Shown here in pieces: positions 1 through 64,000 of a DNA stretch of 64,000 bases. The position numbers and the translations under genes were made by a program. A model generated the notes under the pieces. It saw only the letters and a program-made list of their open reading frames with translations, was not told the origin of the DNA and made no database searches. The stretch covers positions 1 through 64,000 of the forward strand of contig CAISRB010000012.1 in assembly GCA_903887775.1 (NCBI GenBank), in the 5' to 3' direction. The DNA comes from an uncultured Bacteroidales bacterium (GTDB lineage: Bacteria; Bacteroidota; Bacteroidia; Bacteroidales; FEN-979). Each line of letters starts with the position of its first letter. The first letter of the stretch is position 1.

Positions 1-1
1 C

Positions 2-127
2 TCCGGCCAGTTCAAGACTATGTTTGCTGCCGAAAACTTTGCCATCCTGAGATCCATTATCGAAACAGCCATCAAAAACAAACAAGATGTGCTGCAAGCC
101 CTCAATGTAATCGCTCATTATAAATAG
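2..127 (+). CDS. IS66-type transposase, C-terminal end only (cut by window edge)
   Basis: The frame is open from the first bases of the window to a TAG at 125-127 and encodes about 41 residues. It reads SGQFKT, then a segment with ILRSIIETA, then VLQALN. This matches the usual C-terminus of IS66-family transposases (GxFRT...RSxxxTxxxxxxxxLxAL). The catalytic DDE part would lie upstream, outside the window. It may belong to a complete element or a remnant. I could not identify the terminal inverted repeat after the stop codon. Confidence 0.6.
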   Translation, partial: SGQFKTMFAAENFAILRSIIETAIKNKQDVLQALNVIAHYK

Positions 128-321
128 GACTGATTAGTTACCTCATTTATTATTGTTTCGTATTGCAGAATAAAATCTAGTATTTGACCTTTATCCTTTT
201 CAAAACGAAGTCTGATCCTGTCTTTATAGCGGGTTCCTAAGTATATGTAAAATTCTTTTTCGTTCACGGTGACCAAAAATGAAAAAACATGAATAAGGTT
301 CTCCGGCTTAAGTGTTAAGTG
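118..321 (-). pseudogene. Open frame without ATG, possible small-protein remnant
   Basis: The minus strand is open for 67 codons between two stops. It contains a protein-like stretch of strand-forming residues with RYKDRIRLRFEKDKG followed by LDFILQYE. It resembles small proteins annotated as DUF7718, but I am not sure of that match. There is no in-frame ATG; TTG at 276 and GTG at 267 are the only likely starts. The 3' end overlaps the last bases of the IS66 frame on the other strand, which suggests disruption by the element. It could be a decayed gene or a chance open frame. Confidence 0.3.
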
Positions 322-356
322 TCATAGTTTCAGGTTTACTCAAATCCATAACCTTT

Positions 357-683
357 TTACCGGTTAAGTCGGGCCGCTATGGCAAATTGCATGAAATAGG
401 TCTCGATCGTTGGATCGTCGGATATGAAAAGTGCCTGGAGGAATTGATCCCTGGCACGCAAAACCTCTTTCGTCCTGTGCGATTTGTTCCGGACAAGCAG
501 TTCCACCGTTGCATCAAACAAATCCAATGCCCGGATTAACGCAGCCTGAAAATCTTCACCATTCCGCTTCAGCTTAAGTGTCCGAGAGGCTTCACTTCCG
601 ATATTACCCATCTGATCAAAGATCGATAACTGTTTCCATCGCTCACGATCAATGGTGTAAAAAGGTTTGCCCGTGGTTTCCAT
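357..683 (-). CDS. Small helical protein of unknown function
   Basis: This 108-residue protein starts METTGKPFYTIDRERW and is predicted to be all helical. The recognisable part is the segment from LSIFDQMGNIGSEASR through FQAALIRALDLFDATVELL to a C-terminal YFMQFAIAARL. I recall the same order of motifs (LGNIGSE, ALDRALELID, RVRE, YFxQFALAARL) in short uncharacterised proteins of Bacteroidota and other phyla. No catalytic motif is visible. It lies 8 bp downstream of the DUF5674 gene and probably shares its transcript. The function is unknown. Confidence 0.65.
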   Translation of the reverse strand: METTGKPFYTIDRERWKQLSIFDQMGNIGSEASRTLKLKRNGEDFQAALIRALDLFDATVELLVRNKSHRTKEVLRARDQFLQALFISDDPTIETYFMQFAIAARLNR

Positions 684-691
684 CAGAAAAG

Positions 692-1033
692 TTATTCGCT
701 GACTTTACGTAATACAAGGCCGATAATGCATTTTTTGATTTCCTCATTTTCAACACCTCTTGACATGTTTTGTTGCCGTGGGCGGATATTGATCATCGAA
801 TCAAATTCAATAAAGCCATCCGATCCGTATTTTTGAGGATACAGGTTGATGCCCCAGAGATCTTTTTGATTTGATCCTTGTTCCAGTAAAAATTGTTCCT
901 GATCCACATGTAACTCCGAATCAACTACCAGAATGCCACGTTCCACATCAACAACGGCTTTAACCAGGTCACCATACATGGATGCCGCCATGTCGTTTAG
1001 TTCTGAAAGTGTAATTATTCCAACTTCTTTCAT
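692..1033 (-). CDS. DUF5674 family protein
   Basis: This 113-residue protein shows the DUF5674 signature in order: MYGDLVKAVVDVERGIL, a SELH segment, a DLWGINLYP segment, EFDSMINIRP, and a SRGVEN segment before the C-terminal helix. The family has no established function. The start ATG overlaps the stop of the upstream truncated CapD-like frame by 4 bp (ATGA), so translation is probably coupled to that broken gene. That is odd, because the two proteins have no known relation. The family call is firm and the role is open. Confidence 0.85.
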   Translation of the reverse strand: MKEVGIITLSELNDMAASMYGDLVKAVVDVERGILVVDSELHVDQEQFLLEQGSNQKDLWGINLYPQKYGSDGFIEFDSMINIRPRQQNMSRGVENEEIKKCIIGLVLRKVSE

Positions 1034-1845
1034 GAGGTCATTGATTTTCCTGATTGAAGGATGATCTTCCGCGCCTTATCCAGATTGTTTTCCGATAATG
1101 ACATCCCTGCATGGATCACCAGCTGAGGGTTGTGCAATGCAACTAATTCTTCCAGGCCTTTTATATCCGTCGGCTCCAGGCGACAGATCGTGATTTTCAC
1201 ACCGGGATATCCGGCTTTAATCAGTTCCGGCTTTTCAAGCGCTTGTTCTTCTGAATCGGCCAGGATGAGTTCGGCAGGACGGCAGCGAATGAGCAGTGCA
1301 ATCATTTCGCGCCCCATGTTACTGCCCGCACCGGTGATCAGGATCCGTTTTCCGGCAATGACGCTACAAAAAGCCGGAGGCAGCGAAAAATCAACCGGTT
1401 TAACACTTTTTTCAGAAGCGCTTTTTACATTCACACTTGCTTTTTCGCCGGTCATAAGGCTGCGGAAGAACATCAGCAATACCGTAGTGATCAGAAATTC
1501 GAGGATAATGATGGTAAGGGGGATAAACAGCCGCTGGTTGATGAGGTAATAGCTGATGAAATCGGCGAGGATGAAAATGAAACTACCTGAAATGAGGATC
1601 AGTATGAATTTAAAGGTATCGGTTAGGCCTTCGTGCCTGTTAATGCCGATATATGAGCGGGTGGCTAAGAGGAGTAATACCCTCACAACTGTGATGGATC
1701 CCAGTACCATGGGTATTTCGGCAATCTCAGAGGCCGGGATGGAAAAGTTGAACCTCAGCAGGTAAGCCAACCATACGGCCAGAATGACGATTGCAGCGTC
1801 GGAGATTGAGAGCAGGTATTTGGGGAAAGGGCGGGACAAGGTCAT
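1030..1845 (-). pseudogene. Truncated FlaA1/CapD-like nucleotide-sugar dehydratase (N-terminal part)
   Basis: Members of this family (WbpM/FlaA1/CapD) are membrane-bound NDP-sugar 4,6-dehydratases of about 600-640 residues. This frame has only 271. It keeps the four N-terminal membrane segments (about residues 12-130) and the first strand of the Rossmann fold with TGAGSNMG at 171-178. It leaves the family pattern soon after VIHAG, where the usual HAAAYKH motif should follow. It has no YxxxK catalytic site and ends at a stop overlapping the DUF5674 gene. I read it as a 3'-deleted gene joined to an unrelated neighbour; a membrane-anchor role cannot be excluded. Confidence 0.7.
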
Positions 1846-1928
1846 GAGAATTTACGATTTACGATGTACAATTTACGATTATTAGCGTTCAGCGTTAGGG
1901 CGTTATTGCGTTCAGCGTTAGGCGTTTC
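1846..1928. repeat. Intergenic repeats: 'atttacg' and 'gcgttcagcgttaggg' runs
   Basis: Three near-copies of atttacgat stand next to the CapD-like start codon. They are followed by runs of gcgtt separated by short spacers (gcgttcagcgttagggcgtt and variants). The second type recurs in most gaps of the 1.8-12.7 kb and 62-63.2 kb flanks. It is non-coding and its function is unknown. Confidence 0.7.
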
Positions 1929-3224
1929 TTAAAGAACTTGCCAGTGTCCGCCTTTGGCGGGGCCGATACGTATGATTAGATTCCTTTTCTTCAAAGTTGT
2001 TATTTGTTTTTCAATCGCCCGCGTAGACATGGCAAGTTGTTTTGCCAGACTTGCAATTGTGGTTTCAGGATTATTCTTTATAAGATTCAGGATTTTCTCC
2101 GAACTTTTCTCCGAACTTTTCTCCGTGTATTCAATTTTGTAAAAGATCACTGAAAAGAGGTGCCCACGGCTTTCAAAGACGGGTTCCGGCAAGTTTTCGT
2201 TTACGCATTCGCTTATTATCTTTACCGTTCCTCGCCCCCAGCTTTCAATAAATCCTGATTTGTAGAAAACATCGGCAAGCAATGTGTTGCGTGGTTTTGA
2301 AAGATGGTCTCGTTTCAGGTCTTCAATTTTAATTTCATCAGGCAAAATTCCTTCGTTCATGACCATTAGTTTGTCATCATAAACCCGGATTTGAACAGCT
2401 GAAGTAGTCAGATAATTTCTATGAATGATGCTATTCAATATTGCCTCCCGTAAGGCATTGTAAGGGTACTCCAGTTTTTCGCGGCGATGTATTCCTTCGT
2501 AGGTAATAGGGCTTAGGAGGTACTTTGTTTTCAGCATACTCAGCGTTTGTTCTATTTGCTGAAACAGGTTTCCCCCGACAATATCACTGGTCTGGATATC
2601 TGCATCAGAGATAAACTTTCCAATTTTTATATGTGCCTGCATGAAAAAGTGTTGCGGATTTTTGCCAAACAGCAAAACTGCAGCCCTCTTAAATTTTCCG
2701 TTTTTAAGCAGGTTTAATTTATCAAGAATAATCAGTGGGTTGGTTTCAGTTGCGACATAGGGCAAGCGATCAGTTGCAAGTTTTTTAAATTCTTCGATGG
2801 TTGTCAGATTTACATCCTCGAAAGTAAATGAATCTTCAATAACATCATCCCATGATCTTCCAAATTTTCGTAGTAAAAACTCGGTCAACGAATTGCCTGT
2901 CAATTCCATATTTGAACTGCCACTCCTAAAATAATACCGACCCCGTAAGGAGATAGGAACAGAATAGGCAGGAATATTGATTTCAAGAAAGCGATGGTCG
3001 TTTTCCTGTTTTTCATTAAGATTAACCGTAACCCCCATTAAGTCACGCGATTTGTTTGGAATTTCCACCATGAGCTGTCTAAAATTCTCAACGCCTGTCA
3101 CACTTCCATCATCCTTGACCCCAATCAACAAAGTACCACCTGAAGCATTTGCAAAACCGCAAATCCATTTCAGATAGTCATCATGCCAATTTTGTTTATA
3201 CTCAATGATTTGGTTTTCTGCCAT
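1929..3224 (-). CDS. Schlafen/AlbA_2-type ATP-binding protein (RecG-like regulator family)
   Basis: This 431-residue protein starts with an AlbA_2 (Schlafen AAA_4) domain: EYKQNWHDDYLKWICGFAN, then GGTLLIGVKDDG, within residues 8-46. In the middle there is a HATPase_c_4-like motif NALREAILNSIIHRNY (about 258-275). At the end there is a winged-helix segment (TIASLAKQLAMSTRAIEKQI, about 390-410). This order is typical of proteins annotated as putative transcriptional regulators or RecG-like ATP-binding proteins. A short KSSEKSSEK repeat links the ATPase part to the winged helix. It sits alone between repeat-filled gaps. Its target is unknown; a defence or regulatory role is possible. Confidence 0.85.
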   Translation of the reverse strand: MAENQIIEYKQNWHDDYLKWICGFANASGGTLLIGVKDDGSVTGVENFRQLMVEIPNKSRDLMGVTVNLNEKQENDHRFLEINIPAYSVPISLRGRYYFRSGSSNMELTGNSLTEFLLRKFGRSWDDVIEDSFTFEDVNLTTIEEFKKLATDRLPYVATETNPLIILDKLNLLKNGKFKRAAVLLFGKNPQHFFMQAHIKIGKFISDADIQTSDIVGGNLFQQIEQTLSMLKTKYLLSPITYEGIHRREKLEYPYNALREAILNSIIHRNYLTTSAVQIRVYDDKLMVMNEGILPDEIKIEDLKRDHLSKPRNTLLADVFYKSGFIESWGRGTVKIISECVNENLPEPVFESRGHLFSVIFYKIEYTEKSSEKSSEKILNLIKNNPETTIASLAKQLAMSTRAIEKQITTLKKRNLIIRIGPAKGGHWQVL

Positions 3225-3240
3225 TTACGTTGGCCTTATG

Positions 3241-3438
3241 GCGTTCAGCATTTATTTGAGCGAGCAATTTGCACAAGCCGCATTAATTGGAGCGAAGCAG
3301 TTCACATAAGCCGCATCAGGTAGAACGAAGGGAGCATTTTGTGTAAGCGGCATCAGGTGGAGCGTAGCGACACCGTAGCCGCGACGCAAAGATGCGACCG
3401 AATAGTGACACCGTAGCGGCATTGTGAAGCTGCGAGCT
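3241..3438. repeat. Palindromic dispersed repeat, copy A
   Basis: The gap contains gagcgaagcagttcacataa with gccgc on the left and gcggcattgtgaagctgcga on the right. The two are imperfect inverted complements enclosing caccgtagccgcgacgcaaa and related text. Copies with the same ends recur near 9.0, 11.0, 12.6 and 63.1 kb. The element could fold into a long hairpin in DNA or RNA. No frame in it looks protein-like. Confidence 0.75.
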
Positions 3439-3981
3439 TTAGGGCTGATCGAGGGTTATGTTTTTGCGTATCGTAGTTTTATACCGCTTACCGATGTCGT
3501 GGCAATGTACTTCGAAAGTCAGCCCGTCTAAATGACGGATGATGTCGCGGATCTTCTCGAGGTCAAGTCTCGCATCAAACCAGGTGAGGTCGAATTCGAA
3601 TATCTTAACCGATTGCTCGGGCATTACTTTCATGCCTTCACGAATGATAGAAAGTGTGATGTACCCCGTGTCCTCATCCACCAGCGGTAAAAAATCAGTA
3701 ATGGATCCTGAGACCTTATTGTCTTTTGAAACGAAGAATTTAGAAATGAAGAAGGGGCTGTTACCGCTGTTCAGGAGGCGCAGTGAGATGCTGTTTTCGG
3801 TGACTCCGTGCACCAGGACAGGTAAGGGTTTGATGGTGTCGCGATAGAATTTGAAGAACAAAAAGACCGAAAAAGCGCTCATCACAAATGCCGCCACCGA
3901 CAAAAAAATGGTGAGGATCACCAGGAAGCGGAGGTCGACGGGGAGGGAGGGAACGGCAAGAAAAAGGTTAGTTTGTATCAT
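3439..3981 (-). CDS. Membrane-anchored protein of unknown function
   Basis: This 180-residue protein has one strong membrane helix near the N-terminus (about residues 16-45, rich in L, V, F and A). A soluble beta-rich domain follows, with SISLRLLNSGNSPFFISKF in the middle. The pattern of a helix followed by a domain that discusses differences of two strands resembles proteins with an Ig-like extracytoplasmic part, but I recognise no named family. It stands between repeat copy A and the hicBA region with no operon partner. The function is unknown. Confidence 0.6.
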   Translation of the reverse strand: MIQTNLFLAVPSLPVDLRFLVILTIFLSVAAFVMSAFSVFLFFKFYRDTIKPLPVLVHGVTENSISLRLLNSGNSPFFISKFFVSKDNKVSGSITDFLPLVDEDTGYITLSIIREGMKVMPEQSVKIFEFDLTWFDARLDLEKIRDIIRHLDGLTFEVHCHDIGKRYKTTIRKNITLDQP

Positions 3982-4047
3982 GAGTGTAAGGTAAGAAAAA
4001 TGTACAATGTACGATTGACAGTTTCAGGTTTCAGGTTTGTGCACTAA

Positions 4048-4173
4048 TCAAAGTTTCGCTTCATCAATTTTTAATATGTTTTTCCTGATCCAATACCTCA
4101 GCAATGGGTCGATAAGGACGGGTTGTGATGCTGGAGGGCTGACTTTAAATAGAGACAACCATCCTTTTTTCAT
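4048..4173 (-). CDS. Possible 41-residue ORF
   Basis: A short frame starts MKKGWLSLFKV and ends KIDEAKL, with basic and aromatic residues in the middle (LLRYWIRKN). It lies downstream of the hicA remnant in the same direction. I do not recognise it. It could be the end of a lost gene or chance. Confidence 0.2.
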   Translation of the reverse strand: MKKGWLSLFKVSPPASQPVLIDPLLRYWIRKNILKIDEAKL

Positions 4174-4217
4174 GGGCAAAGAGTCTGCGGCAATGCGGGC
4201 CCCCTTTTTTTCATGGC

Positions 4218-4402
4218 TCAAGGTTTAGGAATTTCTAATTGTTTGCATATCAAGACACATAGATCCTCATCAATATCGGGATGCCGTGGTATACTTGTTC
4301 GTTTTCCATTTACATGATTCATATACTTATCATGTTTACCACCATGTTTTACAAAACTACTTTATGTTCATTCAAGTACTTTATAAACCTTATCCTTTTC
4401 AT
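4218..4402 (-). pseudogene. hicA: HicA-type toxin gene with a frameshift
   Basis: Two overlapping minus-strand frames together read as a HicA mRNA interferase. The first is MKRIRFIKYLNEHKVVL, followed directly by TAA. The other frame gives VKHGGKHDKYMN, then NGKRTSIPRHPDI, then LICKQLEIPKP and a stop. The HicA catalytic histidine lies in the GGKHDKY segment, and the RHPDI motif is also typical. A single missing base near 4350 separates the two halves. The start lies 4 bp after the hicB stop, so the order is antitoxin first. As printed, the toxin cannot be made full length, which fits loss of a toxin or a sequencing error. Confidence 0.75.
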
Positions 4403-4406
4403 CGGG

Positions 4407-4616
4407 TCAGGCAAATGATAATTCCTCTTCCAGCAGCATCTCACCCTCCGGTAGATATTGTTCCCGGATATCTTCCAGATAAAGTTCAAGAGAATCAACT
4501 ATATTTACTTTTACCTCCTCAACTGTTAGCCCTTGGGTAAAAACGGCAGGTAATTCCTTTAACTGCCCGATGAGGTAACCACTTTTACCTTTTTTGATTA
4601 CTATTGTGAGTTTCAT
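4407..4616 (-). CDS. hicB: HicB-like antitoxin
   Basis: This 69-residue protein has the HicB-like core: strand MKLTIVIKKG, a GYLIGQLKELPAVFTQG segment, then VEEVKVNIVDSLELYLEDI. In HicAB systems it binds HicA and blocks its RNase activity. No C-terminal DNA-binding domain is present, so this is the short form. Its start codon overlaps the stop of the wzz-like gene by 4 bp (ATGA), so it may be co-translated with a polysaccharide gene. The partner hicA follows with a frameshift. Confidence 0.8.
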   Translation of the reverse strand: MKLTIVIKKGKSGYLIGQLKELPAVFTQGLTVEEVKVNIVDSLELYLEDIREQYLPEGEMLLEEELSFA

Positions 4617-5827
4617 GATACTGATTTTAGATTCAAGTTTGGCTCCGCTTCCTGAAGGGTTTTTTTGAATTTGGCGAAGGCTGGTTTCCCGAATATAACG
4701 CCTATTCCGGTGAGTATCCCCAGGAAGATCATGATCAAAATGATATTGCTGCTTGAACTGGTTTTTACTGCATCAGATGGCGGCTCAATGATGGTGAAAA
4801 CAGGGGTGTTTTCCTGCACGTTGATTTTGGCTTGTTCGAGCAGCTGAGACAAACTGTTATATACATTGAAAGCTAGGTTATATTCGGCCTGTAGGTTTTC
4901 TCCCTGGGCAAGTGCGCTCGACTGTACCACATTCTGGTTACGGTCGCGGTAGGATGCGAGAGTCTGCTGGGCCTGCTTATATCTTTTCTCAGCGTCGGCA
5001 TGCAGTCCTTCAATAAATTCACGGTCGTTCTTGACCTTGCGCGTGCGATAATCGATGATATAGCGGGTAAGAGTGTTTACAACCGAACCGGCCAGATCTT
5101 TTGCCACCATCGGATCTCCGATATTTACGGTGATCTCCAGTAAATTCACCGAGCCTTTCTTGATTTCAGCCTTGATGCAACTGCTGATGGCGCCGATTTT
5201 CGATTTTTCTTCGGGTGTAAGTTCCAGAGATGCCGAATCGGAGGAAGCCGGTCCCATGATGGATAACCTGAGACCTGGAACCGGAGAAGTATTCGGGAGT
5301 ATGGAAGCCGGCGCGCGCTGGTGTGAGGTCATTTTTGTGGTTTCGGCTTTCTTTTTTCCTCGTATAGCGAGAAGAATGGTTCCAGGAAGTCCGATGCTGT
5401 ATTTCATGAGTATGCCTTGCAATGTGGTTCGTGGGTGTTTGTCGAAATACTGCGACAGGCTCATTTTCGACCTGGTCTTTGAGTCGGTCACCTGCTGATT
5501 CAGAACCTCGAGCCTGAAGTACACACTCCCTACGACCAATGGGTAAAGTGAGGGGGTAAGCGCATCGGCTGATGCCGTAGTCGGAACCCCGGTCAATAAC
5601 GATAGTTGTTTTAGTATGGCTGAATTAGCTGCCGGATTTGATCCGCCCGGCTCAACCAACAGGCTTACTTTCGAGGTATATTCCCTGGGGGATATGATCA
5701 CAAGCAACACCCCCAGCACAAAGAATATGCCCGTTGCGATGAGGATGGTTTTGCGTCCTTTCCAGAGTTTCAAAACGATCTGCATCAGGTCGATTTCGGA
5801 GGAAGCGGTATCGGTGGGTTCTGTCAT
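4613..5827 (-). CDS. Wzz-type polysaccharide chain-length/co-polymerase protein
   Basis: This protein of about 404 residues has a short cytoplasmic start (EIDLMQIVLKLWKGRK), a membrane helix, a Wzz domain (REYTSKVSLLVEPGG) and a long periplasmic part. That part contains a coiled-coil stretch with REFIEGLHADAEKRYKQAQQ. Near the C-terminus come a PPSDAVKT segment and a second membrane helix (IILIMIFLGILTGIGVIFG). No kinase domain is attached. The ATG at 5827 is preferred because the frame upstream of it is only translated 'gcgtt' repeat. It probably works with the SLBB protein encoded just upstream. Confidence 0.85.
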   Translation of the reverse strand: MTEPTDTASSEIDLMQIVLKLWKGRKTILIATGIFFVLGVLLVIISPREYTSKVSLLVEPGGSNPAANSAILKQLSLLTGVPTTASADALTPSLYPLVVGSVYFRLEVLNQQVTDSKTRSKMSLSQYFDKHPRTTLQGILMKYSIGLPGTILLAIRGKKKAETTKMTSHQRAPASILPNTSPVPGLRLSIMGPASSDSASLELTPEEKSKIGAISSCIKAEIKKGSVNLLEITVNIGDPMVAKDLAGSVVNTLTRYIIDYRTRKVKNDREFIEGLHADAEKRYKQAQQTLASYRDRNQNVVQSSALAQGENLQAEYNLAFNVYNSLSQLLEQAKINVQENTPVFTIIEPPSDAVKTSSSSNIILIMIFLGILTGIGVIFGKPAFAKFKKTLQEAEPNLNLKSVS

Positions 5828-5828
5828 A

Positions 5829-5861
5829 AGCGTTCTGTGTTTTGCGTTGTTGTGTTCAGCG
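5829..5861. repeat. 'gcgtt' intergenic repeat run
   Basis: A short series of gcgtt and tgttc steps lies between the wzz-like start and the PIN-domain gene. It creates a spurious N-terminal extension of the wzz frame. Confidence 0.6.
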
Positions 5862-6287
5862 TTATGGCTTTTTGCCAATTGTTTTCAGAACCTGTTCTGC
5901 ATTCAGTACCGGAATTTTTGATTTTTTAAAATCTTTCAGGTTTCGTGTGATGATAATATCCTGATTGTTTTCAATGGCCGTAAAATACTGCAATCCATCT
6001 TCAAAATCCTCAAAGTCATTGTCATTTAAGGCTAACCCTATAATTTTATCATCAAGTGGCAATACATCTGCTATTAACTTGAATTTTCGCAGGATAGCTT
6101 TTGCTTCATTCGCGCTCTTTGATTTCAATAAAATATAATTTGTATTTGCAAAAGTCAAAGAAGAAACACTGAGTGTCAAGTATTTCTTATCAGCCAGCGA
6201 AAATAAATTTGCTGAGTCAGAATAATATGGTTCTCTTTTCGCCAACAAATCAATTACGATATTGGTATCCACTAAAAGCTTCTTCAT
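5862..6287 (-). CDS. PIN-domain ribonuclease toxin (VapC-like)
   Basis: This 141-residue protein has PIN-fold acidic motifs: LLVDTNIVIDLL at the start (D7), DNDFEDFEDGLQYFTA in the C-terminal half, and an ITRNLKDFKKS segment. Such proteins are magnesium-dependent RNases that act as toxins. The start overlaps the stop of the DUF6364 antitoxin gene by 4 bp, the classic order for a toxin-antitoxin pair. All expected acidic residues appear to be present, so the toxin looks intact. Confidence 0.85.
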   Translation of the reverse strand: MKKLLVDTNIVIDLLAKREPYYSDSANLFSLADKKYLTLSVSSLTFANTNYILLKSKSANEAKAILRKFKLIADVLPLDDKIIGLALNDNDFEDFEDGLQYFTAIENNQDIIITRNLKDFKKSKIPVLNAEQVLKTIGKKP

Positions 6288-6529
6288 TTGTATTTTTCGA
6301 TAAGATAATCAGCGTATTCTTTTCTATAATTAAAACCTTCAGGCAATTCAATTACTCCGCTTAAACTCTCAACCAATGGCGTAATTCCGATATTTCCTGA
6401 TTTTTGCTCAGTTACTGAATCAAGATATGATTCAACCATCCGCGATAAACTTATCTTGTGGTTTTGGGCATAAGTTTTAGCTCTTTCAATCACATTTTCA
6501 TTGAGCCTTAAAGTTAGTTTTGTATCCAT
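6284..6529 (-). CDS. DUF6364 family antitoxin
   Basis: This 81-residue protein has a ribbon-helix-helix-like N-terminus (MDTKLTLRLNENVIERAKTY, then a KISLSRMVESYL segment) and a C-terminal tail with RKEYADYLIEKYK that would wrap the toxin. It is the cognate antitoxin of the PIN protein. The ATG at 6529 is chosen over upstream frame positions because a promoter -7 box sits at 6547-6554, so the mRNA should begin near 6540. The leader is therefore only about ten bases. Confidence 0.85.
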   Translation of the reverse strand: MDTKLTLRLNENVIERAKTYAQNHKISLSRMVESYLDSVTEQKSGNIGITPLVESLSGVIELPEGFNYRKEYADYLIEKYK

Positions 6530-6546
6530 ACTATTTGTTTTGCGTA

Positions 6547-6577
6547 CAAATATATGCAAATTATACGTCAATTGCAA
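6547..6577 (-). promoter_or_regulatory. Bacteroidota-type promoter for the DUF6364/PIN pair
   Basis: On the minus strand there is TTG at 6577-6575, 20 bases, then TATATTTG at 6554-6547. This fits the Bacteroidota consensus TTTG-N19-21-TAnnTTTG. It drives the toxin-antitoxin pair. Confidence 0.75.
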
Positions 6578-6596
6578 TGGCTCGCATTACATAATG

Positions 6597-6666
6597 TTAT
6601 TGCGTTTTGGCGTTCTGTGTTAGAGCGTTTTGCGTTATTGCGTTATTGCGTTTAGCGTTGGGGCGT
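6597..6666. repeat. 'gcgtt' intergenic repeat run
   Basis: About nine gcgtt steps with short spacers (gcgttttggcgttctgtgtt and similar) fill the gap between the SLBB gene stop and the toxin-antitoxin promoter. No conserved frame is visible. Confidence 0.7.
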
Positions 6667-8991
6667 TTATTTTTTTGCGGGGACGACGATGGTGGCGCCG
6701 GGTTCGATTTTGGGGAAGCTGTTGATAAACAAAAATCCCCGTTTGGTGCCACATACAGAGCCATTAGCGTTGATCACATAAACGCCCGAAGGTTTTGAGC
6801 CGGATGCAAAGCCACCGGAGTGGTGCACGAAGTACCTGAGTTTTTTGCCTTTATAATAGGGCATAGTTGTTGGATAGGAAACGGCTCCTGTGACTTTTAT
6901 CGTTTGTATATCCCCCGGAATTAAAAGGCTGTCACCCGGCATCAAATACAAATCCTTGTAACTTCCGGGTTTTTTCATGATGTACTGAAGATCAATGGGA
7001 ATCTGTGCAAATGTCTTATTTTTTCTGATTGGTTTGAGGTAAATATTTCCTTTTTTATCTCTCATTTTGGTATAATCTCCGAGCAAAAGGCTATCGGACC
7101 CCTTAAAAAGTTCTTTAACCAAAAAGTCAAGATCAACTGTCGCCGTAGTGTCAATTCCATTATATTGTGAAGGGATAAAAGAAGTTTTCCTGATGAGGCT
7201 TGCTCCTTTTACATAAGCCTGGGGCGTGATGCTTCCTGCACGTTTGATGAGGTCTGAAATCCGGTCATTCTTTGTTACTATGCTGTATTTGCCCGGAAAT
7301 ACGACTTCTCCTCCGATACTTACAAGAGTTTTGGGACTATAGCCGGGAGACTGGCGAATAGAAACAACATCAAATGGTTTCAGGCTGAAACCGGAGGCTG
7401 AATCGGAGAGCCTTAAGTCTTCGCTGATCGGGAACTGATAAATTGAAGTAATTTGGGCTACAGGTTTTGTTGCCGTATCGCTTTTGACTCGACGGGCAAT
7501 TTCCACCCTTGCACGGGAGGCAGATTCTTTAAACCCACCTGCCTTCAGGATAAAGTCACTTATGGTCATGTTCAGCATAAAGGGGTATTTCCCTGGCTTT
7601 CGCACTTCACCTTCTATTTGCAGCCAGTATTTTTCGTGCAGATCGGAGATGGGTGCGATGTTTACCACATCGTCTTTCAGCAAAGGAATATCCTTCTGCT
7701 GTTGCAATAGCAGGGCCAGGTCGACAGGGATCACCTCTGTAGTCATATCGTTACGCAGGCGATAGATATTTATTCGGGTAGTAAAGGCATCTCCCTTCAG
7801 GCCGTCAGCCTTGCGGATCAGTTGCCTGAGCGTACCCGCGCTATCGAGAGCGAACACTCCCGGGCGGTAAACGGCGCCGCGGATCTCGACCCGGTTCTCG
7901 AATTTGTCGAGGATGTCATCGATCACCATTTCATCGCCGTTCTGAAGGCGGAAGGTATCCTGCTGTGAGGCCGGGATATCGAGAACTTTGCGCTGGGTGC
8001 CGGTTTTACGGAATACCTTGATCCGCTGTGCATAAGCCTTGCTGGTAAAACCGCCTGCAAAATAAATGAGGTCTTTGAGCGATTCGGTGGATTTCATGTC
8101 GAACAGACCGGGGCGTTTAATTTGTCCGCTGATATCGACCCTAAGCTGATAGGGTGCAATAAATACCACATCGCCGTCTTCAAGCCTTATATCGTCCTTC
8201 TGTTCCCCCTTCAGTAAAAATTCATAGAGGTCGAGTTCTGCCTGGGTTTTATTGTTCCTGATCACCTTTATATCACGGAGAGAGCCGTTCACCGACGGGC
8301 CGTTTGCAGCGTAAAGGGCGTTGAACACGGTGGCCAGAGATGAGAGCGTATAGGTGCCCGGCATCGAGATCTCGCCCACGAGGTTCACCTTGATGCTGCG
8401 TACGGAACTAAGGCTGACTTTGATGAAGGAATTTCCGGTGCGCAATCCTGAATAAATTGCGCTTAGCTCCTTTGTGATCTTTCCGGTGGCCTCTTCGATG
8501 GTCATGCTGCTGAGATAAATGGGCCCCAGGCTGGGAATAAGGATGCTGCCTTCAGGGGTGATCTTTAGCCGGTAGGTGGCCTGGGAGGCGCCCCAGATGT
8601 CAATGATGAGATCATCGGCCGGGCCGAGACGGTAGTTTTTCGGGGTGGGAATGTTGATGCTGGGTTCGAAGGTAAGGTTGTCGGTGGTGAATAACGAAAA
8701 TCCGAAGTTGCGGGAGCTTCCGTCGGTCACGGCGCCTGAGGTGGAGGTGGTTCCGGCCATAGCACTTGTAAAACTCCTAGAGCGATCGCTGACTTTTTTC
8801 GTGACTTTGTTCCTCGAAACCTTCAGTGAATCAGGTTCATTTTGCTTGTTTCCTTTGGCTTTAACTCCGGTAGTGATCTCAATGGCAGGAGGAGGTGCAT
8901 CAATATCTTCCACGACCTGGGCCAGGCCGGGCAGGCTGAGGGCCAGGAGGAGGGTGATTATGCCGGAAATAAAAAGGAAGGGGGTTTTCAT
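6667..8991 (-). CDS. SLBB-domain polysaccharide export protein (Wza-like)
   Basis: This 774-residue protein begins with a signal peptide (about residues 1-24, ending LPGLA-Q). A polysaccharide export domain follows (RLGPADDLIIDIWG, about 120-200). Then come about six SLBB units, each with the pattern h-h-G-x-V-x-x-P-G-x-h, for example ISGQIKRPGLF, IRGAVYRPGVF, IEGEVRKPGKY and IGGEVVFPGKY. It is longer than E. coli Wza and has no terminal membrane helix. This fits the extended periplasm-spanning export proteins of Bacteroidota. It should form the outer-membrane export channel with the Wzz-like protein. Confidence 0.9.
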   Translation of the reverse strand: MKTPFLFISGIITLLLALSLPGLAQVVEDIDAPPPAIEITTGVKAKGNKQNEPDSLKVSRNKVTKKVSDRSRSFTSAMAGTTSTSGAVTDGSSRNFGFSLFTTDNLTFEPSINIPTPKNYRLGPADDLIIDIWGASQATYRLKITPEGSILIPSLGPIYLSSMTIEEATGKITKELSAIYSGLRTGNSFIKVSLSSVRSIKVNLVGEISMPGTYTLSSLATVFNALYAANGPSVNGSLRDIKVIRNNKTQAELDLYEFLLKGEQKDDIRLEDGDVVFIAPYQLRVDISGQIKRPGLFDMKSTESLKDLIYFAGGFTSKAYAQRIKVFRKTGTQRKVLDIPASQQDTFRLQNGDEMVIDDILDKFENRVEIRGAVYRPGVFALDSAGTLRQLIRKADGLKGDAFTTRINIYRLRNDMTTEVIPVDLALLLQQQKDIPLLKDDVVNIAPISDLHEKYWLQIEGEVRKPGKYPFMLNMTISDFILKAGGFKESASRARVEIARRVKSDTATKPVAQITSIYQFPISEDLRLSDSASGFSLKPFDVVSIRQSPGYSPKTLVSIGGEVVFPGKYSIVTKNDRISDLIKRAGSITPQAYVKGASLIRKTSFIPSQYNGIDTTATVDLDFLVKELFKGSDSLLLGDYTKMRDKKGNIYLKPIRKNKTFAQIPIDLQYIMKKPGSYKDLYLMPGDSLLIPGDIQTIKVTGAVSYPTTMPYYKGKKLRYFVHHSGGFASGSKPSGVYVINANGSVCGTKRGFLFINSFPKIEPGATIVVPAKK

Positions 8992-8998
8992 GGGTGAT

Positions 8999-9176
8999 GG
9001 CGTTAGGCGTTTAATAAAGCGAAGCAGTTCACATTAGCTGCCTCAGGTGGAGCGAAGGGAGCATTTTGCGTAAGCGGCCTCAGGTGGAGCAAAGCGACAC
9101 CGTAGCCGCGACGCAAAGATGCGACCGAATAGCGAGACCGTAGCGGCGTTGTGAAGCTGCGAGCGTTAGGCGTTTT
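8999..9176. repeat. Palindromic dispersed repeat, copy B
   Basis: The left end is gcgaagcagttcacattagc and the right end gcggcgttgtgaagctgcga, again inverted complements. They enclose the same caccgtagccgcgacgcaaa core as copy A, and gcgttaggcgtt borders both sides. It lies between the SLBB start and a divergent plus-strand gene, so it sits in a double promoter region. Confidence 0.75.
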
Positions 9177-9200
9177 TTCGTGAAATTAGAAAATGTAATG

Positions 9201-9208
9201 TAAATTTG
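9201..9208 (+). promoter_or_regulatory. Promoter -7 box of the DUF3108 gene
   Basis: TAAATTTG matches TAnnTTTG, with only a weak T-rich -33 region upstream. It implies a transcript start near 9215, which rules out a TTG start at 9206 and supports the ATG at 9248. Confidence 0.5.
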
Positions 9209-9247
9209 GAAAATTTTTTGAATCAAAATAAATTAATCCAACAAATT

Positions 9248-10075
9248 ATGATTAAACAAATCGTGATTTCAGTCTCCATGTTGCTATTTATTATGATGGC
9301 ACCCCTGCCAAGCATTGCTCAGTGCTTCACTGCCAACACGGCTGTTGGACCGGGTGAATATCTTGCCTATGATGTTTCATACCAGATTGGACCTGTGTGG
9401 ACGAACATCGCCCTGGTTACCTTTTCGACAGTACAAGAGATTCAGGGCGGCAAAGAGGTATTGCATATGAAACTTAACGGGAAAACCTATCCTACCTATG
9501 ACCATTTATTCAAGGTACGTGATTCCTACGAATCATGGATTGTGATGCAAACCTGGCAACCAGTAAGGTTTCAGCGTTATACGCTGCATGATGATAATAC
9601 GGTGCTGCTGACCCAGTTTTTTTACCCGGCACAATCCTTCTTTTTATATAACCTCAAGACCAACGCCGGCCCTGTGACCAAAGGACAATTACCGCTGCAA
9701 AAATGCTTCAACGACATGGTTTCCTCGATCTATTATCCGCGAACACTCGAGATTGAAAACCTCAGGCCTGGTACGGTCATCCCGATATCCGCTCTTTATA
9801 ATAATGATCCCACAACATTGCGGATGGTGGCTCAGGGCAAGGGCCTCATAACAGCCCGGGACGGGAAATTGTATCATTGCCTCAAATTCATTATTAAAAT
9901 GAACAGTACCGTGAGTTTGTTTAAAGAGAATTCTGACCTGGTTGTGTGGTTTACTGCTGATAAAAACAAAATTCCCGTTTACATAGAGGCTACTCTTAAA
10001 GTAGGCACCGTGAAGATCTATCTCAAGGATGCGAAGGGAATGAGGAACCCGATGACTGCTCTTTTGAGTAAATAA
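9248..10075 (+). CDS. Secreted DUF3108 family protein
   Basis: This 275-residue protein has a clear signal peptide (MIKQIVISVSMLLFIMM, cut after SIAQ). Its mature part starts with GEYLAYDVSYQIG, the usual opening of DUF3108 domains. The family has a beta-rich, probably periplasmic fold; no enzyme activity is established. It is the only sizeable gene on the plus strand apart from the IS4 transposase and has its own promoter box, so it is an independent unit between export and SUMF1 genes. The start at 9248 is set by the promoter position. Confidence 0.85.
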   Translation: MIKQIVISVSMLLFIMMAPLPSIAQCFTANTAVGPGEYLAYDVSYQIGPVWTNIALVTFSTVQEIQGGKEVLHMKLNGKTYPTYDHLFKVRDSYESWIVMQTWQPVRFQRYTLHDDNTVLLTQFFYPAQSFFLYNLKTNAGPVTKGQLPLQKCFNDMVSSIYYPRTLEIENLRPGTVIPISALYNNDPTTLRMVAQGKGLITARDGKLYHCLKFIIKMNSTVSLFKENSDLVVWFTADKNKIPVYIEATLKVGTVKIYLKDAKGMRNPMTALLSK

Positions 10076-10091
10076 AAGGCGTTCTGCCTTT
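10075..10091 (+). terminator. Weak hairpin after the DUF3108 gene
   Basis: AAAGGC, loop gttct, GCCTTT forms a 6-bp stem overlapping the stop codon. No T-run follows, so termination is uncertain. Confidence 0.25.
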
Positions 10092-10238
10092 GGGCGTAGG
10101 CACGTCATAGCTTCGCCCTTTCAATCCCATCAGAAGATAAGACATATTGTAATTGTTACAAAAATAGTATAAATATGAAACGACAATAATAGTTGATCAT
10201 TTTTATACCATATCATTTGCCTTACACCCTCTGCCAAA

Positions 10239-10991
10239 TCAGTTAGAAACAATCCGGAACCCTATGCCGTAATTAATAACTTTTGGACTATAACAGGAAC
10301 GATAGGCCGAGCGGCAATGCCTCGCGAAGCAATACCAGCTGCCACCGCGAATCACGATGCAAGTTCCCGATTTTATCCCTTTAGGATTGGTTTGCACGCC
10401 GGGCAAATAATCGCCATACCAATCACTGCACCATTCCCATACATTACCATACATATCGTACAAACCCCAGGCGTTGGGAGCAAAGCTGCCCACCGGGAGT
10501 GTTTTTTGCAAGTTGACGCCTTTCAGGCAAGCGGCATAAGGATTATTTCCGTTGTAGTTTGCCTGATCGGTGTTCAGGCAGTTTCCTGTGCTGAAAGGAG
10601 AATCGGTGCCTGCCCTGGCTGCATATTCCCATTCGGCTTCTGTGGGTAATCGGCAGCCCATCCAGTTGGCAAAGGAGTTGGCATCATCCCAGCTTACATT
10701 AATCACCGGGCGTTTGCCTTTGCCCCAGCCTTCATCGTATGGAATAATTCGGCCCGTAGCTTCGCAAAACATGATGTACTGGTCAAACGTTATTTCGTAC
10801 TTGCTCATTTTAAATGCGCTAAGCGTCACCTTGTGCCGGATCTCGTCGTCGAAGCGGTCAGTTTCCGTTGCCGGGCTGCCCATCATGAAGGTTCCCGCAG
10901 GGATGTTGACCCAGTCGATGGTGGGTTTTTGGGCAATAACAGTACTACTTATTAAAACAGCCAGTAAAAGAGTGGTTATTTTTGATAACAT
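10239..10991 (-). CDS. Secreted SUMF1/formylglycine-generating-enzyme-like protein
   Basis: This 250-residue protein has a signal peptide (about 1-20, ending VIAQ). It then shows the SUMF1 domain in order: WVNIPAGTFMMGS, RPVINVSWDDANSFANWMG, RLPTEAEWEYAARAG, GLYDMYGNVWEWCSDWY, and VIRGGSW near the end. Cys221 and Cys226 are spaced as C-x4-C right after GGSWY, the place of the copper-binding cysteine pair of formylglycine-generating enzymes. Many Bacteroidota SUMF1 proteins lack this pair, so an active oxidase is possible but unproven. No sulfatase is encoded in the window. Other possibilities are a lipoprotein-like binding or motility protein. Confidence 0.85.
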   Translation of the reverse strand: MLSKITTLLLAVLISSTVIAQKPTIDWVNIPAGTFMMGSPATETDRFDDEIRHKVTLSAFKMSKYEITFDQYIMFCEATGRIIPYDEGWGKGKRPVINVSWDDANSFANWMGCRLPTEAEWEYAARAGTDSPFSTGNCLNTDQANYNGNNPYAACLKGVNLQKTLPVGSFAPNAWGLYDMYGNVWEWCSDWYGDYLPGVQTNPKGIKSGTCIVIRGGSWYCFARHCRSAYRSCYSPKVINYGIGFRIVSN

Positions 10992-11011
10992 CCGGGATAA
11001 TTTCGGAATGA

Positions 11012-11154
11012 GTTTTTGCGTTCTGCGTTAATGCGTTAATTTGAGCGAAGTAGTTCACACGAGCCGCATCAGATGGAGCGAAGCGAATCGTAGCGGCGGT
11101 GTGAAGCTGCGAGCGTTAGGGCGTTAATGCGTTCTGCCCCTCGCCCCAGGCGTT
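11012..11154. repeat. Palindromic dispersed repeat, copy C (short form) with 'gcgtt' borders
   Basis: gagcgaagtagttcacacga with gccgc pairs with gcggcggtgtgaagctgcga, with only about 30 bases between them. The core found in copies A and B is mostly missing, so this copy is close to a simple hairpin. gcgtt runs flank it on both sides. Confidence 0.75.
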
Positions 11155-11319
11155 CTATACTATTTCAATCGCTTTTTCAATCAGGAATTCTTTGATTTCG
11201 CTTTCCGGCATCGTTTCTGCCAAATATTCAAGGCTGATCTCCTCTTTTTTGTCTTCAGGAGTATACCAGAAAAGTGCACTTTGTTCCTGGATAAATTCTT
11301 TTATTTCAGGCGAATGCAT
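11155..11319 (-). CDS. Small acidic protein of unknown function
   Basis: This 54-residue protein starts MHSPEIKEFIQEQSALFWYTPEDKKE in outline: an SPEIKEFI helix, then the LFWYTPEDKKEEIS motif. I recall that motif in small Bacteroidota proteins of about 90 residues, often next to nucleotidyltransferase-type toxins. This one is shorter and has no such neighbour, so it may be truncated at the C-terminus. The ATG at 11319 is chosen because the promoter -7 box covers 11358-11365. Confidence 0.55.
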   Translation of the reverse strand: MHSPEIKEFIQEQSALFWYTPEDKKEEISLEYLAETMPESEIKEFLIEKAIEIV

Positions 11320-11357
11320 ACCTGTCTTTTGATCACCGTCGGGGAATAAGCCAATCA

Positions 11358-11388
11358 CAAATATACATTTTTCCTGTCATAAATCCAA
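11358..11388 (-). promoter_or_regulatory. Bacteroidota-type promoter
   Basis: On the minus strand there is TTG at 11388-11386, 20 bases, then TATATTTG at 11365-11358. It is a full match to the consensus and serves the small gene at 11155-11319, with a leader of about 32 bases. Confidence 0.75.
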
Positions 11389-11420
11389 CCCCCGACCTGA
11401 GCCCCCTGCCCTGTGTAACG

Positions 11421-12518
11421 TTACTGCGCTCTTCGCTTTTTTATCCATTGCTGAAAGAATGGGTCATCAATCGCATATTTGTTTTCTGTTTTCATGATGA
11501 ACCCGCTTTGCATCAGCCGTTTCAAACTGCTGTATACGGTACTTGGCGCTCCAAGGTCAAACTTGCGATAGAATGCTTCTGATAAGGGCGTTTGGTTTGA
11601 TACTGTTAAACCTATGAGCAGTTTTTTATCCGTTTTGTTGAATGCATTCCAGATGCGCTCATAATCCATATCATGAATCCGCACCAGCTCATCTATAGAT
11701 TGGGCAATGGGATCATCAACTTTATCATTTTGCGAAAGGATTTCCCAAACAACAAAGGCCATTTGCTGTGTATAATATGGATGGCAGTCGGAGAAATCGA
11801 GAATACCACTGCTGATGGATTTAATATTTCCAGATATATCGATGAAACCGCCAGCCAGATATGCTAGAAAATCATTTCGGGGTATTTTTCCCAATTGCAT
11901 AAGCATCCCGAAATGATAGAACGGGGATTTTTTCTTCTCGAAAATATTTCTGATCAGTGATTCCTGGCTGCCAAGAAAAATATAATTAACATGCTGGTGA
12001 TACTGTATGACCGACCGTAACTGACGGGTCAGGTTGGGATCAATTTGCTGCGCCTCCTGGAATTCGTCGAAAACTACGATGGTTCTTTTTTTTTCGTTGC
12101 TCAGCTTTTCAACCAGGTTTAACACATCTTCCAGCATAGGCATTGGTGATGATGCCGGCTGGAATGTGATATCCACTTCATTGCTTACAGGATTAACCGA
12201 TATTGTGGGGATAATCCTGAAGTGTTGCACAAACTGCCTGATTTTCTCGAATGGATAAACACGATATACTCTTTTGAGTAATTGTGCTGCAAAATCTTCA
12301 ATGCTGGTAATCAGTTGCAGGTCAAGAGCAATAACTGGCCGGTTCAGTTGCGAAGTAACCTTGAAAATCAAGCTTGATTTTCCAAATCTTCGCGGACTGA
12401 TTACAATGAGATGGTTGCTACTGCTTATGATTGATTTGACCTTTGCAATTTCATTAGTCCGGTTGGTAAAGTATGGTCCTTCAACAATACTTCCAAATTT
12501 AAACGGATTCCTTTTCAT
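11421..12518 (-). CDS. AAA-family ATPase of the archaeal-ATPase-like (STAND-type) group
   Basis: This 365-residue protein starts with a P-loop (SPRRFGKSSLIFK) after a YFTNRTNEI segment. A Walker B-like strand TIVVFDEFQEAQQ follows. A winged-helix part near the C-terminus reads PLSEAFYRKFDLGAPSTVYSSLKRL. This order is typical of single ATPases annotated as ATP-binding protein, related to the MNS clade of STAND ATPases. The role is not known; such genes are often mobile or linked with defence. The ATG at 12518 is preferred because a -7 box lies at 12552-12559, inside the longer open frame. It stands as a single gene between repeats. Confidence 0.85.
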   Translation of the reverse strand: MKRNPFKFGSIVEGPYFTNRTNEIAKVKSIISSSNHLIVISPRRFGKSSLIFKVTSQLNRPVIALDLQLITSIEDFAAQLLKRVYRVYPFEKIRQFVQHFRIIPTISVNPVSNEVDITFQPASSPMPMLEDVLNLVEKLSNEKKRTIVVFDEFQEAQQIDPNLTRQLRSVIQYHQHVNYIFLGSQESLIRNIFEKKKSPFYHFGMLMQLGKIPRNDFLAYLAGGFIDISGNIKSISSGILDFSDCHPYYTQQMAFVVWEILSQNDKVDDPIAQSIDELVRIHDMDYERIWNAFNKTDKKLLIGLTVSNQTPLSEAFYRKFDLGAPSTVYSSLKRLMQSGFIMKTENKYAIDDPFFQQWIKKRRAQ

Positions 12519-12551
12519 CGATTGCGAGATTATTCGTTGCGAATATTTTCG

Positions 12552-12559
12552 CAAAGATA
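12552..12559 (-). promoter_or_regulatory. Promoter -7 box of the AAA ATPase gene
   Basis: TATCTTTG on the minus strand matches TAnnTTTG. A TTG at the proper distance upstream is not seen, so the match is partial. Confidence 0.45.
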
Positions 12560-12629
12560 CTTATTGATACAATTGCGGGGATTCAATATCAGTCATATTT
12601 ATGTGTGAAATGGTATTCATCCTTTATTG

Positions 12630-12746
12630 TAGCGAAGCAATTTGCACAAGCTGCCTCAGGTGGAACGCAGTGACACCGTAGCAGTGGTGCAAGATTGCAA
12701 GCGACAAGCGACACCGTAGCAGCGATATGAAGCTGCGAGCGTCAGG
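12630..12746. repeat. Palindromic dispersed repeat, copy D
   Basis: The left end gcgaagcaatttgcacaagc and the right end gcagcgatatgaagctgcga are diverged inverted complements around caccgtagcagtggtgcaag. It abuts the stop codon of the ligase gene, so it lies at the 3' end of the large glycan operon. It could act there as a terminator-like hairpin. Confidence 0.7.
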
Positions 12747-15068
12747 TTACTTTTTCTTGCAAAACTTCTCATAATTATTTGGTGCATCTTTATCCCCCAT
12801 ATTCATGGCTGTCTGGAAATCAGCACAGGCAGAGGCAGTGTTACCCAACATTTGTTTATTGACGCCCCTCATATTGAGGTAACCAGGTTTGGACGGATCT
12901 AAGACAATGGCCCGTTCAATGTCGTTCAGGCTAAGTTGATATTTTTGAAGGTAGAAATAACAGAAGGCCCTGTATTCAAAAGCTTGGGCCACGCCCTGTT
13001 CCTTGTCGATGAAGGCAGAAAAGTATTTTATGGCATTGTTATAATCTTTCCGGTTAAATGCCACCATTCCATTATTAAAAGGTTCCTGATTTTGTTGAAT
13101 TCTGAATTTATTGCTAAGGCCTGACTGCTGTTTATAGATGATATCGGAGATATCCTGATTGTTTTTACTGTTGAACTTTATATGATCATCCAGCACCTTC
13201 AATGCTTCTTTCAAATTGCCTTTCATTTCATAAGCGCTGCTCATCAGGCTGATATTCCCTGAGAAATAAGGTTTTAAACTGTATACTTTCTGAGTATATT
13301 TCAATGCGCTGTCGGGTTGGTTCATCTTAAGGAAAGCCATCGCGATGAAAAACTCCTGACGGGTATCGTAAGGACTCGAGTTGTCTTTTTTCAGGAGATC
13401 GATAGCCTGCTGATATTTTTCCTCGGTAATAAGGTAACGGCATTTTGAAACTGCGATGGGTTCCCCTTCAATGTTAATGTCAGGGATAGCCGGGAAGCCC
13501 TTCATAAATACTTCAGATGGAGTGGTAAGTGTTCCTGCGTTTAGCTCCTGTTTAGCAATGCGTTGTAACTTCAGGGATTCGAAGTTCAGGTAGAAAATAT
13601 AGATTGAACCAAGCATGAGCGCAATGAAAAGAAAAACAAGCGCGGCGGTTTGATTGTTGAACGTTTCGCTTTCTGGCGTTTTGCGTTTTAATAATGATAT
13701 GGATGGGGCATAGGCGATGCCGGCACCGACGAAGATGGCAAAGAATGATATTATTTCCGGCCGGTCGGAGGGGAAGTTGAAAAAAGCATCGAAGAAATAA
13801 CAAAACAGCCCAAATGCCGGAAGGAACAACCATTTGTACGAATCCTCCTCCCCTTCCTTCGCCTTGAAAAATGCCTGAATGAAATTGGCGAAGATTAAAA
13901 TAAAAATACCCAGAAACAGCGCTCCGCCAAAAACACCTGTATCAGCAATCGTTTCAATAAAATCGTTGTGGTTTTTATACATAAAGATGTAAGCCCCTGT
14001 GGTTGGGGTTTCGTATTTCAACACCTCAACTTTCCAGTTTCCTGTCCCAATACCAAGCAGTGGATTTTCCTTGATCAGCTTTAAAGATCTTTCCCATGTT
14101 TCAACCCGCTGACCTCCACCTGCTGCTTCATTTGGTGAAATACTTTTCAACCTTGAGATAAAATCAACAGTATACATCCTTTGGGCTGACTTGGGATATA
14201 AATATTTTATTCCAATTGAAAATAGAAAAAAAACAAGAATAATCGCTGCCGCTGAAAAAATCGTCAGCCTTAATATCTTGCGTCTTTCATTATTTCGAAA
14301 ATACCTGATAAACGTGAACGACCCATATATGATTATTAAAAAAATAGCTCCGATATAAAATGTCCGGGTACTCATAAATAATGTCGCTATAAAAGCTACA
14401 AAAAGGGTAAAAGCACCCAACGCTTTCATCCAACCTTTGCCGAATGAAAAGAGCCAAAGCACAAAAGCTATCTTGACAAAAATTGCTGCTGATAAAATAT
14501 TTTTATTGGAATAGATCGATTTTATTTCTCTGATATTTTGCTCCTTCCCTTCCAAAAAATTAGTAACGAGATGGTAAAACACAGTAAAACTGTCAAAAAT
14601 CAGCATTAAAGCCATTGAGATAGAAACTATATAGACGTATCGTTTGTCGATGCGAAATAAGATTGAAATGATATATGCTGATGAAAAAATGGTGACTAGT
14701 TTCGAAAAATTGATGATGGATTCATTGATGTTGAAGGCCTTGAAAAATGACAGGAGTGATACAAGGAGAAACAGGGTGTAAATAAATCCTATCCATGTAC
14801 GAAAAAACGACCAGTGAAAGTCCTCTCCTGGTTTCATTTGATTGCCAATCAGGATTATTGCATAGGCACACAGGTTAAGTATGGCCAGCGAATAAAATTT
14901 AGGGCCATTTGAATCAAGCGTGTTCAAGTTCGGTGTCAACACGGTCACAAACGCATATCCCAACAACACCAAACTATAAATAAGGTTAAGCCCGGGCTCC
15001 TTTGGCTTTGAATTCAAAGGTTTCTTTGCAATGACCTTGACTGCTGATTTAATGTGCTTTTGTTTCAT
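12747..15068 (-). CDS. O-antigen ligase/polymerase family membrane protein with TPR tail
   Basis: This 773-residue protein has about twelve membrane helices up to residue 480 with the Wzy_C/WaaL motif region (GGGQRVETWERSL, then NPLLGIGTGNW, then YKNHNDFIETIADTGVFGG). A periplasmic TPR domain follows (about 545-770) with repeats such as EKYQQAIDLLKK, PDSALKYTQKVY, GNLKEALKVLDD and DYNNAIKYFSAF. Proteins of this type either ligate polymer to lipid A core or attach glycans to proteins; the TPR tail favours protein or complex binding. It is the last gene of the operon running from wzx. Confidence 0.85.
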   Translation of the reverse strand: MKQKHIKSAVKVIAKKPLNSKPKEPGLNLIYSLVLLGYAFVTVLTPNLNTLDSNGPKFYSLAILNLCAYAIILIGNQMKPGEDFHWSFFRTWIGFIYTLFLLVSLLSFFKAFNINESIINFSKLVTIFSSAYIISILFRIDKRYVYIVSISMALMLIFDSFTVFYHLVTNFLEGKEQNIREIKSIYSNKNILSAAIFVKIAFVLWLFSFGKGWMKALGAFTLFVAFIATLFMSTRTFYIGAIFLIIIYGSFTFIRYFRNNERRKILRLTIFSAAAIILVFFLFSIGIKYLYPKSAQRMYTVDFISRLKSISPNEAAGGGQRVETWERSLKLIKENPLLGIGTGNWKVEVLKYETPTTGAYIFMYKNHNDFIETIADTGVFGGALFLGIFILIFANFIQAFFKAKEGEEDSYKWLFLPAFGLFCYFFDAFFNFPSDRPEIISFFAIFVGAGIAYAPSISLLKRKTPESETFNNQTAALVFLFIALMLGSIYIFYLNFESLKLQRIAKQELNAGTLTTPSEVFMKGFPAIPDINIEGEPIAVSKCRYLITEEKYQQAIDLLKKDNSSPYDTRQEFFIAMAFLKMNQPDSALKYTQKVYSLKPYFSGNISLMSSAYEMKGNLKEALKVLDDHIKFNSKNNQDISDIIYKQQSGLSNKFRIQQNQEPFNNGMVAFNRKDYNNAIKYFSAFIDKEQGVAQAFEYRAFCYFYLQKYQLSLNDIERAIVLDPSKPGYLNMRGVNKQMLGNTASACADFQTAMNMGDKDAPNNYEKFCKKK

Positions 15069-15084
15069 GTTTCATTTTCTTTTT

Positions 15085-15106
15085 GTCACGCAACACGTGT
15101 CACGTT
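15085..15106. repeat. 'gtcacgc' repeat supplying the end of the GT2 gene
   Basis: gtcacgcaacacgtgtcacg lies at the junction of two genes. It encodes the last residues (VTRVA) and the stop of the upstream glycosyltransferase. The same sequence type is found twice inside the GDP-fucose synthase gene near 60.1 and 60.3 kb. Confidence 0.65.
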
Positions 15107-15859
15107 TTTATTTCCATTCACTACCTGCAACACTTTTGGCCATGCCCGGTAAATAAAATATAACGGACTCACCCTGATGCCGTTTTTTTTAAAAGCTTTA
15201 TAACAGTTGATATTTCCGCTAATTCTCTTTCTCAAGGTTCCGCTGCTTTCTCCACCCTGTCGCATTTTTAAAATAGGCCTTGGGAGGTAACAGGTGGAAA
15301 TCCTGTTTTTCTCCAAAAATCGCAGCATCAGTTCAAAATCGGCGGAGACTTGTAAATTCGTATCAAACAATCCTAACCGCTCATAAATCTCTTTCCTTAC
15401 AAAAAAAGTGGGATGCGGCGGATGCCAACCCTTAGCAAATGAGCCAGGTCTGAATTCCTTTGCATGCCAATATCTCAAAATCTTATCGGTATTGGTGGCG
15501 CTCACATAAAACAGGTCGGCATACAGGCTGTCTGATCCGGTTTTCGTCATCAGGTTGGCCACATCCTGCAACACATTTTTATCGATATACAGGTCATCGG
15601 AATTGAGAATTCCAATTACGTCGCCTTTGGACAGCATGATCCCCTTATTCATGGCATCGTACAAACCCCGATCTGGTTCTGAAACAAGACATGAAACGCA
15701 GCCTGGCTGTGATTTAATCAAGGCAACTGTATTGTCATCAGATTTGCCATCGATTATAATTTGCTCAACATCCGGGTAAGATTGTCCCTGAATAGAGTGA
15801 ATACAATCCGAAATGGTATGAGCGCTGTTGTAGGTGGGGGTGATAATGGAGAATTTCAT
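15086..15859 (-). CDS. Family 2 glycosyltransferase
   Basis: This 257-residue GT-A fold enzyme has FSIITPTYNSAHTISDCI at the start, an IIIDGKSDDNTV strand, YDAMNKGI and the metal-binding region ILNSDDLYID. FDTNLQVSADFELMLRF lies in the acceptor half. It would add one sugar to the lipid-linked repeat unit on the cytoplasmic side. Its start overlaps the stop of the upstream transferase by 4 bp. The C-terminus is made from a dispersed 'gtcacgc' repeat. The donor and linkage cannot be read from the sequence. Confidence 0.85.
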   Translation of the reverse strand: MKFSIITPTYNSAHTISDCIHSIQGQSYPDVEQIIIDGKSDDNTVALIKSQPGCVSCLVSEPDRGLYDAMNKGIMLSKGDVIGILNSDDLYIDKNVLQDVANLMTKTGSDSLYADLFYVSATNTDKILRYWHAKEFRPGSFAKGWHPPHPTFFVRKEIYERLGLFDTNLQVSADFELMLRFLEKNRISTCYLPRPILKMRQGGESSGTLRKRISGNINCYKAFKKNGIRVSPLYFIYRAWPKVLQVVNGNKNVTRVA

Positions 15860-16815
15860 TTAATCTCGATTATCTCATTTAAATATAACCCCATGACCCG
15901 GTAAAAGAATCTTTTCATCCAACTAAATTTCAAATTTATGGTTGCATATTTATTTGAATCAATGCCATATGATTCAACTTTAGTTATATAGGAAAGATAA
16001 ATGTCCTGCAGAACATTTTTTACTGATCCGAAATAATAAATGGTATTCGCATTCCATTTATTATTTTCGATTTTCTTCAAGTATGAGAAATGATAAATAA
16101 CCAGGGGAGCATCATTTACATGGAATTTTCCATCAATGTTCCGGAAACAGTAGTTTGCGATGTTCCAGGGTGCCGTATCTACACCAATATTTTCAATTAT
16201 TTTAACTCCATTATATTTGCTTTCCCACCCATCTAAAAATATCTGATCAGAAAAATATTTCAGATGATAACCCGGGATGCCTTTATACCAGTTTGTACAA
16301 TCATATTGCCAATCCTTTAAGCATTTTATTGAAGTTTCGTCATTCCGGAAAAAATTTACGCCGACATTGTATCTGCCATGATTTTTAGACAGGATTCTAT
16401 ATATTGGTGTAAACCGATGTGAGCAATAGGCAATTGAAGCTGCTCCCACCTCCTTATACAAAACGTCGAGTGAATTAAACACAAAAACATCAGCATCCAG
16501 GTAGAGCAGCAAATCGATTTCGGGGTTTTGCTCCAGGATATACAAGCAAATATTGGATGTTGCTGAAAAATAATATTGCTTGTTATCCTCGAATCGGTCG
16601 ATGGAAGTTTGAAAATAGTCATTGTATTCCTGAAATGAAATTAATTTCAGGTTAGCCTCGTTTAACCCCTTCAGATAGTCAAATGTTTTATCATCAAATG
16701 TCAATACATAAAAATCAAATTCATTGTGAAACCGTTTGATTGAATGAAAAAGAGCCAGGCCCCTGGGTAAAAAATTGTAATCGAAATAGGTGCAGATATG
16801 TTTTTTATGCGTCAT
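15856..16815 (-). CDS. GT8-like nucleotide-diphospho-sugar transferase
   Basis: This 319-residue protein begins HICTYFDYNFLPRGLALFHS, the usual start of glycosyltransferases that scan a sugar-nucleotide fold. It carries a DAD metal motif in LLLYLDADVFVFNSL (107-109) and a GRYNVGVNFFRN segment followed by FSDQIFLDGW. Proteins like this are annotated as glycosyltransferases of a GT8/GT77-like group and occur in O-antigen loci. The gene overlaps the GT2 gene downstream. The donor is unknown. Confidence 0.75.
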   Translation of the reverse strand: MTHKKHICTYFDYNFLPRGLALFHSIKRFHNEFDFYVLTFDDKTFDYLKGLNEANLKLISFQEYNDYFQTSIDRFEDNKQYYFSATSNICLYILEQNPEIDLLLYLDADVFVFNSLDVLYKEVGAASIAYCSHRFTPIYRILSKNHGRYNVGVNFFRNDETSIKCLKDWQYDCTNWYKGIPGYHLKYFSDQIFLDGWESKYNGVKIIENIGVDTAPWNIANYCFRNIDGKFHVNDAPLVIYHFSYLKKIENNKWNANTIYYFGSVKNVLQDIYLSYITKVESYGIDSNKYATINLKFSWMKRFFYRVMGLYLNEIIEIK

Positions 16816-16847
16816 GTTCTTTGATCAAAATCTGCAAAAAAGCAGTA

Positions 16848-17951
16848 TCAGATAAGCGGAAATTTATTCATTACATCACAAACGATGTGAATATCTTCCT
16901 CTGTATGTCCGAATGAAATAGGCAAACTCAGTGTTGTATTGTGAATTTTTTCTGAAATCGGAGTTTCTATGTGATCGATTATTCCTTTCATCGCTTCTTG
17001 TTTATTGGGAGAAACAGGATAGTGAATTTCACAATGAATATTCTTTTCCAGTAGAAATGATTTCAGCTGATCGCGATGATTGAGCCGGATATTGAAAATA
17101 TGAAACACATCAAAAAAACAGGGTTGGTTTACAGGTTTAATAAATTGATCATTCAGCTTTGCCAAATAGATCTTAGCTAATTTTCTTTTATGTTCATTAA
17201 TCTGATCCAGGTGCCTGAGTTTTATGCGGAGAAAGCCCGCTTGAATCTCATCAAGTCTCGAATTGACACCGATCACTTCATTGTAATATTTTATCCTGCT
17301 GCCATAATTCCTTATCGCTTTGGCTTTTTCATAATCCTCGCTATTCTTCATGCAAAGTGCACCCCCATCACCAAGCGCTCCAAGATTTTTTGTCGGGTAA
17401 AAGCTGAAAGCGCCAAAATCACCAAAATTTCCTGCTTTCTTACCATTGATCGCTGCCCCGTGAGCCTGGGCACAATCTTCGATAACTTTTAAATTATGGC
17501 GTTGCGCTAATGGGAGGATACGATCCATGTCGCAGCATTTACCATACAGGTGAACTGGCATGATGGCCCTGGTATTGACCGTAATTTTCTCTTCAATCAA
17601 GGCAGGGTCAATGTTATAGGTATGAATATCCGGCTCAACCAGAACGGGTTTTAATCCCTGGTTTACTATGGCCAGGATGGTTGCTATATAGGTATTAGAG
17701 GGAACAATTATTTCGCTTCCCTTTGGGAATCCGCAAACTTGCAAAGCGATAACCAATGCATCCAACCCTGATGCCACTCCTGCACAAAAATTCCCTCCCA
17801 AATAATCAGCAAACTCCTTTTCAAAATAGGATACATTTTCACCTAAAATAAACCATCCGGAATCGAGTGTTTTACTAAAGCTTCTTTTATAATCCTCAAT
17901 GAACGGTTGGTTTGTCTTAATTAGATTTTCGTAAAATATTTCCCTATTCAT
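16848..17951 (-). CDS. DegT/DnrJ/EryC1/StrS sugar aminotransferase (FdtB/QdtB-like)
   Basis: This 367-residue PLP enzyme has GVASGLDALVIAL (PLP phosphate site), VIEDCAQAHG (Asp159) and SFYPTKNLGALGDGG with the Schiff-base Lys188. It transfers an amino group to a keto sugar nucleotide. The start overlaps the stop of the cupin ketoisomerase gene by 8 bp (ATGAATAG). This pairing (FdtA plus FdtB type) makes dTDP-3-amino-3,6-dideoxyhexoses from a 4-keto intermediate. RmlA, RmlB and an acetyltransferase for this path are not in the window. A longer start at 17996 would overlap the cupin gene widely and is unlikely. Confidence 0.88.
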   Translation of the reverse strand: MNREIFYENLIKTNQPFIEDYKRSFSKTLDSGWFILGENVSYFEKEFADYLGGNFCAGVASGLDALVIALQVCGFPKGSEIIVPSNTYIATILAIVNQGLKPVLVEPDIHTYNIDPALIEEKITVNTRAIMPVHLYGKCCDMDRILPLAQRHNLKVIEDCAQAHGAAINGKKAGNFGDFGAFSFYPTKNLGALGDGGALCMKNSEDYEKAKAIRNYGSRIKYYNEVIGVNSRLDEIQAGFLRIKLRHLDQINEHKRKLAKIYLAKLNDQFIKPVNQPCFFDVFHIFNIRLNHRDQLKSFLLEKNIHCEIHYPVSPNKQEAMKGIIDHIETPISEKIHNTTLSLPISFGHTEEDIHIVCDVMNKFPLI

Positions 17952-18315
17952 AGGCGTCAAAAATATAGTCATCCAGGTCAAAATATTCGGAGGCAAAAAC
18001 CATAAGAATAGAATCTTTTGAAAAATTGTCCATCTGATGATAATCTTCGGGTAAAAGGATTAAACATTTCGAGGGTGAATCAAGTTGAAATTCTTCAGGA
18101 TTCATATCAATGCCTCCCTGGTTAATGATCCTGCAACTTCCCTTTATCGAAATCGCGGCCTGGATCGTTTTCTTGTGCCGGTGTTTTCCCCTGACCGAAT
18201 CATCCACGCCATAAATGTAAAAGACCCTCTTTATTTCAAATGGTAGAACCTTTTCAATTACAGTCAGATTGCCCCTTGCATCAGCAAATGTCTTCAGATC
18301 GATAAGATAGGCCAT
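17944..18315 (-). CDS. Cupin sugar 3,4-ketoisomerase (FdtA/QdtA/WxcM-like)
   Basis: This 123-residue single-cupin protein has LIDLKTFADARGNLTVIE, FEIKRVFYIYGV and VRGKHRHKKT with His45 and His47, then LLPEDYHQMDNF. These are hallmarks of dTDP-4-keto-6-deoxyhexose 3,4-ketoisomerases. It would move the keto group from C4 to C3 so that the adjacent aminotransferase can act at C3. The genes overlap, which supports a shared pathway. The epimer made (fucose or quinovose type) cannot be told from the sequence. Confidence 0.88.
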   Translation of the reverse strand: MAYLIDLKTFADARGNLTVIEKVLPFEIKRVFYIYGVDDSVRGKHRHKKTIQAAISIKGSCRIINQGGIDMNPEEFQLDSPSKCLILLPEDYHQMDNFSKDSILMVFASEYFDLDDYIFDAYE

Positions 18316-18324
18316 AAATAATTT

Positions 18325-19131
18325 CTATTGTAACTGTTTCTTTTTCCTGAAAAGAAAACCCTTCATCTTTGAAGGGATGTTAATATGCTCATCGACCTCG
18401 AATTCATAAATAAGATCGTACCCGGGTAAAAAAAAGTTTACAAATTTATTTTCATTAAAAAACCAGCAGGGATATTTCGCTTTATATATTTTTTTGGGAA
18501 CCTTTTGGAGGGTCAATTTATCCTTGCCCTCAGGAACGAATGTAGTTCTATCGATTAAAATATATTCAACATTTGAACGGAATATTTCCTCAAGAATCCT
18601 GAAAGGATCTTCCAGATATTGCAAAACGCTTGACAAAATCAATAAATTTATTGGATAGGTCTGTAAACATTCTTCGATCGTATAAAAATAATGCAGTTTT
18701 TTCTCAGCAAATTGCGCTTTTCCCAAATCAACAAAATGGTGTTGTTCGACTATACACCAGTTAAAGTCCCTAAGAGATTCTAAAAATAATTTGTTTTGAT
18801 AAAAAGAAGAACCCAGTGAACCTCCGAAATCCAGGATGTTAACTTTATTCTCCTTTTGTGTTGCCACCCAAAGAATGGCTGCCAGAAGTGGATAAGAGTA
18901 AAGGATCTCGCTAAAATTTACCGAATCTCTTTCAAATGGGAATCTACCCTGTTTAACATTTAAAGTGGCAGATTTTACTTTCTCCAAAATCATTTCCGAA
19001 TTGTAACCAGAACACAATTGACTTGCTTCCTCCCAAGATTGGTATGATCCATGCCATCCATAAAACAACCCGATTATTTTTCTCAATAAAAAGGGTGGTG
19101 TAAGGTCCTTTACTTTGGATTTAAACGACAT
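18325..19131 (-). CDS. Putative methyltransferase, TIGR04325 (LIC12133) family
   Basis: This 268-residue protein has a GWHGSYQSWEEASQLCSGY start segment, then the SAM-site-like ILDFGGSLGSSFY (DFGGSLG 101-107), then LLILSSVLQYLEDPF and LIDRTTFVPEG. These are the marks of the TIGR04325 family, found in surface-polysaccharide loci. The likely role is methylation of a sugar or a polymer end, though activity of the family is not well tested. Its start overlaps the polymerase gene upstream by 11 bp. Confidence 0.82.
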   Translation of the reverse strand: MSFKSKVKDLTPPFLLRKIIGLFYGWHGSYQSWEEASQLCSGYNSEMILEKVKSATLNVKQGRFPFERDSVNFSEILYSYPLLAAILWVATQKENKVNILDFGGSLGSSFYQNKLFLESLRDFNWCIVEQHHFVDLGKAQFAEKKLHYFYTIEECLQTYPINLLILSSVLQYLEDPFRILEEIFRSNVEYILIDRTTFVPEGKDKLTLQKVPKKIYKAKYPCWFFNENKFVNFFLPGYDLIYEFEVDEHINIPSKMKGFLFRKKKQLQ

Positions 19132-20476
19132 TTTTCGGTTTTATATCTTGTTGATAAGTCAAACCAAAGACCCAAACAATTATAAAAATAATTGTTCCGG
19201 TAAGCCCCATAATGTTATCTGTAAAATAAGAGGTTGAAAATAAATATATAGAAGTTAAAATTGAACCAAGAGCAATAACTCTGCACAATAAATCATTTTT
19301 TGACCTTAAATGTGCCATATGCACTTTAAGGATTTGAAAAAAAAGAAAAGTAAAAACTAACACACCCGGAAACCCAAAAACAAGTACAATATTCGTAAAA
19401 CTATTGTCGAAGGTTGGGTAAAGGGCAAATTTATTATTTTGATAATCGCTATCACTGGTGATGTGCCAGGAGAATCCTGTACCAAATATTAATTTTTTCT
19501 TAACAATATAATCAACCGTATTAACCAGAATCGCAGTACGTGATGTAACGCTTCCTCCTCCGGGGGATTTTTCAATATTAACAGATGTTTGAATCATGTC
19601 GTGGATATAGTTGTTATTATGTTTTAAGAAATAATAACCACCGGATAGGCATAATAAAATAAAAAATAAAATAATTGAAAAAAACAATTTTCTATTTTTT
19701 CTAATTTGATAAACAAAATAAATAATTGCAATAAATAAACAGAAGAAAAATGACACCAAAACACTCCTGTGAAATTGTATTAAAACACCTCCGGCCAGAA
19801 TTAACATGAACAATATATCGATTATATTTATCTTTCTTTTTATAACAACTTCACCCATTTTGATGAAAAAACCCAAGGCAATGATAGATCCCGTGAGGGA
19901 ATAAAGTCTCCATTTCGTGGTAATTGACTCTCCTCTGGAAATAATAACCGTTCCGGTCGACTCATTAAAAAATGAAACATAAAATTCTACTAAAGAACAT
20001 AATATGGCCAGATATACTATAAGGACAAGGATTTTTTTAAGATCGGCCGGCGTTTTTAACAAGGCCAATAAAAAAAAGAATAAAAGGTAAATATGCATTC
20101 TTTTAACAGCATACAATAATTCTGGAACTGTCAGGTCTTTCAGAACAAAACAATCTATGATGGATTTAGCCAGAGCGATGAAGAATAATACAAAAAACAA
20201 TAAAGAGGGTAATCGTAGTGAATTAAAATTTTTATAATTGAATGCTTTTAATTTAATGGCAATAACCACTACCATTGAAATTAACGTAATCAATTGAAGA
20301 ATTCCCAGTAAATTGAAATTTCCCAAGCCTAATCCACCTTGAGGGAAAATTCCACACCCCTTTATTTCAACGAACAGAACAAATCCAATTAACAGGATAT
20401 TCCAGGGAATTTTATATTTCACCTTTTGATACAGAATAAATAACTTCTTTTCTACAACGGAAATCATATTCGTCAT
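19121..20476 (-). CDS. O-antigen polymerase (Wzy-like) membrane protein
   Basis: This 451-residue, strongly hydrophobic protein has about eleven or twelve membrane helices. The longest non-membrane loop, in the C-terminal half, contains the GGGSVTSRTAILVNTVDYI segment and KLIFGTGFSWH, as in Wzy_C proteins. It probably polymerises lipid-linked repeat units in the periplasm. The sequence is very A+T rich, as is usual for Wzy genes. It overlaps both neighbours by a few bases. Confidence 0.8.
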   Translation of the reverse strand: MTNMISVVEKKLFILYQKVKYKIPWNILLIGFVLFVEIKGCGIFPQGGLGLGNFNLLGILQLITLISMVVVIAIKLKAFNYKNFNSLRLPSLLFFVLFFIALAKSIIDCFVLKDLTVPELLYAVKRMHIYLLFFFLLALLKTPADLKKILVLIVYLAILCSLVEFYVSFFNESTGTVIISRGESITTKWRLYSLTGSIIALGFFIKMGEVVIKRKINIIDILFMLILAGGVLIQFHRSVLVSFFFCLFIAIIYFVYQIRKNRKLFFSIILFFILLCLSGGYYFLKHNNNYIHDMIQTSVNIEKSPGGGSVTSRTAILVNTVDYIVKKKLIFGTGFSWHITSDSDYQNNKFALYPTFDNSFTNIVLVFGFPGVLVFTFLFFQILKVHMAHLRSKNDLLCRVIALGSILTSIYLFSTSYFTDNIMGLTGTIIFIIVWVFGLTYQQDIKPKNVV

Positions 20477-21336
20477 TCAAATAAAGATGAATAGCTCCTT
20501 CTTTCAAACAGATCAAGGTATCCGCCTTCGGTTGCATTAAAAATCTGTATATTCTTTTTCGCGGCAGCGATGGACAAGCTTTTATAATTTGACCAAAGTT
20601 TAAGCATACTTTTCATTTCTGATTCGTATGAGGATAATTCGGTTAATGGGACAACTCCATGTTTATGATCTCTGACGATTGGCCCGGAATAAAAATGATG
20701 GTCAATACCCCTGTAGGCAAGGTAATCATGGTCAAAGCCAATCAAATAAATCGGGTTACATCCCATGTAGATTGCGAGTGCTAAGGCAATAGCGCTGCAA
20801 GACTGAAAGCCCTGCATTAATTTTGTCAGATCAATTTTTGGCGAAGGGGGTCCGGATGTGGCAATATAGTACGTTTGATCAAATGGTGTAAATAAATGCT
20901 TTCTATTTGCCTCATATCCCCTGAGCAAAGGTATAAAGAATGTACTTGACGGAATATTTGAAGTAATATTTTTCCAGAATTCCTTGATTTTTTCCTCATC
21001 CGTAAAAAAAGCTTTATCAATAACACTATGATATGTTGGTTGCCATTCTTTTACAACCGGATGTTTCCAAAATCCATTTACTGTAAAAGTTATTTCGGTT
21101 TTTAAAAGAGAAAGATCCTGGCTGCCTAAAGAAGGTCCATTCGCTATAATAAAACACCGATCACCTTTATGCTTATTAACAAGTTCACTATTTCTGACCA
21201 GGATTTCCTTTTCCTGTTTTGTCAGAAGGTCAGTATTTTGAATTTTATTAACAAATGTATCCAGTGAGCCGGATAACTTTTGCATATATCGGATTAATAC
21301 GGTCCGGATTGCCGGCATCAGCATGAAACCATTCAT
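20473..21336 (-). CDS. DUF115/MptE-like protein, candidate nonulosonate (sialyl-type) transferase
   Basis: This 287-residue protein has a CFIIANGPSL motif (NGPSL 66-70) near the N-terminus. In the C-terminal half it has SCSAIALALAIYMGCNPIYL followed by FDHDY (201-205) and a His pair at 213-214. The family is named after an archaeal pterin kinase (MptE). The same fold includes Maf flagellin glycosyltransferases, and the motif order also fits GT42 sialyltransferases (NGPSL, then AIALGYKEIYLSGIDFY in Cst-II). It sits three genes from NeuA in the same operon. A role in transferring the CMP-nonulosonate is therefore plausible, and no other candidate is evident. Confidence 0.7.
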   Translation of the reverse strand: MNGFMLMPAIRTVLIRYMQKLSGSLDTFVNKIQNTDLLTKQEKEILVRNSELVNKHKGDRCFIIANGPSLGSQDLSLLKTEITFTVNGFWKHPVVKEWQPTYHSVIDKAFFTDEEKIKEFWKNITSNIPSSTFFIPLLRGYEANRKHLFTPFDQTYYIATSGPPSPKIDLTKLMQGFQSCSAIALALAIYMGCNPIYLIGFDHDYLAYRGIDHHFYSGPIVRDHKHGVVPLTELSSYESEMKSMLKLWSNYKSLSIAAAKKNIQIFNATEGGYLDLFERRSYSSLFE

Positions 21337-22568
21337 TTTTCTGCTAATATGTTATCAAAAAGTTCCATATATTGAACCGCTATCTTGTTCCAGGTAAGGT
21401 GTGAGACTGTATCAGAAACTTCATTGCGTGAAAATCTTGACTGATGTAAGGATAATAAGCAGGTCTTAATTGCTTCCGCTGAATGGTCCTCAATAAATAT
21501 CGAATTAACCGGGTTCAGTATTCCCCTTTCTGAGGCCAGGGGTAAGGTTTTCGGAATAATTACGGGCGTGCCGCAGGCAATACTTTCAAGATATACCATC
21601 CCAAATCCTTCGGAACTACTCGGAAGGATCATATAATCGGACTGATGTATCTGTTTCACCATTTCAGCAGGTTCCAGATAGCCCAAATATTCAAAATCTA
21701 AATTCGCCTTTAGTGCAGCGGTCTTCAATGCATCAATATCTTTTTCTGTTCCCCTTCCAATGACCGCATATCTGAAATTCTTTCTTCTTTCATCAGGAAG
21801 CTGGATCAAAGCCTCCAGCACTCTTTGCTGTCCTTTTAACTTGCTGATGTTCCCGATTGTTAATAGCCCTATTTTTGTAACCGGGTATGCTTGTGTAAGT
21901 CTTTTATTATAAAAAAAAACATTTGTATCAATCCCATTGTTGATAACCTTACCAGGTGCCAGGGGAGATCCATACAAATTATTCCATAATAATTTTACTG
22001 CTGTCGTTATAAAAATTATTGTACTTAATGACTTGACTTTTGTTATTTTTTGCTCTAGTTTTCGTTGAATCTGCCACCCCTCGAGGTTTTTGTCATGGCC
22101 CGTTATTCCGTGTATTGTTAAAATTATTTTCAAGTGATATAATTTTGCCAGTCCATTTAAAATGATGAAATTATTGACTCCATGTGCATGAATAATTTTC
22201 AGATCATCTGAATTTTTCCGGATTAGTTTATTAACAAGTAAAATCTTGGCCAGGGTGTTAAAAAAGTTGAAGGAATATTCAATTTTCAGTCGGATTGAAT
22301 ATAAAACGAAACTAATAAAATCAAGTGGACTTAAAATTGCAGTGATGAGGATCATTGATTTATTCCAGCCGAAAACATGCGTTGAATTAATTTTTATATG
22401 TTCCTTAAATATGTCAGTAGAGACAAATAAAACTTCATTTTTCGAATTCTGTTCATTGATGCTGTCAGCGATTTTCCAGATGACATAGGCCAATCCCGAT
22501 GACTGACGACCACCAAGGTATGTTGGCAAATGTCCTAAAGTCAATATTTTAATTTTTTGATTCAACAT
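21333..22568 (-). CDS. Family 4 glycosyltransferase
   Basis: This 411-residue GT-B enzyme has HLPTYLGGRQSSGLAY at the N-terminal sugar-acceptor side, a HGVNNFIILNGLAKLYHLK segment, and the GT4 donor site LLTIGNISKLKGQQRVLEAL. That site is followed by ILPSSSEGFGMVYLESIACG, with the E-x7-E pattern. The ATG at 22568 is preferred over a TTG three codons upstream. It overlaps both neighbours. The donor and linkage are unknown. Confidence 0.87.
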   Translation of the reverse strand: MLNQKIKILTLGHLPTYLGGRQSSGLAYVIWKIADSINEQNSKNEVLFVSTDIFKEHIKINSTHVFGWNKSMILITAILSPLDFISFVLYSIRLKIEYSFNFFNTLAKILLVNKLIRKNSDDLKIIHAHGVNNFIILNGLAKLYHLKIILTIHGITGHDKNLEGWQIQRKLEQKITKVKSLSTIIFITTAVKLLWNNLYGSPLAPGKVINNGIDTNVFFYNKRLTQAYPVTKIGLLTIGNISKLKGQQRVLEALIQLPDERRKNFRYAVIGRGTEKDIDALKTAALKANLDFEYLGYLEPAEMVKQIHQSDYMILPSSSEGFGMVYLESIACGTPVIIPKTLPLASERGILNPVNSIFIEDHSAEAIKTCLLSLHQSRFSRNEVSDTVSHLTWNKIAVQYMELFDNILAEK

Positions 22569-23394
22569 GTCCAACAAAGAATTTATCTCTGATCTTCTTT
22601 AAAAAACCGCGCAATCCTAAAAACCCAACAACCATGAATGGGATTTGAACAAGTTCAATCCTGGATAACAATTTTTCACTGTATTTTCTGGATGAGTTGA
22701 AGTTTTCTATGGCTCGCAGGTACATTTGCTTTGAAGAATTGGCACCTGAAGTAATTGTATTACCGTGCAACCGCCAGGCCCCGATTTTTTCGTCAATAAA
22801 TTCGATTTTGAATTTACCCGATACCGCAAACCTTTTCCACATATCCCAGTCGCCGCACCATTTTAAATTCGTGTCAAACAGTCCGATATAGGCCAATGCG
22901 GCCCGTTTGAAAAAACAAGCCTGGCATGGAATATAATCCCTCACATGCAACAATTTGGATTTATCAAAGGGGATTGCTTCGTGCCATGAAAGAAAGTTCC
23001 CATTTGCATCTACGTGTGCAGCATCGCCGTAAATTAAACCGGTTTCAGGGTTTTTCATTAGAAAATCCCCGATCCGGATCAAGGCATTCTCATAGTAATA
23101 ATCATCTGAATTGAGCCAACCAATATAATCTCCTGTCGATAACAGGATCCCTTTGTTCACGGCATGATTTAATCCAAAATCTTTTTCACTGAGAACTACG
23201 TTAATTTGATCTTTATATTTTTCAATAATCTGTAAGGATGTATCTGTTGATCCACCATCGATGATAATAAATTCCAGATCGGGATAATTCTGATTAATTA
23301 CACTCTGGATAGCCTGTTCCAAATAAAGGTCTCCATTGAAGACGGGCATTATTATTGAAATTTTCGGCAATTTAGCGTTTACATTAAAGGCCAT
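22549..23394 (-). CDS. Family 2 glycosyltransferase
   Basis: This 281-residue GT-A enzyme has ISIIMPVFNGDLYLEQAI, EFIIIDGGSTDTS, LNHAVNKGI, GWLNSDDYYYENAL and the acceptor segment CQACFFKRAALAYIGLFD. The ATG at 23394 lies inside the end of neuA (11-bp overlap); the longer frame upstream only reads neuA in another phase. It would extend the repeat unit after the nonulosonate set; the donor is unknown. Confidence 0.87.
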   Translation of the reverse strand: MAFNVNAKLPKISIIMPVFNGDLYLEQAIQSVINQNYPDLEFIIIDGGSTDTSLQIIEKYKDQINVVLSEKDFGLNHAVNKGILLSTGDYIGWLNSDDYYYENALIRIGDFLMKNPETGLIYGDAAHVDANGNFLSWHEAIPFDKSKLLHVRDYIPCQACFFKRAALAYIGLFDTNLKWCGDWDMWKRFAVSGKFKIEFIDEKIGAWRLHGNTITSGANSSKQMYLRAIENFNSSRKYSEKLLSRIELVQIPFMVVGFLGLRGFLKKIRDKFFVGHVESKN

Positions 23395-24070
23395 ACTTCT
23401 TCCCCATATATTCTGCAAGTTCCCAGTCTGATTCAGTATCCAGATCCATGGAATACAATTCACTCATCACATATTTCCTGATTCTTGAAAACTCATTCAT
23501 GTGTTGATTTATCAATGAGTTGGAATTTATGATATAAATACTTCCATTGGTAAGCCAGATCTTTGGAGCATCCTGCCTGCGATGGAATTGCGCTTTTTTA
23601 GACTTTACCAGAAATCCCAGGTCATCTTCCTCAAATAAATTATAATATGGATTGGCCTTGGATTCAGCAACTGATACCACCATATCAATCTCTTCTGAAT
23701 ATAAAGCATCTGCCTCCAAAATTTGGCTTGTGGTCCTGAACGGGCTGGTAGGTTGAAGCAATATTATTTTTTGATAATCAATACCCTTCAGCTTATAATG
23801 ATTTAACGCATGCAGAATAACCTCATACGAACCTGCAGTATCGGTTGCGAATTCACCCGGCCTCATAAAAGGAACTTTCAAACCATACGTTTCTGCTTTT
23901 TGCCTTATGATTACATCGTCTGTACTTAAACAAATATCTATGTCATCTGCGAGGGTGCGTGCAATGTCAATGGAATAAAATAATAATGGCTTCCCGTTAA
24001 GTGGCCTGATATTTTTATTGGGAATTCCCTTTGATCCGCCCCTTGCAGTTATTAAATACAATGTTTTCAT
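23384..24070 (-). CDS. neuA: CMP-nonulosonate (acylneuraminate) cytidylyltransferase
   Basis: This 228-residue enzyme has the NeuA/KdsB-like start LITARGGSKGIPNKNIRPLN, then GKPLLFYSID and ILLQPTSPFRTTSQI. It activates a 9-carbon (or 8-carbon) keto acid with CTP to the CMP-sugar. The DVD-like metal region near the C-terminus (MDLDTESDWELAE) fits nonulosonate enzymes rather than KdsB. The start overlaps the HAD phosphatase gene by 4 bp. Together with NeuB it defines a sialic-acid-like sugar; Neu5Ac, KDN or legionaminate cannot be separated by sequence alone. Confidence 0.88.
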   Translation of the reverse strand: MKTLYLITARGGSKGIPNKNIRPLNGKPLLFYSIDIARTLADDIDICLSTDDVIIRQKAETYGLKVPFMRPGEFATDTAGSYEVILHALNHYKLKGIDYQKIILLQPTSPFRTTSQILEADALYSEEIDMVVSVAESKANPYYNLFEEDDLGFLVKSKKAQFHRRQDAPKIWLTNGSIYIINSNSLINQHMNEFSRIRKYVMSELYSMDLDTESDWELAEYMGKKYGL

Positions 24071-24606
24071 AAAAGTTCGAGGAAACTTTCTATTGAATCG
24101 TTGCGTAACAACAGCAAAATCTCAACCGCTTCACGAAATGCCCCCTCTCCGCCTTTTGCAGCACATATGATATCCGCTTTGTCCTTAACAAGTGTAGACG
24201 CATCGCCCGTCGCAAAACTTAATCCAACCAATTGCATTACCTTTAAATCATTCAAATCGTCACCGATGTAAGCGATTTCATCCAATTTTATTTTTTTTGC
24301 ATCAGCAAACTGATTTAAACATTCAGCTTTATTGGCGATCCCCAGGAAACAATGATTTATCTTTAGTTTTTCAGCTCTGCGTTTCACGATTTCACTGTGC
24401 TCTCCGGTTATAATTCCTGCCCCGATCTTAAAATGATTGAGCAGTGCTATGGCCGTTCCGTCGCGATGATTAAAGCTTTTCATTGCCTCTCCCTTTTCAG
24501 AATAGCTGGTACATCCATTGGTGAGGGTGCCGTCGACATCCATGAAAAAAAATTTGATTTTAAGGGCTTTCGAACCTGATAATTCTTTATTCGATATATC
24601 CATCAT
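24067..24606 (-). CDS. KdsC-like HAD phosphatase, probable nonulosonate-9-phosphate phosphatase
   Basis: This 179-residue small HAD enzyme without cap has FFMDVDGTLTNG (nucleophile Asp), a THFK-like GAGIITGEHSEIVKRRAEKL segment, and IAYIGDDLNDLKVM (motif IV). KdsC removes phosphate from Kdo-8-P. In Bacteroides thetaiotaomicron a related enzyme acts on KDN-9-phosphate and is encoded beside a synthase and a CMP transferase. Here it sits between NeuB and NeuA, so it most likely acts on the 9-phosphate product. The start is placed at 24606 because the longer frame runs into neuB. Confidence 0.83.
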   Translation of the reverse strand: MMDISNKELSGSKALKIKFFFMDVDGTLTNGCTSYSEKGEAMKSFNHRDGTAIALLNHFKIGAGIITGEHSEIVKRRAEKLKINHCFLGIANKAECLNQFADAKKIKLDEIAYIGDDLNDLKVMQLVGLSFATGDASTLVKDKADIICAAKGGEGAFREAVEILLLLRNDSIESFLELL

Positions 24607-25633
24607 CAATAAATTCGTCTTTATTAAATGCCTTTTTTGTTTTTTTTCCCAAAAGTGCATAGTAGACTGTAGGGGAAATTCCGCCACCGGGACATTTGAC
24701 AGTAAGGTTTGTTTCTGTTAATATTTCGCCTGATTGGATATTAACACCAGCAACAATACTGACTCCATATTTTATTCTTTGGGCCTCTTCCCCCGGCAGG
24801 ATGTTTTTCTCATAACTTCCCAACCCCTTTTCAATACTTCTTGAATATTTAACAATGATCTCCAACCCCCTCGGCTCAACTGAGGCAGCATGGTCGGGGC
24901 CTGGCATGGTCCGGTCGAGCGTGAAATGTTTTTCGATCATGCAGGCTCCCAATGCCACTGCAGCAACCGGGAGTATGACTCCTTTGTCGTGCGATGAATA
25001 CCCGACAAGAACCTTCAATTCGTCCTTAAACGTTTTCAACACATTCAGGTTGACCAATTCATCGGGACAGGGGTATAATGTTGTAGCCTGAAACAGGATG
25101 ATTTTATCATTGAACTGCCTGATAAATTGAATGGCATTGGAAACTTCACTGAAGCTGTGCATTCCTGTCGACAGAATAACAGGCTTGCCAAATTGTGCCA
25201 CATGTTTTAATAATGGAAAATGGGTAACGAAGGGAGAGGGGATTTTATGGATCGGAACTTCCAATTTCTTTTCAATAAAGTCAAAACTGGTAAAATCAAA
25301 TCCGCTTATCAGGAAGGTTATTCCTGCTTTCCGGGCATAATCCTTTAACTCTAAAAATTGTTCATCTGAAAATTCCAGTTTCTTTTTATGCTCCCCATAG
25401 GTTTTACCAAAAGATCCCTCTTTTATATAGGGTTGATCAAGAAAATCCTTTGTATACATTTCATCGATGGTACGCTTTTGAAATTTTACAGCATTCGCCC
25501 CGGCAGCTTTCGCCTCTTTAATAAGTTGTTTGGCAATATCCAGATCACCGTTGTGATTAATCCCGACTTCAGCAATAATGTATAACGGATTTCCATCGCC
25601 TACTTTTCTATCATCTGAAATTTTAATCTCCAT
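24587..25633 (-). CDS. neuB: N-acetylneuraminate (9-phosphate) synthase family
   Basis: This 348-residue protein has an N-terminal TIM-barrel synthase (YIIAEVGINHNGDLDIAKQL, AVKFQKRTID, VILSTGMHSF, YSSHDKG, ACMIEKHFTLDRTMPGPDH). At the C-terminus (about 285-345) it has a SAF antifreeze-like domain with GVNIQSGEILTE. It condenses phosphoenolpyruvate with ManNAc, ManNAc-6-P or a similar sugar. The neighbouring NanE and phosphatase suggest the 6-phosphate as substrate. The start lies 11 bp after the nanE stop. Confidence 0.9.
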   Translation of the reverse strand: MEIKISDDRKVGDGNPLYIIAEVGINHNGDLDIAKQLIKEAKAAGANAVKFQKRTIDEMYTKDFLDQPYIKEGSFGKTYGEHKKKLEFSDEQFLELKDYARKAGITFLISGFDFTSFDFIEKKLEVPIHKIPSPFVTHFPLLKHVAQFGKPVILSTGMHSFSEVSNAIQFIRQFNDKIILFQATTLYPCPDELVNLNVLKTFKDELKVLVGYSSHDKGVILPVAAVALGACMIEKHFTLDRTMPGPDHAASVEPRGLEIIVKYSRSIEKGLGSYEKNILPGEEAQRIKYGVSIVAGVNIQSGEILTETNLTVKCPGGGISPTVYYALLGKKTKKAFNKDEFIDDGYIE

Positions 25634-25644
25634 TTTGAAACTAT

Positions 25645-26343
25645 TTAACGATTAGTCAACTTCTCAACAAACCACGAAGTGATTATGGCTGGCCGTGTGA
25701 TCGCCGTTCCAACCGTCACAGCCCAGGCTCCCATTTCAATCGCCTTTTTTGCCTGCATCGGACTCCTGTACCTGCCCTCTGCTATTATTGGAACAGGCAG
25801 GGTTAACAGTGATTTTAACAATTTATAATCAGGTGTTGTCGGGACTTGTAATTTCTTTGTTTCAGGTGTATATCCGCTCAGGGTTGTCGCAATACAATCT
25901 GCTCCTGCTTCATAACAGGCCAAACCCTCATCAAAGGTTGAAACATCGGCTATGATACAACATTTGAATTCTGATTTTATTCTATGAATGAATTCTGGGC
26001 CACTTAACCTTTCCCTCTTTCTCATTGTTCCATCTATCGCAATAATCGTACAATTGATCTTTATTAGTTCCTCCACGTTTTTGAAAGATCCGGTAATTTT
26101 AACGTATCCGTCAGGAAAATTTGATTTCACCAAACCAATAACCGGTATATTCACAGTTTCAATGATTTTTTTTGTCTTTACAATCCCTTCACTCCTGATT
26201 GCCTTGGCCCCTGCATTTTCAGCTGCCTGGGCAAACTTGTTAAGGGTTTCGGGTGTATTAAAAGGGCTGGTATCTTCAGCCTGACACGAAACGATCAAAC
26301 CATTTTTAATTGAGTTCAATAAGCGTAAATTGGTGCGAATCAT
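25645..26343 (-). CDS. nanE: N-acetylmannosamine-6-phosphate 2-epimerase
   Basis: This 232-residue TIM-barrel protein has NGLIVSCQAEDTSPF, then AGAKAIRSEG, VIGLVKSNFPDGYVKITGS, IIAIDGTMRKR, CIIADVSTFDEG, IATTLSGYTP and PIIAEGRYRSPMQAKKAIEM, all typical of NanE. It interconverts GlcNAc-6-P and ManNAc-6-P. NanE is mostly a catabolic enzyme of sialic acid use, so finding it beside NeuB and NeuA is unusual and points to a biosynthetic use of ManNAc-6-P. The ATG at 26343 aligns with other NanE proteins; an earlier ATG at 26388 lies within the gmd end and is less likely. Confidence 0.88.
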   Translation of the reverse strand: MIRTNLRLLNSIKNGLIVSCQAEDTSPFNTPETLNKFAQAAENAGAKAIRSEGIVKTKKIIETVNIPVIGLVKSNFPDGYVKITGSFKNVEELIKINCTIIAIDGTMRKRERLSGPEFIHRIKSEFKCCIIADVSTFDEGLACYEAGADCIATTLSGYTPETKKLQVPTTPDYKLLKSLLTLPVPIIAEGRYRSPMQAKKAIEMGAWAVTVGTAITRPAIITSWFVEKLTNR

Positions 26344-26359
26344 TAGAGATGGATTGGTA

Positions 26360-27325
26360 TTAATTTGTTTGATGGTTTTCCAGTTCATCTTTTATCATGA
26401 TATCAAGGATATCATGGATGGTCAAATCGCATTCCCAACCAAGTTCTTCCCTGGCCAGTTTATTATCGCCGTATATGTCAATGATCTCATTCGGTCTGAA
26501 TAAAGCTGGATCGACTGCATATCTGTCAATTGGGATATCAAGTGACTTAAAAACATATTCTACAATCGTTTTCAGAGAGGTACTTACTCCTGAGCAAATG
26601 ATATAATCTTTTGGATCATCTTTCTGCAACATGAGCCACATTGCTTCCACATATTTTGGCGAATAACCAAAATCGCGTTTTATATTGATATTCCCAACAT
26701 GCAGCATGTGCGATGGGTCATATTTGATTTTAATGGCTTCAATGATGACCTTTTTTATAAAAAAAGTGTGATCCCTCAGCTTGGATTCATGGTTAAACAA
26801 AACTCCGTTGCATGCAAATAATCCATAAGATTCCCGATAGTTCGCCACAGTCCAGAAAGCAGTTGCTTTTGAAATTGCATATGGGCTCAGCGGATGCATG
26901 GGCGTATCTAAATAAATGGGCAAATGCTGCACCTTCCCGTACATTTCGCTGCTGCTGGCCTGGTAGTATTTTGATTTCAATTCAAGGAACCGGATCGATT
27001 CCAGTATATTCAAAACAGAGGATACATTGTACTGCATCGTTCCTATTGGCTGATCAAAAGACAATCCCACAGAACTTTGAGCAGCCAGATTATATATTTC
27101 GTCCGGATTAAACTCTCTGAATATTTTTATACAGGATGAAAAATCCAGTAAATCACATTCCCTGACTACCATTTTATCGAAAATATTCAATTTTACCAGT
27201 CTCTTTACATTGTCAGCATGATTGTTCCTGGTAAGTCCAATAACCCGATAGTTTTTTTGAAGAAGGAACCTCGATAAATAGGCACCATCCTGACCGGTTA
27301 CGCCTGTTATAATTGCTGTTTTCAT
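26360..27325 (-). CDS. gmd: GDP-mannose 4,6-dehydratase
   Basis: This 321-residue SDR has TGVTGQDGAYLSRFLL (NADP site), YNLAAQSSVG, SSSEMYGK (Ser/Glu active site), YAISKATAFW (Tyr/Lys), GVLFNHES and KRDFGYSPKYVEAMW, all diagnostic of Gmd. It makes GDP-4-keto-6-deoxymannose, the precursor of GDP-fucose and other 6-deoxy sugars. The partner Fcl is encoded 33 kb away at 59.9-61.0 kb rather than next to it. The gene follows a GT4 gene in the same operon. Confidence 0.9.
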   Translation of the reverse strand: MKTAIITGVTGQDGAYLSRFLLQKNYRVIGLTRNNHADNVKRLVKLNIFDKMVVRECDLLDFSSCIKIFREFNPDEIYNLAAQSSVGLSFDQPIGTMQYNVSSVLNILESIRFLELKSKYYQASSSEMYGKVQHLPIYLDTPMHPLSPYAISKATAFWTVANYRESYGLFACNGVLFNHESKLRDHTFFIKKVIIEAIKIKYDPSHMLHVGNINIKRDFGYSPKYVEAMWLMLQKDDPKDYIICSGVSTSLKTIVEYVFKSLDIPIDRYAVDPALFRPNEIIDIYGDNKLAREELGWECDLTIHDILDIMIKDELENHQTN

Positions 27326-27332
27326 TTGGTCT

Positions 27333-28427
27333 TTATCCTACCGATTTATAAATCCGGACTGTTTGTGCTGCTGTTTTTTCCCAGGAAAACCTTGTCAGTT
27401 GTTGATAACCCTTCTCCCTCATTTGCGACCGGAGCTCTTGTGATCCAAGGGCTTTACTGACAGTCTCCTTAATTGAATCTTTATTTGTTGGATCAAAATA
27501 CAGGGCAGCATCACCCCCTACTTCGGGTAAAGAACTGGTGTTGCTAAGCAGTACCGGACATCCACAAGAAAAAGATTCCAGAACTGGAATTCCAAATCCT
27601 TCATACAGGGATGGAAAAATGAACATCATTGCATGCGTGTATAAATTTTCAATATCTTCATCATGGACGGCAATCTGGCGAACCTGATTTGTTAATTTAC
27701 GCCTGTCAATCATTGCAGTCTCTTCAATGTTGAATCCACCTCCACCTGCACAAATTAATAAAAGACCTGGATTTTCAAGGAGCAGGTCAGCAATCGATTC
27801 AAGGAAGAGGGTGAAATTTTTATATAAATTCCTGGAGCCAACAAATAGGAGATAGTTTTCGTTAATCAATCGTTCCCGCTTTTGGTGCGACATGGATGAA
27901 GCAAGATAGATTACTTCAATTTTTTGTTCAGGGATTTTATATATCTCCACCATATCCCTTTTCGTACTTTCTGAAATCGCGATAATCTTCGAAGCTTTTT
28001 TAAATAAAATTCCTCGCGTCAGAATTGTTTTCCCATTATCATCAAGTTCAGGATACTTTTTTGAAAATTTTTCCTGAATCAAATCATAACAGGTAATAAC
28101 AAAGGGCTTATTTCCGATATGTCTCAGAAAATAGGTTGAATAATAGGTGGGATGAAAAATGTCATATTTCGAGAACTTCAGGAATTGAATTGAGTATAAT
28201 TTATTTATTATCTTCAAGATTTTGTCCTGCTCAGGAAAATGATAATTTTTTGAAATTAGTATTTGTCGCGATATTTCTTTATTGGCTATATAATGATTCG
28301 TTGATAAGAGTATGGGTAATTTAAATGATATTTCATCCGGCAAATGTTTTATCAGCTCAAAAAAATACCGTGATATTCCTCCGTATTTCTGCCATGAAAA
28401 AATTTGATAATCGTATAGAATTTTCAT
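27333..28427 (-). CDS. Family 4 glycosyltransferase
   Basis: This 364-residue GT-B enzyme begins YDYQIFSWQKYGGISRYFFE, as mannosyltransferases of the WbaZ/WbdA type do. It has IAISESTKRDMVEIY, FVGSRNLYKNFTLFLE and FIFPSLYEGFGIPVLESFSC (E-x7-E). It probably transfers a mannose-like or fucose-like sugar. It lies between gmd and wzx with 8-10 bp gaps. The assignment to GT4 is firm; the donor is not known. Confidence 0.87.
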   Translation of the reverse strand: MKILYDYQIFSWQKYGGISRYFFELIKHLPDEISFKLPILLSTNHYIANKEISRQILISKNYHFPEQDKILKIINKLYSIQFLKFSKYDIFHPTYYSTYFLRHIGNKPFVITCYDLIQEKFSKKYPELDDNGKTILTRGILFKKASKIIAISESTKRDMVEIYKIPEQKIEVIYLASSMSHQKRERLINENYLLFVGSRNLYKNFTLFLESIADLLLENPGLLLICAGGGGFNIEETAMIDRRKLTNQVRQIAVHDEDIENLYTHAMMFIFPSLYEGFGIPVLESFSCGCPVLLSNTSSLPEVGGDAALYFDPTNKDSIKETVSKALGSQELRSQMREKGYQQLTRFSWEKTAAQTVRIYKSVG

Positions 28428-28436
28428 CCGTAAATA

Positions 28437-29813
28437 TTATTTTAACCAGATTCCCGTTGCTGTTCCCCGTACGATCTTAAAATATTGAATGGGGGTAAAC
28501 AACGAATTGAGGAACATGATCAAACAGCTTCCAAGGATTACACCCTCGAGGCCGATTGCCTTACCAAATAAAACTGCCACGGGAATTGTAAGAACACCAA
28601 GTATGGTGGAGCTATAGAGTTGAACCCTGATCTTGCCAATGCCATTCAAAAAAAATGCAAATATATTATTCCAATTGATCATGATGGCATACAGCCCCAT
28701 CAGGCAGGTAATGCCAAACGGAATTTTTATTTCCGGTCCAACCCAAATCCGGTAGATGAGATCTGCACTGAAAATCATGATAATGGTAAGAACTGACATA
28801 AGCGCCCATATTTTCAGAAGACCTTTGACAGAACTCTTTATCCAGGCATGATCCGATCGGCAATAGGCTTCGGTAAAGGCCGACCAGAATGGTGCAAGTA
28901 TGATGTTGAATACAGCAATGGGTAGTGAAAAGTACTTCAGGGCAATGTTGTAAATGGTTACCTCGGCTGGTCCGAAAAGCTGGGAAATAATGATATTCGA
29001 TGTTGTAAATATGGTGATGGCCATTATTTGAATAATAAAAAACTGAACGCCCAGATTCATCAGATCTTTAGCATAAGAAAATTTAACAAACAGGAAAGAA
29101 GGTTTGTATTGCCTGTATTTTTTGCGAAAAAACCAGATGGTTGATCCTAAAAGGATTATAATTGGTGACCCTCCCATCACATAACCGAGATAAATCAAAT
29201 TTCCCTTTGTAAATTTTATCAATATTAATATAAGAATCAGGGATAATAGGCTGCTTAGCATATTTAAAAAACCTGCAAGAGCCGGTTTTTGATCGGCAGT
29301 TAAAATTGTGGTGATCAATTGAAAAACAAATTGCATGCTAAAGAAAGCAAACACGATGATGGCCAGAACATTTAAACCTGAGGCCATATCAGGCGATGTA
29401 TTTAAAATTTTGGACCAGTCCAGCCAGAAATTGACAAAGAGGAAAATGACAAAAACAGTTAAAATTATGATACTCAAAATGGCATAGGTCGTACTGATAT
29501 AAATACGGGCAAGTTCATGTTTCCCCAAGGTTATCGCCTCTGTAAAACGGTTTCGCAATCCATTTCCAAACCCGATATCAAAAAACGAAGCCCACCCAAT
29601 AATGGAACTCAATGTCAGCCAGATGCCATAATTTGTAGGGTTTACATATTTTATAGTAATGGGAACCAACGCTAAAGAAATCAATATACTAATCCCCTTT
29701 ACCATAAAAGAGGCGAAGATATTACGCTTCGCTTTCCTGCTGCGTTCGTGACCTTTCGTAAAAAAGTTAATGATAAAATCGGGGCTCAATGATTTTAATT
29801 TCGATTTAAGCAT
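28437..29813 (-). CDS. wzx: Oligosaccharide-lipid flippase (Wzx-like, MATE/MOP superfamily)
   Basis: This 458-residue protein has about twelve to fourteen membrane helices. The start FASFMVKGISILISLALVPITIKYVNP and NYGIWLTLSSIIGW fit polysaccharide flippases of the MOP superfamily. It moves undecaprenyl-diphosphate-linked repeat units to the periplasmic side. It is the only such flippase seen in the window. It is the first gene of the lower operon, with a terminator-like hairpin and the IS4 element just upstream, so its promoter may lie in or next to those sequences. Confidence 0.85.
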   Translation of the reverse strand: MLKSKLKSLSPDFIINFFTKGHERSRKAKRNIFASFMVKGISILISLALVPITIKYVNPTNYGIWLTLSSIIGWASFFDIGFGNGLRNRFTEAITLGKHELARIYISTTYAILSIIILTVFVIFLFVNFWLDWSKILNTSPDMASGLNVLAIIVFAFFSMQFVFQLITTILTADQKPALAGFLNMLSSLLSLILILILIKFTKGNLIYLGYVMGGSPIIILLGSTIWFFRKKYRQYKPSFLFVKFSYAKDLMNLGVQFFIIQIMAITIFTTSNIIISQLFGPAEVTIYNIALKYFSLPIAVFNIILAPFWSAFTEAYCRSDHAWIKSSVKGLLKIWALMSVLTIIMIFSADLIYRIWVGPEIKIPFGITCLMGLYAIMINWNNIFAFFLNGIGKIRVQLYSSTILGVLTIPVAVLFGKAIGLEGVILGSCLIMFLNSLFTPIQYFKIVRGTATGIWLK

Positions 29814-29832
29814 GATAGAGTGTTGTTCAAAA

Positions 29833-29885
29833 AGAAAAGCATCCGTTTTGTATTATCATGATAATCAAAACAATGATGCTTTTCT
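29833..29885 (-). terminator. Long palindrome, likely terminator between transaldolase and wzx
   Basis: AGAAAAGCATC at 29833-29843 pairs exactly with GATGCTTTTCT at 29875-29885. The inner arms GTTTTG and CAAAAC and the palindrome ATTATCATGATAAT extend the stem. On the minus strand the stem is followed by CTTTTTG. It fits a rho-independent terminator of the heptose operon, or a small palindromic element. Confidence 0.6.
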
Positions 29886-29909
29886 AGTGTAAAAGGGATT
29901 TTAATAACA

Positions 29910-29918
29910 ATCCAAAAT
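29910..29918. repeat. Target-site duplication, left copy
   Basis: ATCCAAAAT directly precedes the left inverted repeat of the IS4 element and matches 31220-31228 exactly. Confidence 0.85.
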
Positions 29919-31219
29919 CATTAGTGTCCACTAAAAAATAGAAATTGTTCTTTGAAATCGTTGTAAATCTATCATTTATGAGCTTTTTAGCTACGTGACG
30001 ATTTGAATTGGCTAAGTTAGATGGGATTATACCCATTTTATCATGAACCAAGGCAAATACGTTTTCGCACAGCTTACAGAGTTTTTACCGCAACGAGTGT
30101 TTGATAGTCTCGTTACAAAGTATTCTGGCAATAAATATGTAAGATTTTTTACATGCTGGAGCCAGTTGCTTTGTATGATTTTCGGCCAACTTACAAATCG
30201 GGAAAGTCTTCGTGATTTGATCGTTGCCATTGAGGCGCACGCTGGAAAAACATATCATCTTGGATTTGGCAAAAGTGTAACGAGAAGTAATCTTGCCAAG
30301 GCAAATGAAAACCGTGACAGTAAACTTTTTGAAGAATTTGCCTATCATCTTATTGATGTCTCTCGTAAGAAACGAGCAAATGACAACTTTGAAATTAAGG
30401 GCAAGGTGTATGCTTTTGATTCTTCAACTATAGACTTGTGCCTGAGCGTATTTTGGTGGGCAAAATTTCGTAAAACAAAGGGAGGGGTAAAACTCCATAC
30501 GCTTTATGATATTACCACGCAGATACCAGCATTTATACATATTACGTCAGCATCAGTAAACGATATGAACGCTATGGATTTTATTCCATATGAACACGAT
30601 GCCTACTATATATTTGACCGTGGATATGTTGATTATTCTCGCCTTTATAAGATAACAAGCCACTCGGCATATTTTGTGATACGAGCTAAATCGAATCTCA
30701 AATTTGAGCGCATGTATTCTAATAAAATTGATAAAAGAACTGGTGTTCAGTGCGACCAAATTGGAAAACTGACAGGATTTTATGTATCCAAGCAGTATCC
30801 CGAGAAGCTACGTAGAGTCAAGTTCTTTGATCAAGAAAGTGGGCGAACTTTTATTTTCCTGACCAATAACATGGAACTGACAGCCGAACAAATTGCAATG
30901 CTTTACAAAAACCGTTGGCAGATAGAATTATTCTTCAAATGGATAAAACAGCACTTGAAAATAAAGTCCTTCTGGGGAACCTCTGAAAATGCAGTGCGTA
31001 TTCAAATTTACTCGGCGATAATTGCTTATTGTTTGGTGTCAATCGTAGGCCATGATCTTAAAATTGATCGCTCAACCTACGAAATATTACAGGTGCTGGG
31101 GATATCGCTACTCGACAAAACTCCTGTAAAAGAGCTCTTTACAAATGTGGTTTACAAAGATGTCAAAGAACGAAATTATAACCAACTGTCAATCAACTTA
31201 TTTTAAGTGGACACTAATG
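29919..31219 (+). mobile_element. Complete IS4-family insertion sequence, 1301 bp
   Basis: The ends are inverted repeats. CATTAGTGTCCACTAAAAAA starts the left end; the right end, read on the minus strand, starts CATTAGTGTCCACTTAAAAT. A 9-bp direct repeat ATCCAAAAT flanks both ends. Inside is one uninterrupted transposase gene. The element lies between the transaldolase stop codon and the terminator hairpin, in the opposite direction to the operon. Perfect flanking repeats and an intact gene suggest a recent insertion. Confidence 0.9.
30043..31206 (+). CDS. IS4-family transposase (DUF4372 N-terminus)
   Basis: This 387-residue DDE transposase has an N-terminal DUF4372-like part (GKYVFAQLTEFLPQRVFD, then FFTCWSQLLCMIFGQL). 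The catalytic Asp residues lie in YAFDSSTIDLCL and YYIFDRGYVDYSR. The YREK-type Glu motif is in MLYKNRWQIELFFKWIKQHL. It is full length with no frameshift, so the element can probably still move. It cuts and inserts DNA at the element's inverted repeats. Confidence 0.92.
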   Translation: MNQGKYVFAQLTEFLPQRVFDSLVTKYSGNKYVRFFTCWSQLLCMIFGQLTNRESLRDLIVAIEAHAGKTYHLGFGKSVTRSNLAKANENRDSKLFEEFAYHLIDVSRKKRANDNFEIKGKVYAFDSSTIDLCLSVFWWAKFRKTKGGVKLHTLYDITTQIPAFIHITSASVNDMNAMDFIPYEHDAYYIFDRGYVDYSRLYKITSHSAYFVIRAKSNLKFERMYSNKIDKRTGVQCDQIGKLTGFYVSKQYPEKLRRVKFFDQESGRTFIFLTNNMELTAEQIAMLYKNRWQIELFFKWIKQHLKIKSFWGTSENAVRIQIYSAIIAYCLVSIVGHDLKIDRSTYEILQVLGISLLDKTPVKELFTNVVYKDVKERNYNQLSINLF

Positions 31220-31228
31220 ATCCAAAAT
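31220..31228. repeat. Target-site duplication, right copy
   Basis: ATCCAAAAT follows the right inverted repeat and stands 1 bp before the transaldolase stop codon on the minus strand. Confidence 0.85.
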
Positions 31229-31229
31229 C

Positions 31230-31934
31230 CTAAATCGAAAATCCAGCTGCACAGGCGTCATTGTAAAACATTTTAACTGTATCCAGTGAAAATTCTGTCA
31301 AATCCTTCCCAATGGTTGGTAGTTTTTTGAGAATATCATTGGTAGCCGTGATGATATGGCAACCAACCTGGTCGGCCTGAACGATGTTGAACAGTTCCCT
31401 TGGACTTGCCCAGATCAATTCAACATGCGGATAATCTTTCAACATCTTTACTATTTCCGTCATAATGGGAACCGGGTCAACCCCGGCATCGGCCATGCGG
31501 CCGGCGAAAACAGAAACATAGCCTCCCGGGCCCTTGGCCAATGCTGGCAAGGTACTTCTTACCTGCTCAATGGTCATCATGGCCGTAACATTCAATTTTA
31601 CGCCCGCTTTTGCCAGGTTATCAATTAATGGTACGCTTAATTGGCCCTTTGTATTAGTAATCGGGATTTTTACATTTACATTTTTTCCCCATGAGGCGAT
31701 TTCTTTGGCCTGTATTTCCATTTCACCAAAATCATCGGAAAATACTTCCAGGGAAATAGGCCGGTCATTTATTACTGACAAAATATCAAGGGCAAACGCC
31801 TTATAATTTGTGATCCCTGCCTTTTTCATTAAAGTGGGATTTGTGGTGAACCCTGAGATTAATGGGTTTTTATACATTTCGAGCATGCCGGCTTTTTCGG
31901 CACCATCTGCGAATAATTTTACTTTTAGATTCAT
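31230..31934 (-). CDS. Transaldolase/fructose-6-phosphate aldolase (TalC-like)
   Basis: This 234-residue short transaldolase has LFADGAEK (Asp10), GFTTNPTLMKKAG, NVNVKIPITNT with the Schiff-base Lys89, VTAMMTIEQ and FAGRMADAGVDP. It exchanges C3 units, for example making sedoheptulose-7-P from fructose-6-P and erythrose-4-P. Its place after a SIS isomerase and a phosphofructokinase in a glycan operon suggests a supply role for heptose rather than housekeeping metabolism. The IS4 element is inserted just after its stop codon, so expression should be kept. An aldolase activity on another sugar is also possible. Confidence 0.87.
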   Translation of the reverse strand: MNLKVKLFADGAEKAGMLEMYKNPLISGFTTNPTLMKKAGITNYKAFALDILSVINDRPISLEVFSDDFGEMEIQAKEIASWGKNVNVKIPITNTKGQLSVPLIDNLAKAGVKLNVTAMMTIEQVRSTLPALAKGPGGYVSVFAGRMADAGVDPVPIMTEIVKMLKDYPHVELIWASPRELFNIVQADQVGCHIITATNDILKKLPTIGKDLTEFSLDTVKMFYNDACAAGFSI

Positions 31935-31962
31935 ATACTTTGATTTGAAATAAATACTATGT

Positions 31963-32559
31963 TTATTTGGTGGATTCCCATTTCGTTGGATTGATCTGCA
32001 ATTTTGGATGAGACACCAAGAGATGCCAGATCACTGCCTGGAATCCCTCTGTTAGTGGAGTAATGTGGCTTGGATTGACGGTGGGAACTACCGAAACAGC
32101 ATCTCCCATTTTTTTAGTGAAACCCCCATCTTTGCCTACCACTCCGACTACTTTTGCACCCAATCCTTTTGCATACTGAACAACCTTTACAATGTTCATG
32201 CTGATGTTCTTTTCGTCATTGCCTCCTCCGACTGAAAAAACAAAAATACAGTCCTCTTTCTTTAACCTGCTTACCTTAAGCCAATTGATGATGGTCACAT
32301 CCCATCCCTCGTCGTTGACCCGGGCCGTAAGTTCCGAAACATTGTCATACGGGGCGTAGGCCTCAAAATTGCAAAGTTTCCTGAAATCGCACACTGCATG
32401 AGAGGCATGGCCGGCACCGCCACCCGATCCGATCAGGAATAGCCTGCCACCCTGTTCACGACTTGTAGCCAGTACATCGGCCATTTTTTCAATGTCGCCC
32501 GGGTCAATTGAATTGATGACAGAGATACATTCCGCTAAAAATAGTGTTGAAAAATCCAT
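31963..32559 (-). CDS. SIS-domain isomerase (GmhA-like phosphoheptose isomerase)
   Basis: This 198-residue SIS-fold protein has LFLIGSGGGAGHASHAVCDF near residue 40 and FVFSVGGGNDEKNIS in the middle. SIS proteins of this length in surface-glycan loci convert sedoheptulose-7-P to D-glycero-D-manno-heptose-7-P. An HddA-type kinase and an HddC-type nucleotidylyltransferase in the same cassette fit this role. The motif GSGGGAGHASHA differs in detail from classical GmhA (GNGGSAADAQH), so the exact substrate is uncertain. Confidence 0.75.
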   Translation of the reverse strand: MDFSTLFLAECISVINSIDPGDIEKMADVLATSREQGGRLFLIGSGGGAGHASHAVCDFRKLCNFEAYAPYDNVSELTARVNDEGWDVTIINWLKVSRLKKEDCIFVFSVGGGNDEKNISMNIVKVVQYAKGLGAKVVGVVGKDGGFTKKMGDAVSVVPTVNPSHITPLTEGFQAVIWHLLVSHPKLQINPTKWESTK

Positions 32560-32598
32560 AGCTGTTCAGTTTTGGTTAATACTCAGTTTTGACTTTGG

Positions 32599-33744
32599 TT
32601 AAATTTTATAATCCAATAAAGGGAAAGGGGAAACAATTTTCGACAGGTAATCCCTTCCGGCAGTTGTGATGCTATATTCCTCCGGATCATATATCGATCG
32701 ATCAACGAAGCGGTGAAATTCCTCAATATCATTGAGTTCGTTAAAATTGTAATTTTCAATACCGAACTCATTATGATCCAATGAACTGCAGAGAAATGAG
32801 GTAGTTTTTTGCTCCTGATCAGCCAGAATATTAACAGCTTCCATCCCCATTTTAACCGCCATTTCAGAATCAAGTTTAACCGGAGTTCCCGAACGGTAGA
32901 GATAAGAGGGATTCACAGCATTGATGTTTCGTGTATCGAAATGTTTTTTTAAACCCTCCTTGAGCTTTTTTACCAGAATTTCAGCAGTACCCCTGAAACG
33001 GGGATGTCCAAAACTATCCTTTTCATTTTCATCGGCTGAAATGTATTGACCATTGCTCCACCGGGCCCCTTCTGAAATTACAATCATTACATTTTTATTC
33101 TCTTTATACCGCTCGATCACCCGTTCCTCAAGGTGGTTATAATTGAGCGGGAACTCCGGTATAACAATAAAATCGGGATGACCCTGTGCTGAGGCAAAAG
33201 CCATCCATCCGGCATGCATGCCCATTGATTCAACCACCAGGATCCGTTCGTGCGACCAGGCCGTTGTCCTCATCCCTTCGGCCAGGCTCACGAAGGAGGC
33301 AATTTTCGCCGCTGCCGTAGGGTATCCCAGCGTAAAATAATTCAGAAATTCGCCTTTATTGTGCTTTCCCACATCATTATCTATGGTTTTTGAGATAAGT
33401 ATTTTAGGAAAATCCTTCAGGTACAATGCATTCGAAAGTGTATCCTCCCCTCCGATGACTATAAATCCATCAATCCTGTTTTTCTTCAGGTTGTTTAAAA
33501 CAATGTCGGGACCCTGGTCTATTTTCTTCAGGTTTATTCGGGACGACTTTAAAATGGTTCCTCCGATAGATGGGTTTAGCTTGAGATCGTTCAACTTGAT
33601 CCACCGGTCATTCAAAAGCCCATCCCATCCATTCAGATAGCCAATCAGCTCAATGCCCCTGTTCTTGCATGTTTCAATCGCAGCATGAATAACTGCATTT
33701 AAAGGAGCTACATCGCCACCGCCGGTTAAAATTGCTATGCGCAT
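32599..33744 (-). CDS. 6-phosphofructokinase family protein, PPi-type signature
   Basis: This 381-residue PFK-fold protein has GGGDVAPLNAV at 8-18 where housekeeping enzymes have GGDAPGMNA. It has GGEDT at 98-102 (ATP-type enzymes have GGDGS, PPi-type GGDDT) and SKTIDND at 118-124 with the Lys typical of PPi enzymes. ERILVVESMGMHAGWMA and RFRGTAEILVKKL follow. PPi-dependent PFKs can act on sedoheptulose-7-P as well as fructose-6-P. It lies between the SIS isomerase and oxidoreductase genes, so a dedicated heptose or nonose sugar role is likely. An ATP-dependent kinase of another sugar cannot be ruled out. Confidence 0.8.
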   Translation of the reverse strand: MRIAILTGGGDVAPLNAVIHAAIETCKNRGIELIGYLNGWDGLLNDRWIKLNDLKLNPSIGGTILKSSRINLKKIDQGPDIVLNNLKKNRIDGFIVIGGEDTLSNALYLKDFPKILISKTIDNDVGKHNKGEFLNYFTLGYPTAAAKIASFVSLAEGMRTTAWSHERILVVESMGMHAGWMAFASAQGHPDFIVIPEFPLNYNHLEERVIERYKENKNVMIVISEGARWSNGQYISADENEKDSFGHPRFRGTAEILVKKLKEGLKKHFDTRNINAVNPSYLYRSGTPVKLDSEMAVKMGMEAVNILADQEQKTTSFLCSSLDHNEFGIENYNFNELNDIEEFHRFVDRSIYDPEEYSITTAGRDYLSKIVSPFPLLDYKI

Positions 33745-33755
33745 TTTGTGATATT

Positions 33756-33803
33756 GAAGTAATAAAGTGATGAAGTAATGAAGTGATGAAGTGATGAAGT
33801 TAT
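33756..33803. repeat. Tandem 8-bp repeat, six units
   Basis: GAAGTAAT, AAAGTGAT, GAAGTAAT, GAAGTGAT, GAAGTGAT and GAAGTTAT run in line. The last unit overlaps the stop codon of the Gfo/Idh/MocA gene. The array fills the gap before the PFK start codon and may vary in length between strains. Confidence 0.8.
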
Positions 33804-34795
33804 AAATTAACGATCTGCCCTGTTTCAGATGATTTATAGATTGCTTCGATTACCTGATTGGCATGAAGGCCATCGAGTCCGTTCCCGATTGGTTCGCGGT
33901 TTTCAACTATTGCCGATTTGAATTCCTGCCATTCTTTGACCCAGGAAATATCTTCGGGAGGAAATTCAAACAATTCTACATCTGGCCGGCCTCCCTCCTT
34001 CTTTCTTTTCCCGAATTCAAGTGTTTCGGGTCCATAGCTCCCACCCAGTCCTTCAACTTTTAAATATCCGTCGGTTCCGAATAATTCGAATGAAAAGATG
34101 TTTTTCCAATTTGTCCAGCTTACCTGAAGTTGGATATCCACTTTGTTTATAGCTTCGAGCAAAATAAATGCATTGTCTTCAACTTCGAGGTTCCAGAACT
34201 TGGTTTTTGCTTTCCCAAAGGCGCTCTTTACATCCCCGGCAAACCACCTGCTCAGGTCGATCATATGAACCCCCTGGTCAAGGAGTTCTCCACCGCCACA
34301 CAGCTCTTTTGAGGCACGCCATTCATTTTCCATGCCCGGCCTGCCGCCATGACCATACCTGCCCCGAATGAACATCAGGTCGCCGATCATACCCTGATCA
34401 AACAAGGTCTTTGCTTTCCAGATACCCGGGTGAAAACGGTGATTAAAGCCTGTTTTAAGCAATATTCCGTGGCGATGTGCCGTATTAACCATATTTCTCG
34501 CCTCTTCTGCATTCCTTCCCAATGGTTTTTCGGCCAGAACGTGTTTCCCTAATTTAAGAGCCAGGGTGACTATTCCTTCAATGTACTTATTCACCACGGC
34601 TACAATGATAACCTCGCATTTGGCATCTGCAAAGAGATCAGATGCATTGGTATATGATTTACACGTATGGTCTGATGCAAACTTTGAGGCTAAATCCGCA
34701 TTTGTATCGCAACATGCAACCAACTGGTCATCCTTTTCCAATGCCAGCGCTCTTTTACGGCCGATCAGGCCGCAACCTATGATTCCTATTTTCAT
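33800..34795 (-). CDS. Gfo/Idh/MocA family oxidoreductase
   Basis: This 331-residue NAD(P)-dependent enzyme has KIGIIGCGLIGRKRALAL (Rossmann start), HVLAEKPLGRNAEEARNMV (EKP motif) and KTGFNHRFHPG. Members oxidise or reduce sugar rings or sugar nucleotides. Its start overlaps the stop of the SDR gene by 4 bp, so the two oxidoreductases are made together and probably act on the same sugar. The substrate cannot be named. Confidence 0.85.
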   Translation of the reverse strand: MKIGIIGCGLIGRKRALALEKDDQLVACCDTNADLASKFASDHTCKSYTNASDLFADAKCEVIIVAVVNKYIEGIVTLALKLGKHVLAEKPLGRNAEEARNMVNTAHRHGILLKTGFNHRFHPGIWKAKTLFDQGMIGDLMFIRGRYGHGGRPGMENEWRASKELCGGGELLDQGVHMIDLSRWFAGDVKSAFGKAKTKFWNLEVEDNAFILLEAINKVDIQLQVSWTNWKNIFSFELFGTDGYLKVEGLGGSYGPETLEFGKRKKEGGRPDVELFEFPPEDISWVKEWQEFKSAIVENREPIGNGLDGLHANQVIEAIYKSSETGQIVNL

Positions 34796-35637
34796 TTTTT
34801 CGTATAAAATGTTTTATTATCTATTCTTCGTAATGTTGCAATGTTTTTATCAGCTTTTAATAATACCTGAAAATCTTCATTATCCCAAGGGTCCCAGGGT
34901 GCACTGATAAGTTTCCCTGTTATACCGTCAGAAAAATCCGAGGCCAAAAAGGAAATTAAGTTGGCAGCAATGGACGGGTCGGTTCCTCCTTTTTCTTTGC
35001 GCTGCATGGCATCCCTGAATTCACTGCCCGCCATCAACTCTGCTGCCAGCACTTCTTCAAGCATTCGGGTATTGACCGCACCTGGCGAAATGGCATTCAC
35101 ATCAATATGATGATCTTTGTATTCCTCGGCCAGGTTTTCAGTAAACCGAACAATGGCGGTTTTTGAAACAGCATAGGCTGAAAAATTTGGGCGTGGGCCG
35201 GTTGAACCTCCTCCTGATAAGTTTACGATTTTTCCCTTCCCTGCAGTTAACAGATCAGGCAAAACCAGATGGGTAAGCCAGGCTGCACCAAAAAGATTGA
35301 TTTCAATGTTTTTTTTCCACAGGGTAAAATCATTTTGATGAAAAAGCCCGATCGGATGCTGTATCCCCGCATTGTTGATCAGCACATCAATTCTTTTGCA
35401 TTTTGACCTTATTTTTGTGTACGCTTCAGCTATTTCGAGTTCATTGGAAACATCAGCTGTCAAGAAGAATGATTCTGGACTGTCTTTGATAATCAATTGA
35501 AGTGTTTCATCCAACTCGCTTTCTGTTCGGGAGATCAGTATCATTTTTGCCCCTTCGCGGGCACATGTTATTGCGATCTCTCTTCCAATCCCCCGGCCTG
35601 CACCGGTCAGAAGGATGGTTTTATTTTTTAGCATCAT
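34792..35637 (-). CDS. Short-chain dehydrogenase/reductase
   Basis: This 281-residue SDR has LLTGAGRGIGREIAITCA, LINNAGIQHPIG, the catalytic Ser in VNLSGGGSTGPRP, then SAYAVSKTAIVRF (Tyr and Lys) and VNAISPGAVNT. It is a classical SDR, acting on a small sugar or sugar nucleotide with the Gfo/Idh enzyme. The C-terminal 30 residues (LISAPWDPWDNEDFQVLL) are typical of SDRs seen in capsule loci. It is the last gene before the two-gene module. Confidence 0.87.
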   Translation of the reverse strand: MMLKNKTILLTGAGRGIGREIAITCAREGAKMILISRTESELDETLQLIIKDSPESFFLTADVSNELEIAEAYTKIRSKCKRIDVLINNAGIQHPIGLFHQNDFTLWKKNIEINLFGAAWLTHLVLPDLLTAGKGKIVNLSGGGSTGPRPNFSAYAVSKTAIVRFTENLAEEYKDHHIDVNAISPGAVNTRMLEEVLAAELMAGSEFRDAMQRKEKGGTDPSIAANLISFLASDFSDGITGKLISAPWDPWDNEDFQVLLKADKNIATLRRIDNKTFYTKK

Positions 35638-35732
35638 TAATAAAGATGTGGGATTTTTAGTTATTGAATGGAATAAAAAGTTGAACGGTTGGTGAAAATA
35701 TTTTCTGTGATGGGTTTAATATAATAAAATTG

Positions 35733-36644
35733 TTATGGTTCAATTGATACTAAGACATGGCTTATTTTTTCTCTGCCGTTTTTAAATAGAACTTTTCCCT
35801 CTTTTAAAAACGCGTTACATTGTTTGTTAAAATATTTTGTGATAAATTTACTAACTTGAGCTTCTGTCAGACCTTCATCAATATTGCCGGTGATTGTTTT
35901 ACCATCAGAAAACATAAAATCAAATTTCCATGAGTCTAATAAGATACCCTTCAGAATGCCTCTTGCGGTTATCTCTTTTTCAGTAGTAATTGTCATTGAA
36001 ACCCTTTCAAAAGCATTTTTAACCGTCGCTGGCGTTAACTCGCATCTAATTCCGCCTGATTCAATAGTCACTCCGGCATGTTCATCTGAAATAACTTTTA
36101 AAAAATCTTTTAAACTCTGGATGGTTCTTGGTGTTGTTCCTTCTAATTCAGCGGCAAAGTCTTCATCACTTTTATAAGATGATTCTGTTAATTTAGTGAC
36201 ATGGACCAAAGAATCTGCCAATTGATCATCTTCAAAAGAATCATTACTATCAATTTTTGATAACTCAATGCCAAATGATCCTCGTGGTAATGCAGTTAAG
36301 AATAATCTGGATTGGTTCTCGTTTTTCAATAACCCCCTTTTACCTACCTTTCCATATAGTTTATGTCCAAATTCTGCTGTGACCATATTTTGGAACGGAA
36401 CAGTTACTTTGCCAATAAAGGATGCGTCAATCCCCCAAGAACCTTTAACTGGATTACCACTAAATAAAAGAACCACTTTTGTGTCTTTTTTGTCTACCGG
36501 TATTTCTTCCAGTTGTTCCATTAGATCTTTAGCTTTTTGTTTTAATGAAACAGACATTACAGGATGGTCTCCAACCATCTCAAGCATTCGCTTCGTTTCA
36601 AGCAACTGAATGGTTATGTATTCTCTATTTCTTCTACTAATCAT
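35733..36644 (-). CDS. Unknown protein, second gene of the nucleotidyltransferase two-gene module
   Basis: This 303-residue soluble protein is one I do not recognise. Its start YITIQLLETKRMLEMVGDHPVM reads like a helix. A central beta segment (TKVVLLFSGNPVKGSWGIDASFIGKV) and LFLTALPRGSFGIELSK follow, then an acidic stretch (DSFEDDQLADSLVHVTKL). No signal peptide or membrane helix is seen. It overlaps the NTase-like gene upstream by 8 bp, so the two are made together. They interrupt an otherwise continuous sugar operon, which is typical of an accessory two-gene unit such as a toxin-antitoxin or defence pair. The function is unknown. Confidence 0.65.
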   Translation of the reverse strand: MISRRNREYITIQLLETKRMLEMVGDHPVMSVSLKQKAKDLMEQLEEIPVDKKDTKVVLLFSGNPVKGSWGIDASFIGKVTVPFQNMVTAEFGHKLYGKVGKRGLLKNENQSRLFLTALPRGSFGIELSKIDSNDSFEDDQLADSLVHVTKLTESSYKSDEDFAAELEGTTPRTIQSLKDFLKVISDEHAGVTIESGGIRCELTPATVKNAFERVSMTITTEKEITARGILKGILLDSWKFDFMFSDGKTITGNIDEGLTEAQVSKFITKYFNKQCNAFLKEGKVLFKNGREKISHVLVSIEP

Positions 36645-37197
36645 TTGACCTGGTATTTAGAAGTTGTGATGCATTTAAATCTTCATCGGGCGTGTTTAGT
36701 GGAACCTGTAACATGCCCTTCCAAACGGCATCTCTATTATGAGAAAAGAGTTGTACCCAATATCTGGTATAATTTACTGTTATCTCGATTGAAAATTCAG
36801 CATCAAATGGATAATGGTCAAGTAAATAAATTTGTTTAGATATTTGACTATCAGCAAATTCAGGAAAATTCTGATACAAATTTTGTTGAAAAACAGGATC
36901 ATACCCCCAATAAATGGTCACTATATCCAAGTCGTTAGGTGGGCGTAACTCTCTTGTTTCAACATCTTCAAGAAAACTTCCGTCCAACCATTGAAAACCA
37001 TTATCTAATCCAAAAGACTTCAACTTTTTTCTGAATGCCAAAAATCCTTTCAGTATTTTGATACGCTCAGGAGATGTTGCAAATTTATCACAAAGTTCAA
37101 TTGATGAGCATTTAAAAGGTGATAAATCGTCAGGCTGAGTGGGATTGCCTAAATGTGGGGGGATTACTAAATTATGATCAAAGGCTGGTATGGGCAT
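36637..37197 (-). CDS. Nucleotidyltransferase-fold protein (DUF6932-like)
   Basis: This 186-residue protein has the Pol-beta signature FQWLDGSFLEDVETRE with Gly73-Ser74, then PPNDLDIVTIYWG with Asp89 and Asp91, and a third acidic strand in PFDAEFSIEI (Asp132, Glu134). These are the metal-binding positions of active nucleotidyltransferases. It resembles proteins annotated DUF6932. The start ATG at 37197 is preferred over a TTG six codons upstream. It overlaps the 303-residue partner gene by 8 bp, and together they sit inside the heptose operon. Confidence 0.7.
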   Translation of the reverse strand: MPIPAFDHNLVIPPHLGNPTQPDDLSPFKCSSIELCDKFATSPERIKILKGFLAFRKKLKSFGLDNGFQWLDGSFLEDVETRELRPPNDLDIVTIYWGYDPVFQQNLYQNFPEFADSQISKQIYLLDHYPFDAEFSIEITVNYTRYWVQLFSHNRDAVWKGMLQVPLNTPDEDLNASQLLNTRSND

Positions 37198-37227
37198 ATT
37201 ATGAATGTGAATCAAAGGTTAAAACGT

Positions 37228-37947
37228 TCATTTTCCCTCCTGATTTGCATTATTGATATTTTTTTTCAACATTTCCGGGGTGTCGAATGCCCTGACCTGG
37301 GTGTTTTCGCAAACTCCATATAGAGGAATATTTTTTTTCAAAAGTTCAGGAAAAATATCTTTTGCAAAATCGGAGTATCCGTCCGGGATATAATCAAGGA
37401 TGGAAGGATCCACATAATAGATCCCTGCATTGACCCAATGGCTCGTTGTTTCACCTGGCTTAGGTTTTTCTATAAAAGAAAGTACTTTCCCCTGTTTATC
37501 AAATTCAGCAACCCCACTGGTAGATACATCCTCCCGATAGTGGAATGCAATGGAAGCTATTGGGTCTGTTTCTTTTGATTTTGCAATGAGGGTATTGAGA
37601 TCGTACCCGGAATAATTATCCCCATAAATGATAAAAAATGGTTCCTGGTCAAAACCAGGATATTGTTTCGCCATATTCTTAACGGCACCGGAAGTACCCA
37701 TAAGCGTTTCTTCCATTGTATAGTTAATCCGCACACCTAAGTTCTCACCATTCGCAAAATGATTTGTGATGATAGACGCAAGATGATGGAGGTTGATGTA
37801 GATATCAGTGATTCCATATTTTTTACATAGCTCGATGTTATGCTGGAGGATCGGCTTTCCGTTAACATTGATCATCGTTTTAGGAAGAGTTTGGGTAATT
37901 TGCCCAAGCCGTTCACCCTTCCCTGCTGACAAAATAATTGCTTTCAC
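37228..37947 (-). CDS. hddC: Sugar-1-phosphate nucleotidylyltransferase (HddC-like)
   Basis: This 239-residue enzyme has IILSAGKGERLGQITQTLPK (G-x-G-x-R-L and Lys), INVNGKPILQHNIELC and IYGDNYSGYDL (Asp metal site), then GIYYVDPSILDYI. Short enzymes of this kind include HddC, which joins GTP to D-glycero-D-manno-heptose-1-P. With the HddA-type kinase two genes upstream, a GDP-heptose product is most likely, but RfbF- or RmlA-type specificity is not excluded. It starts with GTG. Confidence 0.8.
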   Translation of the reverse strand: MKAIILSAGKGERLGQITQTLPKTMINVNGKPILQHNIELCKKYGITDIYINLHHLASIITNHFANGENLGVRINYTMEETLMGTSGAVKNMAKQYPGFDQEPFFIIYGDNYSGYDLNTLIAKSKETDPIASIAFHYREDVSTSGVAEFDKQGKVLSFIEKPKPGETTSHWVNAGIYYVDPSILDYIPDGYSDFAKDIFPELLKKNIPLYGVCENTQVRAFDTPEMLKKNINNANQEGK

Positions 37948-37953
37948 CGTTTT

Positions 37954-38892
37954 CTAAATGTTGCCTTTTTCAATTTCTTTTCGAATAAAATCAATGGAGG
38001 ATCGGAGTCCCTTTTCCAAGGTTACTTTTGGAGTCCATTCCAGCCTTTTTGCTTCGGTAATATCGGCGAGATTGGCAAAGGCTTCGCCGGGCAAGTCGGA
38101 TTTATACTCAGGTTTGACCTCGGATCCAAGAATTTCCGCGATCACAGTGTAGATTTCCTTTACAGAATAATTCAAACCACTTCCCAGGTTAAATACTTTT
38201 CCGGTAGTGCGGTCATCGTCCATGCACTGTATATGAAAATCATTGATATCATTCACATGGATGAAATCCCGTCGTTTTTCTCCGGTTCCATAAATTACTG
38301 GTTGTTCTCCCCTGAGCAGTTTAATGATGAAGGCGCTGAATACAGGTGGGATTGTTCTCCGGTAATCCTGCCTTGGTCCATACACACAGAAGTACCTCAA
38401 AGCCGTGAAAGTAAGGTTTGAAAACCTTGCATATCCCTCTGCAAAAAGCATGGAACTCATTTTGCTTAGTGCATAAAAACTTTGCGGTTTAACATCCCAT
38501 TCCGGCGTTGGAAGCATTTCACTGCCTTCGTACAGGGCAGAAGATTCGGCGTAGATCACCTTTTTAATGCCAGCCCGCCTTGCTGCTTCAAAGACATTCA
38601 CCGTGCCATGTACATTGATATCGGCTGTTTCAACCGGATCGAGCTGACAATCGCTGATGCAGTTTTTGGCTGCAAAATGGTATACAAAATCAACACCTTC
38701 AAAAACAGGGTAAATGTTTTTATCACGAATATCCAACTGGTGAAAAACGACCCCTTCCGGAATCTGTTCCTTTACTCCATAGGAAAGGTTATCAATACCA
38801 ATGACTTCATATTGCCCCTCGCTCATTAATCTGTCGGCCAGGTTCGACCCGATAAATCCGGCCACTCCAGTAATCAGTACTTTTCTCTTCAC
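37954..38892 (-). CDS. NAD-dependent epimerase/dehydratase
   Basis: This 312-residue extended SDR has LITGVAGFIGSNLADRL (Rossmann, G9-x2-G12-x2-G15), YHFAAKNCISDCQLDPVET, and SFYALSKMSSMLFA with Tyr and Lys of the active site. RYFCVYGPRQDYRRTIPPVF and RRDFIHVNDIND follow. It acts on a nucleotide sugar, probably the GDP-heptose made by its neighbours. Its start codon is GTG. It lies between hddA and hddC with 5-6 bp gaps. Confidence 0.83.
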   Translation of the reverse strand: MKRKVLITGVAGFIGSNLADRLMSEGQYEVIGIDNLSYGVKEQIPEGVVFHQLDIRDKNIYPVFEGVDFVYHFAAKNCISDCQLDPVETADINVHGTVNVFEAARRAGIKKVIYAESSALYEGSEMLPTPEWDVKPQSFYALSKMSSMLFAEGYARFSNLTFTALRYFCVYGPRQDYRRTIPPVFSAFIIKLLRGEQPVIYGTGEKRRDFIHVNDINDFHIQCMDDDRTTGKVFNLGSGLNYSVKEIYTVIAEILGSEVKPEYKSDLPGEAFANLADITEAKRLEWTPKVTLEKGLRSSIDFIRKEIEKGNI

Positions 38893-38897
38893 TCTGT

Positions 38898-39914
38898 TTA
38901 AATGTTTACCAAAACTTTAACCCCTTCCCAATCAAATTTGAAGTCCATGTATTGCAAACCTTGTTCCTCCATGGCCTTTCTCAGTTCTTTACGTCTGCCA
39001 TTTTCAACGCAAAGCAGCAGAAAGCCCCCTCCTCCGGCTCCCATGATCTTTCCTCCAATGGCCCCGTTGTTGCGTGCATGTGTATACCATTGATCAATTT
39101 CAGAATTGCTCATTTGCTGTGAAACACTTTTTTTCACAAGCCAGTGTTCATGTAACAATTGTCCAAATCCATCAATATCCCCTGTGATCAATGCATTCTT
39201 TACCTCGCGACCGATCTCTTTGATTTTATGCATCGCCCTTAAGGCATCCATCGTGTCAACTTTTTTCGTGGTTTTTGCGTCTGCTATTTTTTGACTCTGT
39301 TCGGCCAGGATTTTATTTGCATCGCGGTCGATGTTTGTATAGAACATCATCAGCCGATGCTCCATTTCATAAATAATCTCCGGGTCCAGTTCGAGTGGGG
39401 TAACGGTTACCTCACCAAGATTATCTATATCCAACTGGATAATACCCCCATATGCAGCAGCATATTGATCCTGTTTCCCAATGGGTTTTCCAATCAATTC
39501 TATCTCAATTTTACATGCCTCTTCTGCCAATTCCTGTATCGGCAGATAACGGCGTTTAATCTGGTTCAATCCTTTCAGCAAAGCCACTGTGTATGAACTA
39601 GAGGAACCCATACCTGTACCGGCTGATAAATCGGCCATTGAAGAGATTTCAAGCGGGTAATACATCTTAAGATACTTCAGCGTTTCCCGCACAATTTCAT
39701 GTTTGATCTTATGGATCTCATTGGGTAAAACCACCTCTGTTTTGGAATAGTTTATTTTAATGGTATTCACCACAGCCGGCTCATTGATGTTGATGAACAT
39801 GTATTTGTTTATAGCCGCTGTTATTAAAAACCCTTCATGGTTTTTGTAATAGGCCGGTAAATCGGTACCTCCGCCACCCAGTGGCAGACGGAATGGGGCT
39901 CTGACGGTTATCAT
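38898..39914 (-). CDS. hddA: GHMP-family kinase (HddA-like D-glycero-D-manno-heptose 7-phosphate kinase)
   Basis: This 338-residue kinase has VRAPFRLPLGGGGTDLPAYY (motif 1, 4-23), SAGTGMGSSSSYTVALL (ATP loop, 97-113) and GAIGGKIMGAGGGGFLLLC (motif 3). This is the usual arrangement of HddA and related sugar kinases. It phosphorylates C1 of the heptose-7-P. It is the first gene of the cassette, and about 240 A+T-rich bases lie upstream, where a promoter is expected but no clear TAnnTTTG was found. Fucokinase-type specificity is another option. Confidence 0.83.
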   Translation of the reverse strand: MITVRAPFRLPLGGGGTDLPAYYKNHEGFLITAAINKYMFININEPAVVNTIKINYSKTEVVLPNEIHKIKHEIVRETLKYLKMYYPLEISSMADLSAGTGMGSSSSYTVALLKGLNQIKRRYLPIQELAEEACKIEIELIGKPIGKQDQYAAAYGGIIQLDIDNLGEVTVTPLELDPEIIYEMEHRLMMFYTNIDRDANKILAEQSQKIADAKTTKKVDTMDALRAMHKIKEIGREVKNALITGDIDGFGQLLHEHWLVKKSVSQQMSNSEIDQWYTHARNNGAIGGKIMGAGGGGFLLLCVENGRRKELRKAMEEQGLQYMDFKFDWEGVKVLVNI

Positions 39915-40153
39915 TTACATATAATTAGGTTAATAAAAATTTTATTGAATTAACTTCCTAGTATTATTTTGAAATTAGTAGTTCTCATTTGTGTTTAAAG
40001 ATAATACTTCTTTGTTTGTTGAGTATTTTGGAGCGTTATATATTATAGAGTTTTATTCCCTCTAGCATATATTCCGATATATTACAAAGCAGAACGGGAT
40101 TTGCATTATTAAAAGGCAATTAGATATAATCATTATCAACAATGAATTTATCA

Positions 40154-41572
40154 CTAGAGAAGGACATCCTTTATCCTTGCTGTCTCCTGGTATTCAATAT
40201 CGGTATTGATCTCCCAAAGATCGGTATCCAGTCCCTTCGTAATTTTATCGGCCGCCAGGATGCCCATTAAAATGGAGTGATCCTGGTTATTGTACTTGAA
40301 GGCCCCGTAACGCCCGATGGGGATCAGGTTCTCCACTGTATCAAGCCAGTTCTCCACCTTCTTCAGGTTCACCTGGTATCCTGTTTCGTACACAGGGTAA
40401 CAGCTCGGAACCCGAAGGATAAAAGCATTCAGTATTTTCAGGTTTTCCGGGACCAGTTTGAGGAAGCGTATCTCTTTTTTAGCCAGTTCCGCAATGTTTT
40501 CATCCTTGTCTTTCCAAATGGGATCATTGTCGAATGCCCAGAATTCCATGCAAAGGATCGTGGTTTTTTTATCCCGGTACAACTCTTTGCTCCAGTTCCG
40601 GAAATTTGTGATGCGCCCGTGCTTCACCTCAGGCGAATGCACGTAGATCCAATTATCGCTGAATAATTCCATGGAATCCACTTCAAGATAGGCCAGGATC
40701 GTATTGCGGAAATAGAGTTGTTCCGAAGCATAGATTACATCCTTTGGTACATTCTGCAATCCTTTGACCATTAAAGTCAATGGCATGGTCGATACCACAT
40801 GCTCAGCCGTTTTTATGGTTCCGTCTTTCAGTTCAATTCCCGTGACTTTTCCCGTAGCATCCTGCATTACGCTTTTCACGGGCATTTGAAGATGCACTTT
40901 CCCGCCATGTGCTGTAATGAAATCGGCAGCGCGTTCATACAGGGTACCTGTACCATTATTCGGATAGGCAAACTGGTCAAGCAGGGTTTTATGTTTGTTC
41001 CCGGTGTTCCCGACAATGGCATGGATAACGGCTTCCCAGAGTGACAGCGATTTTATCCGTTGTGCCGCCCAGTCGGCGTCGATCTTGGAGCAGGGAATAC
41101 CCCATAATTTCTCAGAGTAATGTTTAAAAAAGATCTCAAAAAGTTTGCGTCCAAACCTGTTCGAAACCCATTCTTCAAAGGTTGCCGGGTTTTTAAATGA
41201 AAATATTTTGACCCTCAGGTATTCCCACAGGATCTGGCCAATTGTGATCACCGGAAGGTTTTTCAGAACATTGAAGAGTTTGATTGGATAATTAAAAAAC
41301 CTGTTGAGGTAATAAATCCGCGTGAGCCGGTTCACCAGTGTATAATCATCCTTGACCATGGTAATGAAAAATTCATTTATATGTTTTTCCTTGGAGAAAA
41401 AGCGGTGAGGTCCCATATCAACCCGCTGCCCCCAGAGGTCAAAACTACGCGCCATTCCTCCAATATAGCTCGATGCTTCGTAAATATCAACCTCAACCCC
41501 TGCTTTTACCAGTTCGTAACCGCAGCTTAACCCGGCCGGACCCGCTCCAATAATGATAATTTGCTTTTTCAA
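40154..41572 (-). CDS. FAD-dependent oxidoreductase, UDP-galactopyranose mutase/amine oxidase-like
   Basis: This 472-residue flavoprotein has IIIIGAGPAGLSCGYELVKA and a VEVDIYEASSYIGGMARSF segment at the N-terminus (FAD dinucleotide fold). GQRVDMGPHRFFSKEKHINE and a C-terminal LIPIGRYGAFKYNNQDHS follow. This set is seen in NAD(P)/FAD-dependent proteins often annotated as protoporphyrinogen oxidase or UDP-galactopyranose mutase-like, common in glycan loci. It could form a furanose sugar donor. The start is a TTG, because no ATG lies near the nucleotide-fold start. It stands apart from its neighbours by about 240 and 270 bp. Confidence 0.75.
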   Translation of the reverse strand: MKKQIIIIGAGPAGLSCGYELVKAGVEVDIYEASSYIGGMARSFDLWGQRVDMGPHRFFSKEKHINEFFITMVKDDYTLVNRLTRIYYLNRFFNYPIKLFNVLKNLPVITIGQILWEYLRVKIFSFKNPATFEEWVSNRFGRKLFEIFFKHYSEKLWGIPCSKIDADWAAQRIKSLSLWEAVIHAIVGNTGNKHKTLLDQFAYPNNGTGTLYERAADFITAHGGKVHLQMPVKSVMQDATGKVTGIELKDGTIKTAEHVVSTMPLTLMVKGLQNVPKDVIYASEQLYFRNTILAYLEVDSMELFSDNWIYVHSPEVKHGRITNFRNWSKELYRDKKTTILCMEFWAFDNDPIWKDKDENIAELAKKEIRFLKLVPENLKILNAFILRVPSCYPVYETGYQVNLKKVENWLDTVENLIPIGRYGAFKYNNQDHSILMGILAADKITKGLDTDLWEINTDIEYQETARIKDVLL

Positions 41573-41658
41573 TTTATGAATAAAATTTTACAACCTCAGG
41601 GAGAGAGGGACTAATCAATTTTAAATTTTTAAACATCATTAGTAATTGTCGGGGCTCT

Positions 41659-41844
41659 TTATAATTCTGGTTTATTACTGTTGGGTAATCCAGATATTTC
41701 TGTTAATTCATTACCTATCCAGAAATACACCGTACCGAATGAGTCATGTTCAAGTCCGTTTGGATTATTAATAGATTCTATACGCATGTCTTTGAGTTTA
41801 GCCCATGGGACATTTAAATGCACTTTGGGGACCGGTTCTAATCT
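41659..41844 (-). pseudogene. In-frame continuation of the GT-C gene after its TGA stop
   Basis: After the TGA at 41847-41845 the same frame remains open for 61 codons up to TAA at 41661-41659. The text looks like real protein: RLEPVPKVHLNVPWAKLKDM, then a HDSFGTVYFWIGNELTEISG segment. I take it as the original C-terminal domain of the membrane protein encoded upstream, cut off by a nonsense change (CGA to TGA would be enough). Confidence 0.7.
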
Positions 41845-43341
41845 TCAGTAAATTACATTTAACCCTATGTGAAAAAAATGTTCGATTTTGTGATATAATT
41901 GAGGATTCAAGTTTCTGAAACTATCGAAGTACCCCGACATACTGATAGAAATCGAAATAAAAATTGTAAATAATGCAGGAATATAAAAACTCAATCTTCT
42001 TATTTGTGGTCCAGGACCCAATTGACTAAAAATCATTGGTTGGACAGAAAAAAACAGAGAAAGAGTTGCCAATAACAGTAAAGGTGAAAAATCGACAATG
42101 TAACGCATTGTTGGTCCCACCACACTAGAAACCACGACAAGTGATAACATGCTTCCCGAAAATATGAATAAGGCTATCATTAGAAAGGAAGGGGATATTC
42201 TCCATATTGAACGTAGACAAAACAAAGGAGGGATTAAAAGCCAATAGACGGGTAAACTTAAAAGTCCAATTGTTTGTTCATAGTAATAAAAAAAAGGTAT
42301 GCTTATCGGCGCAATAGGTCTGACCACATGAAAGAATGGGAATCTAAGATCAAAGGGAATGGTTTGAAAAATGTAGTGGTATAATCCAAGAGGAATATAT
42401 ATAGGGGCCATGATATCAATACGATGATAATTTACCCCTGCAAGTTGGTAAGATATTCCAAACTCAAAAATAGATCCGAATCTAGCATAATTGTACCAAC
42501 CCATAACAGCACCTATCAGGATGACCGGAGTTAATAAAAATAACGCGTCCCTCATCATCGACAAGTTCTTTTCTCGAAAAAGATAATAACGGACGAAAAA
42601 AAACGCCATTATAAGTAATCCACATGTGGGTATTTGGCTTGGTCTTGATGAGAAACATAGACCTATCAGGATTCCTGCAGAGAAAATTTGAATCCAACGA
42701 CTTCTTGACCTTCGATTTGTCATGCTAATGACCAGGAAATATGTTCCGATCATCATAAAACAATATCCAGCAGAGATGCATAGTTCATAAACGGCTGGCC
42801 TGCGAAGAAGAAATGGCACCGTTGTTGCCACTGCTAATAACAGAGCTGAAAACAACAAAATCGGTAAAGATGTTTGCACCAATCCTATTCGTAAAATCCT
42901 GATAAGAATCAAATAACTAAAAACGACACCAATAAAACAAAAGATTGCGGTAAGTAATATCTCCGAAATAAAATATCCGAAAATCAATTTCATTGGGGCG
43001 ATAAAAAGTAAAGCAACTGTTGGAGTGAAATACAAAAAATATTTCCCATGATACAGTGATGCATCATGCAGTCTGTAGGCTTCATTTGCAACAGGATCAT
43101 ACGGATCCTCAAGAGCCAATAGCTTTGGGTTTGGATCAATCCTCAGGTTCAATTGACCATGAAGAAATGCATCCGCCATGTAACTATGATAACTATTGGC
43201 CTCCTTGGAAAACCTAAAAACAAATGGTTTTTCGTTTGAAGAAGCTGTCCAAAGATAAAAAACAAATATCAGGGAAAAAACTGAAGTAAATAACATAATG
43301 TTAAGTCTTTTCCTGAGAGTGGGACTGATATATCCTCCCAT
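41845..43341 (-). CDS. Membrane protein, probable GT-C glycosyltransferase, ended by an in-frame TGA
   Basis: This protein of about 498 residues has about eleven membrane helices. The first periplasmic loop is acidic (RIDPNPKLLALEDPYDP), as in GT-C enzymes that use lipid-linked sugars. YGKYFLYFTPTVALLF-like and RRPAVYELCISAGYCF segments follow. The coding frame continues after the stop for 61 codons (see 41659-41844), so the natural protein was probably about 560 residues. Its neighbours are an ALG5-like transferase and two SMR flippase subunits, the usual partners of a GtrC-type enzyme. The start is uncertain: ATG at 43341 or TTG at 43377. Confidence 0.65.
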   Translation of the reverse strand: MGGYISPTLRKRLNIMLFTSVFSLIFVFYLWTASSNEKPFVFRFSKEANSYHSYMADAFLHGQLNLRIDPNPKLLALEDPYDPVANEAYRLHDASLYHGKYFLYFTPTVALLFIAPMKLIFGYFISEILLTAIFCFIGVVFSYLILIRILRIGLVQTSLPILLFSALLLAVATTVPFLLRRPAVYELCISAGYCFMMIGTYFLVISMTNRRSRSRWIQIFSAGILIGLCFSSRPSQIPTCGLLIMAFFFVRYYLFREKNLSMMRDALFLLTPVILIGAVMGWYNYARFGSIFEFGISYQLAGVNYHRIDIMAPIYIPLGLYHYIFQTIPFDLRFPFFHVVRPIAPISIPFFYYYEQTIGLLSLPVYWLLIPPLFCLRSIWRISPSFLMIALFIFSGSMLSLVVVSSVVGPTMRYIVDFSPLLLLATLSLFFSVQPMIFSQLGPGPQIRRLSFYIPALFTIFISISISMSGYFDSFRNLNPQLYHKIEHFFHIGLNVIY

Positions 43342-43430
43342 TCCTATGAAATTTATATTTTTAGATTTTAAACTCAATTTGAAATGTCTTGAATTTTGAA
43401 TATTTTTACCTTAAGAGAGAAAATATAGGC

Positions 43431-44318
43431 TCAATTTGTTTTTCTCAAAACCGCAGTAAGGCGTATCCCAAAAGGAAACGTAACCTTTCCTCTTAGAATA
43501 TTTTCGGTCGACATAGCTAATTCTAAAACTCTACTACTCGCAGTCTTTTTAATTTCTTTCCGGACCATTTTCTCAAACTTAAAAGACTTGTTGCCCTTTA
43601 CACCAAATCGAATTCTATTTATTTTTTTAGCCACAAAGAATGGCAGGTACGGAATAAAACCAAGGAAATCAGTTTTGTCGATCTGCAAACCCGATTCAAT
43701 AATCTTTGTCAACAAATTCCGTTTACTGTAACGCCTGAAATGCTTTAGGTAAATATCATAATAGTCGTACAAACCTGGACCATAAGGTACTTCTAAAATT
43801 AAAATTCCTCCCGGTTTTAATAATAATGCTATTTTTTTAAGCGCGGTCAAATCATCCTCTATATGCTCGAGAACGTTTAAAGCGACAACCGCATCGAATT
43901 GACTCTCCTTCAAGGGACACTGCAGTATATCAAATTGAAGGAGAGGGATATTCAACAATGATTTTCCTAAACGTTCTAGTGGTTTTAAAACAACATCGGC
44001 ACCAACAATCTCGGATTTGGGAAATGCTTTTCTAATATCTTGAAGCAAGTAACCCGAAGAACACCCAATCTCAAGTATCGATCCATCTGACGGGAAACCA
44101 TGATATTGCAATTCTTCGATTGCTCTATTTCTCGAGGCTATATCAATAGGGTGTTGCCCATTCCCGGCTTCGACCTCATGAAAAGCAGTCAAATCATCAT
44201 CCCATCCAATCAAATTAGATGAATATTTCAGGACACGAACTTTTCTTTTATCTAAATGGAAACAATTACCATCCCAAATTGGTTTCTCTCCTGAAGGGAT
44301 TAGCGGATAATCAATCAT
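43431..44318 (-). CDS. Class I SAM-dependent methyltransferase
   Basis: This 295-residue protein has GSILEIGCSSGYLLQDIRKA (motif I), SEIVGADVVLKPLERL and FDAVVALNVLEHIEDDLTAL (motif of Methyltransf_11/23), then LKPGGILILEVPYG. The C-terminal half is basic (KKINRIRFGVKGNKSFKFEK), perhaps for membrane contact. It probably methylates a sugar or lipid-linked sugar made by the adjacent GT2. The ATG at 44318 is chosen over a TTG just upstream. Confidence 0.8.
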   Translation of the reverse strand: MIDYPLIPSGEKPIWDGNCFHLDKRKVRVLKYSSNLIGWDDDLTAFHEVEAGNGQHPIDIASRNRAIEELQYHGFPSDGSILEIGCSSGYLLQDIRKAFPKSEIVGADVVLKPLERLGKSLLNIPLLQFDILQCPLKESQFDAVVALNVLEHIEDDLTALKKIALLLKPGGILILEVPYGPGLYDYYDIYLKHFRRYSKRNLLTKIIESGLQIDKTDFLGFIPYLPFFVAKKINRIRFGVKGNKSFKFEKMVRKEIKKTASSRVLELAMSTENILRGKVTFPFGIRLTAVLRKTN

Positions 44319-44403
44319 CGACAACCATATAATATTTAAGTGTTATTGTTGGAATAAAAGAATGACGCGAAGTAGTTCAGGAATGATATTATATTCGTCC
44401 TGA

Positions 44404-45153
44404 TTAAGGGGTTTTATTATGACCACTCGTCTTATGGATTCGTAATATTTTAAACATTTTATAAAGTATATCTGTTGTCCTTTTGATACCTATCGGAAGT
44501 CGAGTTTCTCCGTCATGCTTCCATCGAATACCAATTTCACCTATTTGCATTTTAATATTGTGAGCAATATAAAGTATTTCGGCATCAAAATATGCACAGG
44601 TTAATGTTTGCATATTAAATAACTTTTCAGCCGCTGAACTTGTAAACAATTTAAATCCGCATTGAGTATCAATAAATGGTAATCCTAGAATAACTCGTTG
44701 TAACAGACCAAACACCTTTGCAAAATATTCTCTCAAAAATGGCTGATGTTGAACAATTTGCGACTGCCTTAGGCCCCTTGAGCCAATAACAATATCATAT
44801 TCATGGTCAATCATTGAAAGAAAGGTAGTTACAAACTCAATTGGAACCGCATAGTCTGCATCCATGAATAATCGAAATTTCCCTCTAGCATTCAACATTC
44901 CTTCTTTAACCGCAAACCCTTTACCTTTATTCGATGTTAGATTTATAATATGTAAATTAATATATTGTGACAAAAAGGCTTCAGCACTTTCTTTTGTTTT
45001 ATCCTTACTGCCATCATTAACAACTATTATTTCACTGACGTACGATTGCGCATTTAAAAAGACTATGGTTTTTTGCAATGTCAATGGTAACCTATTTTCT
45101 TCATTAAAGGCAGGAATGATAATGGACAAAAAAGGTTTATCACTATTTTTCAT
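44404..45153 (-). CDS. GT2 glycosyltransferase, dolichyl/undecaprenyl-phosphate sugar synthase type (ALG5-like)
   Basis: This 249-residue protein starts FLSIIIPAFNEENRLPLTLQ and has EIIVVNDGSKDKTKES, GKGFAVKEGML and FRLFMDADYAVPIEFVTTF. A DTQCGFKLF segment follows, typical of enzymes that make polyprenyl-phosphate glucose or a similar sugar. It has no membrane helix at the C-terminus. It lies directly after two SMR-type flippase genes, so it forms a GtrB-like partner of that pair. The start is the ATG at 45153, not the TTG at 45180, which is inside the flippase gene. Confidence 0.85.
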   Translation of the reverse strand: MKNSDKPFLSIIIPAFNEENRLPLTLQKTIVFLNAQSYVSEIIVVNDGSKDKTKESAEAFLSQYINLHIINLTSNKGKGFAVKEGMLNARGKFRLFMDADYAVPIEFVTTFLSMIDHEYDIVIGSRGLRQSQIVQHQPFLREYFAKVFGLLQRVILGLPFIDTQCGFKLFTSSAAEKLFNMQTLTCAYFDAEILYIAHNIKMQIGEIGIRWKHDGETRLPIGIKRTTDILYKMFKILRIHKTSGHNKTP

Positions 45154-45157
45154 CTTT

Positions 45158-45514
45158 CTATAATTTACTTCCCATTCCAATCACAATAATTCCCAGAAAA
45201 ATAAAAATTATTCCAACTACTTTAAATTTGTTTATTGTCTCTTTCAATATAAACCTGGAAATCAGTGTAACCCAGATGTAGCCGAGTGATACTAATGGGT
45301 AAAGTATAGTTAGCTCCCCATGTTTAAGTGCTAATACGAAAAAAAAAGAAGAAAGTACATATAATATAATTCCTGAAATAATTCTGAAATTAAAGATCAG
45401 AGTAATCATTGATATTTTTATATCTCTTACTCCAAGTTTTAGCATTAATGGTGCAAAAGCGCCTATTATGGAGGCAATGACGACTAGTACAACAGCTATA
45501 ACATCATTGTTCAT
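45158..45514 (-). CDS. SMR/EamA-type small membrane protein (ArnF-like flippase subunit)
   Basis: This 118-residue protein has four membrane helices. It has the segment SFFFVLALKHGELTILYPLV followed by SLGYIWVTLISRFILKE, which is the pattern of small multidrug resistance and ArnE/ArnF proteins. In lipid A and O-antigen modification such pairs flip undecaprenyl-phosphate-linked single sugars. It overlaps the second subunit upstream by 11 bp. Confidence 0.8.
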   Translation of the reverse strand: MNNDVIAVVLVVIASIIGAFAPLMLKLGVRDIKISMITLIFNFRIISGIILYVLSSFFFVLALKHGELTILYPLVSLGYIWVTLISRFILKETINKFKVVGIIFIFLGIIVIGMGSKL

Positions 45515-45884
45515 TTTTACCTCCTATTCCAATAAATGAAATACCAATAACTATTAAAAACACACCGACAAGTCTTACAAAAACAAATTTCTCAGAAGGG
45601 AACAACAAAGGTGAAAAAATTGAAACCCAAACATAAGTAAGTCCAATAAATGGATATATAAAGGAGAGTTCCGCTTTTTTTAATGCAATTGTCAGCAAAA
45701 ACAAATTTACTCCGTAGAGCAAATAACCACAAACCAAGTAGGGATTCATGAAAATTGAATACCACTCTTTGTTGCTATTTGAATAAATCGCTGCATTTTT
45801 AAAGGCAAATTGTGCAATTGTTCCTATGATTGAACACGTAATCACTAACGTGATAGCAAATGCAAGATCATTCGATTTTTTCAA
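45504..45884 (-). CDS. SMR/EamA-type small membrane protein (ArnE-like flippase subunit)
   Basis: This 126-residue protein has four membrane helices. It has ALKKAELSFIYPFIGLTYVW followed by VSIFSPLLFPSEKFVFVRLV, a parallel of the first subunit. The two paralogues probably form a heterodimer as ArnE and ArnF do. It is the first gene of the GtrABC-like set. It starts with TTG. A gap of about 150 A+T-rich bases separates it from the priming transferase gene. Confidence 0.78.
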   Translation of the reverse strand: MKKSNDLAFAITLVITCSIIGTIAQFAFKNAAIYSNSNKEWYSIFMNPYLVCGYLLYGVNLFLLTIALKKAELSFIYPFIGLTYVWVSIFSPLLFPSEKFVFVRLVGVFLIVIGISFIGIGGKNEQ

Positions 45885-46040
45885 ATTGGATATTTTAAGA
45901 ATTTGACCGTATTTCTATTAAATCAAGAAAAAATGGAGAGTAAGTGTAGAACCGAAAATGCTGAAAAATTTAAGCGATAAATATAATATCTTCCGTCTTT
46001 TTTGATTTGGTACAAAATAAATTATTGTTACCTGAAAACA

Positions 46041-47471
46041 TTATTTTCCTGTTCCTTTCAAAACTGCTACAATGGTCATAAAAATAATTTTCAAATCAAG
46101 CCAAATAGACCAATTGTCGATATATTCAAGGTCGAGTTTTACCCAATCGTCAAAATTATTTATTTTGTTTCTTCCACTGGCCTGCCATAAGCATGTGATA
46201 CCTGGTTTGATGCTCAGTTTGCGTCGGTGCCAACTTTCATATTGGTCAAGTTCATGTGGACCGGCAGGTCGTGGGCCAACAATGCTCATATCTCCTTTCA
46301 AAACACTGAAAAATTGGGGTGTTTCATCTATACTCCATTTTCGTAACCACTGGCCAAATGGTAAAATTCGCGGATCATTCGAAATTTTAAAAACAGGACC
46401 ATTCATTTCATTACTGTGCTTCAAATTCTCCTTCATCATATCGGCATCTTTTACCATGGTTCGAAATTTCCATGACTTAAAAGGCTTTTTATTCAACCCA
46501 ACCACCTTCCAGTTATAGAAAACCGGTCGGCCATCGGTAATAAGAATTCCAAGACTGGCAATGATCATGAAAGGGAAAAATAGAATTAATGCTGATATGG
46601 AGCCCAGAATATCAATTAAACGTTTTATATATCCTTGCATCTCGGATTGGCTAACTGTATTTAGGCTGATAATATTTAGACCATACAATTGGTCAATTTG
46701 AATGTTTTTAGATAGTCGACCAAAAAAATCAGATGTAATGCGCACCAGAACACCTTCTCTCTGACAGACATCTAGTATATTAGTGATATATGAAATTTCA
46801 CTAACCGCAATAGTAACAATTAATTCATCAGGGCAGTGTTGTTTAAGAATCTTTTCTATTTCATTATATGTACCCAGGACAGGAAGATTAAGCTGTTTCC
46901 CAACAAAATGCGTATTGTTCTCTACAACAATTCCAATGATATCAAAGCCCCAACTGAATTTTTTTAAAACAGTCTCAATAAATAAATTTGCCTGGATCCC
47001 AGTTCCTATTAGAATAACCTTACGTCTGTTAAATCCATTTTTTCGAATAAATTTTACAATTAATAATAACATCATTTTTTGAGAAAACAGCAATCCAAAA
47101 ACGGTTAAAAATTCAAGAATTAGATAGGTGCGTTGTATAATAACATGTGTGACCATATAAAGTGCAAACGCTGCTATAAACAACCAAAGTAATGTTGCTT
47201 TGAAAACTATCCAAAATTCGTTCCTATATGAGGTGAAACGCTGTAAACTATAAGCTCCTAAATAATTTAAAATCCAGATGAATAGTAAGGCAAAAGCTGG
47301 CAATAGCAAATACCAGTCGAAATCATAATACAGAGGAGGAGAAACAGATTGCCAATGAATAAAAGTAAATGCTAGTTTCCACAATTCAAAAGAAATGTAG
47401 AAACTTAGAATTACACAAAGAAAATCTGCTAACTGTGCAATTCGCTTATGATAATAAGGGCGCCAGATCAT
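46041..47471 (-). CDS. Polyprenyl glycosylphosphotransferase (WbaP/WcaJ-type priming enzyme 1)
   Basis: This 476-residue protein has five membrane helices at the N-terminus, a CoA-binding-like middle (VILIGTGIQANLFIET), and the catalytic sugar transferase domain in the last 190 residues. That domain has WKFRTMVKDADMM, WSIDETPQFFSVLKGDMSIV, GPRPAGPHEL and KPGITCLWQASGRN. It puts the first sugar phosphate on undecaprenyl phosphate. It is one of two such enzymes in the locus. It is complete. Confidence 0.9.
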   Translation of the reverse strand: MIWRPYYHKRIAQLADFLCVILSFYISFELWKLAFTFIHWQSVSPPLYYDFDWYLLLPAFALLFIWILNYLGAYSLQRFTSYRNEFWIVFKATLLWLFIAAFALYMVTHVIIQRTYLILEFLTVFGLLFSQKMMLLLIVKFIRKNGFNRRKVILIGTGIQANLFIETVLKKFSWGFDIIGIVVENNTHFVGKQLNLPVLGTYNEIEKILKQHCPDELIVTIAVSEISYITNILDVCQREGVLVRITSDFFGRLSKNIQIDQLYGLNIISLNTVSQSEMQGYIKRLIDILGSISALILFFPFMIIASLGILITDGRPVFYNWKVVGLNKKPFKSWKFRTMVKDADMMKENLKHSNEMNGPVFKISNDPRILPFGQWLRKWSIDETPQFFSVLKGDMSIVGPRPAGPHELDQYESWHRRKLSIKPGITCLWQASGRNKINNFDDWVKLDLEYIDNWSIWLDLKIIFMTIVAVLKGTGK

Positions 47472-47551
47472 AATAATGAACAGAAAACAGATTCAATTAC
47501 ACTGAAGTAAATTATTGAATAAAATTTCATTAAATATCCTTTTTACGTATA

Positions 47552-48526
47552 TTATTTGGTAATAACTTGATTCGAAATCCAATGATAAGTCTTTTCTAAG
47601 CCAATTTTCAAGGGTTGTGAAGGTCTCCAGCCAAGTTCCTTTGATATGAGGTTATTATCGGAATTTCTTCCTCTAACGCCTAGAGGGCCGTCTATATGCT
47701 TAATTACTAATTTTTTCCCGGCTATTTCCATTGCATATTCCGCTAACTGATTAATAGTTACCATTTCATCAGAACCTATATTGACGGGGCCAAAAAAAGT
47801 ATCGGAATCCATTAACCTTTTAATACCTTCCAAACATTCTTCAATATAAAGAAACGAGCGAGTTTGCTTTCCATCTCCCCAAATTTCAATTTCGTCTTTG
47901 CCATCATTTATTGCTTCTGCCACTTTACGGCACATAGCCGCAGGCGCTTTCTCTTTACCTCCTGTCCAGGTTCCAAAAGGTCCGAATATGTTGTGAAATC
48001 TAGCTACTCTTACATTTAAATCATAATTTCTTTTAAATGCAAAATACAACCTTTCACTAAACAATTTTTCCCAACCATATTCACTATCCGGAGCTGCCGG
48101 ATATGCGGACTCTTCTGATAATTTTGGATTATCCGGATCCATCTGATTGTATTCCGGATACATGCACGCAGAAGATGAATAAAATATTTTTTTTACCCCA
48201 ACAACTATAGATTGATGAGCTACATTTAGATTAATAGTTGCCGAATTGTGCATTACATCCGCATCATGGTTACCTGTAAATATATATCCAGCGCCACCCA
48301 TATCCGCGGCTAACTGATATACCTCATCAAAAGGCTGATCTAATACTTTTTGAACTATTATTGGATCTCTAAGATCTCCAATAATAAAGTCATCGACCAA
48401 TAGCCCTTGATGCTCATTATGTTTTAGATCTACTCCCCTTACCCAATAATTTTCTCTTTTCAATCTGTTTGCTAAATGGCCACCGATAAAACCACCAGCA
48501 CCGCATACTAAAGCTGTTTTTTTCAT
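47552..48526 (-). CDS. GDP-mannose 3,5-epimerase-like NAD-dependent epimerase
   Basis: This 324-residue extended SDR has ALVCGAGGFIGGHLANRL, YQLAADMGGAGYIF, FYSSSACMYPEYNQ, DSEYGWEKLFSERLYF (Tyr/Lys) and RFHNIFGPFGTWTGGKEKAP. The last two are almost the same as in plant GDP-mannose 3,5-epimerase. The enzyme makes GDP-L-galactose or GDP-L-gulose from GDP-mannose. It fits the GDP-mannose theme shared with gmd and fcl. A related bacterial substrate is possible. Confidence 0.88.
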   Translation of the reverse strand: MKKTALVCGAGGFIGGHLANRLKRENYWVRGVDLKHNEHQGLLVDDFIIGDLRDPIIVQKVLDQPFDEVYQLAADMGGAGYIFTGNHDADVMHNSATINLNVAHQSIVVGVKKIFYSSSACMYPEYNQMDPDNPKLSEESAYPAAPDSEYGWEKLFSERLYFAFKRNYDLNVRVARFHNIFGPFGTWTGGKEKAPAAMCRKVAEAINDGKDEIEIWGDGKQTRSFLYIEECLEGIKRLMDSDTFFGPVNIGSDEMVTINQLAEYAMEIAGKKLVIKHIDGPLGVRGRNSDNNLISKELGWRPSQPLKIGLEKTYHWISNQVITK

Positions 48527-48539
48527 AAATTTAATCTCC

Positions 48540-49697
48540 TTAACTTTTTAATGTATTATAAAACAATTCTAATTTTATAGTTAATTTCTCCCACGATAAT
48601 TCTTCCTCGGCAATACCTCTGGCCGAAATTTCACATTCTTTGATATCAGTAATTAAAAATGAGTTATAAATAGTATTTGCATAAGAAACCGGATCATCAA
48701 CTGACAAAAAACCTGCCTTTGAATTATGAAACAAATTCGAGATATCACCAACCTTGGTAGCAATTACAGGTTTGCCAGCTGAAAGATAATCACAGGCCTT
48801 TGAAGGCCATCGACCTCTATTAGCTATTGTGTCCTTGAGAGGTAATAGCATAAAATCACAAACAGCTATATAATCAATCATCTTCTCAAAATCAAGTTTT
48901 CCTGTCTTGATAATAGATTTGTCTAAAATCAGATCTGCCGGAAAAGAAGCTTTGCAATTACCAATGATTAATAATTGTAATTCAGGTAATAATTGTTTTA
49001 CGATCCGAAATGAAGAAATTAACAAATCAGCATCATTTTGAAATATAGTCCCTAAATATCCAACCACTTTCCCATCAGGAGGAAAGGACATTTTTTTTCT
49101 TGCTTCAATTTTATCTTTTGGCTTTATTTGAACTGTATCCGCACCATGAGGGATCCGAATAATAGGCTTTGTAATACCCAAGGCTAAACACCTTTCATGT
49201 AAAGCCTCACTGAGCACTACATGTCCATCAGCATATTTTCTAAATTTTTCTTCAAAAAATGTCTCCACTGGTTCAAATATCTTTTCGATAAATGAATTAG
49301 ATCTTTCCGAGATTGTGCCTCCTCTTCCCCACCAATCCCCCCAATCCATAATTATTTTGCCTCCGTTTTTTTTCTTAAGGAATAATCCAGGGATAACAAC
49401 ATTTGGCCTTGTATCAACACAATGAATTATATCGTATTTTATCTTTCTTAAATACATTATACGGGCGATGGTATCATATGGATCCCACCCCGTTCGAAAT
49501 TTTCCAGTAAGCAGATCAGGACTTTTAATAATTTGTATCCCATCTTTACTCGTTTCCGAAAAAAAAGTCCTATTGCTTTCAGAAATTGTAATGATTGTTA
49601 CTTTATGGCCCGCTTTAACAAGATATCTGCCCCAGTGATACGCTCTAAAAAATCCACCGGTCCATGCAATATTATGGTTTAAAAAAAGTATATTCAT
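48540..49697 (-). CDS. Family 4 glycosyltransferase
   Basis: This 385-residue GT-B enzyme begins FLNHNIAWTGGFFRAYHWGR. It has VVLSEALHERCLALGI, VGYLGTIFQNDADLLISSFR and MLLPLKDTIANRGRWPSKACDYLSAG at the donor site (loop rather than the E-x7-E of some GT4). It probably adds a sugar to the lipid-linked repeat. It is separated from the next genes by 12-55 bp in the operon. Confidence 0.83.
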   Translation of the reverse strand: MNILFLNHNIAWTGGFFRAYHWGRYLVKAGHKVTIITISESNRTFFSETSKDGIQIIKSPDLLTGKFRTGWDPYDTIARIMYLRKIKYDIIHCVDTRPNVVIPGLFLKKKNGGKIIMDWGDWWGRGGTISERSNSFIEKIFEPVETFFEEKFRKYADGHVVLSEALHERCLALGITKPIIRIPHGADTVQIKPKDKIEARKKMSFPPDGKVVGYLGTIFQNDADLLISSFRIVKQLLPELQLLIIGNCKASFPADLILDKSIIKTGKLDFEKMIDYIAVCDFMLLPLKDTIANRGRWPSKACDYLSAGKPVIATKVGDISNLFHNSKAGFLSVDDPVSYANTIYNSFLITDIKECEISARGIAEEELSWEKLTIKLELFYNTLKS

Positions 49698-49752
49698 GAA
49701 AATTGGGAATGATAAATAATTTGAACCAAATCAGGAAATATTTAAGAAGCAA

Positions 49753-50730
49753 CTAACCACGTTTATTAAATAATTCCGGGTGTAATACTTTCAGTTGCTC
49801 AACAGTCTCTCCAATTCCATCTTCTAAAGAATATGGACTCCTACCTAATAAATCAAATGTTTGATTCATTGGAGCATTATCGTTCGTCATTACACTTTTA
49901 TATCGATAAGATGTCAAGGGGAATTCTATATTGAATGATTTTAATATGTCCCCTAACTTAGCAAGCATTAAAATAAATTGTTTTGGAAGAAAAATAACTT
50001 TCCGATTGTTCAACTCTTTTGCAAACCCTTTGATCCAGTCAAGTAAATCAATGGGAGGATCCCCCACATAGAACACTTTTCTATTCGTAAGAAATGAATC
50101 AATATTCAAGAATTTCTCTATTTGATAACAAACATTCCCAACATACCCAAAAGCTCTTGTAACATTTGTTTTTGATGGATGAGGATATAAGCCTTTGCTT
50201 AACAATTTATAAAAAGCGAGTCTGCCAGGTTGCCATGGACCCCAAACTCTAGTTGGTCTTATTATTGTCCAATGAAATAGCTGCTTAGAATCTTGAATAA
50301 TTTTTTCCATCCTAACCTTGCTTTCACCATATAGGGTGTGTGACGCATAATCAGCATCATTTTTTGGAAAAGTGCCATTATAATGAACAAATTGCGAAGA
50401 GGTAAAAATTACCTTTTTAATTGAATCAACCTGGCTGATAATTTCTATCAAATTACGCGTTCCATTATAATTCACCTCGTAATCTTGAATTGTTTTTCCA
50501 TCCGCATCTGTTCTTGCTGCTAAATGTATTATATATTCTGGTTGAAATTTTTTTACAATATCATATAATTTTGGTTTGTCTAGAATTGAACAATAAAAAA
50601 AGTAGGGATAATGAGCAGGATTTGTTGGTTCCTTTATGTCTATATTTAAGATATTACTATCATTTCTAATAAATCTTTCAACCAAGTTTGTTCCTATAAA
50701 TCCGGATCCACCAGTAATAAGTATTTTCAT
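49753..50730 (-). CDS. NAD-dependent epimerase/reductase
   Basis: This 325-residue extended SDR starts MKILITGGSGFIGTNLVERF. It has IIHLAARTDADGKTI, VIFTSSQFVHYN, HTLYGESKVRMEKII (Tyr-x3-Lys) and IRPTRVWGPWQPG. It acts on a nucleotide sugar; the exact reaction is unknown. The ATG at 50730 is chosen because the sequence before it runs into the gene upstream. Confidence 0.82.
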   Translation of the reverse strand: MKILITGGSGFIGTNLVERFIRNDSNILNIDIKEPTNPAHYPYFFYCSILDKPKLYDIVKKFQPEYIIHLAARTDADGKTIQDYEVNYNGTRNLIEIISQVDSIKKVIFTSSQFVHYNGTFPKNDADYASHTLYGESKVRMEKIIQDSKQLFHWTIIRPTRVWGPWQPGRLAFYKLLSKGLYPHPSKTNVTRAFGYVGNVCYQIEKFLNIDSFLTNRKVFYVGDPPIDLLDWIKGFAKELNNRKVIFLPKQFILMLAKLGDILKSFNIEFPLTSYRYKSVMTNDNAPMNQTFDLLGRSPYSLEDGIGETVEQLKVLHPELFNKRG

Positions 50731-50755
50731 GTTGTTAAAATGATACGTGGAAATT

Positions 50756-51868
50756 TTAGGTGTTTTGAAGATCAATAAACACGCGTTCCAGCTTATTAAA
50801 AAATATTTCAGATATAAATTTTTCTATAAACAATTTTCGTCCATTTTCACCCATTTCATTTCTTAAAGATGGATCCCTTATCAGGATATCAAGCTTAGCA
50901 TGAAGTGATTCAGCATCATTTATAGGAATCAGAAATCCCTGTTGATTCTCTTTCACAACTTCCGGAATGCCACGCCATAGTGTAGAAATAATCGGGATCC
51001 CAAACATCATTGCCTCTAATAAAACAATCCCAAAAGATTCATGTTCAAAAAAAGTGGGGAAACAAAATATATCAGCTTTTTCAAAATATTTCCATTTTTC
51101 ATGCCCGATTTTTACACCAGCGAACTCAACTATACTTTCTAGTGAATTTTCAATACAAAATTTGAGTACTCTTTGTTTAAAATATTCAGATGAAAACTCT
51201 CCAATGAAATGACATTTTATATTTTTTCGATCCTCTTTAACTTTATTTAGTGCTTGTAAAAGTATCATTACTCCCTTTGATTCACATAGTAATCCCACAA
51301 ATAATATATGGCATCTTTCAACATCCTTGTGTCTAGTGAATTTGTAATTTGTAAATTCGTCTTTAATACCATTGGGAATAATTACAACTTTTTTTGATTT
51401 TATATATTTCCCATCGTTGGGATTGAGTGATGAGGTCTGAATAGCATAATCAGGGAATTTATACGCTCTCAGGGCAATATTTCTAAATATACTTGATTTA
51501 TTTTGCAAGTATAAGGATAAACCTGCTGAATGAAAATGAAATACAACTTTATTAAAGAAAATCCTCAAAACTGATAGGAGGATAATATCTCTGATTACCG
51601 TTTCAGCTTTTGGTCCAGAGGGAGCATAGTAAAGAATTGAAATTTTGAATTTGAACTTGTAATATATAGCTTTGACTATTGCATAAATTAAATTAAAACT
51701 CTTTAGTCCAAGTGATTGAATTTTTGACTCATGGGTTTTCCCCACATTTAATTTAATACAATAAAAAATAACATTATTAAAGGAGTGCTCTGTTATGCTT
51801 TTATTAATGAGAGATAAGCCACCATAAGGTGGAGGAAATTGACCCATAAGAAGAACCGGGATTCTCAT
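50756..51868 (-). CDS. Family 4 glycosyltransferase
   Basis: This 370-residue GT-B enzyme has LLMGQFPPPYGGLSLINKSI at the start, then ILFVGLLCESKGVMILLQAL, and IFCFPTFFEHESFGIVLLEAMM with the E-x7-E donor motif. MRIPVLL at 51868 is the start, since the TTG four codons upstream has no support. The donor is unknown. The sequence is very A+T rich. Confidence 0.86.
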   Translation of the reverse strand: MRIPVLLMGQFPPPYGGLSLINKSITEHSFNNVIFYCIKLNVGKTHESKIQSLGLKSFNLIYAIVKAIYYKFKFKISILYYAPSGPKAETVIRDIILLSVLRIFFNKVVFHFHSAGLSLYLQNKSSIFRNIALRAYKFPDYAIQTSSLNPNDGKYIKSKKVVIIPNGIKDEFTNYKFTRHKDVERCHILFVGLLCESKGVMILLQALNKVKEDRKNIKCHFIGEFSSEYFKQRVLKFCIENSLESIVEFAGVKIGHEKWKYFEKADIFCFPTFFEHESFGIVLLEAMMFGIPIISTLWRGIPEVVKENQQGFLIPINDAESLHAKLDILIRDPSLRNEMGENGRKLFIEKFISEIFFNKLERVFIDLQNT

Positions 51869-51915
51869 TTCAAATACCAATTTGTTGATGCTGATTCCTC
51901 AGACTTCTTTTAGGT

Positions 51916-52689
51916 CTAAAAAATTCTTTTTGATGCAATTACTATCAATTGTTGATTCATATATGATTTAGGCAATGCTTTTTCAATAGCATTCCATGAT
52001 GATACTGGTAAAATTGCCAGGGTTGCACTAATTGCCTTCAGAACGAAATTTTTTATTATACTACGATTTAATAATTTTTTATTTAGAATGAATGCAGTCA
52101 ACCTGTCGCATTCTACAACTTTATTGATATAGAATCCTGTGTTTTTCAATAACATTTCAACCGAGGCTCTGTCATATTTTCTTACATGTTTGGGATCCTC
52201 CCAAATCTCATTAATAGGCAAATTCAACAACAATATGCCGTCTTTCGTCAACCGATTATGGAATACCTCTAAAAGTTCAACTTCTTCTTCTAAATGTTCT
52301 AATACGTGAGAACATGATATTACATCATAATTTACTGCTGTGGGGGAAGACACTCCCTCCAAATAATTAAATAATGACATTCTAATATTTAAAATGGAGC
52401 AAATGGACTTTAAATTATTTTGGGCTACATCCGAGATTTCTATCCCCTCAAGTATTTTAGATTTTCTCATTTTTAGTAACAGTGATCCAAGACCATACCC
52501 ATAGTCCAAAAATTGAATATTAGTCATTTTTTTATTTTGCAGGGCAATATGTTTTTTTATTTCTCTGAAATTTCTTTTAGCTTTACTTTGTTGATCATAG
52601 CTAAATATTGGATGAAGAATCAGTGAAACCCAGTTTGGACTTTTATAGCCAGCATTGTAATGGAGAACATTAATTTCCTGGATGCTCAT
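51916..52689 (-). CDS. Class I SAM-dependent methyltransferase
   Basis: This 257-residue protein has QFLDYGYGLGSLLLKMRKSK (motif I with DYGYGLG), LEGIEISDVAQNNLK, YDVISCSHVLEHLEEEVELL and LTKDGILLLNLPINE. It is a Methyltransf_23-type enzyme. It is close to a GT2 and a GT4 gene and may cap the chain or modify a sugar. It starts 6 bp before the GT2 stop with a short gap. Confidence 0.83.
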   Translation of the reverse strand: MSIQEINVLHYNAGYKSPNWVSLILHPIFSYDQQSKAKRNFREIKKHIALQNKKMTNIQFLDYGYGLGSLLLKMRKSKILEGIEISDVAQNNLKSICSILNIRMSLFNYLEGVSSPTAVNYDVISCSHVLEHLEEEVELLEVFHNRLTKDGILLLNLPINEIWEDPKHVRKYDRASVEMLLKNTGFYINKVVECDRLTAFILNKKLLNRSIIKNFVLKAISATLAILPVSSWNAIEKALPKSYMNQQLIVIASKRIF

Positions 52690-52694
52690 GATTA

Positions 52695-53507
52695 CTATAT
52701 ATGGTAGTATTTATGATAGGCTTTTAAAGTAATTCTTTTGATTCTGTAAATTTTCGCCAAAAATTCCGAATATTGGAATGGTATGTATTTGGAAATTTTT
52801 AGTTCACTATATGATTTTCGTAAAACCATTTGAATCTCCTCAGTATATTGTCGACTCATTATTCTGTTATTTGATGCTGTCTTTGATGTATCGTACCAAC
52901 GGAAATTGGCGATTATCAGATTAATATGATGGATATTACATTTTGTTGCAATCCGAAAAAAAAATTCTCCATCCATATTAAAAGTAAGTTGTTCATTTAA
53001 GGTTCCTATTTTTTGAAGAACCGAGCTTCTCCAAAATGAAGCTGGTTGAGTAATTATTAAGCCAAAACCTATCAAACATCCCATAGTATAATCAAACTTG
53101 ATTTCTCGTTTTAACCAGAGTAAATCTCCATTTTTGTCAATCCACTTTGTGTCTCCATAAATGAAGTCAACCTCCGGATGTGAGCTAAAGAATTCAGCAA
53201 CAAATGAAAAAACATTAGGTTCATACGTATCATCTGAATTTATCCAGGCAATTATGTCACCTGTGGCAATATTAAAACCCTTATTTATAGCATTGCTTTG
53301 TCCTTCATCCTTTTCACTAACCCAATAAGAAAGTTCATTTTCATATTTTTTAATAACATTTACACTTCCGTCAATTGAACCTCCATCAATAATAATATAT
53401 TCTAAATTGGGATAATTTTGATTCAAAACGCTAACAATTGTGTCCTCTATAAATTGCACTTGATTAAATGAAGGAGTAATAATTGAAATTTTGGGGTAAT
53501 CTTTCAT
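52695..53507 (-). CDS. Family 2 glycosyltransferase
   Basis: This 270-residue GT-A enzyme has ISIITPSFNQVQFIEDTI, EYIIIDGGSIDGSVN, QSNAINKGF and IAWINSDDTYEPN (metal site). The acceptor segment reads QPASFWRSSVLQKIGTLN. This family occurs widely in O-antigen loci. The gene lies between a methyltransferase and a GT-C protein. The donor is unknown. Confidence 0.86.
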   Translation of the reverse strand: MKDYPKISIITPSFNQVQFIEDTIVSVLNQNYPNLEYIIIDGGSIDGSVNVIKKYENELSYWVSEKDEGQSNAINKGFNIATGDIIAWINSDDTYEPNVFSFVAEFFSSHPEVDFIYGDTKWIDKNGDLLWLKREIKFDYTMGCLIGFGLIITQPASFWRSSVLQKIGTLNEQLTFNMDGEFFFRIATKCNIHHINLIIANFRWYDTSKTASNNRIMSRQYTEEIQMVLRKSYSELKISKYIPFQYSEFLAKIYRIKRITLKAYHKYYHI

Positions 53508-53563
53508 TTTCCTAATTCAGCTTAAATTTGTTGGGAGAAAGCGCTAATCTGGTATACCATAAA

Positions 53564-55159
53564 TTAATTTTCTCTCTTTTGAAAAAGAAATACAGTGTAA
53601 ATATATTTGGCAGATGGATGATTCGAAAATCCCAATGACTTAATATTTTTTAGCTGTTCTTTAAAAAATAGATTTATTGAAGATTGGGATTGAAACGAAA
53701 TACTATCTTTGGAAGCATAATCATTTTCAGTTAACCAGAATTTTATTTTTTCGCTCGATTGAGGGAACCTGTTTGGTCGAATTATCCAGACATTAACAAA
53801 GTGTTTGTTTGAAAGAATAGATATACAAGAATCTGATGATAAATATTCATTATTGTCTTTTACAAGAATAGCCTCCATTTGATTTGGAAGGTATCTTAGG
53901 ATAGCCTGACCCCAACCATGTTCAAATGGATTAATTACCACTGTAGATTGCTCTCTATCTACCCGTTTACTTATAAAACCACCCATTTCATTCAATGGTG
54001 GAGTCTGTATATTTGAGGATAAGTTAAGCGTCAGAACAGAGATTGAATATAAATTGACGAAGATCAGTATGAAAAATCCGACTTTCCTATATTTATTATC
54101 AGTAACAAATACTGTTGTAAAAATAAAAACTAGAAAAAACACAGTAATATGTGGGAGCCGATATATTCCTAAAAAATATCCTGTTATTGGCAAATAAAAT
54201 GCCATAAGACAAATTAATAATAAAAACGGGATAACAACAAGAATTAGAAAGTCCTTTTTTAGAAGGATCCGTCGATACCGTAAATCAAAAAATAAAAAAT
54301 ATATAACAATAAGAACAAGGGGTAATGTTATCCAAAATGTCCATGGAAATACGATAGCACCACCTAGCATACTCAAAATATTTCCTGCCAGAAATAATGG
54401 TAGTCCTTTCCAGGCGCTCAATGTCTCAGGTAGGAAAACTGATTTTGTAACATAGAAACTCGAACTTTGATTGATAAGTAGTGGCTTTAAACTCCACCAT
54501 AAAACAGGTGTGCTTAATAAAAGAATCAGAATAATAGGAATTAGAGTTGTTTTTATCAAGTCCTTACTTGATCCCTTTTTATTAAACATGTTGTATAATA
54601 CCTGACAAGCCAAAACAGTAAACGAAATAAAATAATGAATGTAAAACAATGCTACTGTGAATATAATCCATAGAAAGTAGTCCCTTCGATTCCCAATTTT
54701 GTTCCATTGAAAATAGAAATAAAAAGAAAGAAGACTTATACATAATCCAAATGCGTAATAACGTGCGTAAAGCGCCATATACCATATTGCTGGAGAGGAT
54801 AGAGTAAGGCAAAGTATTTCAGCTTTATATTTTCTATTTTCTTCTTTTAAGAAGAATGGCATAATCTTAAAAATTAAAAAGGCTGAGAACATTATCAGGA
54901 CCCATGAAAGTAAACGCATGGTGGTATCAGAATAATCAAGTAATTTTCCCCAATAATGTAATATCAAATAATATGTTGGAGGATGAATGTCTGTTTGTTG
55001 TACTTTAGAGATTATGAATCCTGGATCATGCTGACTTGCTATCCATATTGTACCAAACTCATCTCCAATAGCTGATCGGTTATTGATGAAGGCTAGTACA
55101 AATAAAGATAATACGACGAATAAAATAATAAATAATTTCTTCGTTATTAAATGTTTCAT
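53564..55159 (-). CDS. GT-C membrane glycosyltransferase (ArnT/PMT-like)
   Basis: This 531-residue protein has about eleven membrane helices. The first loop has the Asp-Glu pair of GT-C enzymes (SAIGDEFGTIWIASQ), then TDIHPPTYYLILHYW. The C-terminal 130 residues are soluble (from QTPPLNEMGGFI on). Such proteins move a sugar from a polyprenyl-phosphate donor to a lipid or polymer acceptor in the periplasm. The sugar and the acceptor are unknown. The intact sequence contrasts with the broken GT-C gene at 41.8 kb. Confidence 0.75.
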   Translation of the reverse strand: MKHLITKKLFIILFVVLSLFVLAFINNRSAIGDEFGTIWIASQHDPGFIISKVQQTDIHPPTYYLILHYWGKLLDYSDTTMRLLSWVLIMFSAFLIFKIMPFFLKEENRKYKAEILCLTLSSPAIWYMALYARYYAFGLCISLLSFYFYFQWNKIGNRRDYFLWIIFTVALFYIHYFISFTVLACQVLYNMFNKKGSSKDLIKTTLIPIILILLLSTPVLWWSLKPLLINQSSSFYVTKSVFLPETLSAWKGLPLFLAGNILSMLGGAIVFPWTFWITLPLVLIVIYFLFFDLRYRRILLKKDFLILVVIPFLLLICLMAFYLPITGYFLGIYRLPHITVFFLVFIFTTVFVTDNKYRKVGFFILIFVNLYSISVLTLNLSSNIQTPPLNEMGGFISKRVDREQSTVVINPFEHGWGQAILRYLPNQMEAILVKDNNEYLSSDSCISILSNKHFVNVWIIRPNRFPQSSEKIKFWLTENDYASKDSISFQSQSSINLFFKEQLKNIKSLGFSNHPSAKYIYTVFLFQKREN

Positions 55160-55162
55160 CTT

Positions 55163-56425
55163 TCAGACTATTTCTTTGTGTAAAGGTCCGTCCAAATATC
55201 TAATTTTATTTATAACCCCCATGATCGTATAGAAATACACAATATTACTCATATACATGTAGTCCGTAAAAAATGCCTGAATACTAATTGATGCGATAAA
55301 AGAAATAGTAAATATTGCAATTACTAAATGTTGTTTATCTTTTTTGTTAATGATCTGTAGAGCCTTTCGTACAGTCTTAAATATTAAAAATAACAGCATA
55401 CTAAATCCAACAATACCACTACTCAGGAAAAAATAAAGAAAACCGTTTTCAACAGTACTAAAAGTTCCGTAACTTTCTTTGGGAATTACATAAGGTAATC
55501 CATGTATAAGATTATTCAATAGATTGTTGTAATAAATTCCAAATAGAAAATCCGTAACCTGCCAATGACTCATAGAATTAAAATGCGCCAACCACCAACC
55601 TACCCTGCCGTTTTCAAGAAGTATATTTTTGCCAATAAACCGTGTAAATAGTCCAATAAATATATTACCATAAATCGTAAATACAATAATGCAGGCAGTA
55701 ATAATCATGAACAACATTGATGGGAGCTTTTTCACCCTTGAGCCTATGCTATTGATAACGACAGTTTTGTTATTGTAATAATAAAAACAAAAGAAAAACA
55801 AAATTGCCCCCAATAATCCATTCCTTGATACAGTAAGTAATAGAAATATCAAAAAAAGAATCATTATATAAATATAAATCAATTTCTTCGAAAACATATA
55901 CTGTAAATAACAAAACATCACAGCAAGAACAAGATAGGTTGAATATACGTTTGGAATATGAGTCCAACCTCCCGCCCGTTCAAACCCCGTTATATCTATA
56001 TGTCCTGTTTTGAAAAAATCACCAGTACATATTGAAATAATCGAAAGGACCAAAACTCCTATCACATACCAAAAACTCATTTTAAGAAAACATATAATAT
56101 CCTTATTGCTATTAATAGTCTTTAAAATGCCAAATGCAACTAAAAAAGGTAATAGGGTATAGTACAAAAATCTATGTTTATCACGATCAAACAATTCATT
56201 AATTTCAAGTTTTCCAAGAAATATCCAAAAAATCACTGAAACAACAGGGATTAAAAATAAAATTAATTCATAGGAATTAATTCGAAAGGATGAACCAAGA
56301 TATATCAAGCCAGTTATTACTAGAACAATTGAAAGGGTCGTATAACCAAATTGGATTGTAATAAATGGTTGAGTATAAAAAAAAAACCAAATGATATTTT
56401 GAAAAAACAATTTATTAATTTTCAT
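55163..56425 (-). CDS. O-antigen ligase/polymerase family membrane protein (Wzy-like 2)
   Basis: This 420-residue protein has about eleven membrane helices. The region with LILLFLIFLLLTVSRNGLLGA-like text (LLLTVSRNGLLGAILFFF) carries the conserved Arg of Wzy_C/WaaL proteins, and a periplasmic loop with NGRVGWWLAHFNSM follows. It probably polymerises or ligates a glycan. It is the second or third protein of its kind in the locus. It overlaps the GT4 gene upstream by 4 bp. Confidence 0.8.
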   Translation of the reverse strand: MKINKLFFQNIIWFFFYTQPFITIQFGYTTLSIVLVITGLIYLGSSFRINSYELILFLIPVVSVIFWIFLGKLEINELFDRDKHRFLYYTLLPFLVAFGILKTINSNKDIICFLKMSFWYVIGVLVLSIISICTGDFFKTGHIDITGFERAGGWTHIPNVYSTYLVLAVMFCYLQYMFSKKLIYIYIMILFLIFLLLTVSRNGLLGAILFFFCFYYYNNKTVVINSIGSRVKKLPSMLFMIITACIIVFTIYGNIFIGLFTRFIGKNILLENGRVGWWLAHFNSMSHWQVTDFLFGIYYNNLLNNLIHGLPYVIPKESYGTFSTVENGFLYFFLSSGIVGFSMLLFLIFKTVRKALQIINKKDKQHLVIAIFTISFIASISIQAFFTDYMYMSNIVYFYTIMGVINKIRYLDGPLHKEIV

Positions 56426-57699
56426 TTTGAGGAAGCATGATTTTGAATAACCATTTCATAGAGTTTGGAATACTGCTGAGCGATGATTTGAGGAGAGAAT
56501 TTGGTTAACACATTTTTCCTGGACAATTCAGACAAGCTGTTCCAACGGTTTTCATCTTCAAGAACCCATTGGATTCCAAAAGCCATCTCGGATGCGTCAA
56601 ATGGTTGAGCTAACCATCCTGTTTGAGAATGGGTAATAATATCAGGTAAGCCTCCTATTTTGAATGCAACGACTGGGATTCCACATGCTTGTGCTTCAAT
56701 GGCTGTATTCGGGAGGTTATCTTGCCTAGAAGGAACAACCATAACATCAGCTGCTGAATAGGCTATTGCGAGGGCATGTTCGTCTTTTACTTCGCCAAGC
56801 CAATAAACAGGACAGGGCCAAGTGTTTTCACTCGATCGTCCATCCTGACCAAAAATGGCCAATTCAATGGAGTTATCTTGTTGGCCTATTACTTCTTCAA
56901 TTGCTGCTTTTAGTAAATCAGCTCCTTTGATTTGATTCTTCGTACCACCCAATGCACCGAACAATATTATTTTTTTCTTACTCGTGATCCCTAGTTTCAT
57001 ACGAGCAATTTCACGTGAAATTGGCTTCCAAACCTTATCAGTTTCAATTGCATATGGAATTATATGTATGTTTGCATCCGAAAACAAGACGCTCTCTCGA
57101 GCACATTGGGCAAGCCATCTGCTAGGACAAACAATATCAAAATGTTGATTTCTCCACCACGTTTTTTTAAGGTTCCATGTTTTCCTATTTAGATCTGGCC
57201 CCCTTTCAAGTGAAGGTCGATTATCGCTTCGATATCCTTGGCGAAAACGTGCTGAAGGTAAGTCGGAAGAATAGTGTTCACCGCCGCAGAATGGCCACAT
57301 ATCATGAAACGTCCAAATCAGTGGTTTTCTAAGCATTCCTATGTCTTTCACCGATAACATATTTGAAATCCAGTGCAGATTTAAAACATCAGCATTGCAA
57401 ATGTTAAATTCATCTGTAAGTCCTGAGGAGATATTTCCGAAAGTGTGAAGAGAATTGTTATCAGTATGCCACCTCCATAAATGTGGATTAAAGGAATTCA
57501 AGCGATAATAAATTTTCCTTGCTATTTTTGAATTAATTATTGAAGAACTATCGGAAAAAACAGTATTGTCTTGCTTTGTTTTTTCTAAAACTCTCATACA
57601 ACTTTCAACACCTTCTTCAACAAGAGCTCTATGTATACGGTAGGCGGCTTTAGCAGCTCCGCCATAGTCATCAAAGGTGTTTACCTGCAAAATTTTCAT
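56422..57699 (-). CDS. Family 4 glycosyltransferase (WcaC/PelF-like)
   Basis: This 425-residue GT-B enzyme begins ILQVNTFDDYGGAAKAAYRI. It has LIWTFHDMWPFCGGEHY, FDIVCPSRWLAQCARESVL, IILFGALGGTKNQIKGADLL and VVPSRQDNLPNTAIEAQACG (donor site). This arrangement is typical of WcaC-like enzymes of colanic-acid-type clusters. The ATG at 57699 overlaps the stop of the methyltransferase gene (ATGA). Confidence 0.87.
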   Translation of the reverse strand: MKILQVNTFDDYGGAAKAAYRIHRALVEEGVESCMRVLEKTKQDNTVFSDSSSIINSKIARKIYYRLNSFNPHLWRWHTDNNSLHTFGNISSGLTDEFNICNADVLNLHWISNMLSVKDIGMLRKPLIWTFHDMWPFCGGEHYSSDLPSARFRQGYRSDNRPSLERGPDLNRKTWNLKKTWWRNQHFDIVCPSRWLAQCARESVLFSDANIHIIPYAIETDKVWKPISREIARMKLGITSKKKIILFGALGGTKNQIKGADLLKAAIEEVIGQQDNSIELAIFGQDGRSSENTWPCPVYWLGEVKDEHALAIAYSAADVMVVPSRQDNLPNTAIEAQACGIPVVAFKIGGLPDIITHSQTGWLAQPFDASEMAFGIQWVLEDENRWNSLSELSRKNVLTKFSPQIIAQQYSKLYEMVIQNHASSK

Positions 57700-58505
57700 C
57701 TCCAAACAAAAATTAATCGTGCAATATATTTTCTCATTGGTCTTGGGAAAGTTTCTATAAACTTGAACATTTTTTTCGATGTTAATTCAAGTTTTCGAGC
57801 ATCATCAGCACAAACTGTTCCCCCAGATGTATAAACACGTCCATAGGAAACTAATTTTCCTGGTAGAAGGTTCATTGATTTCATTACAGCATCCCACGAC
57901 CATCGAAAATGGAATACGCTTGGTAAGTGACATTTGATTACTGGATAAAAGTTGTTGGCAATTAAATACTTACCACCAATTTCTAAATGACATGCTGTAT
58001 TTTGGACCAGTAACAGAGGATCATTGACATGTTCAAAAACATCTGTTGCCACAATAACATCATATTTTCCCTTAAAATCGGACCTATATCTAACATTGGT
58101 AGTATGGTTGGCGAGATCTATCGCTAATGCATGTGGATATGGCTCAATAATATCTATTTCAGCATCAGGGCAATATTTACCAATCATTCGAGCGAGACAT
58201 CCCACACCGCCACCAAAATCTGCCACACGTTTAGGTTTTAAAGTGGAAATATATGTGGAGAATATTTCACGATTCCTTAATGACACGCTATCCTGTTCAA
58301 TAAATAATCCATTTAAAAGCCATACAGGATGATTATAAAATGCCAAAATTCGGTCATCCATTATCAAAGGATCGCATTTGCACAGTTCCCATGCCTCATC
58401 CATTAACAACCAAATATCTTTGAGTTCAAGTGGTCCTCCGAATGGAATTGATGCCGTGATATACTGTTGTTCTTCTTGAGATAGGTTAGAAGGATTAATA
58501 ATCAT
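57696..58505 (-). CDS. Class I SAM-dependent methyltransferase
   Basis: This 269-residue protein has KRVADFGGGVGCLARMIGKY (motif I), AEIDIIEPYPHALAID, YDVIVATDVFEHVNDPLLL and HLEIGGKYLIANNFYP. The N-terminal 90 residues are specific to this group. It is likely to modify a sugar or terminate the chain. It lies between a priming transferase and a GT4 gene. Confidence 0.82.
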   Translation of the reverse strand: MIINPSNLSQEEQQYITASIPFGGPLELKDIWLLMDEAWELCKCDPLIMDDRILAFYNHPVWLLNGLFIEQDSVSLRNREIFSTYISTLKPKRVADFGGGVGCLARMIGKYCPDAEIDIIEPYPHALAIDLANHTTNVRYRSDFKGKYDVIVATDVFEHVNDPLLLVQNTACHLEIGGKYLIANNFYPVIKCHLPSVFHFRWSWDAVMKSMNLLPGKLVSYGRVYTSGGTVCADDARKLELTSKKMFKFIETFPRPMRKYIARLIFVWR

Positions 58506-58579
58506 GTCAAATTGCTTAAAAAATCATTAAATATTTGATTCAAGTGTTACTATTTGAGTTCAACATTTCTCCTTTAGGA

Positions 58580-59905
58580 TTATCTCCCTTCATGAAACAG
58601 CATGGTTGCAATGGTCTTCAGGGCAATTGATAGATCAAAAGAAAGTGAGCGGTGCTTTAAATAAAATAAATCATGCTGGAGTTTTTCCATTGTGTCAATC
58701 AATGTAGGGGAGTGATAACTTCCGGAAATTTGGTCCCAACCGGTCAGTCCTGGTTTGATCAATAACCTGGTTTTATAAAATGGAATATGTCGTTCCAACT
58801 CAACGATTAATTCGGGCCTTTCCGGTCGTGGTCCGATGAAACTCATATCACCACTTAGCACATTTAAAACCTGCGGTATTTCATCAAGTCGGGTTCTGCG
58901 TAAAAAAGTTCCCAGTTTTGTTATGCGGAGATCATTTTTCTCAGTTGGAGAGCCATCATTATTGTCGATCCGCATGGTGCGAAATTTTATTATTTTATAT
59001 TCTTTTTCGTTTTTCCCAAACCGCACTTGCCTGAAAAACACAGGTCCCTTGCTTGTCGTTTTAATAGCAATTCCGATCAGTATCCATAATGGAGAAGTGC
59101 CAATAAAAATTAAAACAGCAAGTACACAATCTATACCCCGCTTTATAGCATTATAATAGTTTTTTTGACCCGCTTTAAGATTTTCTAAAAACCAATTCTG
59201 TCCTATTGCTTCGACCGGGATTTTTCCGGTTAACAGTTCATAAAAATCAGGATAATTAATAAAATCCACTTTAAAAGAGAGACAACGAAATAAAGCATTC
59301 TCCATGCGCTCACTCTCTCCAAAGTCGTCACACACTACTATCACCTGTATGTTTTTTGCCTGAACATTTTCGGTCAAACTATCAATATTGTTTGTGTCCT
59401 GCAAAATCATTGCCAACCTATAAACCCCAGCAGGATTTTTCGATAATTCATCTATCAGTGTCTTGGCATTTTTATCCTTACCAATGATCGCCAGGTTAAT
59501 CTGAGGGATAACCTTTACGATATAAGATTTATATGAGAGTCTCCATAAAATAAAAAGAACCGTGTAAATGCCTATGAAAATCGCTAAGTTCGTTTTTGGG
59601 GTAATGGTAGGTTGATCAACAATGTAAAAAAAGATAACAGAAAATATACTGCTGATCAGAACTGCATTCAGGGTAAGCCTGATAAATTTCCGATCGAACG
59701 TCTGAAAATTCAGATTATACAGATCAAGGGCATAAAACACAACCAACCAAATTACAAATACGATAGAAAAATCGGGCCAGTGATGTAAAAAATCGAACAA
59801 ATGGTTACCATAGGGATAACGGATATATAATGTTATCAGTAGGGCTAAATGCAGAAACAGTAAATCGCCGCTGAAAAGAAGAAGTTTTTTTATGGTCTTA
59901 ACCAT
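58580..59905 (-). CDS. Polyprenyl glycosylphosphotransferase (WcaJ-type priming enzyme 2)
   Basis: This 441-residue protein has four or five membrane helices at the N-terminus, a Rossmann-like middle, and a C-terminal catalytic sugar transferase domain. That domain has IKFRTMRIDNNDG, LRRTRLDEIPQVLNVLSG, DMSFIGPRPERPELI and KPGLTGWDQISGSY. It resembles the colanic-acid initiator WcaJ. The segment IKRGIDCVLAVLIFIGTSPL marks the start of the catalytic part. With the enzyme at 46.0 kb it is one of two such priming transferases, and both look complete. Confidence 0.9.
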   Translation of the reverse strand: MVKTIKKLLLFSGDLLFLHLALLITLYIRYPYGNHLFDFLHHWPDFSIVFVIWLVVFYALDLYNLNFQTFDRKFIRLTLNAVLISSIFSVIFFYIVDQPTITPKTNLAIFIGIYTVLFILWRLSYKSYIVKVIPQINLAIIGKDKNAKTLIDELSKNPAGVYRLAMILQDTNNIDSLTENVQAKNIQVIVVCDDFGESERMENALFRCLSFKVDFINYPDFYELLTGKIPVEAIGQNWFLENLKAGQKNYYNAIKRGIDCVLAVLIFIGTSPLWILIGIAIKTTSKGPVFFRQVRFGKNEKEYKIIKFRTMRIDNNDGSPTEKNDLRITKLGTFLRRTRLDEIPQVLNVLSGDMSFIGPRPERPELIVELERHIPFYKTRLLIKPGLTGWDQISGSYHSPTLIDTMEKLQHDLFYLKHRSLSFDLSIALKTIATMLFHEGR

Positions 59906-59910
59906 GCATT

Positions 59911-61017
59911 TTATCTGATATAACTCTGATATACCATTTTTATCCCTTCGTAAAGAGTGTGCTGAGGCAAGAAACCAAGAATTTTTAATTGGGCAACATC
60001 AAGCAACTTTTTGAAAGTGCCATCAGCATGGGTTTGATCAAATTTGATCTCACCATCGAATCCAACAATTTTTTTTATGATAAGAGAAAGATCATAGATT
60101 GTTTGATCCAAACCTGTACCGATGTTTAAAAACGTTATGCGTGATGCGTGATGCGTGACAAAATCTTTTATGTTAAACTCTTTCATGATTTTTACACAGG
60201 CAGAGGCCATGTCGTCGACGTGCATGAATTCGCGGAAGACCTGGCCGGAGCCCCAAAGCGTAACACGTAACAAGTGACGCGTGATAGAAACATCAGGGTT
60301 ATCCTCCAAAATTAACTCAATTCCATATTTTTTTAAGATATTCAGAATCTCATCTTCTGTCGAATTGCCGTTTATTCCTCCGATGGGGTGGTTGGTAAGA
60401 TCTTTACGGATTCCTTCCCAGTTGCCAGTTTCGAGGCAGTGGGCTAAATGCACTTTTCGCAAGATGGCAGGGAGAACGTGGGAAGTTTCGAGGTTGTAAT
60501 TGTCGTTGGGGCCATAGAGGTTAGTTGGCATGACCGATATGAAGTTGGTGCCATACTGCAAATTGTAGGATTCACACATTTTAATCCCTGCAATTTTCGC
60601 AATTGCATAGGGCTCATTGGTATTTTCCAACTCCCCCGTGAGCAGATATTCTTCTTTTAGTGGTTGAGGTGCATTCTTAGGATAGATGCATGAACTCCCC
60701 AGAAAAAGTAATTTTTTAACTCTATTCACATAAGCATTGTGAATGATGTTATTTTGGATCATTAAATTTTCATAGATAAATTGCGCACGATAGGTATCAT
60801 TTGCCAGTATCCCTCCAACCTTTGCAGCTGCCAAAAAAACATAATCCGGTTTCTCGGAAGCAAAAAAGTCAGTTACTGCCTTCTGATTTGTTAAATCAAG
60901 TTCCTCAAGAGTTCTGCCAATTAAATTCCGATAACCTTCTTCCCTGAGCCTCCTGACAATAGCTGAACCGACCATACCAGTATGACCTGCAATAAATATC
61001 TTGCTGGATAGTTTCAT
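59911..61017 (-). CDS. fcl: GDP-L-fucose synthase with repeat-derived insertions
   Basis: This 368-residue SDR has IFIAGHTGMVGSAIVRRL, DYVFLAAAKVGGILAND, LFLGSSCIYPKNAPQP and EPYAIAKIAGIKMCES (Tyr/Lys). A NYNLETSHVLPAILRKVH segment and FREFMHVDDMASACV follow. It converts GDP-4-keto-6-deoxymannose to GDP-L-fucose. Bacteroidota Fcl proteins are already longer than E. coli Fcl (about 320) because of an insertion near the WEGIRKDLTNHPIGGI text. Here there are further in-frame 'gtcacgc'-type inserts at about residues 245-254 and 286-296, each a multiple of three bases. The catalytic parts are unaffected. Confidence 0.9.
   Translation of the reverse strand: MKLSSKIFIAGHTGMVGSAIVRRLREEGYRNLIGRTLEELDLTNQKAVTDFFASEKPDYVFLAAAKVGGILANDTYRAQFIYENLMIQNNIIHNAYVNRVKKLLFLGSSCIYPKNAPQPLKEEYLLTGELENTNEPYAIAKIAGIKMCESYNLQYGTNFISVMPTNLYGPNDNYNLETSHVLPAILRKVHLAHCLETGNWEGIRKDLTNHPIGGINGNSTEDEILNILKKYGIELILEDNPDVSITRHLLRVTLWGSGQVFREFMHVDDMASACVKIMKEFNIKDFVTHHASRITFLNIGTGLDQTIYDLSLIIKKIVGFDGEIKFDQTHADGTFKKLLDVAQLKILGFLPQHTLYEGIKMVYQSYIR
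60131..60160. repeat. 'gtcacgc' repeat inserted in frame in fcl (copy 1)
   Basis: aacgttatgcgtgatgcgtg followed by atgcgtgaca encodes the sequence FVTHHASRIT on the minus strand. The unit gcgtgat is repeated three times. Confidence 0.7.
60258..60285. repeat. 'gtcacgc' repeat inserted in frame in fcl (copy 2)
   Basis: gcgtaacacgtaacaagtga followed by cgcgtgat encodes the minus-strand residues SITRHLLRVTL just before the WGSG motif. Confidence 0.65.
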
Positions 61018-61046
61018 GTTTTATGTTCTTTGTCATGCATAATATG

Positions 61047-62297
61047 TCAAGAATTTCCTTTATGCCTCACATTTTTCCTATTAACGCTTTTATCCCAATA
61101 TTTCTTTCCAAACACAATGCCGATGCCCAAGATGATTCCAAGGAATCCCATCACCATTACGATCTTTTTTATATTTACTGTATTTACTTGAGTTGCACTT
61201 GTTGCTGGTTCCAACACATTAATTTCCGGAGCTTTTTTCACCGCATCGATGCTAACTTGTTCAATCTGGTTCTTCGTATCAATTAATACCTGTTGAAGCT
61301 GCTTCTCTGCATCGAGTTTTGCTTGTTCAAGCTTCTCATTGGCATCGAGTTTTGCAATTTGAAGTTGTTTTTCTGCATCGATTTTAACTTGTTCAAATTG
61401 TTTCTTTGCATTTATTTTTAACGATTCAAGTTGCTGATATAAACTACTGTAAACATTGTACTTCAATTTGATATCCGCATTTATTCGTTTGACCTCAAGG
61501 CTATCTATCGATTCGGGATTTTTTGAATTCCCTTTATAATATTCTGCAAGGGCCTTTTGAGATTGGAGATAGTCCGATTCAGCTTTATGATATCCTTCGG
61601 CGAGGAATTGAATTTCTTTCGCAGAACCGTCATTCTGATACTGAATATTTTTGGTAATACCTTCATTCAAAAATTCAATGTTTTTTGAAGTACCTTTCGA
61701 TAAATACTGAAGATTTCTTGAAGCAGTTTCTCTTATTTGCTGAAATTTTCGTGAGGTATCTGAAGCCAGCAACTCCTGATTTTTTACTGCTCTTTTTATC
61801 TGGATTTCTTTGAGAAATTGGGTAAGTTTTTCAACTAGGCTGTCAGCCATTAGTTTTGCTGTATATTGATCTGGCATTTTCACAGTGATCAAAAGGATTC
61901 CAGCATTCCCTTTTGTTGCATTGATGCGGTCTGTCAAGCCAGTTATGTTTCCCTGGGGTGGTTTTGTTTGCTGGTCGAGTAACTCTGCAACAGTGAGGGC
62001 CGTTCCTGGTTTTAACCCTATAAGCCGTATTTTCAGTACTTCGGATATAAAAAGTGGACTCTTCGTCACAGTAATCAATGAATCGGGTGAAGGTGAGTCG
62101 ACCATCAGGGTTACCTGGGATTCGTATTCTTTAGTTCCGGTATAAGAACTAAGGAGGATATAAATAACCGCCATGGCAACAAAAGCCGCCGTGGTGATCA
62201 GAATGATCCAGCGTCCTGCCCAAACCTGTCGAAAAAGTTCAACAAGATCAATCTCGTCGTCGTTCATTTGTTGAACATTTGGCTCTTTATTTTCCAT
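61047..62297 (-). CDS. Wzz-type protein with two 11-residue repeat arrays
   Basis: This 416-residue protein has EIDLVELFRQVWAGRW, a membrane helix (30-50), a Wzz domain (KEYESQVTLMVDSPSPD) and a C-terminal membrane helix (about 379-397). The middle carries two arrays of 11-residue units. The first covers 181-235 in five copies (TSRKFQQIRET to SAKEIQFLAEG); the second covers 294-359 in six copies of the form KxDAEKQLxQx (KIDAEKQLQIA, KLDANEKLEQA, KLDAEKQLQQV). An 11-residue period is the sign of a straight, right-handed coiled coil. It should reach far into the periplasm and govern chain length or export. No kinase domain is attached. Confidence 0.85.
   Translation of the reverse strand: MENKEPNVQQMNDDEIDLVELFRQVWAGRWIILITTAAFVAMAVIYILLSSYTGTKEYESQVTLMVDSPSPDSLITVTKSPLFISEVLKIRLIGLKPGTALTVAELLDQQTKPPQGNITGLTDRINATKGNAGILLITVKMPDQYTAKLMADSLVEKLTQFLKEIQIKRAVKNQELLASDTSRKFQQIRETASRNLQYLSKGTSKNIEFLNEGITKNIQYQNDGSAKEIQFLAEGYHKAESDYLQSQKALAEYYKGNSKNPESIDSLEVKRINADIKLKYNVYSSLYQQLESLKINAKKQFEQVKIDAEKQLQIAKLDANEKLEQAKLDAEKQLQQVLIDTKNQIEQVSIDAVKKAPEINVLEPATSATQVNTVNIKKIVMVMGFLGIILGIGIVFGKKYWDKSVNRKNVRHKGNS
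61221..61418 (-). repeat. 33-bp tandem repeat coding for the 11-residue array 2
   Basis: Six units of about 33 bp (gcatcgagttttgcttgttc and similar) encode residues 294-359 of the second Wzz-like protein. Units 2-4 are most alike. Confidence 0.75.
61593..61757 (-). repeat. 33-bp repeat coding for the 11-residue array 1
   Basis: Five diverged units encode residues 181-235, each ending with G, T or EG and carrying KN(I/L)-aromatic-L in the middle. Confidence 0.65.
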
Positions 62298-62306
62298 ATG
62301 GTTTTA

Positions 62307-62350
62307 CGTTAAAGCGTTATGGTGTTATTGCGTTCTGCGTCATCGCGTTG
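62307..62350. repeat. 'gcgtt' intergenic repeat run upstream of the Wzz-like gene
   Basis: ttacgttaaagcgttatggt and gttattgcgttctgcgtcat with variants lie in front of the Wzz-like start codon, where its promoter should be. No TAnnTTTG was seen. Confidence 0.6.
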
Positions 62351-62424
62351 GCAGGTCACAGCTCCGCCCTTTCAGTCACAGGTTGTGGGCTGTCAAGGGC
62401 AATCATTTTATATTGATATACAGC

Positions 62425-62970
62425 TTATTGATGCTGAATATCGGTTTGTTTCCAAAGCAGCAGGGCTGCTGGATTGTCTTGCAGCAGAGCTATAGTTTCT
62501 TCGCGGGAAACAATAGTATAATGAATGCTTCGGCTGATGATCTTTTCAGCCTTTTCAATTAACTGCATAAGGTATTCCCTGTCAATGCCGTTCCCTACCA
62601 GCAGCAGGTCTATCGCAGGATTGTCGTGGCCCCGGGCAAAGCTCCCGGTCACATAGGCGCTGTGTAGTCCGCCCAGGTTAGTCACCACGTTTTCAATCAC
62701 GTGATCAATCCCTGTATGCTTAAGTAAAAGCCGGTGGATGTCGCTGAACAGCGGATGTTGCCGGTTGGCCTGGAATACTTTTTTGTTGCCTGCTATTTTG
62801 GACTGCAGCAATCCCGCCTTTTCCATATGGTTGAGTTCAACGCGAATTGCGTTGGTCGATTCGCCATATTCAGCCGCCAGGTCCCTCAAATAAGAGGTCG
62901 TGGTGCTATTAAGGAAAAACTTTAGCAGTAACTTTATCCTGGTTTTGGAGGTGATCAGAGATTCAAGCAT
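62425..62970 (-). CDS. Winged-helix regulator fused to a nucleotidyltransferase-like domain
   Basis: This 181-residue protein starts with a winged helix (LESLITSKTRIKLLLKFFLN, then LRDLAAEYGESTNAIRVELN, then LNHMEKAGLLQSK). A MNT-like fold follows, with YVTGSFARGHDNPAIDLLLVG (Gly109 to Asp121). In active enzymes the second motif is DxD; here it is Ala119-Ile120-Asp121, so one metal ligand is missing. I recall related fusions near capsule genes in Bacteroidota, where the DNA-binding part is thought to control the locus. It is the first gene of the minus-strand set with a clear promoter, so it is a candidate regulator of the polysaccharide operon. Confidence 0.8.
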   Translation of the reverse strand: MLESLITSKTRIKLLLKFFLNSTTTSYLRDLAAEYGESTNAIRVELNHMEKAGLLQSKIAGNKKVFQANRQHPLFSDIHRLLLKHTGIDHVIENVVTNLGGLHSAYVTGSFARGHDNPAIDLLLVGNGIDREYLMQLIEKAEKIISRSIHYTIVSREETIALLQDNPAALLLWKQTDIQHQ

Positions 62971-63042
62971 ATCTGCTTTATTTCATTTTACGTTTTGGTG
63001 TTTTACGTTAAGGTGTTGTTGCGTTTTGACCTTTGCGAGCAA

Positions 63043-63073
63043 CAAATGTACTCGCTTTTTTACAAAATATCAA
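63043..63073 (-). promoter_or_regulatory. Bacteroidota-type promoter of the winged-helix regulator
   Basis: On the minus strand there is TTG at 63073-63071, 20 bases, then TACATTTG at 63050-63043. It is a full match to the consensus. The leader to the ATG at 62970 is about 65 bases and includes 'gcgtt' repeats. It may be the main promoter of the operon. Confidence 0.75.
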
Positions 63074-63129
63074 CTTCGTACAATCTTTTTGGGAAACAGG
63101 ACATTTTTTTGACGCATTACACGTAATAA

Positions 63130-63224
63130 ATATCGTTATTGCGTTTATTGAAGCGAAGCAATTTGCACAAGCTGCCTCAGGTGGAACGCAGTGACACCGT
63201 AACAGCGGTGCAAGATTGCGAGCG
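63130..63224. repeat. Palindromic dispersed repeat, copy E
   Basis: gaagcgaagcaatttgcaca followed by agctgcctcaggtggaacgc and the ending gcggtgcaagattgcgagcg match copy D closely in their first 50 bases. A 'gcgtt' motif stands in front. It lies between the regulator promoter and the DUF218 stop codon. Confidence 0.7.
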
Positions 63225-64000
63225 TTATGGGGTTTGGCGGGAAATCCAAAGGCCGATACTTTCTTTGGCTGTGATTGTGCTGTTTCTAAGGGCCTCAGCA
63301 TCAGGAAGCAACAGGTTAAGAGAGAAGGGTGGTTTTACGATCTCGAAATCGGCTGGTGCGGGAATGACCTTGAGTCCTGTACGGTCGAAGAGCCAATATG
63401 CCCGGGGCATGTGCCGGGCTGAAGTGACCAGGAGTATGGATTTGCCTTTCACTGGTTCCATAAGTCTCTGGATCTGCCGGGCATTTTCAAGTGTGTTTTT
63501 GCTGAGGCCTTCGACGATGATCACCTCAGCCGGTACACCTAGCAATTCCAGGAATTCTTTCATGGCCACTCCTGCCACACCGGTTCCCGAAATAAGGTCA
63601 ACGCCTCCGCTGGCAATAATCTTTTTCGCCCGGCCGGCTTTGTATAGCTGAGAGGCAAAGAGTTCGCGGTCAGCGGCGGAATTCAGGTCTAAGGATGGCA
63701 GCTTCGGGCCTGCATCACCCCGGATGCCACCACCCAGCACCACGATTGCATCAGCCAAAGGATAGGCTGCGGCCGGCTTCCATGGATTTTGTGACTCCAG
63801 TTTCCCTTGAAGGTAGTTGCCCCACATCGGGGTACTCCACAACCACAGCCATCCAAAGAGGAAAACAAGCAATACGATCGTTGCCTTCCGCCGTTTATAA
63901 ACAATTAATAAAATAGATGTGATTAAAACCATGATGGCCCATCCCAGGGGCATGAGGAAAAGGGAAAGGGCTTTGTATAAAAAATAGTTTAGTCCGAGCA
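63225..64000 (-). CDS. DUF218 (YdcF/SanA/ElyC-like) membrane protein, 5' end beyond the window
   Basis: The frame is open to the window edge; its first visible residues LGLNYFLYKALSLFLMPLGW continue into a membrane helix, so the internal ATG at 63953 is probably not the true start. The DUF218 domain has ADAIVVLGGGIRGDAG, YKAGRAKKIIASGG, VIIVEGLSKNTLENARQI, ILLVTSARHMPRAYWLF and LKVIPAPADFEI. Such proteins take part in envelope polysaccharide or peptidoglycan metabolism and are often near wzz-like genes. The role is not defined further. Confidence 0.85.
   Translation of the reverse strand, partial: LGLNYFLYKALSLFLMPLGWAIMVLITSILLIVYKRRKATIVLLVFLFGWLWLWSTPMWGNYLQGKLESQNPWKPAAAYPLADAIVVLGGGIRGDAGPKLPSLDLNSAADRELFASQLYKAGRAKKIIASGGVDLISGTGVAGVAMKEFLELLGVPAEVIIVEGLSKNTLENARQIQRLMEPVKGKSILLVTSARHMPRAYWLFDRTGLKVIPAPADFEIVKPPFSLNLLLPDAEALRNSTITAKESIGLWISRQTP

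Follow-up and report, generated by a model that had tools for sequence, protein, structure and literature searches.

A Wzz-type polysaccharide co-polymerase with length-matched arrays of 11-residue units in the two legs of its predicted periplasmic hairpin

The mechanism by which Wzz proteins determine the length of polysaccharides is described as unsettled for decades (PMC13161533). The class 1 co-polymerases of Escherichia coli, WzzB (6RBG), WzzE (8BHW), and FepE, share with the Wzz protein analyzed here a Wzz N-terminal domain, two predicted transmembrane (TM) helices, a base domain, a helical hairpin, a GxxxG motif in TM2, and the lack of a kinase, but the window protein carries 55 extra residues in each leg of the hairpin. 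Class 1 co-polymerases are also marked by a ring of 8-9 subunits and by control of polymer chain length. GxxxG in TM2 together with preceding prolines is given as a class 1 feature (PMC7809406), and the periplasmic domains of the solved WzzB and FepE are reported to be about 100 Å tall (PMC7809406, PMC13161533). Interior volume has been argued to set O-antigen length, with 39,571 cubic Å and about 26 repeat units for WzzB and 143,033 cubic Å and about 95 repeat units for FepE; the two proteins compared in this 2026 cryo-EM study have chambers that differ chiefly in width (PMC13161533). The class 2 tyrosine kinase Wzc and KpsE gave the best fold matches of our model; unlike Wzc, the window protein has no kinase domain, its ORF ending after TM2. 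In the WbdD coiled-coil ruler of E. coli O9a, coiled-coil insertions and truncations are reported to alter O-antigen length (PMC5082667). However, WbdD belongs to an ABC transporter-dependent pathway (PMC3482155) and forms a parallel trimer with chain-terminating enzymes, and the likeness would be one of similar logic only. In length variants of E. coli Lpp, helix length in whole repeats is described as setting envelope distance (PMC5736177); in contrast to the window Wzz, these variants are built of heptads, belong to an outer-membrane lipoprotein, and are engineered rather than natural. Among the open-licence PMC papers listed on the subject, none described 11-residue arrays in Wzz in its title or the start of its abstract, and no open-licence paper searched combined Wzz with hendecad.

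The gene lies on the minus strand of the window, the whole 64,000-nucleotide stretch of DNA that was analyzed, as an intact ORF of 416 amino acids counted from its ATG. Its product matched the Pfam Wzz domain (PF02706; E 3.7e-11, 43.6 bits against a cut-off of 25.5), which bore out an earlier note made from the sequence that had called it Wzz-like. Wzz was the only Pfam domain above cut-off. No kinase region was matched in the 416 residues, and the NCBIfam Wzc model covered residues 7-76 only, below its cut-off. Two hydrophobic stretches coincided with AF2 helices 29-53 and 376-413, giving two predicted TM helices that flank the periplasmic domain. In TM2, G387, G391, and G393 were invariant in a four-sequence alignment; among 12 aligned Wzz proteins, P357 was invariant and P364 nearly so, both preceding TM2. 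The window protein shows every defining Wzz feature open to computation. Its layout is as follows.

61047..62297, minus strand: Wzz-type polysaccharide co-polymerase gene with matched 11-residue arrays, 416 aa (ORF, Pfam, Foldseek)
62139..62213, minus strand: predicted TM helix 1, about residues 29-53 (AF2 helix 29-53; Pfam Wzz match 14-73)
61875..62129, minus strand: periplasmic alpha/beta base domain, residues 57-141 (AF2 strands 57-66, 125-129, 134-141; aligns with array-less Wzz)
61587..61784, minus strand: array 1 in the rising helix, with six units of 11 residues (172-237), which lengthens this arm by 55 residues over array-less Wzz (AF2 helix 144-256; alignment)
61416..61586, minus strand: residues 238-294, comprising the tip of the hairpin and the conserved upper parts of its arms, of the length found in ordinary Wzz (segment lengths, motif spacing)
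61251..61415, minus strand: array 2 in the falling helix, with five units of 11 residues (295-349), which lengthens this arm likewise by 55 residues (AF2 helix 266-354; alignment)
61185..61229, minus strand: return strand to the base domain, starting P-x-I-N-V-L-E-P-A, residues 357-371 (AF2 strands 359-363, 369-371)
61059..61172, minus strand: predicted TM helix 2 and cytoplasmic tail, glycine-rich, with GxxxG at G387-G391, residues 376-413 (AF2 helix 376-413)

Self-matching of residues at period 11 reached z 7.0 over residues 171-240 and z 7.9 over residues 290-360, with 0 of 500 shuffles as high, and the 33-bp period of the DNA reached z 7.5 and 8.9 for the two arrays (300 codon shuffles). 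TRF detected part of array 2 only (61292-61385, period 33, 2.9 copies). The two arrays and the DNA period claimed in the earlier note therefore stand, and its unit counts of five and six were corrected to six and five full units. Five of the six homologous units of array 1 are extra relative to array-less Wzz, as are all five full units of array 2, which is followed by a degenerate part-unit that enters the P-x-I-N-V-L-E-P-A strand. The commonest residues over nine units were [KR]-N-[IF]-Q-[YF]-L-x-E-G-x-S for array 1 and [IL]-D-A-x-K-Q-[LFI]-E-Q-[VA]-K for array 2. When periods 6-19 were scanned in 95 distinct co-polymerase-type ORFs, strong period 11 appeared in two, the window protein (20/44) and a homologue, L026 (23/44), and the other 93 scored at most 14. 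A Pseudomonas Wzz-type ORF scoring 13/44 (L039) was rejected, as inspection by eye found no repeat array in it.

A hendecad coiled coil has its hydrophobic core spaced 3-4-4 per 11 residues, at about 98.2 degrees per residue, and a supercoil that is straight or right-handed. At this angle (11/3), the hydrophobic periodicity of array 1 was 72.6 versus 23.7 at the heptad angle (shuffle p 0.002). Array 2 peaked at 97.0 degrees and did not rise above shuffles (p 0.23); the arrays of L026 gave p 0.054 and 0.38. In at least eight of nine units, array 2 was hydrophobic at positions 3, 7, and 10 (and 1), and array 1 at positions 3, 5, and 6; position 10 of array 1 was hydrophobic in only four of nine. 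Neither a heptad coil nor disorder, the two outcomes that would have spoken against the earlier proposal of an 11-residue coil, was seen: array 1 fits the hendecad angle far better, and both arrays were predicted as continuous helix in the AF2 monomer.

A search of 61 related genomes gave two useful homologues. L026, from a Bacteroidales MAG named fen_979 (G026), has 386 amino acids, is 70% identical to the window Wzz, and bears arrays; L027 (from G033; the same gene as L007) has 303 amino acids and is the nearest array-less relative. When 12 Wzz proteins were aligned with MAFFT without constraints, the window Wzz had exactly 55 extra residues (five units) in the arm before the tip and exactly 55 after it, L026 had exactly 44 and 44, and the other ten, including a paralogue in the window at 4616-5878, had 0 and 0. 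The alignment-free spacing of conserved motifs was 92/47/67 in the window Wzz, 81/47/56 in L026, and 37/47/12 in L027, so that the tip between the arrays was constant at 47. The arrays are length-matched partners, one in the rising and the other in the falling helix of the hairpin predicted for the periplasm, a relation that the earlier note had missed. Because the two known array bearers share ancestry, few evolutionary events stand behind the matching: about two contrasts are independent, namely the original gain and a one-unit change in both arms.

Arm lengths were also compared among Wzz-type ORFs. From 121 ORF hits, 95 were distinct; the 56 over 150 bits were aligned and one fragment (L079) was removed, leaving 55 with both arms complete. 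The 39 weaker ORFs left out before alignment included proteobacterial Wzz, Wzc-type, and other distant co-polymerases, and the sample includes 40 extra stretches partly picked for unusual length. A rising arm of 33 and a falling arm of 10 residues between anchors were found in 53 of the 55, the two exceptions being the array bearers. Segment lengths were 33/34/8/10 in 52 proteins and 33/35/8/10 in one, versus 88/34/8/65 in the window Wzz and 77/34/8/54 in L026; the tip segment (Q247 to V282 in the window Wzz) thus had 34 residues in 54 of 55 and 35 in one. This indicates that the hairpin has one length in the sample and that only the two array bearers depart from it, both legs having changed by the same number of whole 11-residue units. 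Judged by its sequence, the window protein is a member of the Wzz family that its arrays set apart from the 53 array-less members measured with both arms complete.

Of 43 genomes from the bacterial family, two held array bearers. No further ones appeared among 393 genomes of the order, 395 of the class, and 395 of the phylum (overlapping samples that include the window's own genome), where the order and class searches gave up to 4 candidates per genome among the matches listed and the phylum search, which took array 2 together with its flanking sequence as query, up to 13. A scan of genome contigs, which required exact short patterns, gave 36 loci; a scan of viral contigs gave no relative, and plasmids gave no match. 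Over all of these searches, the window Wzz and L026 were the only array bearers to appear. Such rarity is not proof of absence elsewhere. PF02706 itself is common: of the 344 genomes taken as a sample of the order, 294 have a match. In seven other genomes of the genus (G001-G007), nothing matched the window Wzz at E 0.001, and other PF02706 proteins were present in four searched genomes of this set. The nearest relative belongs to another genus, a pattern that suggests gene exchange or loss.

In the AF2 model of the window Wzz (a monomer from a shallow 12-row alignment; mean pLDDT 79.8, pTM 0.47), helices 144-256 and 266-354 are joined by a short loop, whereas the array-less L027 has helices 143-200 and 207-243. 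The predicted unbroken helices are thus 113 and 89 residues long versus 58 and 37, an excess of 55 and 52 residues between the two monomer models, or about 80 Å at 1.5 Å per residue. Foldseek matched the window model to Wzc 9r68 (E 7.2e-12), WzzE 8bhw (7.2e-7), WzzB 6rbg (8.4e-6), and KpsE, and placed the L027 model with Wzc, WzzE, KpsE, and WzzB too. TM-scores to 9r68, 8bhw, and 6rbg were low for the window model (0.23-0.36) and 0.27-0.52 for the L027 model; the low scores of the window model are probably due to its longer hairpin. A second structural comparison was led by KpsE 8tsi_H (Z 15.0, rmsd 3.4, 178 aligned) and Wzc 7nhr_C (Z 13.9, rmsd 5.8, 214 aligned). The Z-scores of WzzE 8bhw (Z 11.8, rmsd 19.8, 284 aligned) and WzzB 6rbg (Z 11.3, rmsd 9.3, 263 aligned) were no better than those of unrelated long coils (Smc5/6, 12.2).

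Altogether, we consider it probable that the periplasmic hairpin of this Wzz was made taller by equal numbers of 11-residue, three-turn units in its two antiparallel legs. Each step would add about 16.5 Å while the helix face stays in register, and because the step holds the register, the legs would remain paired only with an equal gain on both. As the hairpin lengthened 11 residues at a time, selection would have kept the antiparallel legs equal, and the Wzz barrel would have become taller. This suggests an evolutionary rule by which antiparallel hairpin legs must gain equal whole numbers of helix repeats. From the models, the ring would be about 80 Å taller and its interior volume larger, and a larger volume would favor longer sugar chains under the interior-volume model; an effect of the arrays on polymer length is plausible under that published model. 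By geometry rather than measurement, five unit pairs forming a tube 30-35 Å wide would add about 58,000-79,000 cubic Å, bringing the total to 2.5-3.0 times the WzzB volume. Each pair would contribute about 12,000-16,000 cubic Å, or about 39-53 hydrated sugars, by the same simple geometry. More tentatively, the protein could be a natural molecular ruler, in which barrel height is quantized by matched unit pairs of fixed volume and the modal chain length shifts stepwise. A natural Wzz whose height comes in whole paired units would open an independent route to testing the interior-volume model, and the equal lengthening of both legs offers a natural test of rod height against chain length.

The extra height could serve reach instead, the taller barrel putting the Wzz tip further out, past or in contact with the cell wall, the outer membrane, or a partner in export, and chain length would not be set by it. 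We regard this as unlikely. In its favor, the predicted extension of about 80 Å compares with a reported family height of about 100 Å (PMC7809406), Wzc as solved in a Wza-Wzc secretion complex is among the top Foldseek matches, and the other measured members keep a rigid hairpin length, as though their surroundings fix the height. However, the following two genes of the window speak against it.

4616..5878, minus strand: second Wzz, with ordinary arms (33/34/8/10), serving as an internal control (Pfam Wzz E 1.9e-10)
6667-8991, minus strand: SLBB/Wza-like export protein adjoining the second Wzz (Pfam)

The export protein is the sole Wza-like protein among 25 Pfam-scanned window proteins, and it adjoins the second Wzz, not the array gene. 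Since this paralogue is ordinary-armed in the same cell, a wider periplasm alone would be insufficient to account for the extension.

It is similarly doubtful that the matched arrays are tolerated padding, with equal legs needed for folding and the extra height functionless. The rarity of the arrays in the family, with none added in the order, class, and phylum samples, agrees with such padding. However, dN/dS between the window Wzz and L026 was about 0.22 in array 1, about 0.10 in array 2, and 0.14 over residues 1-157; synonymous sites were close to saturation. These ratios indicate that the arrays are maintained under purifying selection comparable to that on the base domain, a pattern that a folding constraint alone could also give. 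The unit motifs, moreover, are kept in both species.

In a FastTree phylogeny restricted to alignment columns with at least 60% occupancy, the array bearers formed one clade (support 1.0) that grouped with the array-less L007/L027 (0.98) and then with the array-less L013 (0.79). This placement beside array-less relatives makes a derived origin the best reading of the arrays. Identity between units of one array did not exceed 24 of 33 bases for the window gene and 25 of 33 for L026. For 10 of the 11 window-gene units, the best DNA match was in L026 and not in the unit's own array, with one tie; the best L026 match of the last unit of array 2 was not the unit at the same position. The units have diverged and have their best matches in the other species, so recent slippage is unlikely. 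The earlier idea that unit number varies by DNA slippage, and polymer length with it between cells, has the 33-bp period in its favor and is highly improbable, as the units appear too diverged for frequent slippage and slippage confined to one array would leave unequal legs, which neither known protein has.

The array-bearing Wzz is encoded at one end of a polysaccharide region that also holds glycosyltransferases and methyltransferases. The genes beside the array-bearing Wzz and further along the window are the following.

63225-63953: DUF218 protein, neighbor of the array-bearing Wzz
62425-62970: regulator-like ORF with weak matches only, neighbor of the array-bearing Wzz
59911-61017: epimerase-family protein, neighbor of the array-bearing Wzz
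58580-59905, minus strand: initiating sugar transferase (Bac_transf; Pfam)
55163-56425: 420-aa ORF with a weak match, below cut-off, to oligosaccharide repeat unit polymerase (Wzy-like)
28437-29813: Polysacc_synt (Wzx-like) protein, further along the window
12747-15068 and 19121-20476: two Wzy_C proteins, further along the window

Counterparts of the DUF218 and regulator-like genes also lie near L026, in a different order. The two Wzz genes of the window, at 4616-5878 and 61047-62297, stand at either end of a long polysaccharide region. In addition to the initiating sugar transferase listed above, the window contains a second Bac_transf at 46041-47471 (minus strand), and the presence of two may reflect two polysaccharide assembly loci side by side. 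The ligase-type Wzy_C protein at 12747-15068 (minus strand) carries C-terminal TPR repeats. Short degenerate tandem repeats of GCGTT/ACGTT-like words occur at 1879-1926, 6596-6659, and 62986-63028.
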